Shown here: positions 1 through 64,000 of the stretch, in pieces
How positions within the stretch are numbered: the first letter of the stretch is position 1
Layout of the letters: each line of letters starts with the position of its first letter
IMG/VR virus record: IMGVR_UViG_3300032217_000845
Coordinates: 61,777-125,776 of that record
Length of the DNA: 64,000 nt
Strand: one strand, 5' to 3'
From: a virus
Made by a program: the position numbers and the translations under genes
Notes under the pieces: generated by a model
Databases searched by the model: none
Told to the model about the DNA's origin: nothing
Seen by the model: only the letters and a program-made list of their open reading frames with translations

Positions 1-1
1 T

Positions 2-31
2 GAGTTGTCTGACGAAAGCGACGACGACTAA
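2..31 (+). CDS. 3' end of an upstream gene (5' truncated)
   Basis: Nine sense codons and TAA are visible, encoding an acidic tail ELSDESDDD. A terminator hairpin follows 14 bases later, which supports a real gene end. Nothing can be said about function. Confidence 0.5.
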   Translation, partial: ELSDESDDD

Positions 32-45
32 ACACGACACGAGAA

Positions 46-77
46 AGGTCGCTGACTTCGGTTGGCGACTTTTTTTG
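46..77 (+). terminator. Rho-independent terminator
   Basis: Stem AGGTCGC pairs with GCGACTT and runs into a T tract. It closes the truncated first gene. Confidence 0.75.
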
Positions 78-96
78 TATCTGCCGATTACGGAGT

Positions 97-112
97 TGTA
101 TTCGTTTTTTCC
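97..112 (+). repeat. 16-bp intergenic repeat, copy 1
   Basis: Perfect TGTATTCGTTTTTTCC, between the terminator at 46 and the promoter at 186. Confidence 0.9.
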
Positions 113-138
113 TCACCCCTGCCGAACACGACTTCCCT

Positions 139-154
139 GTTATCTATTTGTTAT
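139..154 (+). repeat. GTTATC-N5-GTTAT direct repeat
   Basis: Two GTTAT half-sites lie 11 bp apart, about 32 bp upstream of the -35 box at 186. It resembles an activator or operator site shared with several other cassettes. Confidence 0.6.
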
Positions 155-185
155 AAAACTTTCTACACTTCGGGAATAAATGAAC

Positions 186-214
186 TTGACTTTTAGTTAT
201 ACTCTATGTAATAA
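186..214 (+). promoter_or_regulatory. Promoter of the phosphatase gene
   Basis: -35 TTGACT, 17-bp spacer, -10 TAATAA. An apparent earlier ATG at 180 lies upstream of this promoter, so it cannot be the start used from this promoter. Confidence 0.7.
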
Positions 215-242
215 TGTAGTTATGGACAACGAAAGGGAAACA

Positions 243-770
243 ATGAACAACTACGAGAAGTCATACAGCAACGAGCCGTTTCTAAATGGTGCGTTAGACA
301 TACCTATTTGGAGTGAAATACTGCCGAACTTTTGGCTAGGTGGAACTGCCGATAACGATTGTGTTGGCGATAAGCACTTTCAGTTTGATAGGCAGGACAT
401 CTCTATCAAGCCTAGAAACTTTGATAGCGTTTATACTTTCTACGCTTACGCTAACCCTGTTGATTGGCTAGTTAGAGAGTTTAGGTTTGGCTACTTTGAT
501 AGTGGCGAAACTGACTTTGACTTAGACGAGTTTAGGCGTATTGCTCTAATGGCTCACGCTGATTGGAAGCGTGGCGAGAGAGTGCTAATGCGTTGCCAAG
601 CAGGTCTAAACAGGTCAAGCCTATTCTTTGCCTTAGTGCTTATGATTGACGGCTACACGGCACAAGAAGCGATTGACTTGATACGAGAGAAGCGACACGA
701 TAAGTGTCTATTCAATCCTCACTTCGTAGCGTGGTTGCTCAAACAAGACTTAGAGTTTTGGCGAGCATAA
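243..770 (+). CDS. Dual-specificity/tyrosine-type protein phosphatase
   Basis: The 175-residue protein carries the cysteine-phosphatase P-loop C-X5-R as CQAGLNRS, with Cys118 as nucleophile and Arg124 binding phosphate. An Asp-rich stretch at 86-95 may supply the general acid. A helix after the P-loop (IDGYTAQEAIDLIREKR) is typical of dual-specificity phosphatases. The ATG at 243 is chosen because GAAAGGGAAACA lies just upstream and the promoter at 186 lies inside the longer reading frame that begins at 180. It is the sole gene of its transcript. Phosphatases of this kind occur in actinophages. The substrate (host protein, RNA 5' end or nucleotide) cannot be told from sequence. Confidence 0.8.
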   Translation: MNNYEKSYSNEPFLNGALDIPIWSEILPNFWLGGTADNDCVGDKHFQFDRQDISIKPRNFDSVYTFYAYANPVDWLVREFRFGYFDSGETDFDLDEFRRIALMAHADWKRGERVLMRCQAGLNRSSLFFALVLMIDGYTAQEAIDLIREKRHDKCLFNPHFVAWLLKQDLEFWRA

Positions 771-791
771 ACTCACGCTAAGAAAACCTAA

Positions 792-820
792 CCCCCGTGA
801 AAACTCACGGGGGATTTTCT
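792..820 (+). terminator. Rho-independent terminator
   Basis: CCCCCGTGA pairs perfectly with TCACGGGGG around an AAAC loop, followed by ATTTTCTT. Confidence 0.85.
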
Positions 821-839
821 TAGTGCGAAGTTGCGAAGG

Positions 840-855
840 TGTATTCGTTTTTTCC
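840..855 (+). repeat. 16-bp intergenic repeat, copy 2
   Basis: Perfect copy, + orientation, between the terminator at 792 and the promoter at 885. A TTAGTGCGAAGTTG element lies just upstream. Confidence 0.9.
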
Positions 856-884
856 TTACTCTACAAACACGGTGGAAGTATTAC

Positions 885-913
885 TTGCGTAAATCCATAA
901 GGTATGGTAAGAT
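885..913 (+). promoter_or_regulatory. Promoter
   Basis: -35 TTGCGT, 17 bp, -10 TAAGAT. The leader can form the small hairpin CAGA-AAG-TCTG at 925-935. Confidence 0.7.
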
Positions 914-962
914 AGTTAGGTAGTCAGAAAGTCTGGCACAATAGAAATCCTGAAAGGGAACA

Positions 963-1286
963 ATGCTAAAAATGGAAATAAATGGGACAGAAGTAGTTAG
1001 TCCTATGGAAATCGCAAGTCGCTTCGGAGTTAGTTTGCCTGCTGTTTATGTCTGGGCAAGGCGTTCGGATTTTCCGACACCACTACTAACGACAGGTGGC
1101 TCACAACGACCACGCCACATTTACTCGGCTACCGAGATTGAGGCTTGGGTCGCTGAACACCTTGACGCTAAGGGTGGCAGGGGCAAGGCTCATCTAATCG
1201 GGCGTAGAGTTCTAGGGCTGGCAACATCTAACCCTGAAATCTACAAGCAGATTGAGCAGTTGCTAGAAAGCACCGACACCGAATAA
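963..1286 (+). CDS. Helix-turn-helix protein, excisionase/AlpA-like
   Basis: 107 residues. Residues 14-48 read as a winged-helix/MerR-like HTH: a Pro-Met-Glu-Ile-Ala-Ser-Arg-Phe-Gly-Val-Ser first helix, then AVYVWARRSDFPTP as a recognition helix and wing. This layout is common in excisionases and AlpA-type regulators. Residues 60-66 (IEAWVAE) continue that family pattern. A small DNA-binding regulator in an early phage region could act on the repeated promoters nearby, but that is inference. The start follows GAAAGGGAACA. It is the only gene of its transcript. Confidence 0.65.
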   Translation: MLKMEINGTEVVSPMEIASRFGVSLPAVYVWARRSDFPTPLLTTGGSQRPRHIYSATEIEAWVAEHLDAKGGRGKAHLIGRRVLGLATSNPEIYKQIEQLLESTDTE

Positions 1287-1301
1287 GGCTCTGAAAGAAA
1301 C

Positions 1302-1337
1302 ACGCTTACCCGAAAGGGTAGGCGTTTTCTTTTTTTG
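1302..1337 (+). terminator. Rho-independent terminator
   Basis: Ten-bp stem ACGCTTACCC/GGGTAGGCGT with a GAAA loop, then TTTCTTTTTTT. Confidence 0.9.
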
Positions 1338-1357
1338 CTAATGCGAAGTTAGCCGAG

Positions 1358-1373
1358 TGTATTCGTTTTTTCC
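1358..1373 (+). repeat. 16-bp intergenic repeat, copy 3
   Basis: Perfect copy, + orientation. The accompanying elements CTAATGCGAAGTT (upstream) and CACGACACGCTA (downstream) are both present. Confidence 0.9.
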
Positions 1374-1411
1374 TTACACGCTGTCTAGCACGACACGCTA
1401 ATAGTATGAAC

Positions 1412-1440
1412 TTGCTTTTGTCGGTAGTATTTGGTATAAT
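1412..1440 (+). promoter_or_regulatory. Promoter with 5' leader hairpin
   Basis: -35 TTGCTT, 17 bp containing TTGTCGGTA, -10 TATAAT. The predicted RNA begins in a hairpin, GTAGTCAG (1447-1454) pairing with CTGATTAC (1460-1467). Confidence 0.85.
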
Positions 1441-1481
1441 AGTTATGTAGTCAGAAAGACTGATTACAGAAAGGGAAACAA

Positions 1482-1796
1482 ATGGAAATCGCTTTACTAG
1501 GTTTCTTAGGTGTTGTATCGCTTATGACTATCGGTGCTTTCTTGGTCGTAGTCTTGTGTGCGTTTATCATCTACAAGATAGACCCGACTTATGACGAGTT
1601 TGGTTTCTGGGGAAACTTCCGTATGGAACTCTCCACTATCCTTGCTGGCAAGTTTGGCTACGAAGTATCACGACAAGAATACAAACAGGCTTACGACTTA
1701 GGTGTCAAAATGAGCGACAGAACTCTACAAGGTAGCAAGAACAGACACCCTGCCAACAATGATGGTAAGTTGCCTTACGAACTCTACAAATACTAA
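1482..1796 (+). CDS. Small membrane protein
   Basis: 104 residues. Residues 4-32 form one strongly hydrophobic segment (LLGFLGVVSLMTIGAFLVVV) that should span the membrane. The remainder is polar, ends in a Tyr/Lys-rich tail and probably lies in the cytoplasm. Start ATG follows GAAAGGGAAACAA. No family is recognised. Single-gene transcript. Confidence 0.7.
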   Translation: MEIALLGFLGVVSLMTIGAFLVVVLCAFIIYKIDPTYDEFGFWGNFRMELSTILAGKFGYEVSRQEYKQAYDLGVKMSDRTLQGSKNRHPANNDGKLPYELYKY

Positions 1797-1816
1797 GTAG
1801 AACTCACCGAGAGATT

Positions 1817-1844
1817 ACCCCGTAGAGATACGGGGTTTTCTTTT
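1817..1844 (+). terminator. Rho-independent terminator
   Basis: ACCCCGTA/TACGGGGT stem, GAGA loop, TTTTCTTTT tail. Confidence 0.85.
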
Positions 1845-1862
1845 ACCCTGTGGGCTGGGAGT

Positions 1863-1877
1863 TGTATTCGTTTTTTC
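1863..1877 (+). repeat. 16-bp intergenic repeat, copy 4
   Basis: 15 of 16 bases match (ends CT instead of CC), + orientation. Confidence 0.85.
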
Positions 1878-1939
1878 TATACCACTAATACGAAAGATAA
1901 CAACTTGATAACAACACGATACAAAGATAGTAAATGGGC

Positions 1940-1967
1940 TTGTATTGTCATTAGATAGGAGTATAAT
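1940..1967 (+). promoter_or_regulatory. Promoter
   Basis: -35 TTGTAT, 16-bp spacer, -10 TATAAT. Two GATAAC half-sites 11 bp apart (inverted GTTATC element) lie at about 1896-1912. Confidence 0.6.
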
Positions 1968-2012
1968 CATAGGTATAGGAAAGTTTCCAAAGGGGAAACT
2001 GAAAGGGACAAA

Positions 2013-2384
2013 ATGACACTAGTAGCAGATACCAAGATTGGCACAGCAGTAGAAACCAAGATTGGCACAGCCGAGTTGAGTGCTGGTAGAGAACGCAAGA
2101 ACTTCTACAAAGACGGAACTAGGGTTGCTCACATAGACAGGATTTACGCACCGAGCAGAGTGTTTATTGACTTGGGCGAGAGTGTCTGGGAACACCTGAA
2201 CAACAGACACAATAGGGATTGGCAGACCCTAAAACCTATCGTGGCTGGATTGCTCTGGGCTAATGGGATTGCCTTTGAGAAACTATCGTGGAACAAGAAC
2301 GCTGGTTGTAAGATGTGTGCTTGCTCTGGTGGGTTCGTAATCACAGGACACAAGGGACAAGACTTCTGGCTCACGATTAGATAA
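2013..2384 (+). CDS. Hypothetical protein
   Basis: 123 residues, no recognised family. The first 25 residues contain a duplicated TKIGTA unit, matched by a 17-nt DNA direct repeat (ACCAAGATTGGCACAGC) about 25 nt apart. The middle is tryptophan-rich and basic, and a CKMCAC motif near residue 97 could bind a metal. Start ATG lies after GAAAGGGACAAA. Single-gene transcript. Confidence 0.65.
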   Translation: MTLVADTKIGTAVETKIGTAELSAGRERKNFYKDGTRVAHIDRIYAPSRVFIDLGESVWEHLNNRHNRDWQTLKPIVAGLLWANGIAFEKLSWNKNAGCKMCACSGGFVITGHKGQDFWLTIR

Positions 2385-2398
2385 GCCAAACACGAAAG

Positions 2399-2428
2399 CC
2401 CCTGCCGAGAAATCGGTGGGGGTTTTCT
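2399..2428 (+). terminator. Rho-independent terminator
   Basis: CCCCTGCCGA/TCGGTGGGGG stem, GAAA loop, TTTTCTCTT tail. Confidence 0.9.
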
Positions 2429-2449
2429 CTTGCTATCGCTAATGCGAAG

Positions 2450-2465
2450 TGTATTCGTTTTTTCC
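2450..2465 (+). repeat. 16-bp intergenic repeat, copy 5
   Basis: Perfect copy, + orientation, directly abutting a CTAATGCGAAG element. Confidence 0.9.
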
Positions 2466-2490
2466 AGATGGCACGGGGCGTGGAGTTTCC

Positions 2491-2506
2491 GTTATCTGTT
2501 TGTTAT
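2491..2506 (+). repeat. GTTATC-N5-GTTAT direct repeat
   Basis: GTTATCTGTTTGTTAT, the same element as at 139 and 11382, upstream of the promoter at 2523. Confidence 0.6.
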
Positions 2507-2522
2507 AAAGTTTTGGGAAGAT

Positions 2523-2551
2523 TTGTATCACTATTTAGGTTTCTATTATTG
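2523..2551 (+). promoter_or_regulatory. Weak promoter candidate
   Basis: -35 TTGTAT, 17 bp, -10 TTATTG. The match is poorer than in neighbouring cassettes, and a GTTATC element upstream may compensate. Confidence 0.4.
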
Positions 2552-2571
2552 TGAAGGAAAGGAGAGATACT

Positions 2572-2712
2572 ATGGAAGACAAACTAAATCCTAAGTTTGG
2601 ACTAAACACCGAGAACCCTGATGTCAAGGGTTTCTTAGCGTGGCTATTCGACCCAGAAGTCGATAAGGCTATTGAGCAGTTCATACAGGACACTAGCAAC
2701 GACACCGAGTAG
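2572..2712 (+). CDS. Very small acidic protein
   Basis: 46 residues starting MEDKLNPKFGLN and ending DTSNDTE. Aromatic residues cluster in the middle (GFLAWLFDP) and the net charge is negative. The RBS is GGAGAG, seven bases upstream, different from the usual GAAAGGG. Its own promoter and terminator frame it exactly, which is the main support. Function unknown. Acidic proteins of this size in early phage regions often inhibit host enzymes, but nothing here shows that. Confidence 0.65.
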   Translation: MEDKLNPKFGLNTENPDVKGFLAWLFDPEVDKAIEQFIQDTSNDTE

Positions 2713-2727
2713 GTGTAGTCCGTAGCG

Positions 2728-2757
2728 ATAGGCACAGATAATCTCTGTGCCTATTTT
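2728..2757 (+). terminator. Rho-independent terminator
   Basis: Perfect 11-bp stem ATAGGCACAGA/TCTGTGCCTAT with a 5-nt loop, then TTTT. Confidence 0.85.
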
Positions 2758-2778
2758 GCTATCTTGATACGAAGTTAG

Positions 2779-2794
2779 GGAAAAAACGAATACA
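2779..2794 (-). repeat. 16-bp intergenic repeat, copy 6 (inverted)
   Basis: Perfect GGAAAAAACGAATACA, i.e. the repeat on the - strand. Confidence 0.9.
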
Positions 2795-2810
2795 TACCCT
2801 AACCCTCTTT

Positions 2811-2826
2811 ATAACGAAATGATAAC
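2811..2826 (-). repeat. GTTATC-N5-GTTAT element (inverted)
   Basis: ATAACGAAATGATAAC, the reverse complement of GTTATCATTTCGTTAT, which recurs at 16979, 17043, 17138 and 17884. Confidence 0.6.
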
Positions 2827-2852
2827 AACACGATAATACTTGCTAAATGGAT

Positions 2853-2882
2853 TTGACTTTTCCTAGTGGTATAGATTAGGAT
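2853..2882 (+). promoter_or_regulatory. Promoter
   Basis: -35 TTGACT, 18 bp, -10 TAGGAT. The long leader can pair GTAATC with GATTAC around an inner TTGGAAAGTCCAA hairpin. Confidence 0.6.
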
Positions 2883-2958
2883 TACTAATGTAATCGGAAA
2901 TCAAAGTTGGAAAGTCCAATAGAGAGATTACTTAGACCTCACGAAAGGGGTTGGTAGT

Positions 2959-3312
2959 ATGGCTAAGACAGCCATTACTCCGAAGGTAGTAGCAACTGCT
3001 ACTACTTCCACCACCGAAGGCACTCGCAAGGTGTCTAAGGTTCTAGTTGCTAAGGTTGCCGAAATGGCTCACCTTCGCACCGAGATAGCACGCTTGGAAA
3101 AGTTGGCTAACTCACTTCGCAAGGAAGTTCTTGCCGAAGTCGGTTCTGACCCTGTTGTTCTTATTCACAACAACATCAAGGTTGCTAAGGTGTCTGTGGT
3201 AATCACGGAACGCCCTGACCTTGACGCCCTTCGTTCAGCGTTCCCTGACGCTTGGGACGCTGTGAAATACGACAGCCCTGCTGTAAAGATTTCGGTTATC
3301 CACGAAGTCTAA
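2959..3312 (+). CDS. Hypothetical protein, paralogue of the 15034 gene
   Basis: 117 residues. A Thr/Ala-rich start is followed by a coiled-coil-like helix (about 27-60: VAEMAHLRTEIARLEKLANS), then a compact beta region with the pattern I..N.KVAKVSVVITERPDLDALRSAFPDAW. The layout (helix, 'LAEVG', beta strand 'VAKV', then a D-x-x-L-x-x-F/L unit and final aromatic) is shared with the protein at 15034, and proteins like it are common unnamed phage proteins. Start ATG is ten bases after GAAAGGGG. Function unknown. Confidence 0.7.
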   Translation: MAKTAITPKVVATATTSTTEGTRKVSKVLVAKVAEMAHLRTEIARLEKLANSLRKEVLAEVGSDPVVLIHNNIKVAKVSVVITERPDLDALRSAFPDAWDAVKYDSPAVKISVIHEV

Positions 3313-3327
3313 TCAGTAGTCCCGAAG

Positions 3328-3355
3328 TCCCCTAGCCGAAAGGCTGGGGGATTTT
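3328..3355 (+). terminator. Rho-independent terminator
   Basis: TCCCCTAGCC/GGCTGGGGGA stem, GAAA loop, TTTTC tail. Confidence 0.9.
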
Positions 3356-3377
3356 CGCTATCGGGTTTTGGCAGGGT

Positions 3378-3393
3378 TGTATTCGTTTTTTCC
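3378..3393 (+). repeat. 16-bp intergenic repeat, copy 7
   Basis: Perfect copy, + orientation. Confidence 0.9.
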
Positions 3394-3420
3394 ACACGAC
3401 ACACGGGGGGCAGATTGGAT

Positions 3421-3449
3421 TTGACTTTGTCTGTGCTATGGTGTAGTAT
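3421..3449 (+). promoter_or_regulatory. Promoter giving a leaderless mRNA
   Basis: -35 TTGACT, 17 bp (TTGTCTGTG...), -10 TAGTAT. The ATG at 3456 lies six bases after the -10, so transcription should start at or within a base of the start codon. Confidence 0.8.
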
Positions 3450-3455
3450 GAAGTT

Positions 3456-3872
3456 ATGAATACACAAATACAGCAAGACGAACTAGAACTCCCGACAGGG
3501 CGTATCTACTTTGACGACATCATCAAGACCGATTTTGGTCTATTCCAAAACCTAGATGCTTTGTTGCTCTGGGCTAGTGAAAACCCTAGTGAAGTATCTG
3601 GCTACGAAAGTAGAACTTTCCTGCGTTCATACCGAAACAATAATGGTAATCTCTCTGTGGTCTATGTCTGTAAAGACATTGACGAATGCGATTGCTCTTG
3701 GCAGTTTGCTACACACTTACACGAAATCGCTGTAAGACACATCAAGGAACAGGGTGGAACAGACTTCCCTGCTGAACCTGACTTTGATACAACTCCACGC
3801 AAGCAAGTTGATTGCGAATACCTAGTTGAGATTGAGTATCGCTATGTGGAAGTTGGCGTAGTAGTCAAGTAA
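3456..3872 (+). CDS. Hypothetical protein from a leaderless transcript
   Basis: 138 residues, acidic, no family recognised. A CKDIDECDC stretch near residue 71 holds three cysteines. The C-terminal half is rich in Glu, Tyr and Val (CEYLVEIEYRYVEVGVVVK), suggesting beta strands. No ribosome-binding site precedes the ATG. The -10 box ends six bases upstream, which fits leaderless translation as is frequent in actinobacteria. Single-gene transcript. Confidence 0.7.
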   Translation: MNTQIQQDELELPTGRIYFDDIIKTDFGLFQNLDALLLWASENPSEVSGYESRTFLRSYRNNNGNLSVVYVCKDIDECDCSWQFATHLHEIAVRHIKEQGGTDFPAEPDFDTTPRKQVDCEYLVEIEYRYVEVGVVVK

Positions 3873-3884
3873 TCTGCGAGAGAG

Positions 3885-3914
3885 TGGGCAGGGGAAACCC
3901 TGCTCATTTTTTTT
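3885..3914 (+). terminator. Rho-independent terminator
   Basis: TGGGCAGGG/CCCTGCTCA stem, GAAA loop, eight T. Confidence 0.9.
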
Positions 3915-3926
3915 GTTAGTCCAATG

Positions 3927-3942
3927 TGTATTCGTTTTTTCC
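3927..3942 (+). repeat. 16-bp intergenic repeat, copy 8
   Basis: Perfect copy, + orientation; CACGACACGCTAA follows. Confidence 0.9.
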
Positions 3943-3970
3943 TAGCACGACACGCTAACACGGGGGCTAC

Positions 3971-4021
3971 TTGCTTTTGTCGGTGCTAGGGTGTAAGATA
4001 GTGTTATCGGAAACTCCGATA
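3971..4021 (+). promoter_or_regulatory. Promoter with a perfect 5'-end hairpin
   Basis: -35 TTGCTT (3971), 17 bp, -10 TAAGAT (3994). Six bases after the -10, exactly where RNA should begin, is the perfect hairpin TATCGGA-AAC-TCCGATA (4005-4021). The GAAAGGGAAACAA ribosome site follows. Confidence 0.85.
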
Positions 4022-4040
4022 GGAAATGAAAGGGAAACAA

Positions 4041-4247
4041 ATGAAGTATGCGTTTCGCAGATTACTTGCTGGTATCGTAATCGTGCCACTAGTCGCTATC
4101 GCCTATCTATTCGGCTACGCTATGCTGGTTGGTCTGGGTGCTGAACCTACTGCTAGTGCTAGTGAAGTCTGGTCGCTAGGGTTGCTGTTCGGTCTAATCG
4201 CTACGCTGGTATTCGCTGGCTCGGCTCTGGTAAAGGCAGGTAAGTAA
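4041..4247 (+). CDS. Small membrane protein, first gene of a three-gene operon
   Basis: 68 residues with two transmembrane segments, about 10-33 (AGIVIVPLVAIAYLFGYAML) and 47-64. A basic N terminus (MKYAFRRLL) suggests the N terminus stays inside. The ATG at 4041 is preferred over the in-frame ATG at 4026, because the latter forms part of the ATGAAAGGG ribosome-binding sequence. Its stop overlaps the next start (TAATG). Three tiny membrane proteins in a row could form a complex, but no family is recognised. Confidence 0.75.
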   Translation: MKYAFRRLLAGIVIVPLVAIAYLFGYAMLVGLGAEPTASASEVWSLGLLFGLIATLVFAGSALVKAGK

Positions 4248-4405
4248 TGAAGTATCTACTCGCTGGGCTAGGGGCTTACTCCATTGGGGTTGGCTCTTGG
4301 TTCTACAACGCTAACAACACGCTAAACTCTCTGTTTATCGGCTGGGGGCTGGGCTTGCTCTTGCTAGTTGGCTCTATGGTTCTATTCATTGGGGGCGACA
4401 AATGA
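4247..4405 (+). CDS. Tiny membrane protein, second gene of operon
   Basis: 52 residues, MKYLLAGLGAYSIGVGSW at the start, with two hydrophobic segments (about 3-18 and 28-48) separated by a polar NANNT turn. ATG overlaps the preceding stop by one base and its own stop overlaps the next start, so all three genes are translationally coupled. The start MKY-L matches the upstream protein's MKY, a hint of gene duplication. Confidence 0.7.
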   Translation: MKYLLAGLGAYSIGVGSWFYNANNTLNSLFIGWGLGLLLLVGSMVLFIGGDK

Positions 4406-4521
4406 CTAGGGAACTCTGGTTCGCTGTTGTCCTAGCGTTGCTCGTTGGCTCATCTATCTTGCTAGGCTGGTGCTTACACGCTTGGCATTACAGACCACGC
4501 TATCGCAGAAATCGCAGATAG
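4402..4521 (+). CDS. Tiny single-span membrane protein, third gene of operon
   Basis: 39 residues: MTRELW, a hydrophobic span (about 7-26, FAVVLALLVGSSILLGW), then a strongly basic tail HYRPRYRRNRR that should stay in the cytoplasm. The ATGA overlap with the preceding stop supports translation. Function unknown. Confidence 0.65.
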   Translation: MTRELWFAVVLALLVGSSILLGWCLHAWHYRPRYRRNRR

Positions 4522-4531
4522 GTTTTAGGAA

Positions 4532-4560
4532 CTCCCCCGATTATGTCGGGGGTTTTCTTT
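4532..4560 (+). terminator. Rho-independent terminator
   Basis: CCCCCGA/TCGGGGG stem with a TTATG loop, then TTTTCTTTT. Confidence 0.85.
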
Positions 4561-4579
4561 TGCCTGTTTCGGTTCGGGG

Positions 4580-4594
4580 TGTATTCGTTTTTTC
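4580..4594 (+). repeat. 16-bp intergenic repeat, copy 9
   Basis: 15 of 16 bases match (ends CT), + orientation. Confidence 0.85.
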
Positions 4595-4613
4595 TTGACA
4601 TACGGCAAGGATT

Positions 4614-4629
4614 ATAACGAAATGATAAC
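4614..4629 (-). repeat. GTTATC-N5-GTTAT element (inverted)
   Basis: ATAACGAAATGATAAC, about 26 bp upstream of the -35 at 4655. Confidence 0.6.
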
Positions 4630-4654
4630 GCTACACTAATACGAAGTTGCTAAG

Positions 4655-4707
4655 TTGCTTTTGTCGGTGGTAGGTGGTAAGATTGTATTAGTTAGAAAGT
4701 CTAACTA
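4655..4707 (+). promoter_or_regulatory. Promoter with 5' leader hairpin
   Basis: -35 TTGCTT, 17 bp with TTGTCGGTGGTA, -10 TAAGAT (4678). Leader hairpin TAGTTAG-AAAGT-CTAACTA at 4689-4707. Confidence 0.85.
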
Positions 4708-4729
4708 CTTATAGAAAGGGGCGACCAAA

Positions 4730-5089
4730 ATGGTTGCTGGCGTTATCATCACAACTGAAATGAACACCACAGAACTTCCTGACACTTCATACGAAGCGAT
4801 TAGCAAGGCTGTCGGTGGCTACATACAGATAGTTCCACTACAAAACGACTTCGCTGGATACTCAATGTATCTACACGAAGAGGGTAAGTTGATTGGTCTT
4901 CCAATGAACGACATCGCAACTGCCGTTTGGGAAAACTCATACGGACACACAGACATCATCTTAGGAAATGTCGTAATCGTCAATGCGAACACAGACGACG
5001 ACGGAAACGAACTTCCTATTAGCGAAGACGACGCTGAAAGCCTTATGGCGAAACTAAGACTAGTCTTTGTGAAATACGCTACGAACTAG
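4730..5089 (+). CDS. DUF3846-like protein
   Basis: 119 residues. The central pattern AVGGYIQIVPLQ... then LHEEGKLIGLPMNDIATAVW, and later DIILGNVVIVNANTDDDG, matches what I know of DUF3846: a beta strand ending in VP, an 'N/HEEGKL.GLP.N..AT' stretch and a final 'I.G..VI' strand. DUF3846 proteins are frequent in actinobacteria and their phages, often near anti-restriction or replication genes, with unknown function. Start ATG after GAAAGGGGCGACCAAA. Single-gene transcript. Confidence 0.8.
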   Translation: MVAGVIITTEMNTTELPDTSYEAISKAVGGYIQIVPLQNDFAGYSMYLHEEGKLIGLPMNDIATAVWENSYGHTDIILGNVVIVNANTDDDGNELPISEDDAESLMAKLRLVFVKYATN

Positions 5090-5103
5090 CCAAGCAAGTA
5101 GTT

Positions 5104-5141
5104 AGGCGATTAGGGAAACCTAGTCGCCTTTCTGCGTTTTT
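5104..5141 (+). terminator. Rho-independent terminator
   Basis: AGGCGATTAGG/CCTAGTCGCCT stem, GAAA loop, TTCTGCGTTTTT tail. Confidence 0.85.
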
Positions 5142-5155
5142 GCGTGGGGGCAGGG

Positions 5156-5171
5156 TGTATTCGTTTTTTCC
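5156..5171 (+). repeat. 16-bp intergenic repeat, copy 10
   Basis: Perfect copy, + orientation; ACGACACGCTAA follows. Confidence 0.9.
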
Positions 5172-5199
5172 ATTACGACACGCTAAGGGCTATCGTGAT

Positions 5200-5228
5200 T
5201 TGTATTTGTCGGGGTAGTATGATACAAT
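5200..5228 (+). promoter_or_regulatory. Promoter with leader hairpin
   Basis: -35 TTGTAT, 17 bp, -10 TACAAT. GTTAGT (5235-5240) pairs with ACTAAC (5252-5257) in the leader. Confidence 0.8.
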
Positions 5229-5271
5229 CGTATTGTTAGTTGGAAAGGCTGACTAACTGAAAGGGAAACAA

Positions 5272-5670
5272 ATGGCAGTAATAGATTGGGACGAAGTAGA
5301 TAGTGGTCTAGTAGGTGCTAAGGCTATTGCCTTTGATACTTGCCACAAAATCTATGTCCTTATGGACGATGAGCAGGTTGCCGAAATGCGTGGCTACGGA
5401 TACGGCGATGAACCAGATAGTTTCTACACTTGCGATGAAATGTCGCATAGCGAAATGCTGGAAAAGCTAAAAGAGTGGTTTGAGAAGTCTTGCCCCCTGA
5501 AGTTCATACAAGCAGTAGAAACTAATCACACCGACCCTAACGCTGGTTTTACCACGCTGATTGAGCAGGGTGCTACCGAATACGAACTTTGCTACATCTG
5601 TGGAGCCGAAGGTTGCGAAGGTGAGTGCGAAGACGAAGACGACTACGAAGACGAAGAAGACGAAGAGTGA
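5272..5670 (+). CDS. Acidic zinc-ribbon-like protein
   Basis: 132 residues. A CYICGAEGCEGEC cluster near residues 107-119 could form a metal knuckle, and the last 15 residues are almost only Asp and Glu, coded by a GAC/GAA run. No family recognised. The acidic tail could mimic DNA or bind a basic partner (inference). Start ATG after GAAAGGGAAACAA. It shares a transcript with the small zinc-ribbon gene 11 bases downstream. Confidence 0.7.
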   Translation: MAVIDWDEVDSGLVGAKAIAFDTCHKIYVLMDDEQVAEMRGYGYGDEPDSFYTCDEMSHSEMLEKLKEWFEKSCPLKFIQAVETNHTDPNAGFTTLIEQGATEYELCYICGAEGCEGECEDEDDYEDEEDEE

Positions 5671-5681
5671 GCCTGATAGCA

Positions 5682-5852
5682 ATGCGTAAGTGCGATTGCT
5701 GTAATGGCGAGAGTGTCTTCACTTGCGAGAGTTGTGGAAACGGATTGGCAAGCGAACGAAAACCTTTCGTTGATAGTTCTGGGATTGAGTTTGACCCGAA
5801 CACCGAACACGCTATTTGGGTTTGCGTGGATTGTGCCGAACGCCTAGCCTAG
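5682..5852 (+). CDS. Small zinc-ribbon protein
   Basis: 56 residues with three Cys-x2-Cys pairs: CDCC near residue 4, CESC near 16 and CVDC near 49. This is typical of a zinc ribbon that binds DNA, RNA or protein. The reading frame is open further upstream but overlaps the previous gene's acidic repeat, so the ATG at 5682 just after that gene's stop is chosen. No strong ribosome site is seen, so translation is probably coupled. Confidence 0.65.
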   Translation: MRKCDCCNGESVFTCESCGNGLASERKPFVDSSGIEFDPNTEHAIWVCVDCAERLA

Positions 5853-5863
5853 TCCTAAGAAAG

Positions 5864-5894
5864 TCCCCTTGCGAAAGCAGGGGGATTATTCTTT
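5864..5894 (+). terminator. Rho-independent terminator
   Basis: TCCCCTTGC/GCAGGGGGA stem, GAAA loop, TTATTCTTT tail. Confidence 0.85.
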
Positions 5895-5912
5895 GCCCGA
5901 TTGGTTGCGAGA

Positions 5913-5928
5913 TGTATTCGTTTTTTCC
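5913..5928 (+). repeat. 16-bp intergenic repeat, copy 11
   Basis: Perfect copy, + orientation. The next bases TGTGGATAC are one mismatch from a DnaA box. Confidence 0.9.
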
Positions 5929-5965
5929 TGTGGATACGGCAGACACGACACGCCTTAGCCTTGAC

Positions 5966-6020
5966 TTGACTTTATGTTAGTAGTTTGGTATAATGAGAGT
6001 ATCAAGTAAGTTGCTTGATA
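5966..6020 (+). promoter_or_regulatory. Promoter with a perfect 5'-end hairpin
   Basis: -35 TTGACT, 17 bp, -10 TATAAT (5989). Leader hairpin TATCAAG-TAAGTTG-CTTGATA (6000-6020) begins six bases after the -10. Confidence 0.85.
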
Positions 6021-6034
6021 GAAATGGGAAACAG

Positions 6035-6238
6035 ATGTCAGTAAAGTATCCAGAAGTCAAAACTGTAAAGTTAGTTGGCGAAGACGGAAATGCTTTCGCT
6101 ATCTTGGGAAGAGTTGTGAAGGCTATGCGTGTAGCAGGTCTATCTAAGGAAGTCCAAGACGCTTACTACAAGGAAGCCACTAGTGGCGACTACGACCACT
6201 TGCTACAAACAACGCTTCGCTGGGTAAAGACCAAGTAA
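6035..6238 (+). CDS. Conserved phage protein of unknown function
   Basis: 67 residues: KLVGEDGNAFAILGRVVKAM..AG.S.E....Y..EATSGDYDHLLQTTLRWV. I recognise this as a short protein family common in phages and bacteria, with the invariant-looking 'GEDGNAF' and 'SGDYDHLL' stretches but no known activity. The ATG at 6035 follows GAAATGGGAAACAG. The earlier ATG at 5993 overlaps the -10 box and is rejected. Single-gene transcript. Confidence 0.8.
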   Translation: MSVKYPEVKTVKLVGEDGNAFAILGRVVKAMRVAGLSKEVQDAYYKEATSGDYDHLLQTTLRWVKTK

Positions 6239-6271
6239 AGAACCCGTCGGGTATTCGGTCAATACTCAAAA

Positions 6272-6314
6272 GCCCCCTTACTCTCACACACGGAGTAGGG
6301 GGGTTTCTTCTTTT
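6272..6314 (+). terminator. Rho-independent terminator
   Basis: CCCCCTTACTC pairs with GAGTAGGGGGG, TTTCTTCTTTT follows. A small ACCCGTCGGGT palindrome precedes it at 6242. Confidence 0.85.
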
Positions 6315-6334
6315 GCTGTGGTTGTGGTTGCTGC

Positions 6335-6350
6335 TGAAAAAACGAATACA
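6335..6350 (-). repeat. 16-bp intergenic repeat, copy 12 (inverted)
   Basis: 15 of 16 bases match (TGAAAAAACGAATACA). Confidence 0.85.
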
Positions 6351-6388
6351 CTTCGCACTAGCACGGGGGCGACACGCTTCGTATGTGT

Positions 6389-6441
6389 TTGCGTATGTCG
6401 GGGGTGTAGAGTATAATAGTATTAGTTAGAAATACTAACTA
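6389..6441 (+). promoter_or_regulatory. Promoter with 5' leader hairpin
   Basis: -35 TTGCGT, 17 bp, -10 TATAAT (6412). Leader hairpin TAGTTAG-AAATA-CTAACTA at 6423-6441. Confidence 0.85.
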
Positions 6442-6459
6442 GAAACGAAAGGGAAAGAA

Positions 6460-6708
6460 ATGGGTCTAAGCAAAGACTTCTATTCGGGGTTTGCCTTTGA
6501 GGAACTCGGTCGTATGGTCGGGGGACACAAGGACTACTTCGTTAGTGAGCAGACTATCGCTATGGTCTGGGCAGAGTGCCACAAGAACGAACGCCTTATC
6601 ACGCTGGCTGGTATGTATCTGGTTGGGTCAAGCGAAAGGGCTGAACGAAACTTACAGAAACTACAAGACGAACTCCGTCTTGTGTTCATTGAGCGAAAGG
6701 TAATCTAA
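6460..6708 (+). CDS. Hypothetical protein
   Basis: 82 residues, mostly helical in appearance, ending ERNLQKLQDELRLVFIERKVI, an amphipathic helix that could pair with another copy. No family recognised. Start ATG after GAAAGGGAAAGAA. Its stop codon overlaps the start of the next gene by one base (TAATG), so the two are coupled. Confidence 0.7.
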   Translation: MGLSKDFYSGFAFEELGRMVGGHKDYFVSEQTIAMVWAECHKNERLITLAGMYLVGSSERAERNLQKLQDELRLVFIERKVI

Positions 6709-6929
6709 TGGAAGTCGCAGTAATCGTAGTGCTAATCCTTATGAGTGGTCTGGGTGCGATAATCGGTGCTTGTCTTACGACAATGAACTTACGCAAGGCT
6801 TTCATCTTTACTATCCACAATGCTACGGACTATGTAGTAGATGTTCGTATTGACTACTCCACTAAGGAAGTTGTGGTTGTAGATGTAGCCAAGCAACCTG
6901 CTAAACCAAGAGCCAAGCGAACCAAGTAA
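6708..6929 (+). CDS. Small membrane protein with basic tail
   Basis: 73 residues. Residues 3-25 are a hydrophobic span (VAVIVVLILMSGLGAIIGACL). The rest is polar with a very basic end (KQPAKPRAKRTK) likely in the cytoplasm. Translation is coupled to the upstream gene by an overlapping stop and start. Function unknown. Confidence 0.7.
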   Translation: MEVAVIVVLILMSGLGAIIGACLTTMNLRKAFIFTIHNATDYVVDVRIDYSTKEVVVVDVAKQPAKPRAKRTK

Positions 6930-6937
6930 GTTCGCAT

Positions 6938-6970
6938 ACGGGAAGTCAGTAATGGCTTCCCGTTTCTCTT
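6938..6970 (+). terminator. Rho-independent terminator
   Basis: ACGGGAAG/CTTCCCGT stem with inner TCA/TGG pairs, TTCTCTT tail. Confidence 0.8.
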
Positions 6971-6980
6971 AGTGTCAAGT

Positions 6981-6996
6981 TGTATTCGTTTTTTCC
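6981..6996 (+). repeat. 16-bp intergenic repeat, copy 13
   Basis: Perfect copy, + orientation. Confidence 0.9.
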
Positions 6997-7025
6997 TGAC
7001 CTGTGGGACACGGGTCGCTCTTGAC

Positions 7026-7054
7026 TTGACTTTACTAATGCTATGTGATACACT
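7026..7054 (+). promoter_or_regulatory. Promoter giving a leaderless mRNA
   Basis: -35 TTGACT (second of two overlapping TTGACT), 17 bp, -10 TACACT. The ATG at 7061 is six bases downstream, with no room for a ribosome site. Confidence 0.75.
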
Positions 7055-7060
7055 TATCTT

Positions 7061-7249
7061 ATGAATAAGAAAGCGAAGCCAATGAACAAGGCAAACCAAG
7101 CAAGAGCCAAAGTAGAGCGTTCTGCTCTGGCAGTAATCTTGCGTGAGCGTGCCAAGAGCAACGCTTCTGGTGTTCATACCAACAAGGCAACAAAGCGAGC
7201 CAACACCCGTTCGGCTCGTAAATCACAAGCACTTAGAGAGTGGGCATAA
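7061..7249 (+). CDS. Small basic protein from a leaderless transcript
   Basis: 62 residues, about one third Lys or Arg, with many Ala and Asn (MNKKAKPMNKANQARAKVER). It should be helical and could bind nucleic acid. No family recognised. The start codon coincides with the expected transcript start. An alternative ATG eight codons in has only a poor ribosome site. It is immediately followed by another small gene. Confidence 0.65.
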   Translation: MNKKAKPMNKANQARAKVERSALAVILRERAKSNASGVHTNKATKRANTRSARKSQALREWA

Positions 7250-7375
7250 ATGGAACTAACTGACCTAGAAGCAAAAGCAGTAAAGGCTATTTACAGCGAC
7301 TATCACGATGGGGCTATGGACGCTGACGAAGCACTACACGCCTTAGAACAACTCATCAACAACGACAACGACTAA
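7250..7375 (+). CDS. Very small acidic protein
   Basis: 41 residues, MELTDLEAKAVKAIYSDY..., acidic, probably one or two helices. The ATG directly abuts the stop of the basic protein before it, which suggests coupling. A basic protein followed by an acidic one could form a pair, but no known toxin-antitoxin signature is visible. A terminator follows 16 bases later. Confidence 0.6.
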   Translation: MELTDLEAKAVKAIYSDYHDGAMDADEALHALEQLINNDND

Positions 7376-7390
7376 GAACAGAGAGAGAGA

Positions 7391-7418
7391 GCCTATGCTT
7401 CGGCATAGGTTTTCTTTC
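7391..7418 (+). terminator. Rho-independent terminator
   Basis: CCTATGC-TTCG-GCATAGG, a UUCG tetraloop hairpin, then TTTTCTTTC. Confidence 0.85.
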
Positions 7419-7433
7419 TGCGTGGGTAGCAGT

Positions 7434-7449
7434 GGAAAAAACGAATACA
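7434..7449 (-). repeat. 16-bp intergenic repeat, copy 14 (inverted)
   Basis: Perfect GGAAAAAACGAATACA. Confidence 0.9.
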
Positions 7450-7479
7450 TACGGAGAGCAACACGCCTATCCTATGGAC

Positions 7480-7508
7480 TTGACTTTTATCCTATGCTTT
7501 GATACAAT
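7480..7508 (+). promoter_or_regulatory. Promoter
   Basis: -35 TTGACT, 17 bp, -10 TACAAT. Short leader without an evident hairpin. Confidence 0.8.
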
Positions 7509-7535
7509 AGGGGTATAGAAAGAAAGGGGTAGCAA

Positions 7536-7898
7536 GTGGCTACTAAGCAAACAGCAACAGCAAGCATAAAGTTATGGGACTTTACTCTAACTATGTCGGG
7601 TGGCATTATCGGCGTATGGAGTGAATGGACTTACACACTAACCTATGGTTCTGGACAGAGCAAGACCTATCACGACGAACACGGATACTACACAACAGAC
7701 GAGTTAGATGAAGCCCTATGGGTAGAAGCAGTTCGCATTGTTGAGAAGTATGGCAGAAACATTTCAGTTGAGGTAGCAGATGTAGAAGTCTGCCCTGATT
7801 GCGACGAACGCATTACAGACGACAACCCTCTCATTGACGAAACACAATACAGCACGCAGTTCGGTTCTTGTATTGGTTGTTGCGACCCTACGCCATAA
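7536..7898 (+). CDS. Cys-rich hypothetical protein, GTG start
   Basis: 120 residues. Residues 10-45 look like beta strands rich in Trp and Thr. The C-terminal third has CPDC near residue 87 and CIGCC near 113, a likely zinc-binding pair. The start is GTG at 7536, eight bases after AAAGGGG, and no ATG is suitably placed. Single-gene transcript, function unknown. Confidence 0.7.
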   Translation: MATKQTATASIKLWDFTLTMSGGIIGVWSEWTYTLTYGSGQSKTYHDEHGYYTTDELDEALWVEAVRIVEKYGRNISVEVADVEVCPDCDERITDDNPLIDETQYSTQFGSCIGCCDPTP

Positions 7899-7914
7899 CA
7901 CGACCTAACAAAAC

Positions 7915-7947
7915 GCCACTTAGTCAAACGACTAGGTGGCTTTTGTC
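7915..7947 (+). terminator. Rho-independent terminator
   Basis: GCCACTTAGTC/GACTAGGTGGC stem, AAAC loop, TTTTG tail. Confidence 0.85.
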
Positions 7948-7975
7948 TTATCTGGAAGTTGTGGCGAAGTGGCAG

Positions 7976-7991
7976 TGTATTCGTTTTTTCC
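7976..7991 (+). repeat. 16-bp intergenic repeat, copy 15
   Basis: Perfect copy, + orientation. Confidence 0.9.
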
Positions 7992-8018
7992 TAACAACAT
8001 CGCATTAGTGAGATGTGC

Positions 8019-8047
8019 TTGACTTTGTCGGGGGTCTGTGTTAGAAT
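8019..8047 (+). promoter_or_regulatory. Promoter
   Basis: -35 TTGACT, 17 bp (TTGTCGGGGG...), -10 TAGAAT. The leader is short, with no evident hairpin. Confidence 0.85.
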
Positions 8048-8075
8048 AGTATTATCCAAATGAAAGGGGATACAA

Positions 8076-8228
8076 ATGGCAGAGCCATTGCTACACACAC
8101 TTCGTCAGTTATCGGCAGACACCGATGTAGAAATCGGTTTGCTTGCTTACGACGAGCAACTCATTCGCCTTATTAGAACTTCACACAAATACGCAGACTT
8201 GCTTGTGTATGTGGATAGCAACTACTAA
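8076..8228 (+). CDS. Very small hypothetical protein
   Basis: 50 residues: MAEPLLHTLRQLSADTDVEIG, then a Leu/Ile/Arg-rich helix and a Tyr-rich end. Framed by its own promoter, GAAAGGGGATACAA ribosome site and terminator, which is the basis for the call. No family recognised. Confidence 0.65.
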   Translation: MAEPLLHTLRQLSADTDVEIGLLAYDEQLIRLIRTSHKYADLLVYVDSNY

Positions 8229-8246
8229 ACAATAAAGCGAAACTAA

Positions 8247-8283
8247 AACCTGGAAGCGAAACTGCTTCCAGGTTTTACTTTTG
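8247..8283 (+). terminator. Rho-independent terminator
   Basis: Perfect 11-bp AACCTGGAAGC/GCTTCCAGGTT stem, then TTACTTTTG. Confidence 0.85.
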
Positions 8284-8312
8284 CCTAATGCGAAGTTGCT
8301 CATCTAGTTCGG

Positions 8313-8328
8313 TGTATTCGTTTTTTCC
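8313..8328 (+). repeat. 16-bp intergenic repeat, copy 16
   Basis: Perfect copy; CTAATGCGAAGTTG lies upstream and CAACACGCTA downstream. Confidence 0.9.
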
Positions 8329-8370
8329 GTGAGTGTGCTACACGGGTCGCAACACGCTAGTTCTATGTGC

Positions 8371-8434
8371 TTGCTTTTGTCGTAGGGTTGTGGTATAATA
8401 AGATTATGAAATGGAACGAAATCTAAGTAGTTCC
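8371..8434 (+). promoter_or_regulatory. Promoter with leader hairpin
   Basis: -35 TTGCTT, 17 bp, -10 TATAAT (8394). GGAAC (8413) pairs with GTTCC (8430). Confidence 0.8.
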
Positions 8435-8447
8435 GAAAGGGAAGCAA

Positions 8448-8693
8448 ATGAACATTTATGAAATCGTAGAGAGTGGTCAGGTTGTATTATCTGCCGATGA
8501 GGAAATGGGAGTTCTAATCACTTGGAACGGCAACTCAATGCTAAACCTCTGGGTAAGAGATTACTCAATGGGAAACTGGGACAACACCGATGTTAGAACA
8601 CGCTACGACATTGACGGAAGTCTAGGCAAGGCATTAGAAGAAAGTAGCGAGTGGCTTTTAGAAATGGAACAGGGTCGCTACGAGAACCACTAA
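8448..8693 (+). CDS. Hypothetical acidic protein
   Basis: 81 residues with several Trp and Asn residues (LITWNGNSMLNLWVRDY) and a glutamate-rich helix near the end (ALEESSEWLLEMEQ). No family recognised. ATG follows GAAAGGGAAGCAA. Single-gene transcript. Confidence 0.7.
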   Translation: MNIYEIVESGQVVLSADEEMGVLITWNGNSMLNLWVRDYSMGNWDNTDVRTRYDIDGSLGKALEESSEWLLEMEQGRYENH

Positions 8694-8713
8694 ACAACAA
8701 ACTAACAAGGAAC

Positions 8714-8747
8714 GCCCTCGCAGAAATGTGGGGGCTTTCTTGCTTTT
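8714..8747 (+). terminator. Rho-independent terminator
   Basis: GCCCTCGCA/TGTGGGGGC stem, GAAA loop, TTTCTTGCTTTT tail. Confidence 0.85.
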
Positions 8748-8778
8748 GCTGTGGGTTGTTAGTTCGTTGTTGCTGTGG

Positions 8779-8794
8779 TGTATTCGTTTTTTCC
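8779..8794 (+). repeat. 16-bp intergenic repeat, copy 17
   Basis: Perfect copy, + orientation. Confidence 0.9.
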
Positions 8795-8832
8795 GTAGCA
8801 TACGACACGACAAAAGATTATGCTAAATGGAT

Positions 8833-8861
8833 TTGACTTTACGATAGGCAACTGCTATACT
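8833..8861 (+). promoter_or_regulatory. Promoter
   Basis: -35 TTGACT, 17 bp, -10 TATACT. In the 50-nt leader GGTAG can pair with CTAC upstream of the ribosome site. Confidence 0.8.
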
Positions 8862-8913
8862 GAGAGGGTAGTCAGGAGAACAAGGGGTTCGAGGGCTACG
8901 AAAGGGAAACAAG

Positions 8914-9162
8914 ATGTCTAAGAAAGTAATCGTTCTAACCTCTACCTCTCAAGGAGAGCGTGGTCAGGCAGGACACAAGAAAGTCTATGAGATTATCGTA
9001 GATGGCAACAAGGTAGAACTTCGCTGGGGCAAGGCAGAGGAAACCAAACGACAGACACAAACCAAGTGGTTCTCTTACGAGAACGCCGCTTACAACTTCG
9101 CACTAGAAAAGAAATGGGCGAAAGTTGATAAGGGGTATGTAGTCGCTTACCAAGCGATTTAG
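8914..9162 (+). CDS. WGR-domain-like protein
   Basis: 82 residues matching one WGR domain: YEIIVDGNKVELRWGKAEET, with the Trp-Gly pair at about 38-39, then KWFSYENAAYNFALEKKWAKVDKGYVVA, which has the family's F-x-S/Y-x-E-A and K..KGY features. WGR domains bind nucleic-acid ends in PARPs and occur alone in bacteria and phages. The usual WGR third residue is replaced by Lys here. The stand-alone form could act with DNA repair or ligation proteins, which is inference. ATG after GAAAGGGAAACAAG. Confidence 0.7.
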   Translation: MSKKVIVLTSTSQGERGQAGHKKVYEIIVDGNKVELRWGKAEETKRQTQTKWFSYENAAYNFALEKKWAKVDKGYVVAYQAI

Positions 9163-9173
9163 CCACGAAAGAC

Positions 9174-9206
9174 TTGTCGGGGTATTGCCCCCCTTTCCCC
9201 CGACAA
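9174..9206 (+). other. GC-rich hairpin upstream of terminator
   Basis: TTGTCGGGG pairs with CCCCGACAA in the 3' untranslated region. Confidence 0.6.
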
Positions 9207-9214
9207 ATGAGAAG

Positions 9215-9246
9215 CCCCCGACTAGTTCGGGGGTTTCGCTTTTTTG
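9215..9246 (+). terminator. Rho-independent terminator
   Basis: CCCCCGA/TCGGGGG stem, TTTCGCTTTTTT tail. Confidence 0.85.
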
Positions 9247-9272
9247 CTGTGGGTGTTTGGCTGTGGTGTTGT

Positions 9273-9288
9273 TGTATTCGTTTTTTCC
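9273..9288 (+). repeat. 16-bp intergenic repeat, copy 18
   Basis: Perfect copy, + orientation. Confidence 0.9.
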
Positions 9289-9342
9289 ATAGCGTTCATA
9301 CACACGGCGAGTGGGGGGGGGGTGTGTTGTTGGCGTTTCGTG

Positions 9343-9398
9343 TTGCTTTTGTCGGTTGTGTGTGGTATGATAGTTATAGACAATCAAGGTGGTTGTCT
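9343..9398 (+). promoter_or_regulatory. Promoter with leader hairpin
   Basis: -35 TTGCTT, 17 bp, -10 TATGAT (9366). Eight-bp hairpin AGACAATC-AAGGT-GGTTGTCT at 9378-9398. Confidence 0.85.
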
Positions 9399-9411
9399 GA
9401 AAGGGAAACAA

Positions 9412-9570
9412 ATGAAAATCTATTCACTAATCATCCACGATGAAGTTGCTAATGTTCATCCTGTTTATGAAGTTCATTCTTGGGAGAAGGCAGAAGAAAT
9501 CATCAAGAAAACAATCGAACTAGCAGAAGGCAAGCCTTTTACTTGGGAAGTTGTCGGAAACTCAAACTAA
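9412..9570 (+). CDS. Small hypothetical protein, paralogue of the 13726 gene
   Basis: 52 residues. The stretch HPVYEVHSWEKAEEIIK resembles KPIYECHSVEKFEEFVA in the protein at 13726, as does the opening beta strand, so the two look like paralogues. The open frame extends to 9244, but the promoter and leader lie inside it and GAAAGGGAAACAA precedes the ATG at 9412. Function unknown. Confidence 0.7.
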   Translation: MKIYSLIIHDEVANVHPVYEVHSWEKAEEIIKKTIELAEGKPFTWEVVGNSN

Positions 9571-9584
9571 GTTAGTCAAAGTAG

Positions 9585-9617
9585 TCCCCCTGCGTATGTG
9601 GGGGGATTATTTTTTTG
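9585..9617 (+). terminator. Rho-independent terminator
   Basis: TCCCCCTGC/GTGGGGGGA stem with GTAT loop, TTATTTTTTT tail. Confidence 0.85.
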
Positions 9618-9645
9618 TCTGTGGGTGTGCGTGGTTGTTTGGAAG

Positions 9646-9661
9646 TGTATTCGTTTTTTCC
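9646..9661 (+). repeat. 16-bp intergenic repeat, copy 19
   Basis: Perfect copy, + orientation. Confidence 0.9.
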
Positions 9662-9696
9662 GTAGGTATAGCAACACGGCGAAGGGGGGGGGCGAC

Positions 9697-9725
9697 TTGA
9701 CTTTGTCGTATCTATGTGTTATGAT
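9697..9725 (+). promoter_or_regulatory. Promoter
   Basis: -35 TTGACT, 17 bp, -10 TATGAT. In the leader GAAAC can pair with GTTTC. Confidence 0.8.
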
Positions 9726-9774
9726 GTAAATACAAGGGAAACGAAATAGAAGTAGTTTCGTAAAGGGGTTCTAA

Positions 9775-10107
9775 ATGAGTTGTAAAGATTGGTCTATCGC
9801 AGTAGTAGCCGAAAAGCCTATGTGCGACATCTGCCCTAAGTTTGGGTTTATCACTAAGGTTGCCGAGTATGACGCTAGAACGCAGTTCGGGGGAAACCCG
9901 TGGGCGTTTATGTGCGAGAGTTGCTACGGCTACTTTGGGTTTGACCGACTAGGTCTAGGCTATGGTCAGCGACTAATAACAGAGAGCGAACACACTCACG
10001 AGTGGATAGAAGTAAATCTCGCCGAGTATGAAACTTACGAGTTTAGCCAGAGCGAGCCAGATACTACGCTATGTTCGCAATGTGGGCTACATAAGCCAGC
10101 AGAATAA
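9775..10107 (+). CDS. Zinc-ribbon protein
   Basis: 110 residues with three Cys-x2-Cys pairs: CDIC near residue 17, CESC near 47 and CSQC near 102. The first two likely form one zinc ribbon with an aromatic linker. An HTHEW stretch near residue 83 adds further possible ligands. No named family is recognised. ATG after AAAGGGGTTCTAA. Single-gene transcript. Confidence 0.7.
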   Translation: MSCKDWSIAVVAEKPMCDICPKFGFITKVAEYDARTQFGGNPWAFMCESCYGYFGFDRLGLGYGQRLITESEHTHEWIEVNLAEYETYEFSQSEPDTTLCSQCGLHKPAE

Positions 10108-10111
10108 GGTC

Positions 10112-10150
10112 TAGGGGTTAGGTCAAGTGCCTAGCCCCTAATCTTATGTT
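10112..10150 (+). terminator. Terminator hairpin with weak T tract
   Basis: Perfect TAGGGGTTAGG/CCTAGCCCCTA stem, followed only by ATCTTATGTT. Confidence 0.6.
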
Positions 10151-10160
10151 CGGGGTCTGT

Positions 10161-10176
10161 GGAAAAAACGAATACA
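10161..10176 (-). repeat. 16-bp intergenic repeat, copy 20 (inverted)
   Basis: Perfect GGAAAAAACGAATACA. Confidence 0.9.
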
Positions 10177-10223
10177 CCTCGCTTGGCACGGCTACTAGCT
10201 TTTGCTGTGGTGTGCTGTCTTAC

Positions 10224-10252
10224 TTGACTTTCTTATGTTTCTATGTTAGGCT
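10224..10252 (+). promoter_or_regulatory. Promoter
   Basis: -35 TTGACT, 17 bp, -10 TAGGCT. Confidence 0.7.
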
Positions 10253-10296
10253 CTCGGTAGAGCCTGAAAATCTCGGGTTCTAGAAAGTGGGTTCCA

Positions 10297-10755
10297 ATGT
10301 CCAAGCCAGCCAGCGATAAGCAGGTAGCGTTTCTTACCACGCTCGCAAGCGAGCGTATCTACGAGGGTGCGACCGAGTTCGCTACCCTTACCTCTGCCGA
10401 GGCTTCCGACCTAATCGGTCAGTTGCTAAACGCACCACGCAAGTCCAGCACCTCTACTTCATACGAGCGTATTACGGAAGAGGGCGTGTATCAAAACGCC
10501 GAGGGCGACATCTTCCGTGTCCAGCGTTCCCGTGAGAGTGGCAACCTCTACGCCAAGCGTCTAGACATCTTTGAGGGTGGCTTTGTCTATGAGGCAGGGC
10601 TACTTCGCAAAATCACACCTAGCGACCGACTAGGCGTTGAGCAAGCCAAGGCTCTTGGAGTTCAGTATGGCTTCTGTGTAGTCTGTGGTATCTTGCTTAC
10701 CGACCCTAAGAGCGTTGAGCAGGGTATCGGTCCTGTGTGTATCAAGCGTGTCTAA
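10297..10755 (+). CDS. DUF6011-like zinc-binding protein
   Basis: 152 residues. The end reads FCVVCGILLTDPKSVEQGIGPVC, the C-x2-C-x4-DP-S-x3-GIGPVC signature of DUF6011-type phage proteins, a treble-clef-like zinc site. The N terminus (SDKQVAFLTTLASER... EASDLIGQLLNAP) is a helical 'KQ..L..L' unit that also starts the protein at 13154. In phages such proteins often carry this N-terminal unit alone or joined to other domains. The role is unknown; RNA or DNA binding is plausible. ATG lies behind GAAAGTGGGTTCCA, a less usual ribosome site. Confidence 0.75.
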   Translation: MSKPASDKQVAFLTTLASERIYEGATEFATLTSAEASDLIGQLLNAPRKSSTSTSYERITEEGVYQNAEGDIFRVQRSRESGNLYAKRLDIFEGGFVYEAGLLRKITPSDRLGVEQAKALGVQYGFCVVCGILLTDPKSVEQGIGPVCIKRV

Positions 10756-10773
10756 CGCCTAGCGTTAGTCAAG

Positions 10774-10808
10774 ACCCCCTTGCCAAACGGCAGGGGGGTT
10801 TTCCTTTG
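10774..10808 (+). terminator. Rho-independent terminator
   Basis: ACCCCCTTGCC/GGCAGGGGGGT stem, AAAC loop, TTTTCCTTT tail. A second palindrome, CTAACGC/GCGTTAG, overlaps the stop codon at 10752. Confidence 0.9.
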
Positions 10809-10838
10809 TCTAATGCGAAGTTGTGGCACGGGGGGAGA

Positions 10839-10853
10839 TGTATTCGTTTTTTC
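10839..10853 (+). repeat. 16-bp intergenic repeat, copy 21
   Basis: 15 of 16 bases match (ends CT), + orientation; CTAATGCGAAGTTG lies upstream. Confidence 0.85.
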
Positions 10854-10915
10854 TGTGGTGCTGGTTTTGGGCTGTGGTCGTTATCAAGTTGTTATGTATT
10901 TATTATGCGTTTATG

Positions 10916-10980
10916 TAGAAAATGTCTGTGGAGTAGGCTATAATGGTATTAGTTGGAAGTTAGCGAATGTCTAACTCAAC
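10916..10980 (+). promoter_or_regulatory. Promoter lacking a good -35, with strong leader hairpin
   Basis: -10 TATAAT at 10939; the -35 position reads TAGAAA, unlike other cassettes. The leader forms a two-part hairpin, GTTG/CAAC outside AGTTAG/CTAACT (10952-10980). Confidence 0.6.
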
Positions 10981-10994
10981 TGAAAGGGACGCAA

Positions 10995-11210
10995 ATGGCT
11001 AAGCCAAGTGTGAAGTTAGTTCAGGAATGGGAAGTTGCTTACGAGAGTGGGCTAGTGAAAGTGTCTTACGGCACGGCTGTCTTTGAGCAGGACTATTGGA
11101 AAGTGGAAAACAGGATTATCAACAAGGTTCAGTATTTCTACGGAGAAACTGCGTGGTCGGACGCTAGGCGTAGAGCAAGCGACATTGACTTTGGTGCGTG
11201 GAGTTTCTAA
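10995..11210 (+). CDS. Hypothetical protein
   Basis: 71 residues, rich in Tyr, Trp and Val, mixed alpha/beta in appearance, ending SDARRRASDIDFGAWSF. The ATG at 10995 follows GAAAGGGACGCAA. The in-frame ATG at 10953 falls inside the leader hairpin and is rejected. No family recognised. Confidence 0.7.
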   Translation: MAKPSVKLVQEWEVAYESGLVKVSYGTAVFEQDYWKVENRIINKVQYFYGETAWSDARRRASDIDFGAWSF

Positions 11211-11229
11211 CTAAATAATCAAACAAACA

Positions 11230-11268
11230 AACTAGGCAGGGTTCTCCTCTCTGCCTAGTTTTGTTTTT
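11230..11268 (+). terminator. Rho-independent terminator
   Basis: AACTAGGCAG/CTGCCTAGTT perfect stem, TTGTTTTT tail. Confidence 0.9.
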
Positions 11269-11331
11269 GCCTGTGGTAATGCGAAGTTGCGTGCGTGCGT
11301 ATGTGTAAGTGCGTGCCTGTGGTTGCGTTCG

Positions 11332-11347
11332 TGTATTCGTTTTTTCC
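11332..11347 (+). repeat. 16-bp intergenic repeat, copy 22
   Basis: Perfect copy, + orientation; a TAATGCGAAGTTG element lies about 50 bp upstream. Confidence 0.9.
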
Positions 11348-11381
11348 TAACTACTACGGAACGAAACACGGGTGCTAGTTC

Positions 11382-11397
11382 GTTATCTGTTTGTTAT
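11382..11397 (+). repeat. GTTATC-N5-GTTAT direct repeat
   Basis: GTTATCTGTTTGTTAT, 19 bp upstream of the -35 box at 11417. Confidence 0.6.
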
Positions 11398-11416
11398 AGA
11401 AAGTTAGTGTATGAAC

Positions 11417-11445
11417 TTGACTTTATCTTAGTTAGGGTATAGACT
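11417..11445 (+). promoter_or_regulatory. Promoter
   Basis: -35 TTGACT, 17 bp, -10 TAGACT. The leader can form GTAG-N9-CTAC. Confidence 0.8.
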
Positions 11446-11487
11446 ACATTTGTAGTCGCAAGGGCTACCAGATGAAAGAGGGAACAA

Positions 11488-11811
11488 ATGGCAACTATCA
11501 AGATTACTTGGGTATCAAAGGGATACTTGGGCGAGTTCAGGGACGCAACTATCCTTGACCTAATCAACAAGGGCTACGATGTTCGTGGCAACGCAACAGC
11601 AGAGTTGGACTTTGACTTTCCAGAGGGCGACACTCTAATCTGTAATGCTATCTACGCAAACACTAACTCCTACACAGGAAAGTTTTGGGACGCATTACAG
11701 GCAGTTATTCCAGCAGACAGACCACACACGGCTCTAAGTATGGGCGACAAGGTTTCTATTGACGGACGAGAGTATGTTTGCTCGGAGTTCGGTTGGAAAC
11801 TTGTAGCCTAG
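11488..11811 (+). CDS. YodL-like hypothetical protein
   Basis: 107 residues. The C-terminal part, HTALSMGDKVSIDGREYVCSEFGWKLV, has the 'R/HSLSVGDVV..DG.AYVC..FGW' pattern I associate with YodL-like phage proteins. The N-terminal half (YLGEFRDATILDLINKGYDVRG) resembles a small ferredoxin-like fold, and a predicted-length linker joins them. These proteins are widespread in phages with no known activity. ATG after AGAGGGAACAA. Confidence 0.65.
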   Translation: MATIKITWVSKGYLGEFRDATILDLINKGYDVRGNATAELDFDFPEGDTLICNAIYANTNSYTGKFWDALQAVIPADRPHTALSMGDKVSIDGREYVCSEFGWKLVA

Positions 11812-11827
11812 CCAAACAGCCAAACAG

Positions 11828-11865
11828 CCAAACAGCCAGCCGAAAGGTTGGTTGTTTGGTTTTTG
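11828..11865 (+). terminator. Rho-independent terminator with duplicated 5' arm
   Basis: 14-bp stem CCAAACAGCCAGCC/GGTTGGTTGTTTGG, GAAA loop, TTTTTG tail. AGCCAAAC is tandemly repeated three times just upstream (from 11810). Confidence 0.9.
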
Positions 11866-11890
11866 CGTTAGTGCGAAGTTGTGGCTGCCA

Positions 11891-11906
11891 GGAAAAAACG
11901 AATACA
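11891..11906 (-). repeat. 16-bp intergenic repeat, copy 23 (inverted)
   Basis: Perfect GGAAAAAACGAATACA. Confidence 0.9.
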
Positions 11907-11941
11907 GACCCTAGCCCGACACGCCCGACACGACAAGCAAC

Positions 11942-11993
11942 TTGACTTTATTGCTGTGGTATGTTAGACTACAAATGTAGTCAGAAAGATTAC
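11942..11993 (+). promoter_or_regulatory. Promoter with leader hairpin
   Basis: -35 TTGACT, 17 bp with TGCTGTGGTA, -10 TAGACT (11965). Hairpin GTAGTC-AGAAA-GATTAC at 11977-11993. Confidence 0.85.
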
Positions 11994-12012
11994 GGAACTG
12001 AAAGGGAAACAA

Positions 12013-12231
12013 ATGAACCTACTACAAGCAGAAATCCTAGTTATCGGACTTGAGTTTGAGATTGCTATGGACGGAAAGATGTCTGTTAGTGCCGAACCAG
12101 CGATGAAGTCTTTGGGTCGCCTGATGAACATTGACGCTTATGCTCACTTTGGTAAAGGCGTAAAGGGTCGCCAAAAGGCTCTTGAGTGGCTCAAGGAAGC
12201 GATTGCGGAAGCAGAGAAGCAAGAAGCCTAA
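12013..12231 (+). CDS. Hypothetical protein
   Basis: 72 residues; basic middle (FGKGVKGRQKALEWLKEA) and an acidic helical end. Probably all alpha. No family recognised. ATG after GAAAGGGAAACAA. Single-gene transcript. Confidence 0.7.
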   Translation: MNLLQAEILVIGLEFEIAMDGKMSVSAEPAMKSLGRLMNIDAYAHFGKGVKGRQKALEWLKEAIAEAEKQEA

Positions 12232-12244
12232 TACGAAGTTAGAA

Positions 12245-12274
12245 GCCCCCTACGGAAGCGTGGGGGGTTTTCTC
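12245..12274 (+). terminator. Rho-independent terminator
   Basis: CCCCCTACG/CGTGGGGGG stem, GAAG loop, TTTTCTCG tail. Confidence 0.85.
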
Positions 12275-12297
12275 GTGCCTGTGGAGTTATGAACACC

Positions 12298-12318
12298 TGT
12301 GGATAACCCTGTGGATAA
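12298..12318 (-). promoter_or_regulatory. Two DnaA boxes
   Basis: TGTGGATAA occurs twice (12298-12306, 12310-12318), each the exact complement of the DnaA consensus TTATCCACA, with starts 12 bp apart. Host DnaA could bind here. The surrounding region lacks an obvious AT-rich unwinding element beyond the T runs. Confidence 0.6.
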
Positions 12319-12331
12319 CTTTGGTGGGGTT

Positions 12332-12347
12332 TGTATTCGTTTTTTCC
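12332..12347 (+). repeat. 16-bp intergenic repeat, copy 24
   Basis: Perfect copy, 14 bp from the DnaA boxes. Confidence 0.9.
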
Positions 12348-12411
12348 TAATCACGCTTGCGAGTTGCCTCTACAATAGGAACACGCTTACATTTAGAAAG
12401 AGAGGCTAACT

Positions 12412-12642
12412 ATGGTTTGGATACAAACAAACTTTACCGCCGAAGCAATGAACACGGGCAAGCCAGCGACAGAAACCCCTGTTGTAGCGAAGCCTGAACC
12501 TGTCGTCAAGAAGAAGGCTAAGGCTGAACCTGTGGCAGAAGTAGTAGCAGAAGTAGAAACACCTGCGGTTGAGGTTGAGGAAGTAGTCCTCGCTGAACCA
12601 GAGGTCGCCGAGCCAGAGGTCGCTGAACCCGAAGCAGAGTAA
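12412..12642 (+). CDS. Low-complexity Glu/Pro/Val protein
   Basis: 76 residues. After about 16 residues the chain consists almost only of Val, Glu, Pro, Ala and Lys, ending in three copies of a VAEPE unit. It is probably unfolded. The strongly repetitive code could expand or shrink by slippage. A TACAAT -10 lies at 12371 without a good -35, and GAAAGAGAGG serves as ribosome site. Function unknown; such tails are seen on scaffold-like or DNA-mimic proteins. Confidence 0.6.
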   Translation: MVWIQTNFTAEAMNTGKPATETPVVAKPEPVVKKKAKAEPVAEVVAEVETPAVEVEEVVLAEPEVAEPEVAEPEAE

Positions 12643-12660
12643 TCACGGCTTATAGTAAAG

Positions 12661-12699
12661 TCCCCCTTGACTAGAAATAGTTAGGGGGATTTTCTATTT
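12661..12699 (+). terminator. Rho-independent terminator
   Basis: TCCCCC and GGGGGA flank a GACTA-GAAA-TAGTT stem-loop, TTTTC tail. Confidence 0.85.
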
Positions 12700-12703
12700 G
12701 GTG

Positions 12704-12732
12704 TTGCTTTTGTCTGTGGTATGTGATAGACT
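12704..12732 (+). promoter_or_regulatory. Promoter of the candidate non-coding RNA
   Basis: -35 TTGCTT, 17 bp with TTGTCTGTGGTA, -10 TAGACT, as good as the protein-gene promoters. No 16-bp repeat precedes it. Confidence 0.8.
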
Positions 12733-12738
12733 ATAAAT

Positions 12739-13016
12739 AACAAGGAAGCGACGGCTAACTTGGAGTATGGCTGAACAACCTCAATCGTCAGATGGGGGGG
12801 TAAGGCAATGTCGGATACTAGCGTATCGTCTTAGCGGACAAACGGCAGGTGTGCTGAAAAGCGGGCTTAGAACCGAACTGACTTGGCATTGGTGGTAAAA
12901 CGCAATCCACCTACTCAACTACAAACATAAACGGGCTGGTGTGGCGTTTATGTGGCTAACATTAGTGGCTACCAGACAGAACCCTTAGCGGAAACGCTAG
13001 GGGTATTTCTGTTTTT
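12739..13016 (+). ncRNA. Candidate structured non-coding RNA, about 280 nt
   Basis: A strong promoter and a strong terminator frame about 280 nt with no credible gene. Visible helices are GATAC-TAGC-GTATC (about 12814), GCT-GAAA-AGC (12853), GGTGG-N11-CCACC (about 12891), and the 9-bp ACATAAACG/CGTTTATGT (about 12924-12952). GGCTAAC or GGCTAC occurs three times, near both ends. The only ORF (12767-12898, 43 codons) starts three bases after GGAG and has no usual ribosome site. It lacks the tmRNA, RNase P or tRNA signatures I know. The family is unknown to me; a regulatory or packaging RNA are options. Confidence 0.6.
12982..13016 (+). terminator. Terminator of the candidate non-coding RNA
   Basis: CCCTTAGCG/CGCTAGGGG stem, GAAA loop, TATTTCTGTTTTT tail. 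Confidence 0.85.
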
Positions 13017-13037
13017 GCGATGTCTGCGGTTGCGGTA

Positions 13038-13053
13038 TGTATTCGTTTTTTCC
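13038..13053 (+). repeat. 16-bp intergenic repeat, copy 25
   Basis: Perfect copy, + orientation. Confidence 0.9.
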
Positions 13054-13093
13054 TAGCCCCTCACGAGAGGCGACACACGCACGGCAGGTGGAG

Positions 13094-13122
13094 TTGCTTT
13101 GTTTAGGTGTTAGTGGTATGAT
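13094..13122 (+). promoter_or_regulatory. Promoter
   Basis: -35 TTGCTT, 17 bp, -10 TATGAT. Short leader. Confidence 0.8.
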
Positions 13123-13153
13123 TACTTTGTAATCAAGCAACGAAAGGGAAAAA

Positions 13154-13522
13154 TTGGAAAACAGAATTACTGAAAAGCAATTAGGGCTTCTAAGAAAACT
13201 AGCCAAAGAAAAATACGCACCAAGTTTGGTTGCGGAGTTGGAGAAGTTTCTAGCAACTGATTTGAGCAAGCAAGGGGCTAGCAACCTTATTGAGAAGTTC
13301 CTAGAAGCACCGAAGAAAAGCGAAAGTCCAGAATACAAAGCCGAACTTGCCGAGAGAGCCAAGCAAGCGAGAGAACGAGCAGAACTAGCCGAGCAAGCCA
13401 AGCAAGCAGAAACCGAGAACTGCCGAGAGTGTAAGCAGGGACACCCTGTCGCACATTTCAATTGTAGTTTCCCGAACAGGATTGGACACACTAGGCACTG
13501 CACCGCTGACTTGTGTTTCTAG
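13154..13522 (+). CDS. KQ-repeat N-terminal domain with Cys/His cluster, TTG start
   Basis: 122 residues. Residues 6-55 match the helical unit at the start of the DUF6011-like protein (TEKQLGLLRKL... ASNLIEKFLEAP). A charged coiled-coil stretch follows (AELAERAKQARERAELAEQAKQ), then a C-terminal Cys/His cluster CRECKQGHPVAHFNC..., with HTRHC and a final C, that could bind one or two zincs. The start is TTG at 13154, seven bases after GAAAGGG; no ATG is available. Single-gene transcript. Confidence 0.7.
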   Translation: MENRITEKQLGLLRKLAKEKYAPSLVAELEKFLATDLSKQGASNLIEKFLEAPKKSESPEYKAELAERAKQARERAELAEQAKQAETENCRECKQGHPVAHFNCSFPNRIGHTRHCTADLCF

Positions 13523-13539
13523 TTAGCAACTAGGGAAGT

Positions 13540-13577
13540 CCCTTAGCCAGAAATGGTTAGGGGGCTTTCTTGCTTTT
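13540..13577 (+). terminator. Rho-independent terminator
   Basis: CCCTTAGCCA/TGGTTAGGGG stem, GAAA loop, CTTTCTTGCTTTT tail. Confidence 0.85.
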
Positions 13578-13598
13578 GGGCTGTGGCTGTGGGTTAGG

Positions 13599-13614
13599 TG
13601 TATTCGTTTTTTCC
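13599..13614 (+). repeat. 16-bp intergenic repeat, copy 26
   Basis: Perfect copy; CACGACACGCA lies downstream. Confidence 0.9.
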
Positions 13615-13652
13615 TAGCCTCAACTGCGACACGACACGCATACGATAATGAC

Positions 13653-13704
13653 TTGACTTTCTGTTATCTGTGTGTTAGAATACTTATGTATTCAAAGGGA
13701 ATAC
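13653..13704 (+). promoter_or_regulatory. Promoter with a perfect leader hairpin
   Basis: -35 TTGACT, 17 bp, -10 TAGAAT (13676). Hairpin GTATTC-AAAGG-GAATAC at 13688-13704. Confidence 0.85.
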
Positions 13705-13725
13705 AAAAACGAAAGGGAAACACAA

Positions 13726-13932
13726 ATGTCAGTAAAAACTCTAGTAGTAGAAATCCACTACCAAGACGGCAGACCAACTCTAAAGCCAATCTACGAGTGC
13801 CACAGCGTAGAAAAGTTTGAGGAGTTTGTGGCTTGGCACAAGGAAAACCTACCAATGAGAACCACCACAACTCTCAAAGCCTACGACTACAACTCAACCA
13901 CCCCTGAACTAACAGAGATGATTATCAAGTAA
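13726..13932 (+). CDS. Small hypothetical protein, paralogue of the 9412 gene
   Basis: 68 residues, opening with a beta strand (KTLVVEIHYQDG) then KPIYECHSVEKFEEFVA, similar to the 9412 protein, and a longer C-terminal tail. Start ATG follows GAAAGGGAAACACAA; the in-frame ATG at 13687 lies in the leader hairpin and is rejected. Function unknown. Confidence 0.7.
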   Translation: MSVKTLVVEIHYQDGRPTLKPIYECHSVEKFEEFVAWHKENLPMRTTTTLKAYDYNSTTPELTEMIIK

Positions 13933-13946
13933 GTTAGGCAACCGAG

Positions 13947-13977
13947 AACCCCCTACGAAAGTGGGGGGTTTTCTTTT
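13947..13977 (+). terminator. Rho-independent terminator
   Basis: AACCCCCTAC/GTGGGGGGTT stem, GAAA loop, TTCTTTTG tail. Confidence 0.9.
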
Positions 13978-14031
13978 GTCTGCGGGTGCGTGTGTTAGTG
14001 CGAAGTTGTAGAGTGTGAAATCGGTAGCGTA

Positions 14032-14047
14032 AGAAAAAACGAATACA
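14032..14047 (-). repeat. 16-bp intergenic repeat, copy 27 (inverted)
   Basis: 15 of 16 bases match (AGAAAAAACGAATACA). Confidence 0.85.
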
Positions 14048-14083
14048 CTACGGACACGACAACACGGGGGCGAGTGTGGCTAC

Positions 14084-14112
14084 TTGACTTTTGCTGTGGT
14101 AAGTGGTAGAAT
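14084..14112 (+). promoter_or_regulatory. Promoter giving a leaderless mRNA
   Basis: -35 TTGACT, 17 bp with TGCTGTGGTAA, -10 TAGAAT. The ATG at 14119 is six bases downstream. Confidence 0.85.
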
Positions 14113-14118
14113 AGTATT

Positions 14119-14550
14119 ATGGCAAAACTTCTAGTGCTACAAGGCTTAGTGGCTTCGGGCAAATCAACTTACGCTAAGGGACTTCTATCTATTCACCCTG
14201 CGGGCTACGCTATGCGTATCAACAATGACGACTTATCTACGGCTATGTTTGGCTCTGCGTTTGGCGGTGGTGCTAACACGGCTCAACTGCTAGGCAAACT
14301 TCGGGCGGACTTAGTTCGTCTAGCGTTTCGCAATGGTTTTGAGTTAGTCATTATGGACAACACAAACCTAAACCCGAAAGCCGTCAAGTCATTAGAAAGA
14401 TTGGCGGAGAGTTGCGGTGTTGAGTTTGAGTTGGACAACTCGTTTCTAAGTGTGCCTATTGCGGAGTGCTTGCGTAGAAATGCTCTGCGTGAAAACCCTG
14501 TTCCCGAAAAGGTGGTTTTAGAAATGGCTCGCCTTATTGGAGATGATTGA
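14119..14550 (+). CDS. P-loop kinase, polynucleotide-kinase-like
   Basis: 143 residues. The Walker A motif GLVASGKST at 9-17 binds the ATP phosphates. Asp37-Asp38 in RINNDDL sits where the T4 Pnk-type kinases have the catalytic Asp, and DNTNLN at 80-85 matches the second conserved block of that AAA_33 group. A basic lid (CLRRNALRENPVP) follows. This group phosphorylates RNA or DNA 5' ends; zeta toxins are a related alternative. Only the kinase half is present, not the T4 phosphatase half. The mRNA appears leaderless. The next promoter's -35 overlaps its stop codon. Confidence 0.75.
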   Translation: MAKLLVLQGLVASGKSTYAKGLLSIHPAGYAMRINNDDLSTAMFGSAFGGGANTAQLLGKLRADLVRLAFRNGFELVIMDNTNLNPKAVKSLERLAESCGVEFELDNSFLSVPIAECLRRNALRENPVPEKVVLEMARLIGDD

Positions 14551-14602
14551 CTTTTGCGTTTCTATGTGGTAGAATACTTTTGTAGTCAAAGGGATTGACT
14601 AC
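14547..14602 (+). promoter_or_regulatory. Promoter overlapping a stop codon, with leader hairpin
   Basis: -35 TTGACT (14547) contains the TGA stop of the kinase gene; 17 bp; -10 TAGAAT (14570). Eight-bp hairpin GTAGTCAA-AGGGA-TTGACTAC at 14582-14602. There is no terminator or 16-bp repeat between the two genes. Confidence 0.85.
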
Positions 14603-14614
14603 TGAAAGGGAAAG

Positions 14615-14815
14615 ATGAACAAGTTCGTTATCACAAAGTCAATAGCAGTAGTCAAGGCAGTTGCTCGTGGTGTTGCGGTAGCAACCGAAAGCAAGGCGAC
14701 CACAAACCGAAAGGCGAAAGTTGCTAACGAGGTAGCCAAGTGCGTTGCCGACTTAGGACTAAACCCTGTTGCGAGTGTGAAGCGTGTTGTGCGTATGGTG
14801 GAAACCCTGCGGTAA
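14615..14815 (+). CDS. Small basic Ala/Val-rich protein
   Basis: 66 residues, rich in Ala, Val and Lys, helical, with pI probably above 10 (SIAVVKAVARGVAVATESKA). It could bind nucleic acid. No family recognised. ATG four bases after AAAGGGAA. Read-through from the kinase gene plus its own promoter would both express it. Confidence 0.65.
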   Translation: MNKFVITKSIAVVKAVARGVAVATESKATTNRKAKVANEVAKCVADLGLNPVASVKRVVRMVETLR

Positions 14816-14828
14816 GACTTACAAAGCA

Positions 14829-14864
14829 AACCCGTCTAGCGAAAGTTAGGCGGGTTTTCTTTTG
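14829..14864 (+). terminator. Rho-independent terminator
   Basis: 12-bp stem AACCCGTCTAGC/GTTAGGCGGGTT, GAAA loop, TTCTTTTG tail. Confidence 0.9.
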
Positions 14865-14890
14865 CTTGCGGTGTTTGCTTCGTGCGTTGT

Positions 14891-14906
14891 TGTATTCGTT
14901 TTTTCC
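14891..14906 (+). repeat. 16-bp intergenic repeat, copy 28
   Basis: Perfect copy; GCGACACGCTAG follows. Confidence 0.9.
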
Positions 14907-14955
14907 TAAGTGCTTGCCTAGTGCGACACGCTAGAAAGAAAGTTTGTAAATGAAC

Positions 14956-14984
14956 TTGACTTTTCTGCGGTAGCCTGATAGACT
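14956..14984 (+). promoter_or_regulatory. Promoter
   Basis: -35 TTGACT, 17 bp with TCTGCGGTA, -10 TAGACT. Confidence 0.85.
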
Positions 14985-15033
14985 ACAAAGGTAGTCAAGG
15001 CAAAGGGCTAAGACACAGATGAAAGGGAAACAA

Positions 15034-15363
15034 ATGACCACAGCAACACAGACCACCGCAAAGGTAATCTCTAAGGTTGAGTTGAGTGCTAAGGGCGTAA
15101 AGGCTCTACAAGCGTTCAACAAAGCAAAGGAAGCGGAAGCAAAGGTAAAGGCAACTAAGTCAAAGGCGGAAGCAATTTTGCGGACAGAGTTGGGCGAAAC
15201 CCCGAACACACAAGCAACTATTCAGGGCGTAGTTGTTGCCAGCGTAGTTGGAAGCAAGAATACTTCGTTTGACCGAGATGCTCTAAAAGAGTTTCTAGGT
15301 GAAGAGAAATACAACGAGTTCCTGCGGACAACCGAATACACTTACATCAAAACCGCTAACTAA
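15034..15363 (+). CDS. Hypothetical protein, paralogue of the 2959 gene
   Basis: 109 residues. A Lys/Ala-rich helix (AFNKAKEAEAKVKATKSKAE) leads into AILRTELGE, then a beta strand QGVVVASVVGS and an RDALKEFLGEEKYNEFLRTTEYTYI end. The same order occurs in the 2959 protein. Proteins of this plan are common unnamed phage proteins. The ATG at 15034 is chosen because the ATG at 15019 forms part of the ribosome site. Confidence 0.75.
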   Translation: MTTATQTTAKVISKVELSAKGVKALQAFNKAKEAEAKVKATKSKAEAILRTELGETPNTQATIQGVVVASVVGSKNTSFDRDALKEFLGEEKYNEFLRTTEYTYIKTAN

Positions 15364-15376
15364 GTTAGCAAGCGAG

Positions 15377-15417
15377 CAACCGCTAACCGAAAGGTTGGCG
15401 GTTGTTTGCGTTTTTGT
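15377..15417 (+). terminator. Rho-independent terminator
   Basis: CAACCGCTAACC/GGTTGGCGGTTG stem, GAAA loop, TTTGCGTTTTTG tail. Confidence 0.9.
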
Positions 15418-15466
15418 TTTGCGGTGTTGCGTTTCGTGCGTGTGTTCGTGTGTCTGCGGTAAGCGT

Positions 15467-15482
15467 GGAAAAAACGAATACA
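15467..15482 (-). repeat. 16-bp intergenic repeat, copy 29 (inverted)
   Basis: Perfect GGAAAAAACGAATACA. Confidence 0.9.
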
Positions 15483-15517
15483 CTTTCGCCAGCCAGCCAC
15501 GCCACGAAAGCGAGTGT

Positions 15518-15546
15518 TTGCTTTTGTCTGCGGTTAGTGTTAGAGT
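15518..15546 (+). promoter_or_regulatory. Promoter giving a leaderless mRNA
   Basis: -35 TTGCTT, 17 bp with TTGTCTGCGGTTA, -10 TAGAGT. The ATG at 15553 is six bases downstream. Confidence 0.75.
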
Positions 15547-15552
15547 GTAAGT

Positions 15553-15690
15553 ATGGACATTAGATTTTATGCGTGGAAAGCAGTCGCTAAGGTTGCTAGG
15601 TATTTCAGCAGAGTTGGGTATAACCTATTTAGGCGAGCCGAACACTTCTCTTATCTTTCAGGTAAGAAAGCAAGCAAGTATAAGGCTTGA
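15553..15690 (+). CDS. Very small basic protein from a leaderless transcript
   Basis: 45 residues: MDIRFYAWKAVAKVARYFSR..., basic and aromatic, ending KKASKYKA. No ribosome site, but the ATG sits exactly at the expected transcript start, as for the kinase gene. The next promoter's -35 TTGACT overlaps its TGA stop. Function unknown. Confidence 0.6.
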   Translation: MDIRFYAWKAVAKVARYFSRVGYNLFRRAEHFSYLSGKKASKYKA

Positions 15691-15715
15691 CTTTACTGCG
15701 GTAAAGTGATAGAAT
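15687..15715 (+). promoter_or_regulatory. Promoter overlapping a stop codon
   Basis: -35 TTGACT containing the upstream TGA, 17 bp with ACTGCGGTAAA, -10 TAGAAT. Confidence 0.85.
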
Positions 15716-15748
15716 AGTATTACCAGACAACACTAAGAAAGGGTGAAA

Positions 15749-15991
15749 ATGTCTAGCAACTATCCAGACGGCTCTATGATGGGTTCAGGTATTTACGCAA
15801 GCGAGGTTTCGTATGAAGAGTTTGAGTGCGAAAATGAAGAGTGCGGTAAGACCAATGAAGCAGGTGAAACTTCTACTGACGATTGGGGAAACTACTCTAT
15901 CGAGTGTGAGTTCTGCGGTGCTAACTATTTAGAGAGTTCTCTAAGTGATGACCGAGATGACTACTTAGCAGACTACGACCCGAATAACTAA
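15749..15991 (+). CDS. Acidic zinc-ribbon protein
   Basis: 80 residues with CENEEC and CEFC pairs about 25 residues apart, a plausible zinc ribbon, and an Asp-rich end (SDDRDDYLADYDPNN). The ATG at 15749, six bases after AAAGGG, is preferred to the in-frame GTG two codons earlier. Followed by an unusually long structured 3' region. Function unknown. Confidence 0.7.
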   Translation: MSSNYPDGSMMGSGIYASEVSYEEFECENEECGKTNEAGETSTDDWGNYSIECEFCGANYLESSLSDDRDDYLADYDPNN

Positions 15992-16165
15992 ATAGACTTA
16001 TGCGGTAAGGCGGGGAAAGCCGAACGCAACTTTACATAACTAAATAAACTTCTGCCTAACTTGTTTCCCCCTTTCCGTTAGGCAGAGAAAGAGAAACGGG
16101 ACTGCCCCCTAACTAACCCGTTTCTCCTAAACCGCTAGGCGTTTATTCGTCTAGCGGTTTTGTCT
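15992..16165 (+). other. Structured 3' region or small RNA
   Basis: Three long perfect stems follow the gene: CTGCCTAAC/GTTAGGCAG (16052-16085), GAGAAACGGG/CCCGTTTCTC (16091-16126) and the terminator AACCGCTAG/CTAGCGGTT (16130-16159). This is far more structure than the simple terminators elsewhere, so it may be a processed 3' RNA. No ORF is present. Confidence 0.55.
16130..16165 (+). terminator. Rho-independent terminator
   Basis: AACCGCTAG/CTAGCGGTT stem, TTGTCTTTG tail; the loop contains TTTATTCGT, part of the 16-bp repeat. Confidence 0.8.
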
Positions 16166-16196
16166 TTGTCTGCGGTGTTTGTTTTTGTGTGTTTGT

Positions 16197-16211
16197 TGTA
16201 TTCGTTTTTTC
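16197..16211 (+). repeat. 16-bp intergenic repeat, copy 30
   Basis: 15 of 16 bases match (ends CT), + orientation. Confidence 0.85.
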
Positions 16212-16256
16212 TTGTGCTTGTGAAACCGCTTCCACTACGCAACTTTGTATTAGTAG

Positions 16257-16336
16257 GTTGCTTCGCTTCCTTCGCCTTCGCTTCGTGTTGTTGCTTCGCT
16301 TCGCTTTCGTTCGCTTCGCTTCTGCGGTGCTTCGCT
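16257..16336 (+). repeat. CTTCG-rich low-complexity tract
   Basis: GCTTCGCTTC-type pentamer repeats. A longer similar tract lies at 16750-16980. Both follow a TTTGTATTAGT sequence, so the two blocks look duplicated. Confidence 0.6.
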
Positions 16337-16350
16337 TAGTGAGTTGTTTC

Positions 16351-16366
16351 GTTATCATTTTGTTAT
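16351..16366 (+). repeat. GTTATC-N5-GTTAT direct repeat
   Basis: GTTATCATTTTGTTAT, upstream of the promoter at 16398; a further GTTATC lies at about 16373. Confidence 0.6.
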
Positions 16367-16397
16367 AAAGTCGTTATCGTCTTTGTAATCTTATTAC

Positions 16398-16450
16398 TTG
16401 ACTTTTATTCTGCGGTAGAGTAGAATAAGAGTATGTAGAAAATCTACATA
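16398..16450 (+). promoter_or_regulatory. Promoter with a perfect leader hairpin
   Basis: -35 TTGACT, 17 bp with TCTGCGGTA, -10 TAGAAT (16421). Hairpin TATGTAGA-AAA-TCTACATA at 16432-16450. Confidence 0.85.
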
Positions 16451-16466
16451 GAAAGAAAAGGGAAAG

Positions 16467-16685
16467 ATGAACAACAAGGCAAGAGATACCCGAGCAAGTT
16501 GGGGACTAGTTTCATTTATGTTGGCATTGTTTATTGGTGCTGACGCTTTGGGAAACATAGACACTACGGACTATTACCACGACAGAGCATTAGGTTTCTT
16601 TGTTCTGTTCTTAGGTATTACTTTCGTGCTTTACACTTGGAACGCTATTCAGTATGCGGTATTCCTAAAACGCAATAGACGCTAA
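16467..16685 (+). CDS. Small two-span membrane protein
   Basis: 72 residues. Spans at about 12-29 (GLVSFMLALFIGADAL) and 42-64 (LGFFVLFLGITFVLYTW), with a polar DTTDYYHDR loop between and a basic end KRNRR, suggesting both termini inside. The last gene of the cassette region. No family recognised. ATG follows AAAGGGAAAG. Confidence 0.7.
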   Translation: MNNKARDTRASWGLVSFMLALFIGADALGNIDTTDYYHDRALGFFVLFLGITFVLYTWNAIQYAVFLKRNRR

Positions 16686-16702
16686 CAACTTCACAACTTA
16701 GC

Positions 16703-16745
16703 AACCGCCTAGCCGAGAAAGGTTAGGCGGTTCTTTGTTTTTGTT
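16703..16745 (+). terminator. Rho-independent terminator
   Basis: 12-bp stem AACCGCCTAGCC/GGTTAGGCGGTT, GAGAAA loop, CTTTGTTTTTG tail. Confidence 0.9.
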
Positions 16746-16789
16746 TGTGCTTCTTTCTTTTGCTTCGCTTCGTGCTTCGTGAGAGGTTG

Positions 16790-16805
16790 AGAAAAAACGA
16801 ATACG
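16790..16805 (-). repeat. 16-bp intergenic repeat, copy 31 (inverted, degenerate)
   Basis: 14 of 16 bases match. It is the last copy; no gene follows it. Confidence 0.75.
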
Positions 16806-16926
16806 CTTCGCAACTTTGTATTAGTGTTTGTCTGCGGTGCTTCGCTTCTAGGTTCTTTCTTTGCTTTGCTTCGCTTCGTAGTTCTTTCGTGCTTCTTTGT
16901 CTTAGTTGCTTCTTTGTCTGCGGTGC

Positions 16927-16955
16927 TTGACTTTCTTGCTTCTTTGTTCTATGTT
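16927..16955 (+). promoter_or_regulatory. Orphan promoter 1
   Basis: TTGACT, 17 bp, TATGTT; no gene follows. Confidence 0.5.
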
Positions 16956-16978
16956 TGTTTGCTTCGCTTCGCTTCGCT

Positions 16979-16994
16979 GTTATCATTTCGTTAT
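16979..16994 (+). repeat. GTTATC-N5-GTTAT direct repeat
   Basis: GTTATCATTTCGTTAT, eight bases upstream of orphan promoter 2. Confidence 0.7.
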
Positions 16995-17002
16995 TATTCT
17001 GT

Positions 17003-17031
17003 TTGACTTCTTTGCTTCTTTGTTCTATGCT
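17003..17031 (+). promoter_or_regulatory. Orphan promoter 2
   Basis: TTGACT, 17 bp, TATGCT; no gene follows. Confidence 0.5.
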
Positions 17032-17042
17032 TATTCTTTGTT

Positions 17043-17058
17043 GTTATCATTTCGTTAT
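17043..17058 (+). repeat. GTTATC-N5-GTTAT direct repeat
   Basis: Identical to the copy at 16979; upstream of orphan promoter 3. Confidence 0.7.
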
Positions 17059-17070
17059 CTTTGTATGTTC

Positions 17071-17099
17071 TTGACTTTGTTAGTCGTTTGTTCTATGCT
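17071..17099 (+). promoter_or_regulatory. Orphan promoter 3
   Basis: TTGACT, 17 bp, TATGCT; no gene follows. Confidence 0.5.
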
Positions 17100-17137
17100 T
17101 ACTCTTTGTCTGCGGTAATGCTTCTAAGGGGTTGTTT

Positions 17138-17153
17138 GTTATCATTTCGTTAT
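17138..17153 (+). repeat. GTTATC-N5-GTTAT direct repeat
   Basis: Identical to the copies at 16979 and 17043. Confidence 0.7.
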
Positions 17154-17300
17154 AAAGGTATAAAAAAAGTGCCTTTGTAGAATAAGCAAGGCGACACTTT
17201 CAGGGATAGGCGTGTGTGTTTGTATCATCTAAGGGGTCGTGGCTTCTATGAGCCTTATAGAGCCTTTTGAGATAGGGGACTTTCAGGATTATTTGGGTTC

Positions 17301-17338
17301 GTTATCTGTTCGTTATCTGTCTGTTATCTGTTCGTTAT
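17301..17338 (+). repeat. Four-unit 11-bp GTTATC array
   Basis: GTTATCTGTTC, GTTATCTGTCT, GTTATCTGTTC and a final GTTAT lie head to tail, so all units face the same side of the helix. Confidence 0.75.
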
Positions 17339-17445
17339 GTGCGGTAATGCTTCTAAGGGGTATTTCCTTGCTTCGCTTCTCTTAGTTAGTTGTTCTCTTT
17401 CCCTGTGCTTACTTGCTTAGTTCTATGCGGTAATGCTTCTACTGC

Positions 17446-17474
17446 TTGACTTATGTGCTTCTATGTAGTAGAAT
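17446..17474 (+). promoter_or_regulatory. Orphan promoter 4
   Basis: TTGACT, 17 bp, TAGAAT, equal to the best early-gene promoters; GTTATCTATTCGTTATC follows at 17478. Confidence 0.65.
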
Positions 17475-17502
17475 AGTGTTATCTATTCGTTATCTAATAG
17501 AC

Positions 17503-17531
17503 TTGACTTTATTAGAATACTTTGATAGAAT
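17503..17531 (+). promoter_or_regulatory. Orphan promoter 5
   Basis: TTGACT, 17 bp, TAGAAT. Confidence 0.65.
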
Positions 17532-17656
17532 AGTATTGTCTGCCTCTTTGACCTGACTTGACTTAGTTAGGTTAGGCTTCCCTAACTTACTTCCCTGCGG
17601 TAATGCTTCTACAAGTTAGTTAGTGCTTCGCTTCGCTTCCCTACTTAGTTAGTTGT

Positions 17657-17685
17657 TTGACTTATTCGCTTATGTCTGTTAGAAT
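17657..17685 (+). promoter_or_regulatory. Orphan promoter 6
   Basis: TTGACT, 17 bp, TAGAAT; GTTATCTATTTGTTATC follows at 17689. Confidence 0.65.
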
Positions 17686-17713
17686 AGTGTTATCTATTTG
17701 TTATCTAACTTAC

Positions 17714-17742
17714 TTGACTTTGTTATAGTTTTATGTTATAAT
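17714..17742 (+). promoter_or_regulatory. Orphan promoter 7
   Basis: TTGACT, 17 bp, perfect TATAAT. No start codon with a ribosome site follows. Confidence 0.7.
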
Positions 17743-17883
17743 AGTAATGTCTATCTATTGACTATCTCAACCCCTACCCCCTGCCTACTTAGGTTAGGCT
17801 TACCTTACCTACCCCCTGCCTAGCCCTGTGCGGTAATGCCCTTATAGGCTTACTATTCTCTGCGGTAATAGTGGTAATGGTTC

Positions 17884-17899
17884 GTTATCATTTCGTTAT
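17884..17899 (+). repeat. GTTATC-N5-GTTAT direct repeat
   Basis: GTTATCATTTCGTTAT, last copy in the window. Confidence 0.65.
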
Positions 17900-18090
17900 C
17901 TATTAGTTAGTGCTTGGCTTTGCTGGGTTAGTCTAGGTTAGGTTAGCCTTACCTAACTAACTAAGTATTAGTTAGTGCTAACTAGGTATGACTTACCCCC
18001 TTGTATGTATTACCTACCTACCTATACCCCCTACCCCTACCCCCTTATGCTTACCTATCTCTGCGGTAAGTGCTTTATAGGTTGTTTGTA

Positions 18091-18283
18091 TCCTAATGAC
18101 TTACTTACCTAGGTAAAGACTTTCATCACTTAGATAGTCATTGACTTACTTAGTCATTGACTTACTCACTTAGTCATTGACTTACTCATCTACTCATCTA
18201 CTCATCTACCTTTGTAGTGGATAGAGTGCTTAGTGCTAAGTTGATAATCGTTAGTGTCCTAATGACTTACTTACCTAGGTAAA
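18091..18283 (+). repeat. Iteron-like repeat cluster
   Basis: A 27-bp unit is repeated exactly at 18091-18117 and 18257-18283; it starts TCCTAATGA and ends in the perfect palindrome TTACCTAGGTAA. Between them are three copies of TAGTCATTGACTTACT (18135, 18151, 18171) and three tandem TACTCATC units (18183-18206). Further TCCTAATGA copies occur at about 18315, 18336 and 18376. Confidence 0.8.
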
Positions 18284-18581
18284 TAATAGTTAGTTAGTGC
18301 CTAGTTCGTTAGTGTCCTAATGATAGTCGTTCGTATCCTAATGATTTCATAAACTAATAAACATAATCGTTTGTATCCTAATGATTTAGATAGTAAAGAG
18401 AGCATTGACTACCTTACATAACAATAAATAATAATGTTATGTCAAGTAAGAATTTTCGTAGCATAATACAGGAAACGATTAGCAGGAACCCCAGATACTG
18501 CAACTGCCGTCTGACCCGCCAAAAGCACTAGACGCTAAGGTATCAACTCTTCGGTACAGTAGAGCCAGAATAGGTGCTAGT

Positions 18582-19091
18582 ATGTACCTTATGGATAGAA
18601 GACCAGCAAGGAAACAGCCCCTTCCCCCAAAGGAAGCCGCTTACCTCAATACCCTCAATCAAGACGACCTTATGGCTCGCGCTTACGAACTTTACACTGC
18701 AGGCTGGACGCTGCAAGCTATCGGCGATGCCCTTGAGCCACCACGTCCCCGCAGTACTGTGCGGTCTTGGCTCCTAAGGTACCAACTCCCTGAGTCAGGC
18801 AAACCATCTAAGGTCCCGTCCCCTCTATACAAGACACATAAGGACGGCTACCAGAAGAAACGCAACTCGCCGGGGATTCTTCCAGACGAACTTGAACTGA
18901 TTCAGCAACTTGCCCCCCGTGCCCGCACATTCCGAGCCAAGATGTCATCAAACGACTCTGCCAGGGTTGCTAATGACCAGTTGACAGCTATCTGTATCCG
19001 CCTATATGATACTGGAGTCACAACTTCCGAACTTGCAAAAGCTGCTGGAGTGACGTATCGTGCAATGGTGAAACGTTTAGGAAAACGCTAA
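18582..19091 (+). CDS. Tandem helix-turn-helix DNA-binding protein
   Basis: 169 residues with two HTH segments. The first, about 28-66, reads DDLMARAYELYTAGWTLQAI then GDALEPPRPRSTVRSWL. The second, about 137-168, reads AICIRLYDTGVTTSELAKAA then GVTYRAMVKRL. The linker is basic. It is the first gene of the late block and lies about 850 bp downstream of the last orphan promoter. A regulator of late transcription or a terminase small-subunit-like role are both possible. The start is ATG at 18582 (or 18591); no good ribosome site is visible, and CAGAAT twelve bases upstream may give a leaderless mRNA. Confidence 0.65.
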   Translation: MYLMDRRPARKQPLPPKEAAYLNTLNQDDLMARAYELYTAGWTLQAIGDALEPPRPRSTVRSWLLRYQLPESGKPSKVPSPLYKTHKDGYQKKRNSPGILPDELELIQQLAPRARTFRAKMSSNDSARVANDQLTAICIRLYDTGVTTSELAKAAGVTYRAMVKRLGKR

Positions 19092-19093
19092 AT

Positions 19094-19122
19094 TTGACAC
19101 CAACCCCGAAAAGGTGTGCTAG
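19094..19122 (+). promoter_or_regulatory. Late promoter candidate
   Basis: TTGACA, about 17 bp, then TGTGCTAGT. The same GTGCTAG occurs before the genes at 18582 and 19895. Confidence 0.4.
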
Positions 19123-19248
19123 TCTTTTACATGGAGAGCTTATCTCGCAGTAAAAGCGAAGGTAGGCTCTTTCGCATAACTGAATAAAGTGTCACTTCGA
19201 CAATAAACGACCCCAGTGCTAACTAACAAGGAAAGGTAAGGTCGCTAA

Positions 19249-19830
19249 ATGAAAAAGTCCATTATTGCAGCAGTTACAGTGCTGACTTTAGCTGGATGTT
19301 CAGCATCAGCAGTAGCTTCAACTATCGCCCCGAAAGACGAGGCGGTATTGCAAATTACTAATGAAAAAACACACAACGTTCTTGAGACCAAAAATCTCAT
19401 ACAACTTGTTAAGTCCCAACGTAATCTGATTCAAATGAAGAAGGTTATTAAATATCTGAAAACTCGTGAGCACCGCACGTCTTACGTTTTTTCGGGTTCC
19501 AGCCCTAGAGGCTGGGATTGTTCAGGTCTGGTCCGATGGACCTATGAGAGGTTCGGCCTGGAATTACCCCACTCCGCCAATAAGCAAGCCCATATCGGCA
19601 AGCGTGTATCTAATCCAGTTCCTGGAGATATTGTTGTGTTCGCCTATAAAGGCAGTACCAATTTCTATCACGCTGCTATCTACATTGGCAATGGTAAAAT
19701 CATCAATGCTCACTACGAAGCTGGAACTACAATCATTCAACCTTTGAGTGATTACAAGAACAACCAGATTCGTTTTGTTCGGGTGATTGAACAAGCACAG
19801 GCAAAGGTTAATGGAGGACTGAACCCATAA
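19249..19830 (+). CDS. Lipoprotein NlpC/P60 peptidoglycan hydrolase
   Basis: 193 residues. A signal peptide (MKKSIIAAVTVLTLAGC) ends in the lipobox LAGC with Cys17, so the mature protein should be lipid-anchored outside the membrane. The NlpC/P60 domain spans about 70-165: catalytic Cys91 in GWDCSGLV, His141 in YHAAIYIGNG and a likely third residue His155. It would cut peptide stems of peptidoglycan. ATG eight bases after GGAAAGGTAAGG. Four tiny genes follow, which suggests a lysis cassette. A lipoprotein hydrolase is unusual for a phage endolysin; it could also block superinfection. Confidence 0.8.
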   Translation: MKKSIIAAVTVLTLAGCSASAVASTIAPKDEAVLQITNEKTHNVLETKNLIQLVKSQRNLIQMKKVIKYLKTREHRTSYVFSGSSPRGWDCSGLVRWTYERFGLELPHSANKQAHIGKRVSNPVPGDIVVFAYKGSTNFYHAAIYIGNGKIINAHYEAGTTIIQPLSDYKNNQIRFVRVIEQAQAKVNGGLNP

Positions 19831-19841
19831 GCTTGAGCCCT

Positions 19842-19868
19842 GGGACATGGCTTAAAACTGTCCCACTT
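19842..19868 (+). terminator. Possible terminator
   Basis: GGGACA/TGTCCC stem, then ACTTTACATTTT. Confidence 0.45.
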
Positions 19869-19894
19869 TACATTTTGTGTGCTAGGGTTGTGGC

Positions 19895-20056
19895 ATGACT
19901 ACAGAAATCCTAGTGGGCCTAGTTGCCCTAGCTATTATCGCCAGTGTGAGTATCTTTACTTACATCATCATTGTGGCTCGCCGCAATAAAGCTAAGAGGC
20001 AGCTACAAACTCTTCTTGGTGCCGTCTACCCATCCGCTAACAGAAAGACAAAGTAA
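19895..20056 (+). CDS. Tiny membrane protein, holin candidate
   Basis: 53 residues. Residues 4-27 form a hydrophobic span (ILVGLVALAIIASVSIFTYI), followed by a basic cytoplasmic tail ARRNKAKRQ. The ATG lies about 20 bases after a GTGCTAG element with no clear ribosome site. Its stop overlaps the next start (TAATG). Position after a cell-wall hydrolase makes a holin or spanin-like lysis role plausible but unproven. Confidence 0.55.
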   Translation: MTTEILVGLVALAIIASVSIFTYIIIVARRNKAKRQLQTLLGAVYPSANRKTK

Positions 20057-20223
20057 TGACCCGATTCCTAACATTCTTACGCTCACTGATTTGGACCTCG
20101 GTTCTGTCAGTGGTTGCTATCGTCGCCGCAGTTATTGCGACACTACTCCACCCAGAGGCAGCTACCCTGAGTATCGTTCTAGCAGTCTCAGCTGTAGCTC
20201 TGGCACTACTCTCTAAGGACTAA
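20056..20223 (+). CDS. Tiny two-span membrane protein, holin candidate
   Basis: 55 residues, hydrophobic at about 11-31 (LIWTSVLSVVAIVAAVIATL) and 37-53 (TLSIVLAVSAVALALL), with a short HPEA turn. Two spans and small size fit a class II holin. Coupled to the upstream gene by overlapping stop and start. Confidence 0.6.
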   Translation: MTRFLTFLRSLIWTSVLSVVAIVAAVIATLLHPEAATLSIVLAVSAVALALLSKD

Positions 20224-20225
20224 AT

Positions 20226-20414
20226 ATGGACTGGTGGTTTATTGCGCTGACCATCTTTGGTCTAGTCGCTATCGTAATAGTCGCAGGCATTGCTTTCGTT
20301 TTACTAGAGGCAGCGTTTAGCGGATGGGCACAGGCTGACATTGATGGTCACGATGACTATGACAGCCTAGACGACCTAGATGACATTTTTAGAAAGAAGA
20401 ATTACGGTGATTAG
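20226..20414 (+). CDS. Small membrane protein with acidic tail
   Basis: 62 residues. Span at about 4-28 (WFIALTIFGLVAIVIVAGIA), then an acidic stretch (DIDGHDDYDSLDDLDD). ATG two bases after the previous stop. Third membrane protein of the possible lysis cassette. Its end overlaps the next gene. Confidence 0.65.
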   Translation: MDWWFIALTIFGLVAIVIVAGIAFVLLEAAFSGWAQADIDGHDDYDSLDDLDDIFRKKNYGD

Positions 20415-20685
20415 TCTTATTGTTCACAATGCAGAAGAGTTCCAAGCAGCCCTACCAAGAACAGGACTGTTCGAGATGTTTGATTGCGCTATTGAAATCA
20501 ATGCTCCCCAGAACTACCCAGTTCACGAAGTCGAGCAGATGGTTAAGATTCTTCAATACAGCATCAATGTCACCGATGTGAAGGTTTTAATCACTCCAGA
20601 AGATGGCGATGACGTACACGTAGTTATTACGGATACGCCTTATAACCCAACGAAAAGAAGAACCCCGGCTCGACCAAAGCCTTAA
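20407..20685 (+). CDS. Hypothetical protein
   Basis: 92 residues from GTG at 20407, which overlaps the upstream stop; an in-frame ATG at 20380 is the alternative. Mixed alpha/beta, with a basic Pro-rich end (TKRRTPARPKP). No family recognised. Confidence 0.6.
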   Translation: MISLIVHNAEEFQAALPRTGLFEMFDCAIEINAPQNYPVHEVEQMVKILQYSINVTDVKVLITPEDGDDVHVVITDTPYNPTKRRTPARPKP

Positions 20686-20690
20686 AAATC

Positions 20691-20706
20691 TGGAAAAATT
20701 TTTCCA
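20691..20706. repeat. Perfect 16-bp palindrome
   Basis: TGGAAAAATTTTTCCA directly upstream of the next promoter; a possible operator or terminator. Confidence 0.5.
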
Positions 20707-20723
20707 AAAAAATCGCTCTGGAC

Positions 20724-20753
20724 TTGACATAACGAAACTGTAACACTTACACT
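20724..20753 (+). promoter_or_regulatory. Promoter
   Basis: -35 TTGACA, 18 bp, -10 TACACT, then AAGGAG before the ATG at 20786. Confidence 0.7.
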
Positions 20754-20785
20754 GAAATAACGACGTCTATACAAGGAGAAAAAAC

Positions 20786-21340
20786 ATGGCTACGCCGTAC
20801 ATTAAGAAACACCAGGTTCTTCCTGGAAACATCAAAGCTGCATTTGACAGCATCATTGATAGCGATACAAGAGACGCACTTATCTATGACCTTCGCAAGG
20901 TCGAGTGGACTCTTGAGTCAATCGCGTCTGCATCTGGACTTACTCGTGAACGAGTACGTCAAATCTCTCTTACAAAACCTGCAGAGGCTGTACGAGACGA
21001 GAGTCTAGAAATCCCTACTCCGCCCCTAAAGCCAGAGCGTGTACGCCCTGTCTATATCGAGCCAGTACCAGAGACTCTTGCACGCCTACTAGAACTACAG
21101 CCGTTTGCACAGCTTGTCCGCTCTAACGGAACTAAGTACCGTGCAGAAGCAGAAGAATACACAGCACTACTTAACCACGCCCACGTTGTTGAAGGTGTAA
21201 CTCTTTACCGACTAGCTAAGCGTCTTGGAGTTACTCACGGTGCACTGCGCTTCCGTCTAGTTCGCTACGGCTACAAGACTCCAGTAAACGCAACCTCTAA
21301 GGTTTACACTCCAATTCTTGCCGAGAATCGAGCCAAGTAA
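20786..21340 (+). CDS. Tandem helix-turn-helix protein with sigma-region-4-like motif
   Basis: 184 residues. Residues 45-65 (WTLESIASASGLTRERVRQI) match a sigma-70 region 4-type HTH. A second HTH at about 142-165 reads LYRLAKRLGVTHGALRFRLV. The two-HTH plan matches the protein at 18582, though the sequence similarity is low. It sits just before the packaging genes. It could be a late-gene regulator or a small terminase; the short region-4 match makes a transcription role slightly more likely. ATG after AAGGAGAAAAAAC. Confidence 0.7.
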   Translation: MATPYIKKHQVLPGNIKAAFDSIIDSDTRDALIYDLRKVEWTLESIASASGLTRERVRQISLTKPAEAVRDESLEIPTPPLKPERVRPVYIEPVPETLARLLELQPFAQLVRSNGTKYRAEAEEYTALLNHAHVVEGVTLYRLAKRLGVTHGALRFRLVRYGYKTPVNATSKVYTPILAENRAK

Positions 21341-21633
21341 TGTCCCTTACTTTAGAAGTTCTACACGAAACCCCTCTCCAACATGTTCGGGAGCAGGGGC
21401 TAGGACTCAACTTCCGAGTCCTAAATCCTGAAGATGGTTTCCGAAAGGACAACTCACTCTGGTTCGGAACGTGTGATACTTGCGGAGAGCATGTTTCAAA
21501 CTCTTTGCACAAAAAGTTCTGGGCGCATACTGCGGTTCTAGAAGTTAAGTATCACGCAGATGGAAAGAGTATCCTTTCCCAGAAGTCAATACAAATCGAC
21601 TACTGCCCTCTAGGTGATATCGTAGTGGACTAG
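21340..21633 (+). CDS. Hypothetical protein with CxxC
   Basis: 97 residues, beta-rich in appearance, with CDTC near residue 45 and a further Cys near the end (DYCPLGDIVV). Coupled to the HTH gene by a one-base overlap (TAATG). Function unknown. Confidence 0.7.
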   Translation: MSLTLEVLHETPLQHVREQGLGLNFRVLNPEDGFRKDNSLWFGTCDTCGEHVSNSLHKKFWAHTAVLEVKYHADGKSILSQKSIQIDYCPLGDIVVD

Positions 21634-21642
21634 AATATACCT

Positions 21643-23028
21643 ATGGGTAAATCAATCATGGAGCAGCTTGCTCTTCTGTCACCGGAAGAGCAGGCTCTCG
21701 CTTTACAGGGTATGGACCCAGACCAACTCCTCTGGGACTGGTCTGTTTGGGGCCGCCCCGAGCAGCAAGCACCTGAAGGGGACTGGAACGTTTGGCTTGT
21801 ACTAGCGGGTCGTGGTTTTGGTAAGACAAGACTTGCATCCGAATGGGTGCGTGAACAGGCTCGATACACAACTACTGGCCAAAGACGTTTCGCACTTGTT
21901 GCTCGTACTGCTGGAGACGTTCGAGACGTTATTGTTGAAGGTGAGTCAGGCATTATGAATGTCACGCCGCCATCCGAGCGTCCACTATACGAGCCGTCCA
22001 AGCGACGCCTAACTTGGCCCAACGGAAACGTTGCCTCACTCTTTACTGCTGACGAACCAGACTCTCTCCGTGGACCTCAGTTCACTCACGCTTGGGGAGA
22101 TGAGATAGCTGCGTGGAGACAAACTCCAGATGCCGCAGGTATGACTGCCTTTGACAACCTTCGTGTTGGTACTCGTCTTGGTACTCGTCCAAAAATCTTA
22201 GTCACTACTACCCCGAAGCGTACTCCGCTTCTTTACAAACTTATTGAAGAATCCCGAACCGACCGAGTTGTTGTTACTAAGGGTTCTACCATGGACAACG
22301 CTGGAAACCTCTCTGGTGCTTATCTAGACACAATGCTTGGCGTTTACGAGGGAACAGCCCTTGCTCGTCAGGAGCTTTATGGTGAAATGCTTGAAGCTCT
22401 CGAAGGTGCCATGTGGACCGAAGAGTCCATCGAAGCTGGACGCCAGATGAACATGCCTCAATCAACTCCCCTACGATGTATCGGCGTTGACCCGTCTGTT
22501 GCTGAAAACCCACGTGACGAATGTGGAATTGTTGTTGTTGCCTCTACTTCAGAGCATGACCTGTACAAGCGTCAAGCCTGGGTTCTTGAAGATGCCAGCA
22601 TCCATGGCTCTCCAGATGTCTGGGCTAATCAAGTTGTGAAGATGGCTCGTAAATGGGGCTGCCCAGTTATCGCCGAAGTCAACCAGGGTGGTGCACTTGT
22701 AAGAAACGCCATCAATACAATTGACCCGACTGTCAAGGTTCTTGAAGTTCACTCTAAGCAGGGTAAGCAACTTCGTGCAGAGCCAATCACTATGGCGTAT
22801 CAGCAAGAACGTGTTCACCACGTTGGTCACGCACTTACCGACCTCGAGACACAAATGATTACTTGGATTCCAGGAGAGGGCAAATCTCCTGACCGCGTTG
22901 ATGCACTCGTTCACGCACTAACTGCGCTGCTCATCAAACCACCAGCAGGATTCTCTGGCGGAAAGATTCGTGCAAAGTCAATGGCTAACCGACGCATCGG
23001 TGGCAATGGCGGATTTAGGGTAAGATAA
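21643..23028 (+). CDS. terL: Terminase large subunit
   Basis: 461 residues; the ATPase-nuclease motor that packages and cuts phage DNA at the portal. Walker A is LAGRGFGKT at 54-62, Walker B ends in WGDE at 151-154, and the coupling motif is TTTP at 188-191. The nuclease half shows the RNase H-like acidic residues Asp283 (GVDPS), Glu345 (IAEVNQGG) and Asp417/Asp420 (SPDRVDALVHAL). Length and order are normal for a Terminase_6-type protein. The ribosome site is poor (CTAGAATATACCTATG). It heads the head-gene block. Confidence 0.95.
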   Translation: MGKSIMEQLALLSPEEQALALQGMDPDQLLWDWSVWGRPEQQAPEGDWNVWLVLAGRGFGKTRLASEWVREQARYTTTGQRRFALVARTAGDVRDVIVEGESGIMNVTPPSERPLYEPSKRRLTWPNGNVASLFTADEPDSLRGPQFTHAWGDEIAAWRQTPDAAGMTAFDNLRVGTRLGTRPKILVTTTPKRTPLLYKLIEESRTDRVVVTKGSTMDNAGNLSGAYLDTMLGVYEGTALARQELYGEMLEALEGAMWTEESIEAGRQMNMPQSTPLRCIGVDPSVAENPRDECGIVVVASTSEHDLYKRQAWVLEDASIHGSPDVWANQVVKMARKWGCPVIAEVNQGGALVRNAINTIDPTVKVLEVHSKQGKQLRAEPITMAYQQERVHHVGHALTDLETQMITWIPGEGKSPDRVDALVHALTALLIKPPAGFSGGKIRAKSMANRRIGGNGGFRVR

Positions 23029-23387
23029 TGAGAATAATTACAGATATTTTTCCAGCACACTTGGTGGCGGTACCCGCAGGCGTTTTTGGGTCTCCTTGGG
23101 AGATTGAAAGTGACCCACCTAGCCCAGAGGGGCACTATGTTGGCAAAGCACGGGTAGTTTTGACCGAAAAGATGATAGTTGTAGCAGTAGATGGTCCCGA
23201 AGGAGCAGTAATTGCCTTCCGAGAGAACTATGTAGACTACATTAAGTCTAATAAACAGACCGAAAATAGCTTTATAACCACCGAAAGTGGAAAAATGCTA
23301 GCTTTCAAGAAGGATTTAGGTTGCGGATGCGGCTCTAGACTCCGTTCTTGGCACGCATACAACACTTTGACAGCTCTGGAGGGCTAA
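23028..23387 (+). CDS. Hypothetical protein with CGCG motif
   Basis: 119 residues. Beta-rich N-terminal two thirds, ending DLGCGCGSRLRSW. A short protein with this 'CGCGSRLR' end next to a DUF1360 gene is a recurring pair in actinophages. Overlaps the terminase stop by one base (TAATG). Function unknown. Confidence 0.7.
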   Translation: MRIITDIFPAHLVAVPAGVFGSPWEIESDPPSPEGHYVGKARVVLTEKMIVVAVDGPEGAVIAFRENYVDYIKSNKQTENSFITTESGKMLAFKKDLGCGCGSRLRSWHAYNTLTALEG

Positions 23388-23678
23388 ATGACAGCAATAG
23401 ACCCGTTCACATTCGTAATTCTTGCCCTAGCGGCGTTCAGAATTACCCGTTTAATCACTACAGACACCATTTTTGACCCTCTAAGGGAGAAAATCTGGAA
23501 TAAGTTCCCCCCAAACCGCATCAACATCGGTTACCTCATCACTTGTGACTGGTGTACAAGCATTTGGGTTGCTCCAATCGTGATTTTTTCGTATCTTCTT
23601 GTTCCATCAGTTGTATTTGTGGTATCATTAGTCTTAGCAACCTCTGCCGTTGTTGGATTTTTAGCCGCACGGAGTTAA
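23388..23678 (+). CDS. DUF1360 membrane protein
   Basis: 96 residues. It has the DUF1360 features: AFRITRLITTDTIFDPLREKI near residues 16-36, a C-x2-C pair (CDWC) with following S-x-W-V, and hydrophobic spans at about 60-92. The family is common in actinobacteria and phages and sometimes sits near head genes; its role is unknown. ATG directly after the previous stop. Confidence 0.8.
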   Translation: MTAIDPFTFVILALAAFRITRLITTDTIFDPLREKIWNKFPPNRINIGYLITCDWCTSIWVAPIVIFSYLLVPSVVFVVSLVLATSAVVGFLAARS

Positions 23679-23711
23679 TTCCGTTCCGTTATCGAAGACA
23701 GGGAGTCCCTC

Positions 23712-25520
23712 TTGGGCATTTTCAAGCGTGAATCTGGTAAACAGACACGTCAACCAACTTCTAATGGAGTTCGCGCTACCAATCCTGGTGCACGCCCATT
23801 AAATCCAGCACCACTCTATAGAGACTCTTTTGGAGTTGTCTACCAGCAGCCACTACCTTTCAACGAGCCTCGACCTCTTACTGCAGCCGCTGCCCAAATC
23901 AAAATTGGTGACGTAGGAGAGGCTCAAGTCTTCAAATCTCGCCGTCAGTCGGCATCTTCTGCTTGGCAGAAGGAAGCTTGGGAGTATTACGACGCAATTG
24001 GTGAAATCAAGTACGCTTTTAACCTTGTTGCCTCTGTTGTCTCCCGTATTCGTCTTTACGCTGCCAGTATTGATGACCCAGCCGAGGCCCCTGTTACTGT
24101 ACGCAAGTCAGAGGTGGTAAGTCCAGAGCTTGCAGCCGCAGCAGAGCGTGCTCTTGACCGACTTAACAGTGCTTACGGAGGTCAGTCAGGTCTTTTGAAG
24201 GACACTGCCCTAAATCTTCAGGTTACTGGCGAATGCTACCTAGTTCAGGTTCCAGAGCGTATCGGAACTGGACTTCCAGAGTCATGGGACATTCGTAGCA
24301 CCGACGAACTTCAAGTTGACGCCAAGGGTAACTACATGATTAACCCTCGCCGTGAAGTTGGCAATGGTGGTGGCAGCGTAATGTCTGCAGGTAACGCAGA
24401 AGTCATCAGACTGCCTAAGACAGCCTTCATTGGTCGTATCTGGAAGTCGCACCCACGTTACTCACAGGAGGCTGATAGCTCGCTACGTGGCCTTCTAGAC
24501 CTATGTGCAGAACTACTACTCTTGAACCGCACATTCCGTGCAACGGCGCGTTCCCGTCTGAACGCTGGTGCCCTTTATCTTCCAGACGGTCTCTCTGTTG
24601 CAGCGTCTCCAGACCCTGACTACCCATACGACGAGAATGGTGTCTACAACGAGAAGTACAACCCTGAAGAGGCTGCCGACGACTTTGAAGACCAACTTAT
24701 TGATGCAATGCTTACTCCTATTAAGGATGAAGACTCTGCCTCAGCTGTAGTCCCACTTATCATTCGTGGTCCTGCAGAACTTGGTGATAAGATTAAGCAG
24801 TTCAAGTTTGAGCGCAGCTTTGACCCTGCTCTAGCAGAGCGCTCAGAGCGTGTCCTAGAACGCATCATGCAGGGACTAGACGTCCCTAAGGATATTGTTT
24901 CGGGTCTAGCTAACGTCAAGTATTCAAACGCTCTACAGATTGACGAGAGCCTCTACAAGGCACACATCGAGCCATTGATGTTGCTAATTGCAGATGCTGT
25001 AACAGTTGTCTACTTGCGCCCATACCTAATCTCGATTGGCTACTCCGAAGCTGAAGTTAGCCGTCTTGTTATTTGGTATGACCCAAGCCAGGTTGCTACT
25101 CGTAATGACCGTGCAGCAGACGCAGACGCTGGTTTTGATAAGCTTGCAGTTTCTTACGACAGTTGGAGACGTGCTCACGGATTCTCAGACCAGGATGCTC
25201 CAGATGCAACTGAGCTTGCCCTGCGTTTGATTATCAACAAGGGTGCTATCACTCCAGAACTTACTGAAGCTATGCTCGGTGCCGTTTCTCCAGACCTTAT
25301 GGAGAAGGTAAAGGGCGTTGCTCAGCAAAACTCGATTGCTCCTGTTCCGCCTGAGATTGAGCAGGCACTTAGTGGACAAGCACCAGGAGCTGCTCCTGAA
25401 GGAGCTCCAGCAACCGAAGCGGCTCCTCCTGGACTCGCTGAACCTGCACCAGCACAACCGACCGTAACAAACACCGAGGCTTCTCCACCCCCACCAGGGC
25501 TAGCCGAACCAAGCGCATAG
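23712..25520 (+). CDS. Portal protein
   Basis: 602 residues, the usual size of a portal. Twelve copies would form the ring through which DNA enters the head. The core (about 75-480) includes EYYDAIGEIKYAFNLVASVV, typical of actinophage portals, and a VPKDIVSGLANVKYSNA segment. The last 70 residues are a Pro/Ala/Glu-rich tail with two APPGLAEP-like units, probably disordered. The start is TTG at 23712, six bases after GGGAG; no ATG is nearby. Position after terminase confirms the call. Confidence 0.9.
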   Translation: MGIFKRESGKQTRQPTSNGVRATNPGARPLNPAPLYRDSFGVVYQQPLPFNEPRPLTAAAAQIKIGDVGEAQVFKSRRQSASSAWQKEAWEYYDAIGEIKYAFNLVASVVSRIRLYAASIDDPAEAPVTVRKSEVVSPELAAAAERALDRLNSAYGGQSGLLKDTALNLQVTGECYLVQVPERIGTGLPESWDIRSTDELQVDAKGNYMINPRREVGNGGGSVMSAGNAEVIRLPKTAFIGRIWKSHPRYSQEADSSLRGLLDLCAELLLLNRTFRATARSRLNAGALYLPDGLSVAASPDPDYPYDENGVYNEKYNPEEAADDFEDQLIDAMLTPIKDEDSASAVVPLIIRGPAELGDKIKQFKFERSFDPALAERSERVLERIMQGLDVPKDIVSGLANVKYSNALQIDESLYKAHIEPLMLLIADAVTVVYLRPYLISIGYSEAEVSRLVIWYDPSQVATRNDRAADADAGFDKLAVSYDSWRRAHGFSDQDAPDATELALRLIINKGAITPELTEAMLGAVSPDLMEKVKGVAQQNSIAPVPPEIEQALSGQAPGAAPEGAPATEAAPPGLAEPAPAQPTVTNTEASPPPPGLAEPSA

Positions 25521-25531
25521 GAAAATAAAAC

Positions 25532-26023
25532 ATGGAGCACGACGCAATTTCTATTAATTTAACTTCTTCTAAAGGAAGTCCGGCACTAGCACAGGCACTG
25601 GCTAAGCTTCTTGGCTCGGTTGTTGTCTTCAAGTTCACAGCTCATGGCTTCCACTGGAACGTCAAGGGCAAGGACTTCCGCGAGTACCACGACTTCTTCG
25701 GGGCAATCTATGAAGACGTTGATGGCTCAATTGACCCAACAGCGGAGAACATTCTTAAGCTTGGCTACGATGCTCCATACATGCTAAGCGACTTTATTGA
25801 GCTATCATGCCTTGCTCCCCGAGAGCGTGTCACTACTGGCGACTGCCACCAGATGGCTCAAATTCTTGAGGCTGACAACGTTAAGTTGCTTCAGGAACTC
25901 GTTGGAGCTTTCGATATTGCTAATAGCTGCAACGAACAGGGAGTTGCAAACTTCCTTGCAGAGCGTATTGACATGCACCAAAAGTGGCAGTGGCAACTAC
26001 GAGCAACACTAAACATTCAGTAA
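25532..26023 (+). CDS. Dps-family ferritin (DNA protection during starvation)
   Basis: 163 residues, full length for Dps. The four ferroxidase ligands are present with E. coli Dps spacing: His41 (HWNVKG), His53, Asp68 and Glu72 (IDPTAENI). Dps forms a 12-subunit shell that oxidises iron and protects DNA from hydroxyl radicals. No Lys-rich N terminus is evident, so DNA binding is uncertain. The gene lies between portal and prohead genes and is likely expressed with them. Its product could be packaged in the virion or protect progeny DNA; both are inference. Confidence 0.9.
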   Translation: MEHDAISINLTSSKGSPALAQALAKLLGSVVVFKFTAHGFHWNVKGKDFREYHDFFGAIYEDVDGSIDPTAENILKLGYDAPYMLSDFIELSCLAPRERVTTGDCHQMAQILEADNVKLLQELVGAFDIANSCNEQGVANFLAERIDMHQKWQWQLRATLNIQ

Positions 26024-26042
26024 TCATTAGGTAGGAAACTAT

Positions 26043-26720
26043 ATGTCCGGATATCTGTCAGAAGTACTAACTGACGTCACTGCTACCACGGCTAGTGGCG
26101 GTACTGGTGTATCTGCACCCGTGCTGAAAGAGGGAGATATTCAGCCAGCAAAGAAGAGCCCCACTCTAAAGCCGAAGAAGGTTCAATTCTCTAAGGCAGT
26201 AGAATCTGCTCTAGCGCAGAAGTACAAAGAATGCAGCACTGTTCTAAACGACGGGTCTAAAACTCCACAGCTTGATGCGTTCCGTGTAGTGTACCGAAGA
26301 GGAGCTAGCTCGTACGACAACGCTGACACTGGAACACTTAGCCGCCACGACTGGGCTATGGCAAGAGTCAATGCTTTCAGTGCTCTAGTTCAGGACGCTG
26401 CACTTGTAAGCTCTGCTTACAGTTCCGATGATGACTTGCTCCCTCCAACGCACTCACGTTCTAACGGAGCAACGCAGAACTATTCTGCTGACCTAACTGT
26501 CTCGATTCTCCCTGAGGACGAGTACGAATCTCAGGAGCAGGCAATCTTTGCACTAGCAGAGTTGTCTGGTCTTGGCTATGAAACAATCCCCGCTATTCGT
26601 ACCGCATGGGTACGAGCAGCTAACAAAAATGAAAACCCATTTGAGCGTGCAGCAGTACTTGCTTCTGCTCTCTACGACAGCCCAGATGCTGACCTGCTCC
26701 CAAAGAAAGGTATTCTCTAA
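26043..26720 (+). CDS. Head-associated hypothetical protein
   Basis: 225 residues. A central stretch, FRVVYRRGASSYDNADTGTL, followed by RHDWAMARVNAFSALV, is a motif shared by many actinophage head-region proteins ('YRRGA... WAMARVN'), of unknown function. The rest is low-complexity at the N terminus and helical at the C terminus. Starts ATG after a weak GGTAGGAAAC site. Its role is likely structural or in morphogenesis. Confidence 0.65.
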   Translation: MSGYLSEVLTDVTATTASGGTGVSAPVLKEGDIQPAKKSPTLKPKKVQFSKAVESALAQKYKECSTVLNDGSKTPQLDAFRVVYRRGASSYDNADTGTLSRHDWAMARVNAFSALVQDAALVSSAYSSDDDLLPPTHSRSNGATQNYSADLTVSILPEDEYESQEQAIFALAELSGLGYETIPAIRTAWVRAANKNENPFERAAVLASALYDSPDADLLPKKGIL

Positions 26721-26722
26721 GA

Positions 26723-27868
26723 ATGAGCCAGACACCAGAAATTATTGAAACTAACGAAACGGTTGAAGAGTTGAAGCCAATCACTCGTCAGGAAGTCTCA
26801 GCGATGATTGCATCGGCTAACGAGTCAATCATTGACGATGTTCGTCAGGTACAGCCGAAGCTTGTGAACCAAGTTATCGAACGCACTTACCTAGATACTG
26901 AAGGTCTTCCAGTACGTTCACGTAACTTTGCGATTCGTCGTGCAGTTACCAACTACATTGACCTACAGACCAAGGGTCTAGTTGCTAGTGCTGCCCCTAA
27001 CCATACTGACCTACTAACCCCGGCTAACCCGTACTCAACTGCGGCTACAGTTTGGGACGAGGATACCCTACGTCAGAAGCGTGCCACATGGGCTGCAGCT
27101 GAGCCAGGCGTATCCGAAGAGCACCGTGCACTTATTGCTGCTGCTTACATGCAGAAGCCAGGTTCGGTAGAAGCTCTTCACGCCGAGGTTCGTCTAACTG
27201 CCCTTACTGCTGGTGGTGCAATCCCTGCTCAGGTTCTAAACTACGGACACGCACTTACAGCTGGTGCAGCTGTCAACACTGCCCCTACTAATGACGAAAT
27301 GTATGAGTACTACGAAGAGTCTCGCGCTGCGTTCCTAGAACTGCTAGATGCTCAGTCTGCTCTTACAGCGTCTGGCTCTGCTCCGTTTGACTGGAAGGGT
27401 GACCTTACTCGTCGCGTTTACCGTGGCGACACTCGTCACCAGATTCTTAGCCACCTAAGTCAAGACGAAGAGTTTGCTCAGAACGTACTACTGCTAAATG
27501 AAGACCTATCTGACACAGACATGTACACCCGTGCAGGTCAAGCTCAGTTCCAAGTTTTCTATGACGCACTCTGTGAACTTGCGGATGCTCCTCAGGTTAT
27601 TGACCTTCGTGAGCGTGCAGCTAAGGCTATCTCTAAGTATGACGAGACTGGCGAAATTGCTCAGGCAATTGTTGCTGGTGCTTCGACTAACCACGTCCTA
27701 AGCAAGCTTCACCAGCTTGAATCATGGAACCTTGACAACGACTATCTAAACGTTGATAGCGAGTCAGATAGGGCTGCAGAATTTGCAGTAATCTATGAGT
27801 CAGTTCTCGATATCGATGGTGAGTCATACGACTATGACTCACTCAGAGAAGTACTTCCAGAGAAATAA
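26723..27868 (+). CDS. Head-region hypothetical protein
   Basis: 381 residues, acidic and largely helical, Ala-rich, without a recognised family. It starts two bases after the preceding stop. Position between Dps, portal and the very large virion-type proteins suggests a structural or assembly role. No cysteine pairs, transmembrane spans or enzyme motifs are visible. Confidence 0.6.
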   Translation: MSQTPEIIETNETVEELKPITRQEVSAMIASANESIIDDVRQVQPKLVNQVIERTYLDTEGLPVRSRNFAIRRAVTNYIDLQTKGLVASAAPNHTDLLTPANPYSTAATVWDEDTLRQKRATWAAAEPGVSEEHRALIAAAYMQKPGSVEALHAEVRLTALTAGGAIPAQVLNYGHALTAGAAVNTAPTNDEMYEYYEESRAAFLELLDAQSALTASGSAPFDWKGDLTRRVYRGDTRHQILSHLSQDEEFAQNVLLLNEDLSDTDMYTRAGQAQFQVFYDALCELADAPQVIDLRERAAKAISKYDETGEIAQAIVAGASTNHVLSKLHQLESWNLDNDYLNVDSESDRAAEFAVIYESVLDIDGESYDYDSLREVLPEK

Positions 27869-27958
27869 CCTATTCAATAGTTCTATACACTTGTACTAGG
27901 TTAAAAACTTATTCGGGTACATTTGCCCGCTACCCTGAGACACATAAGAAGGAACACG

Positions 27959-30900
27959 ATGTCTGATTACCTAGACAGCCTTTACTCTGGCTTAAACGAA
28001 GAAAGCCTTACAGCGATTACTGCTGGTATTGGATTTAATGATGGAGCCAACAAAGGTTTCTGGCGCAAGCAGCCTCGCAAGAAGTGGGGTAAGGGCAAGG
28101 GTCAATGGATTGAGATGGGTGCACGACTACGTGCCCTATTCAACATCAATGGTAAACTTCAAAGCGTTACTGGTCGCTCTGCTGGTTCTGATGGTACCCC
28201 TAACGGTGTTCGTTTCCGTCCAGACCCTGGACAGCCTGGTGTAGACAGCAACCTACTCTACGGTGTTAACACTGCTCACCTAGAAGAGATTCAAGCTACC
28301 CTTCCAGACAACTATGTTGAGAGCAAGGGTCTTAACGCCAACCGTGAGCAGACTGGAACTGGCAGCGTAGTTTCTACCGCCAACATTCCAGACATAAATG
28401 ATATGGAGACTGCTCCTGTAACTCCTGATGACATCAGAATGATTGAAGAGGGTGTCAACTCTAAAGAGGGTCAAGAAGCAGAGAACTTCAAGAACACTGA
28501 CGAAGGTCAGCAAGTTGCCAGCTTAGATGACGTAGATGAGTCTGATGTTCTCACTGGCGAAGAAGTCAACCAGCTAGTTGACGGAAACGCTCCACGTAAT
28601 CTGGCAGGTTATAAAGGTCTAAAAGAAACTTCTCCTGGAAGTGGAATTTGGGATTACAAAGAAGGTAAATATAACTACCGACTAAAGCAGAACAAAGCTG
28701 GACAATGGGAAATCTATGCTGATGGTGCTAACCCTGACTATGAATATGATACTCCTGCAGATAGACGTAACATGCGTTACATGTTTGAAAAACTTGATGC
28801 TGGAAGCTACAGCAGCGTGCAGGACGCCATGGATAATTTCTTTGGCGCAGAGTACACCTCGAAGAAGTCTAAGAAATCTAACGAGGACGTCACCGAGCCA
28901 ATCGCTGTCGTTACCAATCCAGAAGATGTAGCTGACCTCACCCTAGGTGAGACCCCTCTTATGGAAGCTGGTCTAGTCAAACATCCAGGAGAATATCCTG
29001 GCATAACAGAGTATTCAGACGGTGAAGGTGACCTAACCCCAGAAAATGCTACCTTCGGTCTCGAGAATCTAGGCGGAGGTAACTGGGAGTTTACTAACTA
29101 CAAGACTGGTCAAATCTTCCCGATAAAGGCTGACAATCTTGCAGATGCCGAAAGACAGCTGGCCGACTATCGTCTTGAAAGAGGCGATTTCGACCCAGCA
29201 GTTATTCAAGCCCGCAGTGATGAGGAAACAGCTAACGCTCGTGGATTCACTGAAACTATGCGTGGCAGCCTGCAAGGCATGAAGGGTCGCAATATCAAGG
29301 GTGGTTTTGCTAAGGCTTACCCTAACGGAAGAACTGCAACCATTGTACAAGACGATGATGGTTCCTGGCACCTAGAAAAGCATGACGAGTTTAATGGTGG
29401 AATCCAAGAAACAAAGCGTTTTGAAGATGGCTACTTTAGCTCTGGATTAGACCAGGCCCTTGCAGAAGGTGACGCTTATCTAAACGAAGACATTGCTTTA
29501 CCAATGACTCGTAAAGAGTTCGGTGATTACGTTGAGAATCGCTATGGCGATGCCGAGCGTAAAAAGCCGGCCTTCCTAGACGAAGCTGCCATAGACGAGG
29601 CTTTTCAAAGCTACTCTGACATGTATAAAGAGAGTAAGGCAGACAACGGCTGGGTATCTAAAGACATGGACGCAGATGCGCGTTCTCAGGCATTCTCCGA
29701 AATGGATGACATGGCAGTGGCCGAAGAGAGAGACCCTCTAGGCGACGGTGGTTTTGACCAGCTAGTCAAAGATGCCATAGATGGTAAAGATGTAAGTCTA
29801 GATGGGCTGCTCAATGAAAAAAGCAAAATGGATGACCAAGACGGGGACGGTACTCCAGACGATGAAGACCCTGACTTCGACCCTGACCTAGAAGATACAG
29901 ACCTAGAGCTTACTAGCGGTGACCAAGACCCTGAACTACTTAGGGATATTGTTCGCAAAGACCGCGATGAGGCAGAGAATGTCAACATTGGCGATGTAAT
30001 CATGGGCCCTGATGGTATGCCTGTTCGTGTTAAGAGATACGACTGGGACGAGTCTGACTCTGACGAAGAGTCTCCTGGATTGACCATTACTGCTACCGAT
30101 GCTAACGGTGAAGAAGTAGAGTTTTACAAGGGTCGCTACGACAGCGTTTACTACCCAGAGTTTGCACCAGAAGGTGCTGCTCCAAAGGCCAAGCCTGCTG
30201 ATAAGCCGATTACTCCAGCTGATGCCACTCCAGCAACTCCTACCAGAGTTGCACCAGATAGCGCACTAGAGGTTGATGCTGGTCGAGTTCAGATTGGCGA
30301 CAAGCTTTACAGTCCAGACGGTTCTACACTTCTTGGTGAAGTTACTCAGACTCGTAAGAAGGGCGGCAAGACTGAAGCCCGCCTGAGCCTAGATGGTAAG
30401 GACGAAGGCTTCCAAGAGCTTGGTCCAGTAAACCTAGTCGATAGAAACCCTAGCGTTAATGCTCAGAAGCAGGCAGAGAAAGACGCCAAGAAGGCTGAAG
30501 CAGCTCGTGTCAAGGCTGAGAAGAAAGCCGCTGACGAGAAGGCTGCAGCTGACAAGGCAGCAGCTATGAATGACCCACGCACAGACGAGGGTATCGAGAA
30601 CCTAAAGGGTATCCTTGAAGCTGCTAATAACCCAGAGCGTCTTCAGCCTGCAATCGATGTTCTAAATGACCCTAGCCTAAGCAACGACGAGAAGGCTACT
30701 GCTCTTGTAGACGCTTTGACTACGAAACTTGGAATGCTGAATGGTACAGATGAACAGCGTCTGAATGCTCGTAAGGCAGAGCAGAAGGCTATGAAGATGC
30801 TAGAGGATGCTGGCATCCCTGGCTCTAGCCGAGAAGAGCGTCAATCTTCTGCGGCTGTACGTCGCTCTAGAAGCAACATTCAAGGAGACAGCAACCTTAA

Positions 30901-32857
30901 ATTCCCTGAAAGTAACACTCTTGCTGCAGAAGTTGCTGACATGAAGAAGCGTCTAGACGCTGGAGAAGATGTTCCGCTTGCGGAAACTGACGCTTTGAAT
31001 GACAAAATTGCTGCTCACCGTGACCGTTTCTGGATGAAGGGCGACTCTAGCGGTAAGCCACTTCCAGGTGAGGCAGAGCGTGTTGATGAAGAGATTCGTA
31101 AGGCACAGCGTGAGGGTACTGCTCCAATCCCATTCGTAAGAAAAGATGGCTCGGAGATTCGTCCTGACGACAACACTGCTGGCACAGCTACTCCAGCTGC
31201 TCCTACAACTCCTGGAGCAACTTCAGCTCCTACAACTCCAGCAACTCCTACCCAGTACAAGACTCCTGCCCCAACTCCTAAGGCTCCAAAGCACCCTAAG
31301 CCTGTCAAGAAGAGCCCTAAGGCTAAGCCAATCGGCACTCCTGACGACGATGGTAAGCCTATCAAGGGTGACAACAAAACTGATGCAGATGTCGAAGCAA
31401 TGCGTAACAGAAAACTGGAAAACGCTATCGATGCAGATGGTAACCCAGTTTATGCCAAGGACGTTAATGGGAACATCCTAACTGACAAGAAGGGCCGTCC
31501 AATTCCTCTACAGGATACAGACGCTATTCTTGCTGCTCTACGTGCAGACTACCCAGACGCCAAGCTAGACAACTTCGGTAACATTGTTGTCCACCGCGAG
31601 AAGTACAAGGCTGATGACGGCTCAGAGAAGATGTTTGAAGTCCTTGTTCACATGAACACTGGTGGTAAAATTGGTCTGTCAATGCGATTTACCGACCCAG
31701 CTACTGGCGAGGTAGAACACCTAATCCACCACGATGAGCGTGACTCCTACATGGGTCTACACGGTAAGACAAACGGTATTCAAGCTCTTATCGATATCGT
31801 TCAGGGTAAGAAGCCTAACACCGACCGTAAGACTGCTACCCGTGGATACAACACCGCTGGACTAACTGACTACCGTCAGCGTGCAGAATACTTTGTTCGC
31901 CAAGGCCGTCTGCTTACGCAGGGTCAGGTATGGGACAAGTACCTTTCAGGTATGGCTGAAGAAATTAACACCAGCATGGGCGGTAAGGGTAAGGCATATC
32001 TAACAAAGCGTAGAAGTGAAGTTGCTTCTGCTGCCGAGGCTCTTCGCCAAGGAGATAGAGAAACCTTCTTCCAGCGTGTTCGTGCTGCTGTTGGTCACAC
32101 TCCTGTTCACCCTAGCCAGAGAGCGGAAATGCGTAAAGCAATCCGTGACTATCTAGAGCGTGAAATGCCTGCGATGTCAGCTAGAGAGCGTACAATTCTT
32201 GCTCAGTATGTTGACAGACACCTAACCCGCCGTGGCGAACTAGTAGACCCTACTGGTAGAGATGTTCCATTTGTTTCTCGCGAAACAAGAAAGCTCGAGC
32301 CAGGCCTTTGGGTTGACTACGTAAACAACTTCGGTGAGAAATCTCGTGGTCGAGTAGTTAGCCTAGACGAGCCTCAGCTAAACGATGCTGGAACTGAGTA
32401 CTATGACAACGTAACTATAGAGTTTGCTAACGGAGAGCGAGTCTCTATGCTTACTTCACAGAACATGATTCCAGTTCCTCCGAAAGAACAGGCTAAGGCT
32501 GCTCCATCTAAGTACATTAAGAATGTTCAGGGTGAAGAGATGCGTCGTCGTCGTAGGGAGCAGCTTGGAATTACCGCAGCTAGAACTACTGGTGTTCTAA
32601 GATTCCTAGAAGATGTTAAAGCAGAAGAAGCCGAAATGGCAGAAAACGCTAACAAGACTGGTGGCAAGATTGAAGACCTCGGTGCTGGAGATACTCTCTT
32701 CAGCAAGGATGGTGACCCTCTAGGTCCAATCATCGAGAAGATTCCTATTGTTGGTAAGAGTGGTAACCCAGGTTACGCTGTTATCTTTGAAAATGCCGAT
32801 GGTGAAGAAGTTCAGGTTCGTCTACCTCTAGGAGAGTTCCGCGGCCCAAAAGCGTAA
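27959..32857 (+). CDS. Very large multidomain virion-type protein
   Basis: 1632 residues. Visible parts: an N-terminal stretch rich in RKQPRKKWGKGKGQW; several WxxE beta units; an acidic DQDGDGTPDDEDPDFDPDL segment near residue 625 resembling calcium-binding thrombospondin-3 repeats; a Lys/Ala coiled coil (about 840-865); a Pro/Thr linker (about 1075-1125); and a C-terminal folded part with SH3-like strands. The ATG at 27959 follows AGAAGGA. The end carries a slippery CCCAAAA and a hairpin (32845-32904), so a -1 shift may add the metalloprotease frame downstream, giving about 2140 residues. I cannot assign a function; internal virion or ejection protein is a guess. Confidence 0.7.
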   Translation: MSDYLDSLYSGLNEESLTAITAGIGFNDGANKGFWRKQPRKKWGKGKGQWIEMGARLRALFNINGKLQSVTGRSAGSDGTPNGVRFRPDPGQPGVDSNLLYGVNTAHLEEIQATLPDNYVESKGLNANREQTGTGSVVSTANIPDINDMETAPVTPDDIRMIEEGVNSKEGQEAENFKNTDEGQQVASLDDVDESDVLTGEEVNQLVDGNAPRNLAGYKGLKETSPGSGIWDYKEGKYNYRLKQNKAGQWEIYADGANPDYEYDTPADRRNMRYMFEKLDAGSYSSVQDAMDNFFGAEYTSKKSKKSNEDVTEPIAVVTNPEDVADLTLGETPLMEAGLVKHPGEYPGITEYSDGEGDLTPENATFGLENLGGGNWEFTNYKTGQIFPIKADNLADAERQLADYRLERGDFDPAVIQARSDEETANARGFTETMRGSLQGMKGRNIKGGFAKAYPNGRTATIVQDDDGSWHLEKHDEFNGGIQETKRFEDGYFSSGLDQALAEGDAYLNEDIALPMTRKEFGDYVENRYGDAERKKPAFLDEAAIDEAFQSYSDMYKESKADNGWVSKDMDADARSQAFSEMDDMAVAEERDPLGDGGFDQLVKDAIDGKDVSLDGLLNEKSKMDDQDGDGTPDDEDPDFDPDLEDTDLELTSGDQDPELLRDIVRKDRDEAENVNIGDVIMGPDGMPVRVKRYDWDESDSDEESPGLTITATDANGEEVEFYKGRYDSVYYPEFAPEGAAPKAKPADKPITPADATPATPTRVAPDSALEVDAGRVQIGDKLYSPDGSTLLGEVTQTRKKGGKTEARLSLDGKDEGFQELGPVNLVDRNPSVNAQKQAEKDAKKAEAARVKAEKKAADEKAAADKAAAMNDPRTDEGIENLKGILEAANNPERLQPAIDVLNDPSLSNDEKATALVDALTTKLGMLNGTDEQRLNARKAEQKAMKMLEDAGIPGSSREERQSSAAVRRSRSNIQGDSNLKFPESNTLAAEVADMKKRLDAGEDVPLAETDALNDKIAAHRDRFWMKGDSSGKPLPGEAERVDEEIRKAQREGTAPIPFVRKDGSEIRPDDNTAGTATPAAPTTPGATSAPTTPATPTQYKTPAPTPKAPKHPKPVKKSPKAKPIGTPDDDGKPIKGDNKTDADVEAMRNRKLENAIDADGNPVYAKDVNGNILTDKKGRPIPLQDTDAILAALRADYPDAKLDNFGNIVVHREKYKADDGSEKMFEVLVHMNTGGKIGLSMRFTDPATGEVEHLIHHDERDSYMGLHGKTNGIQALIDIVQGKKPNTDRKTATRGYNTAGLTDYRQRAEYFVRQGRLLTQGQVWDKYLSGMAEEINTSMGGKGKAYLTKRRSEVASAAEALRQGDRETFFQRVRAAVGHTPVHPSQRAEMRKAIRDYLEREMPAMSARERTILAQYVDRHLTRRGELVDPTGRDVPFVSRETRKLEPGLWVDYVNNFGEKSRGRVVSLDEPQLNDAGTEYYDNVTIEFANGERVSMLTSQNMIPVPPKEQAKAAPSKYIKNVQGEEMRRRRREQLGITAARTTGVLRFLEDVKAEEAEMAENANKTGGKIEDLGAGDTLFSKDGDPLGPIIEKIPIVGKSGNPGYAVIFENADGEEVQVRLPLGEFRGPKA

Positions 32858-32904
32858 AGGCTTCTGAGCCAACGTCTCGGGATGCCGAGGCATCCTCAGA
32901 GGCC
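32845..32904 (+). other. Candidate programmed -1 ribosomal frameshift site
   Basis: The heptamer C-CCA-AAA (32845-32851) is in the correct phase, two codons before the TAA at 32855. Seven bases later a 10-bp stem forms from GGCTTCTGAG (32859-32868) and CTCAGAGGCC (32895-32904), with an inner GATGC/GCATC hairpin. The -1 frame is open from here through 34377. Confidence 0.7.
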
Positions 32905-32934
32905 ACTGGTCCGAATCTCAATGAGAAAAACGCT

Positions 32935-34377
32935 ATGTTTAGGGACTTTGACCTAGACGAAGGCGGTAACCCAGGGCAAATTAAGCTGGTATCCGAAGAG
33001 TCTGATTCAGACTTTGACGATGTTGAGGTAGACACTTCTTACTTGCGAAAAGCAGCCGCTTCGTCGCCTACTACTGATGCAGTAGATGAAGCCTTAGCTC
33101 CATTTGTAGATACTTATGGATTGGCGGCGGCTCCTTCAGACATTATGTCGCTTAGCCAGGCTGCTGATACTGTTAACAAGGCTGCAGCAGAACTACGTGC
33201 TAACCCAAGCGCAGAGACCAATAAAAAGTATAAAGAATCTCTACAAGCCTTCCTAAATCACAGAGCTTATATGATTCAGCGTGCTCACGAAGAATTTATT
33301 ATCCCTGGCGACATGAAGAAAGACTGGGAGCTCCCAGCTGACAGTCTTCTCTCGGTTTCAGAGCTAAAACTTATAAATGCTGCTATCAAACCATCTAAGT
33401 TATATGGTGCCGGAATCGGTGGCGGACGAGTACAGAAGTTCTCTCCTAAGGTAAATCGTAAGAACGCACCGAACTGGGCAGCCACTCTAGAGACAGCCAG
33501 AGAGATGGACCAAACCAACAAGAATAACCCAATCAAGGACTTAGCTCCAAACTGGGAAGTTCAGTCGTTTGAAGATAAGCTAGTTGCTGGAGAGAGCGAT
33601 TTGCTTGATGCAAATGGTGCACCTATGGCTGGACTAAGGACTGGAGTATCGGTTCACATCGTCAAGCTACTAAGCCGAGCTAGTGTTCTGCAAGAAGTAC
33701 GAGACTTTATGACTGTTGGCACCATGCAGCTTAAAGATTCTTCTGGAGTTTATGCTGGAAAACTTACTATCAACAGCGGTCTTACTAAGGGCAAACGATA
33801 CGCTACCGATGAAGAAATTAATGCCGCACTTGCTAGCATTATGGATGCTGGTGGGAAGCTACACCTCCCGGGTACAGCAGGCTCTGTTGCTGCTGGTGAT
33901 ATCCTAAAAGACAATGGTATGGATATATTTATAACATCGTCCGGTAGAGAGCTAACTTCAATCACTTCTATGCATGGCACCGAGCGTAACGCACTTGCTT
34001 ATGCAACTCCTTTGTTTGGAATTACAGTGTTTGCTGATAGAGTTAGAGACTCTCAGGCAAGTACTGATAAGGGCAGAGGGCAGCTAGATGGTTCCCCAAT
34101 GGACTGGTGGTCTTCTAAGATTAACCCGAATACCTTGGAGACATGGGACCACACTATGAAGCACGAAATTGGCCACATAGTTGATGCCAGAAGTAGCACC
34201 CTAAGCAATGATAATAGCTTTGGCTCCATCGGTTCTCCTAGCCAATATGGTAGAAAGAACTCGAAGGAGAAATTTGCTGAGCTATTCGCCAAGTACATGC
34301 GAGGCGAGCCAGTGTCAGACACATTTATGGCTATCCTTAGAAATAAGGGGCTATTGAAGTCCCAGCAGAGCAACTGA
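32935..34377 (+). CDS. Zinc metalloprotease (HEIGH), probably expressed by -1 frameshift
   Basis: 480 residues from the first ATG. HEIGH at 410-414 is an HExxH zinc site, and Glu449 in FAELFAKYM is a likely third ligand as in gluzincins. The frame is open upstream, without a stop, back into the preceding gene, whose end carries a slippery heptamer with a well-spaced stem. The ATG at 32935 has no good ribosome site. So the protein may exist mainly as a fusion to the 1632-residue protein. A prohead or ejection protease that processes virion proteins or the host surface is possible. Confidence 0.75.
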   Translation: MFRDFDLDEGGNPGQIKLVSEESDSDFDDVEVDTSYLRKAAASSPTTDAVDEALAPFVDTYGLAAAPSDIMSLSQAADTVNKAAAELRANPSAETNKKYKESLQAFLNHRAYMIQRAHEEFIIPGDMKKDWELPADSLLSVSELKLINAAIKPSKLYGAGIGGGRVQKFSPKVNRKNAPNWAATLETAREMDQTNKNNPIKDLAPNWEVQSFEDKLVAGESDLLDANGAPMAGLRTGVSVHIVKLLSRASVLQEVRDFMTVGTMQLKDSSGVYAGKLTINSGLTKGKRYATDEEINAALASIMDAGGKLHLPGTAGSVAAGDILKDNGMDIFITSSGRELTSITSMHGTERNALAYATPLFGITVFADRVRDSQASTDKGRGQLDGSPMDWWSSKINPNTLETWDHTMKHEIGHIVDARSSTLSNDNSFGSIGSPSQYGRKNSKEKFAELFAKYMRGEPVSDTFMAILRNKGLLKSQQSN

Positions 34378-34389
34378 TAGGATTAGACA

Positions 34390-34614
34390 ATGAGTAAATA
34401 TCCGCAGCCACCTTTTGACACTAAAGATGTTCTAATCGTTGACACTGTCAACCCAGAAGACTCTTACGAGAGTGTTGTAGATTTAAACGATTTCTCTAAC
34501 GAGAAGTTATCTGAGCTGTACTTCGTTCATCCAGTAGCCAAAAAATTGCTAGACTGGCGATACGAGAACAAGGTCGGCTTTGATGAAGACGAGAACCAAG
34601 ACCAAAAGGACTAA
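34390..34614 (+). CDS. Small acidic hypothetical protein
   Basis: 74 residues, with a Val/Asp-rich start (DVLIVDTVNPEDSYESVVDL) and a very acidic end (DEDENQDQKD). No family recognised. It lies 12 bases after the metalloprotease; ribosome site AGGATTAG. Downstream an imperfect hairpin GTATGCT/AGCATAC may end or process the transcript. Confidence 0.65.
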   Translation: MSKYPQPPFDTKDVLIVDTVNPEDSYESVVDLNDFSNEKLSELYFVHPVAKKLLDWRYENKVGFDEDENQDQKD

Positions 34615-34671
34615 GTATGCTAAACTTTATTCTAGAGCATACGTCGTCCGACGCTAAATTAAAGGAAAATA

Positions 34672-35031
34672 ATGGCTAATTACGCTATCGATATGTATGT
34701 ATACGTTGACCCGGATACACGAGAAGTAAAGGGTATGTACCTGTACGGCGGTCTGGGAGCTCTAACTCGCCTAGACGGAGACTGGGAGCCAGTCAACCGC
34801 GAGACTGACCCAAACATGGAAGACTTTGAAAGCGGCTATGTTGCTTACTCAATCGACTTTGAAAAAGGTGGAGATGAAATTCTTCTTGACGAGGAAGACG
34901 ATGAGTTTGAATACGTCCACCCACTAGTCAAGGCATTTGATGAAGGTGAAATCACTGAAGACATGGTCAAGCAGTACGGTGACCTAGCTCACGACGAAAC
35001 TGGACATAATCCAGAACTAGGTCTCAACTAA
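34672..35031 (+). CDS. Hypothetical acidic protein
   Basis: 119 residues: beta-rich (AIDMYVYVDPDTREVKGMYL), acidic centre (LLDEEDDEFEYVHP) and helical end. No family recognised. ATG after AAAGGAAAATA. Located between two very large virion-type genes. Confidence 0.65.
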   Translation: MANYAIDMYVYVDPDTREVKGMYLYGGLGALTRLDGDWEPVNRETDPNMEDFESGYVAYSIDFEKGGDEILLDEEDDEFEYVHPLVKAFDEGEITEDMVKQYGDLAHDETGHNPELGLN

Positions 35032-35047
35032 TAACTAAAGGCTAAAA

Positions 35048-38000
35048 ATGGTAAATTTCGTTGGTCGCAGTGGCGAACTAGCTTTATTCAGCAATGGTTC
35101 GGATGCTGCTGTAGTTAACACCTCCCTCAACTTAGTTGTGGGTGTCGGTGAATACTCTGTGCTATCTGCCACGCGCGAATGGCAGAGTACCGACGAAGTC
35201 ATTTCTAGTTCGGTCATAGAACTTGCAGCTGGTGCCGTTACTACTCTCGACATCAAAGTTATAACTGCTGCCGCTGGACGTATGTATACAATTCCAGACG
35301 GTGCAAAAGGAGAAGCTAAAAAAGCCCTTGAATGGCATAAAGAGCATCATCGCGGCGGAACTCCTGTAGGTCTAAATACTGCTCGTACTCTTGCTAAGGG
35401 CGGCCAGATTGGTATTGAAAAGGTACGTCACATAGCTAAGTACTTTGCCCGTCACGAAGTAGATAAAAAAGGCAAGGGCTACAAGCCTGGCCAAGACAAC
35501 TTCCCGAGCAACGGACGAATCGCGTGGGCCTTGTGGGGCGGTGACACCGCTTGGCGTTGGGCTAAGGCAATCGTTGAGCGTGAGAACAAGAAAGCTCTTA
35601 CTGCTGGCGGTTATGCACTTCCTGGATATCACGACAGCGTAGAAACTTATAGAACAGCAGATGCTTATGACTCAAGCATGGATGCTTTCAAGATGGCTCA
35701 CGAACTTGAGCCAGAGTATGGTCCAGAGTTTATGGCTCGTGTTCGTATGGATGGTTCGGGTATTGACCGACTATATAAAGTTGACCACGATGGCACCGTC
35801 TGCGTTTGGGATGGCAAAGGCTGGGACGACTTAGGCCACGTTGAGGGCGACATATGGAGCTACGACCGTGCTCTAGATGACCCATATGACCACTGTGAAA
35901 AAGACCACTTTATAATTGACCCGGAGTCAGCAGTTGCTATCTCTGGGCACATGCAGGAGAATCCATTTAATAGAGTATCTCTTGAAGACATAGATGCTTA
36001 TGAGGCTAACCTCATGGCAGATGGTATTCCTGACGAAGACTGGCAAATGGTTGACTATGCGTTGACAGCTGCTGGCGACTCTATGTCTGGTGCCAAGGGC
36101 GCAAAGCCTACTGGTGCAGTTAAGGCTGGCGATGGTCAGTACACTGCAGCAGAACGTTCTAACATTGCTACCTCTGCTCCTCGTGATGCTACTGGTAAGT
36201 TTGCTAAGTCTGGTGGTCGTGCTGTAGTTGGAAACAATCCAGCAACTGGTGCTGGAACTATTGTTGGACGAAGCAAGACTCCTGGAAACATTATGTTCAA
36301 AAAGGATAGCGATGGACAGACCATTGACGTTCCTGCTAAGTACAGTACCCCTGAAGATAAGTTCCAAGCTCCGACCCCTCCTACTGGCGTAGATTATGGT
36401 AAGCCACTAGACACTTCTGGGATTTTAGGCGAGCCACGTACTCCAAATGATATGCCTGGAGCCCAACTTAAAGGCACTCTCCCTCCAATGACTCAGCAAG
36501 ATATGAAGAGCCTACTTAATGACTGGCCTTCATATGTTCAAAAGCAGCGTGCGTCCTTCACTCCTACTAATGAGGCAGATGCTCGTAAGTATGCTCAGGA
36601 AACTAAGCAGAAAGTTCGTGAAGTACCGACAGTAACTCGTACCCCTATTACTACTTTTAAAGATGGAAAGTTAGTTCAACAAAATAGAGTTACAAAACAG
36701 TCAAGTCCGTCAGCTGTTGATAAGTTCTTACCTAACCCAGTTAAACCTGGTGTACCTAAATCTCTACAAGTACCTAAGAGACCAGCAGTGGCTAAGCCAA
36801 CTGGTCAGCCTGGTGCATGGTCTACTGCAGTTAAAAAGGCTCCGTCTCCATACAAGCCGATTGGAAATAACAAAACTGCAGAGAACGCTAGAAAAGGTCT
36901 TCTTATGGGCCCGCTTTCTGGTCGTGGACCAGTTACTAAAAGTTCAAGTAGTGCTGGACCTGCTCCTCAAGGGAATTTTGTCCGTGGTCAAAGTCGTATG
37001 GATGGTAGACCAGGCTCTACAGTAAACCCTAAAGGTCAGCCTGGGGCATGGGACACTGGCAAGAATGGTACAGGTAGACCTGGTATTAAGTCTGCTGACC
37101 CTCGTAATGCTCCTGGCTCAAACAGGCAGACAACGCCAGCATCTAAGTCTCAGTTTGATGACAAGGGTCGTTACGTAGTTCAAAAGGGAGATAACCTATG
37201 GTCTATCTCCGACAAAAACAAACCTAAGGGTCAAACTACAGCTCAGTACTGGAACAAGGTTCTTGATGCAAACAAGGGCAAGTTCAAGTCAGGCAACCCT
37301 AGTCTCATCTATTCTGGTGAGCGTGTAACTCTGCCGGGCGTAGGTAAGCCTATGAGCCCAGCCGAGAAACGTAATGCAGACGCTAAAGCTTACGGCCAGG
37401 GCATTATGCAAGGTATTGCCAAGGATAAAGCTCAAAAAGCTGCAAAGCAAAATTCAGATGCCAAGCAGTATGGTCAAGGTATCCTTGCTGGAAAGGCTAA
37501 AGCCAAGGCTGAGGCTGACAAGCGTAATGCAGACGCCAAGGCATACGGTCAGGGCAGAATAGCCGGAAACGCTAAGGCAAAAGCCGCGGCAGATGCAAAG
37601 CGTAATGCAGACGCCAAAGAAATTGGCACAGCTAAATTGAAGGCTGCTGCAAAGGTCAAAGCTGCAAGCGATAAGCGCAATGCTGATGCTAAAGCATACG
37701 GACAGGGTATCAAGTCAGGTATTGCTCAGAAGCGCAACGCTGATGCCAAAGCTTATGGGCAAGGTATCTTGTCTGGTAAAGCTAAGGCTCAGGCTCAAGC
37801 GGATAAGCGTAATGCCGATGCTAAAGCTTATGGTAAAGGCATTATGTCTGGACAGGCTAAGGCAAAAGCAGCAGCGGATGCTAAGCGTAATTCAGATGCT
37901 AAAGCTTATGGACAGGGTATCAAGTCTGGTATTGACAAAGCTAAGGCAGATGCTGCAAAGCGTAATGCTGACGCTAAAGCATTTGGTGAAGGCAAGAAAG

Positions 38001-38848
38001 CCGGAATTGCTAAGAAGCGTAATGACGATGCTAGAGAGTATGGTCAGGGCATTATGAAGGGCATTGCTAAAGACAAAGCTCAACAGTCTTCACTAGACGA
38101 CAAAGGTCGCTACGTTGTAAAAAAGGGCGACAGTCTTTGGTCTATTGCTGATAAGAACAAGCCTTCCAACGAAAGCACTGCTAACTACTGGTCTAAAGTT
38201 ATGAAGGCCAACCCGAAAGAAAACTTTAAGTCTGGTAATCCAAGCCTTATCTACTCCGGTGAGCGTGTGAACCTCCCAGGCGTAAAGAAGAATGCTCCTA
38301 AGATGACTCCTTCCCAGAAGCTAAACGCTCAGGCTAAAGAATATGGTGAAGGTAAGTTGGCAGGTATTGCTAAATCTAAAGCCGAAGCCGCTAAGCGTAA
38401 TGCCGATGCTAAAGAAATTGGTCAGGCTAAGAAAGCCGGTATTGCCAAGAGCAATGCTCAAAAATCTGCAAAGGCAAATGCTGATGCTAAAGAACTAGGT
38501 AAAGCAAAGCAGTCTAGTATTGCTAAGTCTAAGGCTCAGAGTGCCAAGATTAATGCTGATGCTAAGCAGCTGGGAGAAGCTAAAAAAGCTTCTCAGCCAA
38601 AAGCAACTCCTAAGCCTTTCTTGAATCCAGTAAAGCCAGGAGTTCCTAAGTCTCTACAGAAGCCAGCCCCTTCCAAGCAGCCTCAAAAGCCAGCCCCCTC
38701 CAAGCAGCCCGAGAAAAACCCTATTAGGGAAGCACTTGAAGGTATTAAGAAACGTACTACCTATAAGCAAGAGGTTTTTGTACCAGCTTCAGAACAGAAG
38801 GCAGTAAAACGTGGCAAGGCTGGAACTCGTAAGCGTAATCAGGGCTAA
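35048..38848 (+). CDS. Large LysM protein with 14 internal repeats
   Basis: 1266 residues. The N-terminal 100 residues are beta-rich. Then comes ALEWHKEHHRGGTPVGLNTA...GRIAWALWGGDTAWRWA (about 95-180), a module seen in actinophage head-region proteins. After a Pro/Gly-rich linker there are two LysM domains (about 705-765 and 1017-1080: GRYVVKKGDSLWSIADKNKP ... NPSLIYSGERV), which bind peptidoglycan GlcNAc. Ten copies of a roughly 20-25-residue KRNADAKAYGQGI..G.AK unit lie between them and four after the second. The repeats should be helical and basic. A wall-binding virion or infection protein is likely. ATG after AAAGGCTAAAA. Confidence 0.8.
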   Translation: MVNFVGRSGELALFSNGSDAAVVNTSLNLVVGVGEYSVLSATREWQSTDEVISSSVIELAAGAVTTLDIKVITAAAGRMYTIPDGAKGEAKKALEWHKEHHRGGTPVGLNTARTLAKGGQIGIEKVRHIAKYFARHEVDKKGKGYKPGQDNFPSNGRIAWALWGGDTAWRWAKAIVERENKKALTAGGYALPGYHDSVETYRTADAYDSSMDAFKMAHELEPEYGPEFMARVRMDGSGIDRLYKVDHDGTVCVWDGKGWDDLGHVEGDIWSYDRALDDPYDHCEKDHFIIDPESAVAISGHMQENPFNRVSLEDIDAYEANLMADGIPDEDWQMVDYALTAAGDSMSGAKGAKPTGAVKAGDGQYTAAERSNIATSAPRDATGKFAKSGGRAVVGNNPATGAGTIVGRSKTPGNIMFKKDSDGQTIDVPAKYSTPEDKFQAPTPPTGVDYGKPLDTSGILGEPRTPNDMPGAQLKGTLPPMTQQDMKSLLNDWPSYVQKQRASFTPTNEADARKYAQETKQKVREVPTVTRTPITTFKDGKLVQQNRVTKQSSPSAVDKFLPNPVKPGVPKSLQVPKRPAVAKPTGQPGAWSTAVKKAPSPYKPIGNNKTAENARKGLLMGPLSGRGPVTKSSSSAGPAPQGNFVRGQSRMDGRPGSTVNPKGQPGAWDTGKNGTGRPGIKSADPRNAPGSNRQTTPASKSQFDDKGRYVVQKGDNLWSISDKNKPKGQTTAQYWNKVLDANKGKFKSGNPSLIYSGERVTLPGVGKPMSPAEKRNADAKAYGQGIMQGIAKDKAQKAAKQNSDAKQYGQGILAGKAKAKAEADKRNADAKAYGQGRIAGNAKAKAAADAKRNADAKEIGTAKLKAAAKVKAASDKRNADAKAYGQGIKSGIAQKRNADAKAYGQGILSGKAKAQAQADKRNADAKAYGKGIMSGQAKAKAAADAKRNSDAKAYGQGIKSGIDKAKADAAKRNADAKAFGEGKKAGIAKKRNDDAREYGQGIMKGIAKDKAQQSSLDDKGRYVVKKGDSLWSIADKNKPSNESTANYWSKVMKANPKENFKSGNPSLIYSGERVNLPGVKKNAPKMTPSQKLNAQAKEYGEGKLAGIAKSKAEAAKRNADAKEIGQAKKAGIAKSNAQKSAKANADAKELGKAKQSSIAKSKAQSAKINADAKQLGEAKKASQPKATPKPFLNPVKPGVPKSLQKPAPSKQPQKPAPSKQPEKNPIREALEGIKKRTTYKQEVFVPASEQKAVKRGKAGTRKRNQG
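37366..38604 (+). repeat. Coding repeats: 14 helical KRNADAKAYGQG units and LysM 2
   Basis: Ten units in 37366-38096, the second LysM, then four more units from about 38320. Codons differ between copies (AAGCGTAATGC/AAGCGCAACGC and so on), so selection acts on the protein. Confidence 0.85.
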
Positions 38849-38906
38849 ATAGCACTAACCAGTCCAAAGTATACTAATACTAGTGAATTTTAAAGAAGGT
38901 ACTCAG

Positions 38907-41900
38907 ATGGCAGAAGCACCAGCGGTCGCCCCTAAAGCACAGGGCGCACCCGAGGTTACCCCAGCCACATCGGATGTTCCGCCACTATACATGGCTATTG
39001 TGTCTCCTGATGACCCGGCTGCAGTTATGCAAGTTGTTGCTCTTACCCCCGAGAACGCTGAGTCCACAAACCCTATGACATTTAAGCGTGTTGAAGGTCA
39101 GTGGGTTAAAGATGAGCAAATTCTTCGTGACCTAAAGTCTGCCACTCCACCACCTGTAGTTCCTCTTGATGCAACTGTTCTTGATGGTGTGTTACAACAG
39201 GTTGATAAGGCTAGCCCAGCTGTTACTGCTTCTGGCTTAATTGCTGTCTTCCGCCTCACCGACCTAGATGAGATTCTAGAAAAAGAAGACGAGCAAGAAA
39301 CTTCTTATGTTGATGCACTTGTAGCTTCAGTTTTTGCTGGAGTTGAAGAGTATGCTTCTGATGAAGAAGACTACTTTGCTCTACTTTCCACTGAAGAATA
39401 TGCCATGCTTGAAGCAGAAGGTCTTCTAGAGGAATTTTCTATTCAAGCAGCTGGCGGTCTAGACCGTAACCGTGGTAATGCCGAAGAACTACGTCGTTAC
39501 TGGACTAAGGGTAAGGGTGCTGCAAAGATTCGCTGGGGTACCCCTGGCGACTGGACCCGTTGTGTCCGTCATTTATCTAAGTACATGGGTACTCGTGCAA
39601 AGGGCTATTGCCAGCTTCGTCACAAGGATGCTCTAGGTTTCTATACAGCTACCCACGCAAAAAATGACCGTGCTCACGACTTTGCTGCGGATGAGTCATT
39701 TGAAGCAGCAGTTATTGAGCAAGCTTTCCTAACTGCTCAAGCTAATGTTGCTCGCTCACGTATGTCTTTGACAGCAGCAGCCACTACCGCTGAGCCTATG
39801 TATGGTGCAGAGTTTTCTATCCCTCTAGTTCTTCCAGAAGACCACGAGTCGGGAGATGGACGTAAGTTTAAGACAGAATCAGTAGAGATTAGAGAACTGC
39901 CTCTACCTCTTCTATGGCAGTACAAAACTGGCGAAGGCCATTCAGGTTCAGTAGTCGTAGGCCGTATCGACTACATGGAGAGAATTGAAGGCGGAATTGG
40001 AAATGCACGTGGTGTATTTGACAATGGCCCTCACGGTAAAGAAGCCGAGCGTTTAGTTCGTAACGGATTTCTCCGTGGCGTATCTGCAGACCTCGACCAG
40101 TTTGAAGCAAAAGAATCAAAAGCGGAAGGTTCCGCAGATGAGCTTGGCGACGAACTTGGAAAGAACAAAATTACCATAAATCACGCCCGTGTTATGGCTG
40201 TTACAATTGTACCCAAGCCCGCTTTTCAAGAGTGTTTAATCATGCTTGTAAAAGACGAGGAGCAGGAGGATGACATGATTCCTAAAGATGGAATTTACGA
40301 AGAATCGGTTGATGCGCAAGAGCCAGGAGCATCGTTAGTTGCATCTGGCTTCCTTAGTGCACCAATCCCGACTGTACCACCGACCGATTGGTTTGCTGAC
40401 CCGTCTCTAAGCAAGCCAACCCCACTGACTATTACTGAAGATGGCCGCATCTACGGTCACGTTGCTGCATGGCATGTAAACCACATAGGTCTGCCAAATA
40501 ATACTAAGCCACCTCGCTCTCGTAGCAACTATGCCTACTTCCACACTGGCGTTGTACGTACCGATGCTGGTAAAGATGTTCCAGTTGGTCAGCTAACTCT
40601 TGCTGGTGGACATGCATCTCTACATGCCAGTGCATCCCAGGCAGCTAAGCACTACGATGACACAGCTTCTGCTATTGCAGACGTCCACGCGGGTGAGGAC
40701 CGCCACGGTATTTGGGTAGCTGGCTCTCTACGTCCAGAGGCAACTGAATCACAGATTCGTGCACTTCGTGCCTCTGCTCCTTCAGGTGACTGGCGTCCAG
40801 TCGGTGGCTCACTTGAGCTTGTTGCTGTATGTCAGGTAAACGTTCCTGGCTTCCCAATTGCTCGTGCTCTTGTTGCATCTGGTTCTGTTATGGCTCTTGT
40901 AGCTGCTGGTGCATATGAAATGGCTATGATGCGTTTCGATGCAGCAAGCAAGCTAACTGCTAAAGCTGATGCACTTGGTGCTCTAAGCTCTAGCGTTGAA
41001 GACCTAAACATTCGTGAGCGAATCTCGACTAAGAAGATTGACTCCGAGTTTGGATACGTATCTCGTGACGAGCGTCAAAAGCTTGCTTCCGAGGGCAAAG
41101 CACTTCCAGACGGCTCTTATCCAGTAAGCAATGTAGATGACTTAAAAAATGCTATTCAAGCATATGGACGTTCTAAAGAAGCTGACCGTGCCAAGGTTCG
41201 TCGTCACATAATTAAGCGTGCAAACGCTCTCAAGGTTCGTCACATGATTCCAGAAGACTGGAAGACTGCTTCTTCAAGTGAAGCTTATTCAGCTCTATCT
41301 AACATGCGTTCAAAGATTGAATCCCTTACTGCTGCTATACCCGCTCCAGTTGAGATTAGCGATACCGACTTAAAAAAACTTGAAGACGCCAAGATTGCTG
41401 CTGACTTAGAACGTGAACAAGTACAGGCAGAAATCAAAGCTCGTAAAGACGGTTCAGTTCTTCCAAACAATGCCCTACCTAAATTTGACCAGGAAACTGG
41501 ACTAACTAAGTTTATCCCTGGTAAGACTCAGCCTCGTGATGCTGCTGGTAAGTTCCGTAAGGTTCTTGCTCGTCTAAAGCAGGACCTAGGTGTTGCTGGT
41601 CTACAGGAAGCTTTGAAGCAAGTAGAGAAGACCGAGAACTTAGAGTTTGCTGGAAACTATACTCAGGCCGCGGCTTCTGCTCAAGACCTGCTTGGAACTA
41701 TTGACCGCCTCGACTCAGGTGCTCTAGATGCAACTAAATTGGAGAATGTTCGCCTTACCGCGAAAGACCTTGGAAAAGTAATTTCTAACCTACCGTTGCC
41801 ATTTACTAACCAAGCACAAAAAGTTAGATTTTCCGACCTTCCGCCTGCACTAAAGAATCTTGTCGATGACATGATTACTCGTGTAGAAGGGAAGATTGGT

Positions 41901-42017
41901 AAAAAGGACGCAGATGTTGCAACCGCAAAACTGCGTTCCTACAAGTCCGGAGCCGACGTTTTCTCTCAGTCTGAGATTTCATCTGAGATGGCTACGTTGC
42001 TCCGACTCCTTACCTAA
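38907..42017 (+). CDS. Capsid maturation protease with long extensions
   Basis: 1036 residues. The region about 330-440 (beta-rich, VVVGRIDYMERIEGG.. FLRGVSADLDQFE) and about 520-655 match actinophage prohead proteases: GQLTLAGGHASLHAS with His569, GIWVAGSLRP, and LRASAPSGDWRPVGGSLELV with Ser623/Ser626, then VNVPGFPIARAL. It would cut scaffold and capsid N termini during head assembly. An extra N-terminal module (NAEELRRYWTKGKGAAKIRW... RHLSKYMGTRAKGYCQLRH) and a C-terminal 350-residue helical region are unusual for a protease and may serve as scaffold. The ATG at 38907 follows AGAAGG. Confidence 0.8.
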   Translation: MAEAPAVAPKAQGAPEVTPATSDVPPLYMAIVSPDDPAAVMQVVALTPENAESTNPMTFKRVEGQWVKDEQILRDLKSATPPPVVPLDATVLDGVLQQVDKASPAVTASGLIAVFRLTDLDEILEKEDEQETSYVDALVASVFAGVEEYASDEEDYFALLSTEEYAMLEAEGLLEEFSIQAAGGLDRNRGNAEELRRYWTKGKGAAKIRWGTPGDWTRCVRHLSKYMGTRAKGYCQLRHKDALGFYTATHAKNDRAHDFAADESFEAAVIEQAFLTAQANVARSRMSLTAAATTAEPMYGAEFSIPLVLPEDHESGDGRKFKTESVEIRELPLPLLWQYKTGEGHSGSVVVGRIDYMERIEGGIGNARGVFDNGPHGKEAERLVRNGFLRGVSADLDQFEAKESKAEGSADELGDELGKNKITINHARVMAVTIVPKPAFQECLIMLVKDEEQEDDMIPKDGIYEESVDAQEPGASLVASGFLSAPIPTVPPTDWFADPSLSKPTPLTITEDGRIYGHVAAWHVNHIGLPNNTKPPRSRSNYAYFHTGVVRTDAGKDVPVGQLTLAGGHASLHASASQAAKHYDDTASAIADVHAGEDRHGIWVAGSLRPEATESQIRALRASAPSGDWRPVGGSLELVAVCQVNVPGFPIARALVASGSVMALVAAGAYEMAMMRFDAASKLTAKADALGALSSSVEDLNIRERISTKKIDSEFGYVSRDERQKLASEGKALPDGSYPVSNVDDLKNAIQAYGRSKEADRAKVRRHIIKRANALKVRHMIPEDWKTASSSEAYSALSNMRSKIESLTAAIPAPVEISDTDLKKLEDAKIAADLEREQVQAEIKARKDGSVLPNNALPKFDQETGLTKFIPGKTQPRDAAGKFRKVLARLKQDLGVAGLQEALKQVEKTENLEFAGNYTQAAASAQDLLGTIDRLDSGALDATKLENVRLTAKDLGKVISNLPLPFTNQAQKVRFSDLPPALKNLVDDMITRVEGKIGKKDADVATAKLRSYKSGADVFSQSEISSEMATLLRLLT

Positions 42018-42041
42018 AAAGTAAGGTAAAATTAGGTATAG

Positions 42042-42117
42042 GTGGAGTGCCTCCACGCCAAGTTGCGTGTGTAGTCCCTCGGCCTGACTGTTCACCAATG
42101 AATGCGAACCCGCATTC
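42042..42117 (+). other. Two hairpins upstream of the capsid gene
   Basis: GTGGAG-TGC-CTCCAC (42042-42056) and GAATGCG-AACC-CGCATTC (42100-42117) lie in the 128-bp gap. They may control or stabilise the capsid mRNA. Confidence 0.5.
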
Positions 42118-42145
42118 AGTAAACAAAACTGGCCTAGGAGGTACA

Positions 42146-44128
42146 GTGGACCACATCAATGCACAACTTGATGCGCTAGCGGAGCTAAGTGACGAACAAG
42201 TCGCCGAGCTTCAGGGTGCAATCATAAGTGAATTCGAAGTAGTCGAAGGCGAAGAGCCTACTCCTGAGACAGTTGATGCCATGACGTCACTAGCTGACTC
42301 TCTTGACACAGTACGTGGTGAGCTTTCGCGCCGTGAGGCGCTGGCTGCCGAGCTAGCTTCCGCAGCAGCAGAAGCCACCGCACGTGTTAAGGGTTCAGAT
42401 GACGCCACAGAAAATGGAGAGGCTATGACTGACTATGCAGAAGAAGAGGTGCCAGTGGAAGAAGTTCCAGCTGATGCACCACCAGCGGAAGAGATGCCTG
42501 CAGAGGCAGCTCCAGCTGAAGACATGCCTGTAGAGGAGGCTCCTGTTGAAGGAGCTCCCGCTGAAGGTACTCCTGAGGAAGAAGTCACAGAAACTCCTGC
42601 AGAAGAAGATGAAGAAAAGAAGAAAAATGCTTCCGAGTACTCAGCTGAAACTACAGACGCATCAATCGTTCAGGAAGAAGGCACCGAGCTTTCGGCCACA
42701 GATGGAACTCCTGCAAATGCAGAAGCTCCAGCAGAAGTATCTGAAGCAGTCGTTGAGACTGTTGAAGGTTCTGAAGCATCAACCCTAGAAACATCAACAA
42801 TTGAGCCAGAGGCTCAGGAAGGGCAGGCACCCGTGACCGCCGCAGCAGAAGAGGGCTTCTCAGCCCCTGCAGACCGTCAGCCTGTTATCCAGGTTACAGA
42901 GGCAGCTCCAGTGGCAATCACTGCAGGTGCTGACATTCCTGGTTACACAGCTGGCTCAACCATCAACGACATGAACGAAGTAGCTCAGGCTATGGAAAAG
43001 CGTATCCACTCGCTTCGTCGTGTTAACGGAGGAGACGGAGAGCAGCACATTGTTGCTTCCCTAACCACCGCGTACCCAGAGTCACGCACTCTGACAACCG
43101 ACGCAGAGTCAAACCAGCTGAAAATCAACAGCGTTGTAGGCCCTGAGGCACTTGTTGCTTCTGGTGGTCACGCAGCACCTTTCGAGGTTAAGTACGACAT
43201 CTATGCAATCGGTTCTACAAACGTCCGCCCAGTGCGTGACGCTCTGCCTAAGTTCCAGGCTGACCGCGGTGGTATCCGCTTCGTAACTCCACCGAGTTTC
43301 GCAGCTGACACCTACAACGCTGCTGTCGGAGTATGGACTGCCGCTACTGACACTTTGCCTTACGCTAACACCAAGGCTTCGTACACAGTAACTGCTGCTA
43401 ATGAAAACACCGTCTCAACAGACGCTGTTACTCTACAGCTACAGTTCGGTAACCTAATGACCCGTGCTTACCCAGAACTAATTGCTCGCCACAACGAGCT
43501 AGCTCTAGTACAGCACGCTCGTGAGGCAGAAGACAACCTGCTAAGCAAGATTGGCAACGCATCTACAGCTGTTACAACCACAAGCCTTATCGGTTTTGGT
43601 CGTGACTTCCTAGTTCAGATTCGTCGTGCCGCTACTGCTTACCGCAGCCGTCACCGCATCGACCCTAAGACCAACCTAAAGGCGATTATCCCAGCTTGGG
43701 TATACTCCGCTATGGCTGCTGACCTAACCCTGTCTATGCCAGGTGATGGTACTTTGTCAGTCTCTGAGTCAGAAATCAATGGTTACCTTGCTAACGTAAA
43801 CGTAACCTTGACTCCTACTCTAGATGGTACTGTCTTTGGTTCACAGAGTGCTGGCGCACTTCTTGAGTTCCCAGACTCATTCGTCTGGTACCTATTCGCA
43901 GAGGGTACATTCCTCTTCCTAGATGGTGGAACTCTTGACCTAGGTATCATCCGTGACAGCTCTCTGGTTGGCACAAACGACTACAAGATGTTCGTTGAAA
44001 CTTTCGAGAACGTTGCCTTTGTTGGTATCGAAGCTCTAAAGATTACATCGACCATCAGCGTGAACGGTGTAGCCGCTGCTCTCCGCGACACCACTGGTGG
44101 CGCAACTGCAGCTGCAATCGAGTACTAA
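42146..44128 (+). CDS. Major capsid protein with long N-terminal delta/scaffold domain
   Basis: 660 residues. The start is GTG at 42146, five bases after a perfect AGGAGGT; the open frame reaches further back but lacks a site. Residues 1-90 are a coiled coil (QLDALAELSDEQVAELQGAI), 90-270 a Glu/Pro/Ala-rich unfolded stretch with repeated PAEE-like units, and about 270-660 the HK97-type shell domain (APFEVKYDIYAIGSTNVRPV... FVETFENVAFVGIEALKITS). The first part is likely a delta domain removed by the upstream protease. It should be the most abundant virion protein. Confidence 0.85.
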   Translation: MDHINAQLDALAELSDEQVAELQGAIISEFEVVEGEEPTPETVDAMTSLADSLDTVRGELSRREALAAELASAAAEATARVKGSDDATENGEAMTDYAEEEVPVEEVPADAPPAEEMPAEAAPAEDMPVEEAPVEGAPAEGTPEEEVTETPAEEDEEKKKNASEYSAETTDASIVQEEGTELSATDGTPANAEAPAEVSEAVVETVEGSEASTLETSTIEPEAQEGQAPVTAAAEEGFSAPADRQPVIQVTEAAPVAITAGADIPGYTAGSTINDMNEVAQAMEKRIHSLRRVNGGDGEQHIVASLTTAYPESRTLTTDAESNQLKINSVVGPEALVASGGHAAPFEVKYDIYAIGSTNVRPVRDALPKFQADRGGIRFVTPPSFAADTYNAAVGVWTAATDTLPYANTKASYTVTAANENTVSTDAVTLQLQFGNLMTRAYPELIARHNELALVQHAREAEDNLLSKIGNASTAVTTTSLIGFGRDFLVQIRRAATAYRSRHRIDPKTNLKAIIPAWVYSAMAADLTLSMPGDGTLSVSESEINGYLANVNVTLTPTLDGTVFGSQSAGALLEFPDSFVWYLFAEGTFLFLDGGTLDLGIIRDSSLVGTNDYKMFVETFENVAFVGIEALKITSTISVNGVAAALRDTTGGATAAAIEY

Positions 44129-44140
44129 AAAACGCAGTGG

Positions 44141-44165
44141 AGGGGGGCTCGGCAACGGGCCCCCT
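44141..44165 (+). terminator. GC-rich hairpin after the capsid gene
   Basis: GGGGGC/GCCCCC stem without a T tract; it could stabilise the capsid mRNA end or attenuate transcription. Confidence 0.45.
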
Positions 44166-44204
44166 AACACAGCAAACACACAGACTTTAAATTAAGGATT
44201 TCAG

Positions 44205-45296
44205 ATGGCTTTCCCAAAGAATGGCGTTGTAGAGGCACCAAAGATTGTGCCCTCCGCTTTTGGCCTACTCACTGTAGTCAAGCCTGAAAATTCAGCTGAC
44301 GAAAACATGTGGATTCGTGGTTTCTCTCAAGAGTTTGAGACTGAAATTTATTCAGCAAAAAACTGGGACGACACTGACACTACTAGTTCTGTAGTTGTAG
44401 CTGCAGGTGTCCCTAACTATTTCACCAAAATTGACCCATTCTTTATTGAGGCAGAAGAGCTTCGTTCAGGTTTAGGGTTCCTAGGTCTTGACCGTGTTGC
44501 ACGCCTAAAACGCCAACTTGACGGTATTACCCAAGACGCTATGGAGAAAGAACTTTGGGACGGCGATATTAGAATTGGTCAGAGCCATCCTAACCGCGCT
44601 TTAGTGTCTTCTGGCGTTACCGTGCTTGATGGTACTGGACTCTCGTCAAAGCGTGCTTTGGCAGTACTAGAGCATGGCATCGGTGTGGTATCAGAATCTG
44701 GCGAGCAGGGAGTCATTCACGCTACTAGAGATACAGTCGCTATTCTCTCAAGCAACAATCAAATGCTTTTCCACAGCAAAAACTTTGACCACCTACAAAC
44801 TTTTGGTGGCACTCCACTGGTAGTAGGTTCTGGCTACACTGGCAACGGTCCTCGTATTGCTGTTGCCACTGCAACTATTAGCGGTAGCACTACGCTGACT
44901 ATCAATACTTCAGGCGACCACTATCTTCTTGCTGGCGATACTGTTCGCTATTCTGTTGTTGGAGCACTAATCAACCAATCTTCAACTTCTACAGCAGTTG
45001 TCACTAAAGTTGACGCTGACACAGTAACAATTACTATTGCAAGCGCTACTAACCGTTCTCAAGAAGCGGTTACTGGCTACATTCAGCAGTTGGGAACCAA
45101 CTCTGCAAAATGGATTTACGGCACCGGAACAGTCCGCACATACGTGGGCGAAATTGATGTCGTGAACGACAATCTAGCGCAAGCTTATGATGTGTCGGGA
45201 AATCAAAATGACATGAGACTTAAAGCAATCCGCCCAGCTGCGGTTTACTTTGATACCTCGATACACCTCGCTGTTCGGGTCGACCTAACAGCTTAA
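44205..45296 (+). CDS. Head or tail structural protein downstream of capsid
   Basis: 363 residues. It begins AFPKNGVVEAPKIVPSAFGLLTVV, a start I recognise from unnamed proteins coded directly after the capsid gene in several actinophages. Residues about 225-300 contain a beta module (LLAGDTVRYSVVGALINQSSTS... VTITI) resembling the FCCH-like modules in the tail proteins of this genome. The role is unknown: minor capsid, decoration or tail attachment. ATG after AAGGATTTCAG. Confidence 0.6.
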   Translation: MAFPKNGVVEAPKIVPSAFGLLTVVKPENSADENMWIRGFSQEFETEIYSAKNWDDTDTTSSVVVAAGVPNYFTKIDPFFIEAEELRSGLGFLGLDRVARLKRQLDGITQDAMEKELWDGDIRIGQSHPNRALVSSGVTVLDGTGLSSKRALAVLEHGIGVVSESGEQGVIHATRDTVAILSSNNQMLFHSKNFDHLQTFGGTPLVVGSGYTGNGPRIAVATATISGSTTLTINTSGDHYLLAGDTVRYSVVGALINQSSTSTAVVTKVDADTVTITIASATNRSQEAVTGYIQQLGTNSAKWIYGTGTVRTYVGEIDVVNDNLAQAYDVSGNQNDMRLKAIRPAAVYFDTSIHLAVRVDLTA

Positions 45297-45329
45297 CCAT
45301 AACCACAATAACCTAAGGAGAATAGCTCA

Positions 45330-46496
45330 ATGGCTACTCAAGATTATGCAGCAAGCATCCAAGGTGTGTCAATCCGTGTCACCCGTCTGGACGCTGCTGG
45401 AAACCTACTAACTGGTCCTCTGGACAGCTACACCACGTCAGCTTTTATGCGTGTTTCGTTCACCCCTGAATATGAAGAGGGCGACGAAATCACCGAAAAA
45501 GGTGCAAACGGTGTCATCTGCGTGTCCTACAAGGCTCCAGACACCCTGAAGCGTATCACCATGGAGCTCGCTATTTGTGAGCCGGACCCAGAGCTTTCTG
45601 CTTTGCTTTCTGGTGGTTTGCTTCTTCGCAAAGATATCTCAAACGATGGCAATCCTTCCTTCAAATCTGTTGGTTGGGCTGCTCCAGGCGTTGGAGATGA
45701 CCCAGCCGGTAACGGTGTAGCCATCGAATGTTGGTCACACGCAGTTTCTGGTGGTAAGCGTGCCGGAGTACTTCCGTACTTCCACTGGGTATTCCCATAC
45801 GCTAAGTTCCGTCAGTCAGGCGACCGTGTAATTGAAAACGGTATGATGGCTAACACCTTCGAAGGCTACGGTCTTGGAAATGTTAACTTTGCTACTGGTA
45901 TTGATGGCCGCTGGGAGTTCCCGGTTGCTGCAGAGCGTCCATACGCTTATGCACGTACATCATACGCACCGACCGGTCTATCAGGCTTCTATACCTGGTC
46001 TGACAACTCAACCAACCAGGTTGTATTCTCAGCTAGCGGTGCTGGTACCAAGAACAAGACCACAATCACAATTGCTAACGTTGCTGCAAGCAACACAACT
46101 AACAGTAACAACATCACTATGGGCTTCTCAAATAACCCTGTTCTCTCTGTTGGTGACTTGATTCGTGTTCAGAACATTGGCACCGAGTTTGATGGTGATG
46201 TACTTGTTGTATCTTATGCAGCTAACACCATCACCTACACCTCACCTGTAGCAAATACTACGTTCAACACCATTACTACTAACACTGCTGTGGTTACAAA
46301 CAGCATTGCTCGTGTTCAGGTGCTCAACGCTGCTACCGAGGTTCGTGTATCACCTGTTGCTACAACTGAGACAGACTTTGCCTCAGCAGCTGCAGATTCT
46401 ACATTCAACGTTCCTGGAAGCAGGACTTACAATGCTGATAATGCTATCGACAACATCATCACAGCTAACGAAACTGGCTCAACAACTGCCAACTAG
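45330..46496 (+). CDS. Probable major tail (tube) protein
   Basis: 388 residues. The first 225 (SIQGVSIRVTRLDAAGNLLTGPLDS ... RVIENGMMANTFEGYGLGNVN ... YAYARTSYAPTGLSGFYTW) resemble a group of actinophage proteins usually placed as tail tube or capsid-adjacent structural proteins. A C-terminal extension carries an FCCH-like module (LSVGDLIRVQNIGTEFDGDV) and a Thr-rich tail that may decorate the surface. It precedes the connector genes, earlier than the usual place of a tube gene, so the assignment is uncertain. RBS AAGGAG. Confidence 0.55.
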   Translation: MATQDYAASIQGVSIRVTRLDAAGNLLTGPLDSYTTSAFMRVSFTPEYEEGDEITEKGANGVICVSYKAPDTLKRITMELAICEPDPELSALLSGGLLLRKDISNDGNPSFKSVGWAAPGVGDDPAGNGVAIECWSHAVSGGKRAGVLPYFHWVFPYAKFRQSGDRVIENGMMANTFEGYGLGNVNFATGIDGRWEFPVAAERPYAYARTSYAPTGLSGFYTWSDNSTNQVVFSASGAGTKNKTTITIANVAASNTTNSNNITMGFSNNPVLSVGDLIRVQNIGTEFDGDVLVVSYAANTITYTSPVANTTFNTITTNTAVVTNSIARVQVLNAATEVRVSPVATTETDFASAAADSTFNVPGSRTYNADNAIDNIITANETGSTTAN

Positions 46497-46512
46497 TAGC
46501 TAATAACTCAGT

Positions 46513-46554
46513 GGGCGGTGCATTCAGTAAAATGGATGTACCGCCCGTTTAGTT
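46513..46554 (+). terminator. Possible terminator
   Basis: GGGCGGT...ACCGCCC stem, then GTTTAGTTT. Confidence 0.6.
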
Positions 46555-46572
46555 TGATAGACAGAGGAAGAC

Positions 46573-47682
46573 ATGGCAAATAACCTGTGGATTCAGCCAG
46601 AAGAGCTGGGTCACTATGCCAATACCGAGTACGCTCAGGAGGCGTGCGAGGTTGCCTCTTTCCTGCTTTGGGCAATGTCTGGTCGCAAATACACTGGTGA
46701 AACTGTTGTAACTGAGCGTTACACTTGTGTACTTCGCAATAACCGTATGGGACCTTCTTCAAAGACAAATTCTCCAGTTCTGTTCGGTGGAGATGTGTTC
46801 AACATTCCATCGGGTGACTATGACGAATACTCAGAACTCACCGCAGACGGCCTCTCCCCAGATGCTCGTATTCGACTTCGCGGTCGTCCAGTAACAAAAA
46901 TTATTGCTATCCGTAACAAGGTCGGAGCAATCATTGACCCGTCTAAGTACTATCTTGTAGACCACTCAACTATCCACGTTGCTGCTGGCACTCCTTGGAC
47001 CCCATGTAATACAGAAATTACTTACATGTATGGCGTCCCTGTTCCAGTTGCTGGAAAGATGGCTGCACTAACTATGGCTACAGAATTTGCCAAGCTTTGG
47101 GCCGGAGATGACGACTGTGCTTTGCCGCAGCGTATTACATCTGTATCTCGCCAGGGTGTCTCTTACACAATTCTTGATAATCAGGAGTTCATTGCTGAAC
47201 TTCGTACTGGTCTTTACGCAGTTGACCTATTCCTTAAGACAGTCAACCCAGACAACGCTCGTAGGAAGTCAAAGGTCTTTACTCCTGATGTTCCTCGTGC
47301 TCGCCGTTACACAGCTAAGCCGTTGTATCTGACTGCAAATGCTCTCTTTGATGTAAAACTAATCCGCAGTGCAGCTGGCTCATGGACATCTGTTGGAACT
47401 AGTGCAAACCTAGCTGCATTGGTTGATGACACCGGCTGGACTCCTGTTGTTACTCTTCGCAACTACGGTGCTACTAAATCTGTAGACCTAGACACGTCTG
47501 ACATAACTGTAAATACCACAACTAATATTGTCACGTTCTCGGTTTCTTATGACAAAGCTTTTGCAGCAATCGGAATGGTTGACCCTGGAACTTGGACGCT
47601 ATATGCAACCAAGACTATCGCTGGCGTACCAACTGTCAGCGAACTTGCCACGGGTAACTTGAAGATTCAGATGTACGACTAG
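46573..47682 (+). CDS. Head-to-tail connector (adaptor)
   Basis: 369 residues. NLWIQPEELGHYANTEYAQEAC...ASFLLWAMSGRKYTG is the typical start of actinophage connector proteins, which sit under the portal ring. About 240 residues form that part (to RARRYTAKPLYL). The last 130 residues are an extra beta domain (SWTSVGTSANLAALVDDTGW), perhaps Ig-like. ATG after GAGGAAGAC. Confidence 0.75.
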   Translation: MANNLWIQPEELGHYANTEYAQEACEVASFLLWAMSGRKYTGETVVTERYTCVLRNNRMGPSSKTNSPVLFGGDVFNIPSGDYDEYSELTADGLSPDARIRLRGRPVTKIIAIRNKVGAIIDPSKYYLVDHSTIHVAAGTPWTPCNTEITYMYGVPVPVAGKMAALTMATEFAKLWAGDDDCALPQRITSVSRQGVSYTILDNQEFIAELRTGLYAVDLFLKTVNPDNARRKSKVFTPDVPRARRYTAKPLYLTANALFDVKLIRSAAGSWTSVGTSANLAALVDDTGWTPVVTLRNYGATKSVDLDTSDITVNTTTNIVTFSVSYDKAFAAIGMVDPGTWTLYATKTIAGVPTVSELATGNLKIQMYD

Positions 47683-47690
47683 GAGAGATA

Positions 47691-48194
47691 ATGGCTGGAC
47701 TCGATGTCAGAATGGTGTCTGACGACGCCCTTCATTTAAAAAACATGATGGATGGGATTATGGAAAGAGTGGAGGCTGTATTTCAGTCCTACAATGTTCC
47801 GCTTCCTGGACGTCGTTACTGGATGGTTGGTGACCCTGCAATTGACTGCGAACAAGTTGTAGTCTCTTTTATGCAAATGTACTTGGGTTCCCCGGGCGAT
47901 GAAGCTCAGCAGCCTCAGCGTTGCAACGTTCCTCGCAGTGCTACTGTTGCTATTCATATTTCTAGAGAAATTCCTACTGTTGGTGTGAATGGTCGTCCAC
48001 CTACTGCTGCCAAGATTCAAGAAGGCTCCAGTAGTGCAGCTATCGACGCTTGGGTACTCATGGAAACTGTACGTGAGTTTGACATGTGGGATGAAACTGG
48101 CTATGGCTTGGGTGTTATTGCTACCCTTGACATGGCTGGACCTGAAGGTGGATTTCAAACTACCAGCCTTCAACTAACTATGGCGGTTCCATAA
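47691..48194 (+). CDS. Head-tail joining protein (stopper or tail terminator candidate)
   Basis: 167 residues, mixed alpha/beta. An early helix (LHLKNMMDGIMERVEAVFQSY) and a beta core with DCEQVVVSFMQMYLG. Located between the connector and the HK97 gp10-like protein, where stopper or tail terminator genes lie. No clear family match. ATG after AGGAGAGATA. Confidence 0.6.
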   Translation: MAGLDVRMVSDDALHLKNMMDGIMERVEAVFQSYNVPLPGRRYWMVGDPAIDCEQVVVSFMQMYLGSPGDEAQQPQRCNVPRSATVAIHISREIPTVGVNGRPPTAAKIQEGSSSAAIDAWVLMETVREFDMWDETGYGLGVIATLDMAGPEGGFQTTSLQLTMAVP

Positions 48195-48195
48195 A

Positions 48196-48669
48196 ATGCC
48201 AACTACTGTTGTATATAAATTTGAGCGTATGAGCTGGGAAAAGCACGCTGGTGAGTTTAGGAAAGAGTTTAATACTCCTAGAGTTGGTGTAGTTGGTACA
48301 TGGCTTAATAAAGAGGGTGTAAAGATGGTTGCCGGAGCTAAGGCTCAGGTCGAGCGTCGCCGTAAGACCCCTGGTATTATTCGTAGACCTACGCATAGGC
48401 TGGCTAACTCTATTCACATGCGTCACTTGGGCAATGTTACTGGTCAGTACCTTTGGATTGGTACTGAAGTTGACTATGCCCTATATGTACATGAGGGAAC
48501 CAAGCCTCACAAGATTCGCCCACGGGAAACTGGCGGACAGCTAATCTTTAGAACTAAGGGTGCTGGTGGCGTTATTGTTCATCGTGCAAAAGAGGTCAAT
48601 CACCCCGGAATTACCCGCCGTAGACGTAACCCATTCTTGAGCGACCAACTAAAGCATTTCCGTTACTAG
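48196..48669 (+). CDS. Tail completion protein, HK97 gp10-like
   Basis: 157 residues. GTEVDYALYVHEGTKPHKIRP then LIFRTKGAGGVIVHRAKEVNHPG..RNPFL is the standard HK97 gp10 pattern (a 'YA.YVHEGT' and 'HPG..PFL' pair). Such proteins join or terminate the tail. Starts one base after the preceding stop. Confidence 0.8.
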   Translation: MPTTVVYKFERMSWEKHAGEFRKEFNTPRVGVVGTWLNKEGVKMVAGAKAQVERRRKTPGIIRRPTHRLANSIHMRHLGNVTGQYLWIGTEVDYALYVHEGTKPHKIRPRETGGQLIFRTKGAGGVIVHRAKEVNHPGITRRRRNPFLSDQLKHFRY

Positions 48670-48734
48670 TACAATAGTCTTAGCACAAACTGTGTTAAAA
48701 GACAATAATACGCATTAGCGAGAAAGAAAACAAG

Positions 48735-49073
48735 ATGAGTAGATTTAAAGACTTTGGCAAGACTGTCGACCTAGATAAGCCAGCAGAACCACTATCGTTC
48801 AAACTTTGGGACGAAGAGTTCCACTGTGTCCGTCGTATTCAAGGCCGCGTTATGTTGGAACTTGTAGAGAGTTCGAACGCAGACGACCCTTCAGCATCAG
48901 CTAGAACAATCCGTACCTTCTTCAAGAAGATTATGCTTCCAGAAAGCTACGAGCGATTTGACGCACTTCTTGGCGACCAAGACAAAATTGTTTCTGTAGA
49001 AACACTTAGCGAAATTGTTGCTTGGCTAATTGAACAGTACGGTGACCGCCCAAATCCGCAGCCAGGGGCTTAG
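48735..49073 (+). CDS. Tail assembly chaperone G
   Basis: 112 residues, mostly helical and acidic; the first of the two reading frames before the tape measure. In lambda and many siphoviruses the G protein and its -1 shifted GT form bind the tape measure during tail assembly. The slippery CCCAAAT at 49049 lies six codons before its stop. ATG follows AGAAAGAAAACAAG. Confidence 0.8.
   Translation: MSRFKDFGKTVDLDKPAEPLSFKLWDEEFHCVRRIQGRVMLELVESSNADDPSASARTIRTFFKKIMLPESYERFDALLGDQDKIVSVETLSEIVAWLIEQYGDRPNPQPGA
49049..49055 (+). other. Programmed -1 frameshift slippery site (G/GT)
   Basis: C-CCA-AAT is in phase with the G frame (CGC CCA AAT). The -1 frame is open from here through the second chaperone frame, giving ...LATWAVDLWPYVNGKAIV, which reads naturally into it. 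Confidence 0.8.
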
Positions 49074-49120
49074 CCACTTGGGCTGTAGACCTCTGGCCAT
49101 ATGTAAACGGTAAAGCAATA

Positions 49121-49453
49121 GTGAATCACATAAACCTTTTGGAACTAGATTTAGCAGAAATGCTAGATGTGATTCACTATTTTTACGAGGAAGACCTCAA
49201 CTATTTCACTGTTGAACATGCAAAGATGGCTGAGGTTAGACGTGTAGCGATTTACAAACATCTCTACAATGTCGACTATAAGTACGGTAGTGGTGGTGCC
49301 TCTTCTGGTGTTGCCAATGGCGGATTTGATGAAGATAACCTCGAGCCGTTTGACCCAAGTAACGCACCAGTAAAATCGTATTTTCCGCCTACTGAAGTGG
49401 ATGCAGATTCACGTAATCCTTTTGGTAGCGTACTTGATGCACCAATTAACTAA
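49121..49453 (+). CDS. Tail assembly chaperone T domain, expressed as a G-T fusion
   Basis: 110 residues from a GTG, but that GTG has no ribosome site, and the frame continues upstream to the slippery heptamer, so it is probably made only as a -1 frameshift fusion to G. DLAEMLDVIHYFYEEDL is typical of actinophage T domains. The tape measure follows directly. Confidence 0.8.
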   Translation: MNHINLLELDLAEMLDVIHYFYEEDLNYFTVEHAKMAEVRRVAIYKHLYNVDYKYGSGGASSGVANGGFDEDNLEPFDPSNAPVKSYFPPTEVDADSRNPFGSVLDAPIN

Positions 49454-49472
49454 TTAGAAAGGAGGTGAGAGC

Positions 49473-52400
49473 ATGGCAGTAGTCGGCGAAGCCCACATAC
49501 TCGTCAGGGCCATTACAACTGGCCTGAAGAAAGATATTGAAAAAGGGTTCCAAGGTGTTAAAGGAGCTACCGAAGCAGCTGGTAAAGAGTCTAGTAGTGG
49601 TTTTAGTAATGAGTTTGCTAAAGGTCTAAAGAAGTTTAACAACGCTTCTCAGGGGGCAGCTAGTAGTTTTCACAAACTAATGCGTCGTGCAAACATATTC
49701 CAAGCTGGAATTGGTGTTGCAGCTAGCTCTCTCTCCGCTCTAGTTGGGGCACTTGGTGCCTTTGCAGGAGCAGCTGGTGGAGCAGCAGCTTCAGGTGTTG
49801 CACTTGTTGGAGTGATGGCTCAGCTTAAAGTTGCCACTATGGTCGGCAAAATGGCATTTAAAGGTGTCATGGAGGCTGTTAAAGCTGCTGGAACTCAAAG
49901 CGGATTAACTGGTAAAACCATCCGTGAGCTACGTGAAGAGATGCAGCAACTTGCTTTCTCTGCTGAAGAGGCCGCTCTTAGTGAAGAAAAAGCATCTCTA
50001 AGCTTGGAAAAAGCTCGAGAAAACCTTGCTCGAGTTCAGAACTTACCGCCAGACAACCGTGCTCGCCGTGAGGCGGAACTTGCATATCAAGAAGCCGACC
50101 TTGCATATCGTCAGGCTAAAGATAAGCATTCTGACCTCATGGAGCAGATTAACGACCCTCAAAAAAAGAGTGGCGGTGCTGGTGCTCAAGACCCATATAA
50201 GGACTTAACTGCAACTCAAAAAGCATTTGCTATTTATCTCAAGGGCATAATGCCTAAGATGAAGAGCCTGAGAGAAGCGGCCGCTAGTAGCTTCCTTCCA
50301 GAGCTAACTAAGCAAATGGACGCCATGATGAAGAATGGCTTCTTCCAACTTCTTGTTACTGGTTTTGAAAGAGTTAGCCAGGGACTTGCAGAGGCTACTA
50401 AGAACTTTGCTGGCTCGGCATTTGATGGTACAACTAAGGGTAGCCTTGCTCACTTTTTTGAAAGTTCCCGAGGAACTGTAGGTGCTTTAGGTAAAGTACT
50501 TGGCAACATGTTTAAGGCATTCCTTGGACTGATGCAAGCTGCCGACCCTCTTATTAAAAGATTTGTCAACTTTCTAGACAAGAAAAGCTTTGGTCTTGCG
50601 GAAAGTGTAGGTAAGAATCAAGGACCACTTACTACATTCTTTAGAAATGCTGGAGATGCCGCTGCCTCCCTAGGTAAAATTTTTGGTAACGTATTCAAGG
50701 GACTTACTTCCTTAATTACAGCTAATATAGGTCCAGGCTCCGCCGGTCAGGGAATGCTTGATTGGATGGCCAAGGGCAGCGAGAAGTGGGCGCAGCTTCA
50801 AAGTTCTGTCTCTCAAAACAACATGAATAACTACTTCAGTCAGGCTGTTGAAAACTTTAAGTCTATGTGGAATGCTATTAGCGGTTTTGCTAGCATCTTT
50901 GCATCACTAGGTAATCAACCAGGAGTGAAAGAGTTCTGGGATACAATTGCCGCTGGTTCTGGAAGCATTGAAAAAATCTTGATGAGCATGACTGCTGCCG
51001 GACCCGGCCTTGCAGACCTTATCAGTAAAGTTGTAGAGATTGTTGCCCTCTTTAGCGATACTAAACAGATTCAAGCGTACATTGCTGTACTTACTGACAT
51101 GTTTAGATGGTTCCTTGAAATTGGCAAGATGATTAAACCAATCGCCGATGCACTAGGTCCAGTAATTGGTGTTGTCGGTGCTTTGGTTACATCGTTCTTG
51201 GTTCTTAAAAAAGTAACCATGATTGTATATGGAACAATCTATACCTTTGGTAAAGGTTTGATGTTCTTAAGAAAAGCATTTATGGCGATTAAAGCTGCTC
51301 AAGTTGCATACACAGCTGCAGTTACTGCAAACACGGTTGCAACTGGTGCAAACAAGGCTATGAAGAATGCTGCTATAGCGTCATCCGTCAAAGAAGCTTT
51401 TATGACATCCTTTGGCACTAAAGCCAAAGAAAAAGAAAGTCTTGCACTTGCAACTGCCACCATTGCTCGTCAAGCTCAAATTATTACAGCTCTTGAAGCA
51501 TCTGGAGCTAATGGTGTATTAGCAGCTTCTGAGGTTGGAGTTGGTACAGCAGCTACCGCAGCCGTGCCTCCTGTTGCAACACTTGGTGCTACTCTTATGG
51601 CTGCAATACTTCCTGTTCTACCGATTATTCTTGCAGTAGTAGCTGCAATTGCCTTGATAGTAGGTGCTGTTGCTATCTTTAATGCTGTTCAAGCCAAGGA
51701 AGCAGAAGATGCTCAGAAGAGGGTTGGCGAAGCAATAAAAGCCAATGTTTCAATGGGTAAAGACATAGAGTCCCAAACAATCCACGCTCAAAATACTTGG
51801 ACTGCAGCTATATCTTCCACTTCACTTGGAACTAAGTCACTAGCAGCAGACGTTACTAACTTGCATAAGCAAACTAAAACCCTGCAAACTACTCAAAAGA
51901 GCGGCTGGGACTGGTTCTGGAATGCTACTAGTGGCTCTGAAGACCTTAAAGAAGGTCTTAAGAATATGGGTACGCAACTTGGTAAGTTAGCTAAAAAAGA
52001 TTTGAAGGGTGCTCAGCAAGAATTTATTAGATTTGCTAACGCTCAAGGAGCGTCTAGAGAAGAACTTACTGTTCAAATGCGAGAGATGCCAGAGTTCCAA
52101 GACGAGCTCACAAAAACTGCTGAGAAATATGGTCTTCTAACTGATGCTATGGACGAGAACCAGAAAGCTGCTGTTCTTGTTGACGTAGCTACTAATAGTG
52201 GTGCCTATGCTAAAGCTAAGGCAGCTGAGGCCACAGAAAACTTTAATCAAAAGATTCGTGAAGCTGCTTCTACTTTTATGGACTTTGAAGGTCCACTACA
52301 GCAAAACTCAGAGGACGTTAAAAAGTGGGCTGAGGCGCAAGCTAAACATTCTAAGTCTGCTACAGATACTTGGAAAGACTACTGGGATGGTCAAAGTTTT

Positions 52401-53300
52401 AGCCTAGATAAGTACATGGCTGACTTAAATGCTCAAGTTAAAAAACAAGTCGACTGGGCTAGCAATATTTCAATGCTTCAGGGAGCTGTTGGTCAGGGTC
52501 TTATTAGTCAAGATACTCTTAACGACCTAAAGCTCAAGGGTGCGGCTGGTGCAGACTTAGTGGATTCTTTAGCTAAGAAATTTAAATCAGGAACTGCGAG
52601 TGCTAAAGCAGACCTTAAAAAATTCCAAGCAGCAACTGAAACATCAAAACTATTCTCTGATACAAATGTTGCAAGCGGTTTGACAGATGTGTTTGTCAAT
52701 CCAAAGAACACCACTGTTTTAGATATGGCCACTGCAAAAGTTGGTAAACAGGCTGGTGGAATTATGGCTGGCGAATATCGTAAAGAGATGGAAGCTAAAC
52801 TTAAAGCTGGTAAAGTTACCCTTCAACAAATTATGAAGGACCAGGGGATTAAAATGGAAGACATTAGTAAAGAAGTTCAAAAATTAAAAATTGAAGCAGA
52901 TGTTACTGTTAAGTACACTGGCGATACTGATGGCAAAAAGTTAGGTGGAATGATTGGCTACAAACTTGGTGGAATGATTCCTCGCTATGCCAACGGTAAA
53001 AGTCCTGGCTCGTTCCAAATGTTCCCTAATGGAATTCTTAAAGGCCCTGGCGGTCCTAGAAGTGACAGTATTCTTGCCCGTGTATCGCGCGACGAAATGG
53101 TTGTCAACGCTGAGTCAACTCGACGTAACAAAGATGTTCTTAACTACATCAACAAGGGTGGAGTTGTTAGTGCTGGCGGTGGTGGAAACTACAACTTATC
53201 ATTTGTTGTCAATGCGTCAGACGGTATGGATGAGACTCAGGTTGCTAGAATTGTCTTGAGACAACTAGACAGAACTTTAGGACTAGGAGCGTCTAAGTAA
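49473..53300 (+). CDS. Tape measure protein
   Basis: 1275 residues; sets tail length. ATG follows a perfect AAAGGAGGT. An amphipathic start (AVVGEAHILVRAITTGLKKDIEKGF) matches tape measures. Strongly hydrophobic spans lie at about 74-110, 560-600 and 708-735, and coiled-coil stretches at about 155-205. The end has Gly-rich GGMIPRYANGKSPGSFQMFPN and the common RDEMVVNAESTRRN close, typical of tape measures. If length follows the usual 1.5 angstrom per residue, the tail would be roughly 190 nm. Confidence 0.9.
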   Translation: MAVVGEAHILVRAITTGLKKDIEKGFQGVKGATEAAGKESSSGFSNEFAKGLKKFNNASQGAASSFHKLMRRANIFQAGIGVAASSLSALVGALGAFAGAAGGAAASGVALVGVMAQLKVATMVGKMAFKGVMEAVKAAGTQSGLTGKTIRELREEMQQLAFSAEEAALSEEKASLSLEKARENLARVQNLPPDNRARREAELAYQEADLAYRQAKDKHSDLMEQINDPQKKSGGAGAQDPYKDLTATQKAFAIYLKGIMPKMKSLREAAASSFLPELTKQMDAMMKNGFFQLLVTGFERVSQGLAEATKNFAGSAFDGTTKGSLAHFFESSRGTVGALGKVLGNMFKAFLGLMQAADPLIKRFVNFLDKKSFGLAESVGKNQGPLTTFFRNAGDAAASLGKIFGNVFKGLTSLITANIGPGSAGQGMLDWMAKGSEKWAQLQSSVSQNNMNNYFSQAVENFKSMWNAISGFASIFASLGNQPGVKEFWDTIAAGSGSIEKILMSMTAAGPGLADLISKVVEIVALFSDTKQIQAYIAVLTDMFRWFLEIGKMIKPIADALGPVIGVVGALVTSFLVLKKVTMIVYGTIYTFGKGLMFLRKAFMAIKAAQVAYTAAVTANTVATGANKAMKNAAIASSVKEAFMTSFGTKAKEKESLALATATIARQAQIITALEASGANGVLAASEVGVGTAATAAVPPVATLGATLMAAILPVLPIILAVVAAIALIVGAVAIFNAVQAKEAEDAQKRVGEAIKANVSMGKDIESQTIHAQNTWTAAISSTSLGTKSLAADVTNLHKQTKTLQTTQKSGWDWFWNATSGSEDLKEGLKNMGTQLGKLAKKDLKGAQQEFIRFANAQGASREELTVQMREMPEFQDELTKTAEKYGLLTDAMDENQKAAVLVDVATNSGAYAKAKAAEATENFNQKIREAASTFMDFEGPLQQNSEDVKKWAEAQAKHSKSATDTWKDYWDGQSFSLDKYMADLNAQVKKQVDWASNISMLQGAVGQGLISQDTLNDLKLKGAAGADLVDSLAKKFKSGTASAKADLKKFQAATETSKLFSDTNVASGLTDVFVNPKNTTVLDMATAKVGKQAGGIMAGEYRKEMEAKLKAGKVTLQQIMKDQGIKMEDISKEVQKLKIEADVTVKYTGDTDGKKLGGMIGYKLGGMIPRYANGKSPGSFQMFPNGILKGPGGPRSDSILARVSRDEMVVNAESTRRNKDVLNYINKGGVVSAGGGGNYNLSFVVNASDGMDETQVARIVLRQLDRTLGLGASK

Positions 53301-55639
53301 TGCCTACAAATCTAGTCTTTAATCCTACGTTCTCTGTCAATACCGACGGCTGGGGAGCAGCTAACTCTGCAACAATAACTCGTATTACAACCGATACATA
53401 TTTTGGTAGAGGTGCTCTACAGGTAACCCGTAGCGCAACTCAGTCGTGCGGTGCTTCTAGTGGGAATGCTCTCTTTGACGTTTCGTATGGTACAAGCTAT
53501 ACGGCTTCTGCTTATGTAAAGGTCCCTACTGGAAAAGCTAGCATTCTTGCTGACATCGTCATAAACTACTATAATTCTTCAAAAGTTTTTGTATCCAGTG
53601 TAACTGCTGGAGACACATCTCTATCAAGTACTGACGGCTGGACAAGACTATTCTTAAACTTTACTGTCTCTAATTCGACTGCAGTCTACGCAAGCGTGGC
53701 AATCCAGGATAATACTACTTCTCCAGTTTCTGGCGACACATTTCTTATTGATGCTGTAATGGTCTCCACCGGGTCGCTTCTAACTCCATTTGTAGAGCCG
53801 GAGCTCCCTCAGGCTGTAAAGAACCAAGCTGTAAACATTGCTCTTACCAAGCTGCCTCAGCCGCACTTAACTGGTATGAAGCTGAAGGGTGATGTTCGAA
53901 TCAATGGACTAACCCTGAATAGCGTTGATGAGAATGGTATTGTTTGGGTATGTCGTGATATTGAAGGCTGGTGGAACCTACCTAACGTAGAAGTTCCTGA
54001 TATTGCTCGTGGCTTAGATGATGGCTCTTACAATGTTCGTGGCCGCCGAACTTCTAGAAACATTAGTATTGAGGGCTCTATTCTAGTTCCAGACCCGTCT
54101 TGGACTGCAACTGCAAGACAGAAGTTGATGGAGACATTTAACCTTGTCTACAAAGGAGCATGGCTTTACGTAGATGAGTCACCTACTAAAGCAGCATTTG
54201 TGCGTCTGGTCGGACAGCCTACTATGTCAAATACAAATGCTCGTGGTCGTATTGACTTCAGTATTCCCCTACGTGCTGGTGACCCAATCAAATATGATTG
54301 GCAGGAAACTAACGCGAATGGGTATACTGCGGTTGGTTTATCAAACCTTATATCTAACCCTAGCTTTGGGTCTGGCTCTAACACTGAGTGGACAGCAACT
54401 GGCGGAACTGGAACCGCTAGCACCACATTTGCCTATGTAGGAGCATACTCTTATAGAATCAGTGCTACTGGCTCAACTACCATACAATTGTCTCTGTCAA
54501 GCACCGCATACTACCCAGCTGTTACAGAAGGATATACCTACACCTTCTCCATATACGGCAGAGATGCAGCTTCTCCAGACAATACCTCTGCGGTAATGAA
54601 TCCTAGAATTGTTTGGTATGACTCGTCTTATACTCGTATCTCTACCGTATTGGGCCCATTTACAGCACTAACAACTAGCTGGACCAGAATGTCAATCACT
54701 GCCACTGCCCCAGATAACGCAGCATACGCTCATTGCTACCTAGTAAGCACAGCCAACATTACAGCTTCAAGACTTGCCTATTTTGATGCTGCGTATTTTC
54801 AGCTATCTACTACCGCTACAGACTATGCATTTATTGGCGTCTCTAATCTTCCAATTACCAACTCTGGAAACGTCGATGTTGCTGCAGTCTACAAGCTAAC
54901 TGGTCCAATAACTGCGCCTGCGTACATTGTATCTAAATCTGGCAATACCACTCAAACGATAACTGTAAACACCAACCTTAGAGATACCACCGCTTCTTCT
55001 AGCATATCTGCCAGTGAGTTTAGTGCTGGGTACGCAACTTTGACAACATCTGCAACTAACTCATTCATGGTTGGAGATAAGGTCACCATCGACGCGTCAA
55101 ATAACTACTATGATGCTACTGCTGTAACTCTTACTGCGGTTACTGATACTTCAGTCAGCTACGCTAACCCGATTGCCAATGTTACCAGTATTACGCATGC
55201 TTCTAACCGAGCAGATGTGATTACAGCCACCGCTCATGGTTTAACTAGCGGAACTACTTTCTACATCAACGGTTCTAGTAATCCCGTATTTGACGGTGCC
55301 TACACTGTACTGTCATCTCCGTCTCCTGGAGCTACTACTTTCTCCTACACTAAAACTACTTCCGACCAGACTACTGGTTATGGTGGAGCTATGTCCCGTC
55401 AGATTGCGTACTCTTCTGGTACAACTGGAACAGTCACTCTGGCTCAGGTAGATACCCTTGAGATTGACACCTACAACAAGACAGTACTTTACCGAGGACT
55501 TCCTGATAGCTCCCGTTCTACTATTGCTGTAAATGTTGACTGGATTCAGCTGGCTCCCGGGGACAACTTACACACCTTCTCTAGAACTGGTGGAACAGGT
55601 TCAGCCGAGGTCAAATACCGCTCCGGCTGGATAGGGTAA
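53300..55639 (+). CDS. Distal tail protein with carbohydrate-binding-like modules
   Basis: 779 residues. Residues 1-165 (NLVFNPTFSVNTDGWGAANS..., FGRGALQVTRSA) resemble a CenC/CBM4-9 jelly roll. About 195-330 (VRINGLTLNSVDENGIVWVCRDIEGWW ... RRTSRNISIEGSI) is the Dit-like core that forms the hub at the tail tip. About 350-500 is a second jelly roll (SNLISNPSFGSGSNTEW). An FCCH-like unit (ATAHGLTSGTTFYINGSSNP) follows. Binding host wall sugars is likely for the extra domains. Overlaps the tape measure stop by one base. Confidence 0.75.
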   Translation: MPTNLVFNPTFSVNTDGWGAANSATITRITTDTYFGRGALQVTRSATQSCGASSGNALFDVSYGTSYTASAYVKVPTGKASILADIVINYYNSSKVFVSSVTAGDTSLSSTDGWTRLFLNFTVSNSTAVYASVAIQDNTTSPVSGDTFLIDAVMVSTGSLLTPFVEPELPQAVKNQAVNIALTKLPQPHLTGMKLKGDVRINGLTLNSVDENGIVWVCRDIEGWWNLPNVEVPDIARGLDDGSYNVRGRRTSRNISIEGSILVPDPSWTATARQKLMETFNLVYKGAWLYVDESPTKAAFVRLVGQPTMSNTNARGRIDFSIPLRAGDPIKYDWQETNANGYTAVGLSNLISNPSFGSGSNTEWTATGGTGTASTTFAYVGAYSYRISATGSTTIQLSLSSTAYYPAVTEGYTYTFSIYGRDAASPDNTSAVMNPRIVWYDSSYTRISTVLGPFTALTTSWTRMSITATAPDNAAYAHCYLVSTANITASRLAYFDAAYFQLSTTATDYAFIGVSNLPITNSGNVDVAAVYKLTGPITAPAYIVSKSGNTTQTITVNTNLRDTTASSSISASEFSAGYATLTTSATNSFMVGDKVTIDASNNYYDATAVTLTAVTDTSVSYANPIANVTSITHASNRADVITATAHGLTSGTTFYINGSSNPVFDGAYTVLSSPSPGATTFSYTKTTSDQTTGYGGAMSRQIAYSSGTTGTVTLAQVDTLEIDTYNKTVLYRGLPDSSRSTIAVNVDWIQLAPGDNLHTFSRTGGTGSAEVKYRSGWIG

Positions 55640-55676
55640 AATAGTCTTATAAAGACGACCCGACGTGAGGATGTAA

Positions 55677-58600
55677 ATGCCAGACTATCTTGCACCTGTA
55701 GACAGTGCACTTGGAGCACGCTACCGCTACTATACGGTTAACATTGTCACAAACACCGTTATTGGTGAAATCCCGTTTGAAGACGTTAGCTACGAGCGTT
55801 CCGTAAAGTCTCCTGGTGCTTTTGATGGCAAGATTACTATTTCTGACCAGACCAAAAATTTAGATTTATATAACTCTACGCTTCCTGGTAAGACCGCGCT
55901 TTATGTTGTTAGAGATGGCACTGCAGTTTGGGGCGGAATTATCTGGGGCAGAACCTATGACTTAAAAGGTCGTAGCCTAGCCGTATCTGCTAGCGAGTTT
56001 ACTAGCTACTTAAGTCACAGAATTGTTTGGAAGACCTACTCGCACAACTGCACTGCTCAGTTAATTAAAAAAACAACTGACGGCTATGTCCAAGTTGTTA
56101 TCCAAAACAAGGTTCTAAAATCTGCTCTAACGCTTGCCGATGCTAAAGGCAATCCTACTTATGTTTCAGTGAACTTTAGTGAAAATGTTTATCGAAAGTA
56201 CAGTGGAAACTATAAAGTAGTTGGCAAGTCTTCTTCTCCTGCTGCATCTGCAGACCCTGGAAGAGTATCTTTCTATATAGATATTCCAGCACTACCTAAA
56301 AAGTCTGTTGGTCTTTATGATGGTGTCGGCATCACATTGAAGGCAGATACATACGAGTTCCTACGTGACATCATTACGTCTACTCTTTCTGATTTTACAG
56401 ACATCGAGTTCCCTAACGAACTTATCGAACCTGGTATCAAGGTCCCTTACGAACTTGCGTCTAAGGAGCTTACTATAACTAATAGTTCTAACGGTGTTGC
56501 TACTATTGAAACTACAGCAGAGCACGACTTGGCTCCTGGTCAGCGAATTGAGTTAGTAAACGTTGACCCTATGCTAGATGGGTTCCAGACTATTTCGTCT
56601 GTACCTAACAAATTTAGTTTCCAGTTTGTGCTAACAAATCCAGTTAGTAAATACGACAAAATGTCTAGAGTATATCTAAGTGCTATTTCTCCTGCAGTAG
56701 CTTTGACATCTAGTGTTGATATGGTTAAGTACCGTAGAGTTATTCAATACTTATCGCAGTACGTTCGGTACGTGAGTAGGTCTAACGGTGTTATCACTGC
56801 AACATTTAACTCTATTCACAATTTTAAAAGAGGTGACAAGGTAGTTGTCAACTTTGAGAAAAACAGTGTTACTCAAAAAACTGAAGAAGTTAAGACTAAG
56901 AATACTGACGGAACAACCACTACAAAGAAAGAAGTAGTAAACACTTTTGACTTTGATAAGTACAACAACACTGTAACAGTCACTGCGGCTACTCCCACGA
57001 CTATCGAGTTCTTAGACCCAGACCCAGACCACGTATCCCCTGCGTATAACACTAAAGGTAATGTAACAGCATCAAAAAACTCTGTAAAGAATGCTGCACC
57101 ACTACCTCTTCTACAGCTATTTCCTCAGAACTCTTCTGGATACAACATTGGCGATGACATTCGTGTAGATGGCGTAGATGAGCCAAGCTGGCAATACCCA
57201 ATCTATGACGGCTATTACAGCGTTTATGATGTCAACCCTGGCACTACTTATGCGGTTACTAAATACAAAGCAGTCTCGGAATTTATTACTGATGATGAGG
57301 ACGACGATGACTCTAAGAGAACCGTTGCCTATATTTACTGCTCGACAGACCCTAATGTAGAAGCTGGAGATATGTTTGTAGTTGCTGGTATTACTGGCAC
57401 TCCATCCATGAACGGCGAGTATGAGGCTTTGTATGATTCAGTATATGACTCTGCTACTAGTTTATACATTGTAAAGTATGTAAAACAGATTGCTGCATTT
57501 AGCATTGTTGCGCAAGCAAGCGGTGCAACCATGGTTAAAAATGGTAACCAGTGGATTACCTATCAACCAAATACCAGCGAGCTTCGGTTTAGCCTAAAGA
57601 ATGAACCAGACGCTGACTCTGCTATTTCTCAATTCACCTACAATGCTGCTGAAGGCACTAAGAAAAACTCGGTTGGTCTAAAACTAAAATCTAGGCATGG
57701 GCTTAAAGTTGGCGATACCGTAAAGATTACTTATGGTAAGTCTGAAAAAGATGTAGACCAAAAGACTTATGGTGGTACCGTAATGGTCACTGCGGTCACT
57801 GACTACGATGAGTTCTACTACACTCTTATCGCAGGTAAACATACCAATAAGGCACCTAAAAAAGACGTTGACTGGACTGATAAAAGTGGAACAGTCACTA
57901 GAGATAAGCATGGCATTCTCACCCCCGCTTCTATCGAGGTAGAAATTGATGCTATACGTACAGATATTACTGCTGCGGGAGCTACGCAGGTTACTGTCTA
58001 CGCTCCAGACCACAACCTCAAAAAAGGCGACTACATTGCTGTAAATATAAATGCAGCTGACTATAAAGGTGTAAACACTGTAGCAAAGCCAGTCAAAGTA
58101 GCCTCTGTTGGTGCCAACTATTTTAGATACACCACCGGAACTGCAGTTATTCAAGGTGACACTTCTACTATTAGTCAAGTTGTCTATGCAAGCAATAACA
58201 AAACTTTAAAATTTAAGGCTAGTAAGTACGGAGCCTTAACAGCGTCTACCAAGACAGCAACTCTTTTAGAGCCTAAGCCAGCTACCGGATACGTTATTTT
58301 TACTACCTCTGCAAACCATAACATGGTAGTTGGTCAGAAAGCTACTGTTTCTGGTTTTGTTGACCCTACTTCATCTACAACTACTTCTGTTACACGTAAT
58401 CACACTATTTCTTCATTAAACTTTAACGCTGCTAAAAAGATTGTGACAATTGTATTTACCAGTAATCACAACTTAAGTCTTCTAAATGACCAAGGTGCGT
58501 CTTTTACCGTAAGCGGTGCCAACAGCGTAGCTTATAAATTTACTGGTACTGACCGAAATATTGATACCCCTATTAACTGGTTAAACGACACGCACACTAT

Positions 58601-60674
58601 TACCAGCATTCCTAATAAAAAAACTATAACTTTTCAGTACTTTGGTGCTAAATATAATTTTAATGTGTATGCAAACTCAAACGGTATTGGGTCTCCAACT
58701 ATTGTGCGAACTATTACTAATACACAAGTTACGTTTGACCCTCAGGATTTAACTGCGTTTAACTTTACTGCTGAAATTGCTGATGTCCCTAGTGCAACTA
58801 AGGTTATGTTCAAGTATCCAAGTTCAGCGGATAGTGCTCTTAGCTCGTCTATAAACTTGACCGGCTTAGGTATTTCAATTGTTGCGGCTGCGCGTAAAGC
58901 TACTGGTGCTGAGCAGCTAGAGGCTGGTGACTATGTATTCATCGACGGGTTTACCGATAGCGGTGAGAATAAGTATTCCAAACTAAACCGTGATGGCTAT
59001 AAAGTTAAGTCCATAGCAGCTATCTCTGGAGACGCCAACAACGTTTATGTAACTGTCGCCAACCCTGTAAGAGACGACTCTAAGTATGTTGGCTATGCCG
59101 ATAAGAGTTCAATTACTGGTGTAAAGATGTATCGCGGCTATGAGGTTGGCGGTAGTGCTTATGTGAGCATGACATCTCTTGACTCAGCGGACACCAAAAA
59201 TAGTTATGTTCTCAAGAACGTAGCTAGAGCATCTGGCTCTAATACTGCAACAGTTACCGTTGGAACGCATGACTTCTCTATTGGCGATTATGTAAATGTT
59301 GAAGTATACGCAGATAATCAAGATGCTTTTTCTCAAAATAATAGAGACTGCAAAATAACTGCCACCTCAAATACCACTATTTCTTACACTATGAAAGCTA
59401 ACAACAGTATTGAGCATATTTCTTACAGAGCTGGTAGAGCCACTCTTTACTTTAAAAATAGCGAGGCTGGTGCCCACAATTACACTGTAGGAGACGTAAT
59501 CACAATTGCTAGCATTCCTACATATACAGGATTTAATCGAACTGGTAGAACCGTAACTTCAACTGGTCCATTTAGCATTACTTATGCTTTGACAACCGCT
59601 GAGGCTGGTCGTACAAGCAAACTAGCTAAAACTGCAGTTACTGCTGGAACAGTTAGCAGAACATCTACTGCTGTGGTTGATAAGCAGGTGTATGGTGTTG
59701 TTACTCGAATTCCGGCTATCTATCGTAAACCTATTGCCTATGCCAGAACTTATGGAGAGTTCCCAACAAACGCTAGTATTGGTGGAATAACGTTTTCTAA
59801 TAATAACTACAGCACCAAGAATCAAGCTACTAGTCCTATTTATGGTAGTGACTTAAAAACAGTAGCCGAAATTCTTGACCAGTACTCAAACAGTATTACT
59901 GGTTTTGACTATAGAATTGATGTCTCTTTATCTACTGATGCTAGCGGAAATAAGTCATTTGGTAGAAGCTTTGTACTTATCCCTAACTACCCTCAGAGTT
60001 TGACTGACTATCTAAACACTCTTCCTGGAAATAAATTAGCTAAGGGTCAAGTTGCAAGACCTAGCGCGTTTGGGGCAGACAGGCTTGTCTTTGAATACCC
60101 TGGAAACATCTCCAATGTGAGCATGGCTGAAAAAGCTGAAAGCTCAGCTACGCGTATCTTTGTAAGCGGTAGCAATAGCAATGCAGGTTCTGGAACAGAG
60201 TCAGCCTATGCTGCAGCAGCCGATAAGGACTTGCTTGCTGATAACTGGCCACTGCTTGATAGAAAAGAAGCCGTTACTTGGCCTGCTCAAACAGCCAATA
60301 CCGCTACTGACACTACAAAGAGCAATAGTAGTTACACTGACGAGTGGGGAAACCATGACGATGAGACCGACTATCACGCCAGTGCCCTGAGATACCTAAA
60401 TGAGAGTAAGCCACCTGCTGGTGATTTTGTGATTAGCGTAAATGGTTCGCTAACTCCTGTTGTTGGCTCATATAACCCTGGTGAATGGTGCAGTATTATT
60501 ATTAATGATGACTTTGTAAAGACTCGTTTAAATAGCGTTCTTGAACCCCGAAAAGATGTAATTGTGCGAAAGATTGATGCTGTTAAGGTTGATGTACCTA
60601 ACAACCCTGCTTTCCCTGAGAACATCAGCCTCACCCTAGTTGCTGATTGGCAGGTGGACTCCGTTGGCAAGTAG
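55677..60674 (+). CDS. Giant minor tail protein with repeated beta modules
   Basis: 1665 residues. Residues 1-150 (IGEIPFEDVSYERSVKSPGAFDGKI ... AVWGGIIWGRTYDLKG) match baseplate hub-type siphovirus minor tail proteins, and the end (NISLTLVADWQVDSVG) also matches. Between them, about 1000 residues hold at least six FCCH-like beta units, each with an 'H.l..Gd.v.v' start and an 's...f.y' end. These insertions greatly enlarge the usual 500-600-residue protein. ATG after GTGAGGATGTAA. It likely forms the tail tip and contacts the cell surface. Confidence 0.75.
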   Translation: MPDYLAPVDSALGARYRYYTVNIVTNTVIGEIPFEDVSYERSVKSPGAFDGKITISDQTKNLDLYNSTLPGKTALYVVRDGTAVWGGIIWGRTYDLKGRSLAVSASEFTSYLSHRIVWKTYSHNCTAQLIKKTTDGYVQVVIQNKVLKSALTLADAKGNPTYVSVNFSENVYRKYSGNYKVVGKSSSPAASADPGRVSFYIDIPALPKKSVGLYDGVGITLKADTYEFLRDIITSTLSDFTDIEFPNELIEPGIKVPYELASKELTITNSSNGVATIETTAEHDLAPGQRIELVNVDPMLDGFQTISSVPNKFSFQFVLTNPVSKYDKMSRVYLSAISPAVALTSSVDMVKYRRVIQYLSQYVRYVSRSNGVITATFNSIHNFKRGDKVVVNFEKNSVTQKTEEVKTKNTDGTTTTKKEVVNTFDFDKYNNTVTVTAATPTTIEFLDPDPDHVSPAYNTKGNVTASKNSVKNAAPLPLLQLFPQNSSGYNIGDDIRVDGVDEPSWQYPIYDGYYSVYDVNPGTTYAVTKYKAVSEFITDDEDDDDSKRTVAYIYCSTDPNVEAGDMFVVAGITGTPSMNGEYEALYDSVYDSATSLYIVKYVKQIAAFSIVAQASGATMVKNGNQWITYQPNTSELRFSLKNEPDADSAISQFTYNAAEGTKKNSVGLKLKSRHGLKVGDTVKITYGKSEKDVDQKTYGGTVMVTAVTDYDEFYYTLIAGKHTNKAPKKDVDWTDKSGTVTRDKHGILTPASIEVEIDAIRTDITAAGATQVTVYAPDHNLKKGDYIAVNINAADYKGVNTVAKPVKVASVGANYFRYTTGTAVIQGDTSTISQVVYASNNKTLKFKASKYGALTASTKTATLLEPKPATGYVIFTTSANHNMVVGQKATVSGFVDPTSSTTTSVTRNHTISSLNFNAAKKIVTIVFTSNHNLSLLNDQGASFTVSGANSVAYKFTGTDRNIDTPINWLNDTHTITSIPNKKTITFQYFGAKYNFNVYANSNGIGSPTIVRTITNTQVTFDPQDLTAFNFTAEIADVPSATKVMFKYPSSADSALSSSINLTGLGISIVAAARKATGAEQLEAGDYVFIDGFTDSGENKYSKLNRDGYKVKSIAAISGDANNVYVTVANPVRDDSKYVGYADKSSITGVKMYRGYEVGGSAYVSMTSLDSADTKNSYVLKNVARASGSNTATVTVGTHDFSIGDYVNVEVYADNQDAFSQNNRDCKITATSNTTISYTMKANNSIEHISYRAGRATLYFKNSEAGAHNYTVGDVITIASIPTYTGFNRTGRTVTSTGPFSITYALTTAEAGRTSKLAKTAVTAGTVSRTSTAVVDKQVYGVVTRIPAIYRKPIAYARTYGEFPTNASIGGITFSNNNYSTKNQATSPIYGSDLKTVAEILDQYSNSITGFDYRIDVSLSTDASGNKSFGRSFVLIPNYPQSLTDYLNTLPGNKLAKGQVARPSAFGADRLVFEYPGNISNVSMAEKAESSATRIFVSGSNSNAGSGTESAYAAAADKDLLADNWPLLDRKEAVTWPAQTANTATDTTKSNSSYTDEWGNHDDETDYHASALRYLNESKPPAGDFVISVNGSLTPVVGSYNPGEWCSIIINDDFVKTRLNSVLEPRKDVIVRKIDAVKVDVPNNPAFPENISLTLVADWQVDSVGK

Positions 60675-60678
60675 AAGA

Positions 60679-63600
60679 ATGCAAAGAACTAAAAGCTTTA
60701 GTTCTTATGTAAATTCCTTAAATAGTGATGTTAACAATCTAAAATCTATAAATGATGTTACTAGTCTTAGTGCTGGAGCTATTAGTGGTAACAGTTTTTC
60801 TGAAGATATAACACTATTTGGAAGTTCCATAAAAAGCAGTGACTATGTTGGTGGCGAAGCTGGTTGGAAGATTGATAGCAGTGGTGTAGCTGAGTTTGCA
60901 GATGTCTATGTTCGTGGAGATATCAACGCTCAGACTGGAACTATTGGATACTGGAACATTAGCTCTCCTGGAGTTATTAGACGAATTGGTTCTGGTACTC
61001 AGTTTGGTACTTTCCTAGAGAGCGAAAACGTAGGCCCTACTGACGACTCTAAGACTTCTGGCGTCTATGTTGGTCTATTTAAGTCTTACTTTGAAAATCC
61101 TCTTCCTGTAACTAACATAAGACGCGTATCTAACGTAGCAACTATTACTGTTATTGATAGCGGTTTCCAGCCCGGTGATAGGGCAACTATTGCTGTGGTA
61201 GAGGACGCTACGTACAATAATGGCGGACTTCCGGTTACTATTATTTCAGTAACTGGTGACACAATTAGCTACATAAATACTGGTTCTGATTTTCCAGCTG
61301 CTGGTACTTTAGATACGGCTGACACTAGTGCTACGGGAACTGTAACATTCTACAACCCAGACATCGCTGGTCTGTACATCAAAGACTATGGTAAAGCTGA
61401 TATTGACTACGGGTACTTCTCTAGTGCTGGTCTAGCATTTGTTAGCGGTAGCCGAGTAAACCTGGTTTACAATCCTAGCTTTGAGTTCGTAAAGTCAGTT
61501 GATGTTACTGCCATAACTGGTAATGGCACTAATGTTACATACTCTACATCAGGAAGTAGCGGATTTGTTGGTGGTAAAAAGGTAACTGTTATTGGAGCAG
61601 ATAATACAACTTATAACGTAACTAATGCTACTATACAGTTTTCTAATACGGCTTCTTCTTTTTATATTGTTAGCTCTGCAACTGGTGCAACATCCACTGC
61701 TACGGCTTACTCAAAAGTTTCTACTGCATCTAGTTGGAACTATGCAGCTGCAACTACCGCGGCTATTGACCTAGTTGAGTTTAGTGCTCTTACAAATAAC
61801 TACTTAACTGCTAGTCAATATGGTGGAGCAGTTTCCTGGTCCAATACCATGTCATCTGCCTACAGAATAGAAGGAGTAGTTGCTTACGGTAAGGGATTAA
61901 CTTACAACTTATTCTCGAATGAACGTGTGCTAGCACTGTCTTATGACTCGTTTGTTGACTATAAGCCGTTTACTGCTGTAGCTACTGCAATGTATAAAAT
62001 CAATGGAACTCTTTCTCAGATGGGAATTACCACTTCGGGAGCTCACGGGCTTTCTGTTGGTGACCTAGTATATTGCGACTTTATTGCTTCGCTTCCTGAA
62101 GAAGACTGGGAATTTGGTTCTGGAATAGTTACAGTTGCTGCAGTGACGTCTGATACAACAATTAGAGTAAATAATCCTAATGGTAATGTACAGCCAACTT
62201 ATACCATTACTCCCGCAGCAATAAATGGCAGAAGTACCAGCATCTACAAAGCTATCAGTCCGGCTATCCCTCTTGACCAAATTTCTTTCAAGTTTCCTGG
62301 TGGGGCTTCTACATCTATTTCTAACGTTGCTAGTGCGGTAACTACAGCCAGCTGGAGCACAGTAAATAATAAGTATCTTGCTCAGGATGCAGAAGTTTGG
62401 ATGGCTGAGTATGTTAGACCTACAAATGGCATTCAACCACTAAAACCAGTATCCAAAGTTCCTATTTATGTAGATGCAGAAAAACTTAGATTAGAGTATG
62501 CAACTCTTGACTCTGCTAACTTTGCAAATGCTGTAAATATAACTTTGTCCATTCCGGCTCCTGTCTATCAACAAGTTAGAAACGTAAGCACTTACACTAC
62601 ATCTAACATTGCCTATATGAATTCGGTTGCTACCGCAACAGCCATCTCGGGTAACGGAACAACTGTAACCGTAACTGCGCCTAACAATTTTGCAGTTGGC
62701 GATAAAGTAACAATTACTGGAGCATCTACAGCTGCCTATAATACTATTATTAACTTACCAGTAGCTAGCGTCTCTTCGTCTTCTTTTACTGTTCTTAGCT
62801 CTGCAACTGGTGCAACATCTACTTGTACTGCCACTGCTTATAGACCAGTTCGTCAAATTATTGACTCGGTATCTTTATCTACCGAGCCTGTTGCATTCTA
62901 TGGTGACTCTTCGTCTGACTACGCGTGGGAAGACCCGACGCTGAATACGGCATCTCAAATCTCGATTCAAGACCCTAAGAAGTGGGTAGATATTGACCTA
63001 TCTACGCAAGCTGGGTACCTATCAAATCTTGACTACATAAGTCTTAAGCAATCTCGTTTAAATGAGCCTATGCTTGTTCAGCCTAGCATTGAAGCAGATG
63101 GGGACTATAGCTCTGACATTGGTAGCATATTCTCTCCAGACTATAACTATGAAAACTTAAAGCTTAGTAGCGGTATTATTTCTGTCTTTGACGGTGCTAA
63201 CTACAATAACTACGAGTCTCGTCACAACTTGGCTGCTTCAAAAACTAAAGCAGTAAATCAGTTGGTTGCATCTACATCTACTGACTCTTCGTCTATTACT
63301 CTACAAACTGATAGCCTTGGTGCTACTTCTATCCTTTTAGCTGCAAACTCTATTTCTGCAATTTCTGGGTCTACTCTTTACGTAAATACAATTAAAACAT
63401 TACCTACAATCCCTACTACTCCAGTAAGTTTCCCGACCGGTATAACTACGGCTGGCAACCTTACAGTGACTGGTGCTCTTACAGTCTCTGGCGGAACTAC
63501 TTACTCTGGTGCAACAACATATGAATTTCTAAGAATCACTGGTGCTGGTGGTACTGGTAGTGGTACGCATGGGTTCCAGCTAGGAGCGACCGCGGGTCTA

Positions 63601-64000
63601 AACATTCAGATGGACCGTAATAGTATTCAAGTCTATAGTAATGGTGTTGCAGCAGATATAGATATAAACGGTTCGGGAGGGGCCGTCAAAATTGGAGATT
63701 CTGCATCCGCTGTAGTTATTGAAAATGGTAATTTACTTATTGAAAACTCCGGGGCAGTTCCTAGTGCAGCAACAGTTAATGGAGGTACCCTATTTGTTGA
63801 TGCAGGTGCTCTAAAGTATCGCGGAACATCTGGTTCTAATGCGACAATCGTAAATGCTAATGGAACTATATCTGTATCAGTTGCAACATCCACAGTTGTT
63901 GGTGGTATCGAGCTATTCTCTAGTACAGTTCAAACGGTTGCAGCTGCATCTGTATCAGCTACTGCATCAAGAACTTATGGAATACAGTTAAACTCAAGCG
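60679..64000 (+). CDS. Tail fibre or receptor-binding protein (3' truncated by window end)
   Basis: At least 1107 residues with no stop before 64000. The N terminus (DYVGGEAGWKIDSSGVAEFAD ... VYVRGDINAQTGTIG) is the actinophage fibre or central-fibre pattern. FCCH-like units recur (AHGLSVGDLVYC; NFAVGDKVTITGASTAAYNT). Near the window end, NGGTLFVDAGALKYRGTSG is typical of the final shaft of phage fibres. ATG lies four bases after the previous stop with a weak AGAAG site. Likely involved in host binding. Confidence 0.75.
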   Translation, partial: MQRTKSFSSYVNSLNSDVNNLKSINDVTSLSAGAISGNSFSEDITLFGSSIKSSDYVGGEAGWKIDSSGVAEFADVYVRGDINAQTGTIGYWNISSPGVIRRIGSGTQFGTFLESENVGPTDDSKTSGVYVGLFKSYFENPLPVTNIRRVSNVATITVIDSGFQPGDRATIAVVEDATYNNGGLPVTIISVTGDTISYINTGSDFPAAGTLDTADTSATGTVTFYNPDIAGLYIKDYGKADIDYGYFSSAGLAFVSGSRVNLVYNPSFEFVKSVDVTAITGNGTNVTYSTSGSSGFVGGKKVTVIGADNTTYNVTNATIQFSNTASSFYIVSSATGATSTATAYSKVSTASSWNYAAATTAAIDLVEFSALTNNYLTASQYGGAVSWSNTMSSAYRIEGVVAYGKGLTYNLFSNERVLALSYDSFVDYKPFTAVATAMYKINGTLSQMGITTSGAHGLSVGDLVYCDFIASLPEEDWEFGSGIVTVAAVTSDTTIRVNNPNGNVQPTYTITPAAINGRSTSIYKAISPAIPLDQISFKFPGGASTSISNVASAVTTASWSTVNNKYLAQDAEVWMAEYVRPTNGIQPLKPVSKVPIYVDAEKLRLEYATLDSANFANAVNITLSIPAPVYQQVRNVSTYTTSNIAYMNSVATATAISGNGTTVTVTAPNNFAVGDKVTITGASTAAYNTIINLPVASVSSSSFTVLSSATGATSTCTATAYRPVRQIIDSVSLSTEPVAFYGDSSSDYAWEDPTLNTASQISIQDPKKWVDIDLSTQAGYLSNLDYISLKQSRLNEPMLVQPSIEADGDYSSDIGSIFSPDYNYENLKLSSGIISVFDGANYNNYESRHNLAASKTKAVNQLVASTSTDSSSITLQTDSLGATSILLAANSISAISGSTLYVNTIKTLPTIPTTPVSFPTGITTAGNLTVTGALTVSGGTTYSGATTYEFLRITGAGGTGSGTHGFQLGATAGLNIQMDRNSIQVYSNGVAADIDINGSGGAVKIGDSASAVVIENGNLLIENSGAVPSAATVNGGTLFVDAGALKYRGTSGSNATIVNANGTISVSVATSTVVGGIELFSSTVQTVAAASVSATASRTYGIQLNSS

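Follow-up and report, generated by a model that had tools for sequence, protein, structure and literature searches.

The 64,000-nucleotide stretch analyzed here (the window; positions 61,777 to 125,776 of IMG/VR virus record IMGVR_UViG_3300032217_000845) belongs to a diverse, mostly uncultured, actinobacterial viral family whose members come from many metagenomes. It carries a giant 0-frame gene located between the portal and head protease genes, not between the major tail protein and the tape measure, and the giant protein is encoded with portal/terminase genes, a feature by which polyvalent proteins are recognized. Nearby (38883–42017) lies a gene whose product matches head maturation protease/portal families. 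An in-frame TTG at 27923, upstream of the ATG, is a possible alternative start. No Pfam, PHROG or NCBIfam match was obtained for the 1632 residues of the window's giant protein. Its first ~150 residues are resembled by gp85 of the cultured phage A3Wally and its kin, and ADP-ribosyltransferase/helicase domains were seen at the place of this gene in cultured phages; the match to cultured phages was confined to this N-terminal part, and no homologue of the tail described below was found in them. A portal scan of GTDB genomes gave no match, and hence no host was obtained from that source.

The 3′ end of the giant gene holds the elements of a −1 frameshift signal, whose coordinates are collected in Table 1. 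The heptamer CCCAAAA, which occurs only once on the plus strand of the window, lies in X-XXY-YYZ phase, as the initial annotation had read it, and is followed by one sense codon (GCG) and then the stop. That annotation had also described a 7-nt spacer and a 10-bp stem enclosing an inner hairpin, and both were recovered: the spacer is GCGTAAA, which falls within the range of about 5–9 nt usual for −1 signals, and the downstream hairpin consists of an outer stem of 10 bp (32859–32868/32895–32904) and an inner stem of 7 bp (32874–32880/32885–32891). Its minimum free energy was about −28 to −29.3 kcal/mol, which against 200 dinucleotide shuffles gives z −5.0, and it outranked all background positions sampled. 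No family matching the junction structure was found in Rfam. Elsewhere in the window, a separate chaperone-type frameshift site is present at 49049. CCCAAAG at 26699 was also considered as a further frameshift site, which it probably is not; the homologues in L021 and L032 read CCTAAG.

Beyond the slip site, the −1 frame stays open through an ORF of 480 codons bearing the motif HEIGH, and the start codon of this ORF has no ribosome-binding site, both of which agree with what had been noted earlier. The predicted fusion comprises ~2139 residues (1631 + 508), against the earlier estimate of about 2140, and would read FRGPKSVKASE across the junction. The −1 frame product is homologous to the in-frame C-termini of fused relatives and has the zincin pattern HExxH...E, i.e., HExxH and a downstream Glu. 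This Glu (E479) is presumed to be the third zinc ligand by analogy with the zincin architecture (PMC5512222). HExxH was absent in two members, L030 and L108, the latter being cut by its contig end. No Pfam model attained its cut-off for the window tail. AlphaFold gave mediocre models for the tail and for the C-terminal part of the 0-frame protein, and searches of the PDB and of viral folds with these models returned weak, unreliable matches only. The 480-codon ORF is probably not an independent gene, although a gene caller would annotate one.

Table 1. Features of the frameshift junction and the genes that it joins (positions in the window).
Feature	Position	Strand	Remarks
Giant 0-frame gene, ATG start	27959..32857	+	1632 aa; C-terminal end ...FRGPKA-stop
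−1 open frame	32806..34377	+	510 codons from slip site; unstructured/helical linker and metallopeptidase
Slippery heptamer CCCAAAA	32845-32851	+	Phase C_CCA_AAA in the 0-frame
0-frame stop TAA	32855-32857	+	TAG in L002
Stimulatory hairpin, two-part	32859..32904	+	By folding, z −5.0; 7-nt spacer after heptamer
480-codon ORF from first ATG of −1 frame	32935..34377	+	Without Shine-Dalgarno sequence
HEIGH zinc-binding motif of tail	34162..34176	+	Both H and the E unchanged across 17 tails
Glu of FAELF(AKY), E479 of tail	34279..34281	+	Invariant in 17 tails

Subgroup profiles were used in the search for relatives, and the same junction was found in the same gene of 22 further distinct IMG/VR relatives. 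Conservation of heptamer and stem, to which the initial annotation had looked as a check, was hence observed, with hairpin sequences that differ. Among the 23 distinct members including the window, the heptamer is CCCAAAA in 18 and AAAAAAA in 5. In the 22 relatives, a stop follows the heptamer after 0–1 codons, a hairpin begins 4–8 nt downstream, and the −1 frame is open for 265–1004 codons. The hairpin of L002 is identical to that of the window; otherwise, the relatives have hairpins of unrelated sequence at the same distance from the slip site, and four pairs with double compensatory changes were detected, all in one subclade. When distinct ORF ends were pooled, 28 of 606 had the slip site no more than two codons away from the stop, compared with about 0.17–0.2 expected, and every one of the 28 is followed by a long open −1 frame. 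Conservation in 22 relatives together with this excess excludes chance as the origin of the junction. Synonymous suppression in the short 0-frame overlap (3/24 versus 39/144 codons changed) is suggestive only. The C-terminal part of the giant protein was alignable in 19 relatives, in which proline-rich linkers precede a conserved C-terminal domain. L003, which was found by an exact 18-mer, was discarded as a chance match.

Seven relatives encode the giant protein and a homologous tail in one fused frame, and five of these retain the junction motif R-x-P, spelled with non-slippery codons such as CCT-AAG. The initial annotation had held that frameshifting would be refuted if relatives had the two frames either fused or plainly apart and served by a good ribosome site. 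No relative was found in which the tail is a separate gene having a ribosome site, which sides with the frameshift, while the seven fused frames count on the other side; the preservation of junction residues without the slippery codons in five of them nevertheless supports a biology based on a single fusion protein. At least four switches between shifted and fused states were placed on the tree. Since these seven relatives manage without a frameshift, a fixed ratio of the two products is not indispensable. The tail itself also varies: in two relatives, L051 and L057, it carries tandem ArdC modules, and L057 gave strong matches to MPTase-PolyVal and ArdcN. Disparate domains in one polypeptide were clear only in L057 and the cultured phages. 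The C-terminal domain of L044 and L047 appeared ART-like by eye, but it was not accepted as an ART for want of profile support. Furthermore, the slip-plus-hairpin cassette appears to recur at a second gene in L089 and L094, and the cultured Gordonia phages Sixama, Forza and Mareelih have a similar unannotated junction at the head maturation protease, reading CCCAAAA-GACCRC-TAA at the end of the gene in Sixama and Forza.

We infer the frameshifting event itself from this conserved architecture. The −1 ribosomal frameshift proposed initially is borne out by the comparison of relatives, and a programmed shift at 32845 very probably joins the giant protein to the zincin-like tail. The two-part hairpin would pause ribosomes at C_CCA_AAA, where some may re-pair to CCC_AAA, skip TAA and read 508 further codons into the metallopeptidase. 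This would generate a short form of 1632 residues and a long form of ~2139 residues that have their first 1631 residues in common, and the frameshift would set the fraction of copies bearing the enzyme. The giant protein is probably a polyvalent-protein-like cargo that is loaded into the head and enters the host along with the DNA, and the two forms would presumably be co-packaged through their common part. That the giant protein is a virion protein and the fusion the minority product, as the initial annotation had it, is likewise inferred. We lean toward this cargo reading because of the position at the portal and head protease genes, the N-terminal match to giant proteins of cultured phages, the ADP-ribosyltransferase/helicase domains found there, and the ArdC tails. 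The protease may then either process the packaged giant protein or act on host proteins after entry.

Explanations without ribosomal frameshifting were weighed against these data. If the metallopeptidase were an ordinary second gene, made separately by reinitiation or coupling after TAA, the ATG in the −1 frame would offer a start 78 nt past the stop. This start is devoid of a Shine-Dalgarno sequence, however, and the first possible start in L028, L034 and L039 lies 300–380 nt past the slip site; in L002, the −1 frame also stays open through an extra domain of ~113 codons inserted between the slip site and the protease, upstream of the equivalent of that ATG. Separate genes would further leave the conserved heptamer, the hairpin and the in-frame fusions unexplained, so that we regard this arrangement as very improbable. 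Slippage of RNA polymerase could occur on the AAAAAAA of five members and yield the same fusion by transcription. The 18 members with CCCAAAA offer a run of four A only, and a phased heptamer with a hairpin at 4–8 nt is a ribosomal signature, which makes transcriptional slippage highly improbable. As the records are metagenome assemblies, it was also considered whether the two frames stem from an error in sequencing or assembly, or from a frameshift mutation in a gene undergoing decay; this is scarcely credible for the family as a whole, in which 23 distinct sequences from many metagenomes conserve stop, heptamer and hairpin, and the catalytic residues past the shift are invariant.

A different question concerns the function of the tail. 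With the same frameshift, the tail could serve mainly in maturation, such that the small number of copies bearing the protease would cut the packaged giant protein, inside the head or during ejection, instead of host targets. This is consistent with the gag-pro-like layout, with the proline-rich linkers ahead of the conserved C-terminal domain, and with the published proposal that polyvalent proteins, P1 DdrB for example, are processed by their own zincin domains (PMC5512222). A head maturation protease/portal-family protein is however already encoded nearby, the ArdC tails point to action in the host, and every copy is a protease in the fused relatives. Maturation as the main role is thus plausible, yet we give it clearly less than even chances. 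More tentative still is a general gag-pro-like strategy of tailed DNA phages, in which metered protease copies in a head-packaged giant polyprotein would mature it, either in the virion or once a new cell is infected, and the cassette would be reused for other enzymes (the ArdC modules) or other genes (that of L089/L094 and the Gordonia head maturation protease).

Among tailed phages, the documented cases of programmed frameshifting are mainly tail assembly chaperones, besides a small number of coat or tail proteins. In the present family, which is diverse, it appears to recur and would determine which of the copies of a giant and probably ejected protein bear an enzyme. From each junction a long protein is predicted, which gene callers cut in two; this group's metallopeptidase and ArdC effectors are therefore likely misannotated as stand-alone genes. 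The recurrent changes from one state, shifted or fused, to the other are a natural experiment on the importance of the ratio, and with the junction of the Gordonia phages the idea can be put to the test in the laboratory.

Phage polyvalent proteins, such as P1 DdrB and the N4 virion RNA polymerase, are giant proteins proposed to be injected with DNA (Iyer et al. 2017, PMC5512222). The present family shares with them the giant protein beside portal/packaging genes, the zincin MPTase, and the ArdC modules in L057; every copy of a polyvalent protein, however, has its MPTase in frame, and frameshifting is unmentioned in PMC5512222, and the 0-frame part of the window lacks a Pfam domain. As in the lambda G/GT tail assembly chaperone (Levin 1993; Xu 2004; reviewed in PMC5009743), a morphogenesis gene would undergo a −1 shift close to its 3′ end that sets the ratio of short to extended products, although the gene and its position (portal/head protease) differ and the residues added here, several hundred in number, make up an enzyme. 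The initial annotation knew of no phage head protein expressed in this manner, which was too broad, as the coat proteins of T7 (gp10B), T3, Lactobacillus phage A2 and Listeria phages use frameshifting (PMC5009743). In these phages (Listeria A118, A500 and PSA included), a fraction of the protein likewise gains a C-terminal extension by frameshifting and some lineages have it in frame, but the coat and tail extensions are Ig-like or short, whereas metallopeptidase or ArdC modules are attached here to a giant non-coat protein. The literature searched gave no instance of a phage protein that gains a protease or antirestriction tail by frameshifting, and a slip signal for a protease tail seems to be undescribed so far. 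The layout again resembles retroviral gag-pro/gag-pol, in which the major product stops and a minor product gains a protease by −1 frameshifting at X_XXY_YYZ with an RNA structure. The two are not homologous, and a zincin zinc metallopeptidase of a DNA phage, for which self-cleavage is hypothetical, stands here in place of the retroviral aspartic protease.

The giant gene of the window (27959–32857, + strand, 1632 aa) ends in the codons CGC GGC CCA AAA GCG TAA, in which the heptamer CCCAAAA (32845–32851) lies in the X-XXY-YYZ phase and is the sole CCCAAAA on the + strand. Seven bases past the heptamer, a 10-bp stem enclosing an inner hairpin begins (MFE −29.3, z −5.0), and the −1 frame, which encodes a metallopeptidase tail, is open from 32806 to 34377. 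The initial annotation had proposed from the sequence that a −1 frameshift fuses the two proteins, and its statements on heptamer, phase, spacer, stem, and open −1 frame were all correct on re-examination. The window spans bases 61777–125776 of an IMG/VR virus record of 125.8 kb, and its genes, together with related ones, identify it as a tailed phage of actinobacteria; its portal shares 71% identity with that of Actinomycetia phage DSL-LC01. A ferritin/Dps-like gene after the portal has homologues in 66 of the loci compared. Another site, CCCAAAT at 49049, precedes the stop at 49073 by five codons; the −1 frame there is open as far as 49453, and this is probably an ordinary tail assembly chaperone frameshift.

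Features of the window, and of relative loci (L-numbers) and cultured Gordonia phages in their own coordinates
Feature	Position	Remark
TerL	21643	
Portal	23712	
Ferritin/Dps-like gene	25532–26023	directly after portal gene
Protein of 1266 aa, endolysin-like and LysM regions	35048–38848	within head gene block, shortly after frameshift gene
Head-protease/portal-type protein	38883	
Major head protein	42047	
Major tail protein	45330	
Probable tail assembly chaperone frameshift region	48735–49453	just before tape measure gene
Tape measure	49473	
Junction carriers		L002, L019, L021, L024, L028, L030, L032, L033/L034, L039, L044, L047, L051, L052, L053, L057, L061/L062/L116, L097, L098, L100, L103, L108, L113
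Same CCCAAAA-stop-hairpin cassette, different gene	L089 13891; L094 3571	
Tandem ArdC antirestriction modules	L057 11279–13588; L051 8922–11237	reached only via −1 frame
Sixama NC_070762.1 (L014)	15268–15600	junction at head maturation protease gene end
Forza NC_070763.1 (L122)	13398–13784	junction at head maturation protease gene end
Mareelih OP820470.1 (L123)	12900–13286	junction at head maturation protease gene end

The closest relative, L002 (IMGVR_UViG_3300045999_001100), encodes both parts at 81–86% identity. Its slip site and hairpin region match the window (32822–32914) at 91/93 nt, one difference being TAA to TAG, against 79% identity 150–600 nt upstream. The −1 frame of L002 is open over its full 638 codons, of which about 113 form a segment that separates slip site from protease; such a frame-keeping insertion upstream of the supposed ATG would be hard to explain without −1 entry at the slip site.

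A profile of two portals gathered 80 loci, a set enlarged by three more scans with C-terminal profiles. The same junction, in a gene at the same place, recurs in 22 distinct relatives in addition to the window. The heptamer is CCCAAAA in 18 of these 23 members and AAAAAAA in five, the 0-frame stop follows 0 or 1 codon later, and the −1 frame is open for 265–1004 codons, some lengths being limited by contig ends. Among 606 distinct ends of ORFs of at least 150 codons, pooled over all loci, 28 had either heptamer within two codons of the stop, these not being 28 independent events, as the loci share ancestry and were collected on that basis; about 0.17 were expected from the in-phase internal heptamer rate (9.6e-5 per codon). 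The −1 frame was open for at least 110 codons in all 28. On these counts a chance origin of the heptamers at ORF ends is excluded, despite the kinship of the loci. The cassette also occurs in L089 and L094, in a homologue of window gene 26043–26720 (ending ...DLLPK), followed by −1 frames of 678 codons (L089) and 674 codons (L094), the latter containing HETSH. Because the 0-frame C-terminus of L051/L057 has no detectable similarity to other members, these two may have acquired the cassette separately.

The stem starts 4–8 nt past the heptamer in 20/20 junctions examined, with which later junctions agree, and its sequences are unrelated between subgroups. Compared with matched background positions, the hairpins gave a combined p of 9e-16, the junctions not being independent. 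Across L047/L052/L097/L098/L100/L103 a 42-nt hairpin aligned without gaps, with 94% of cells pairing and double compensatory changes at four pairs; sliding the partner along reduced pairing to 20–52%.

Five relatives (L026, L031, L042, L067, L068) encode giant protein and tail in a single continuous frame without the junction stop, keeping R-x-P there with the codons CCT-AAG, CCT-AAA, or CCT-AAT. The frame runs on into a peptidase tail (HExxH...FAE) with homology to the shifted tails, as seen for the first four. L045 and L107 are without the junction region and have an HExxH tail of a different kind. Since the fused state occurs at four places on the tree of the 0-frame C-terminal part, our own count suggests at least four switches between shifted and fused states. 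The fused relatives support the reality of the long form as a protein, and the frameshift would control its proportion.

The tails are diverse, and 21/23 members have HExxH; it was not found in L030 or in L108, whose tail is cut by the contig end. All 17 aligned tails share the H, E, and H of HExxH and the E of FAE without exception. Searched against solved structures, the tail profile best matched zinc peptidases, led by the lethal factor catalytic domain, an M34-type zincin (E 7e-4), which indicates the fold, not a toxin; the same fold relation served to define polyvalent-protein peptidases (PMC5512222). L044/L047/L052 have an extra domain. The L057 tail consists of two modules of ArdC N-terminal plus MPTase-PolyVal (E about 5e-48), and that of L051 is a 67% homologue; both follow 0-frame giant proteins of 1827–1943 residues with a C-terminus unrelated in sequence to the window's.

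At the sequence level, the architecture and its conservation are seen, the slip site, hairpin, and catalytic residues are constrained, and usable starts for the tail are absent. We infer that ribosomes shift to −1 at the slip site; the long form would be a minority product, and both forms would be packaged. Family models gave no match to the 1632 residues, and the first 150 resemble the post-portal giant protein of Microbacterium phages. In cultured phages, proteins of this post-portal region carry an ADP-ribosyltransferase domain (Sixama), or UvrD helicase and ADP-ribosyltransferase domains (Atuin). The giant protein appears to match the pattern of polyvalent proteins, which are injected giants with a zincin peptidase as their commonest domain, its suggested role being either processing of the polypeptide or action on the host (PMC5512222). 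The ArdC tails, and the ADP-ribosyltransferase/helicase domains that cultured phages have at this place, speak rather for host action, and gag-pro logic and P1 DdrB for a protease that would process the packaged giant protein.

Frameshifting is unmentioned in the text on polyvalent proteins (PMC5512222), and a literature search, in a collection that excludes many subscription papers, turned up nothing relevant that combines frameshifting with metalloproteases, virion proteases, or proteins of the polyvalent type. In the cultured Gordonia phages Sixama, Forza, and Mareelih, the CCCAAAA-GACCRC-TAA end of the head maturation protease gene precedes CCGCAG...CTGCGG. Past that stop the −1 frame is open and homologous for 105–123 codons, which makes an unannotated −1 frameshift probable there. 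The phage frameshifts known so far are in tail chaperones, or add small or Ig-like extensions to coat or tail proteins (PMC5009743), and chaperones dominate the PRFect survey (PMC10885494); by the literature searched, the giant-gene junction appears to be a previously unreported variant within known phage frameshifting.
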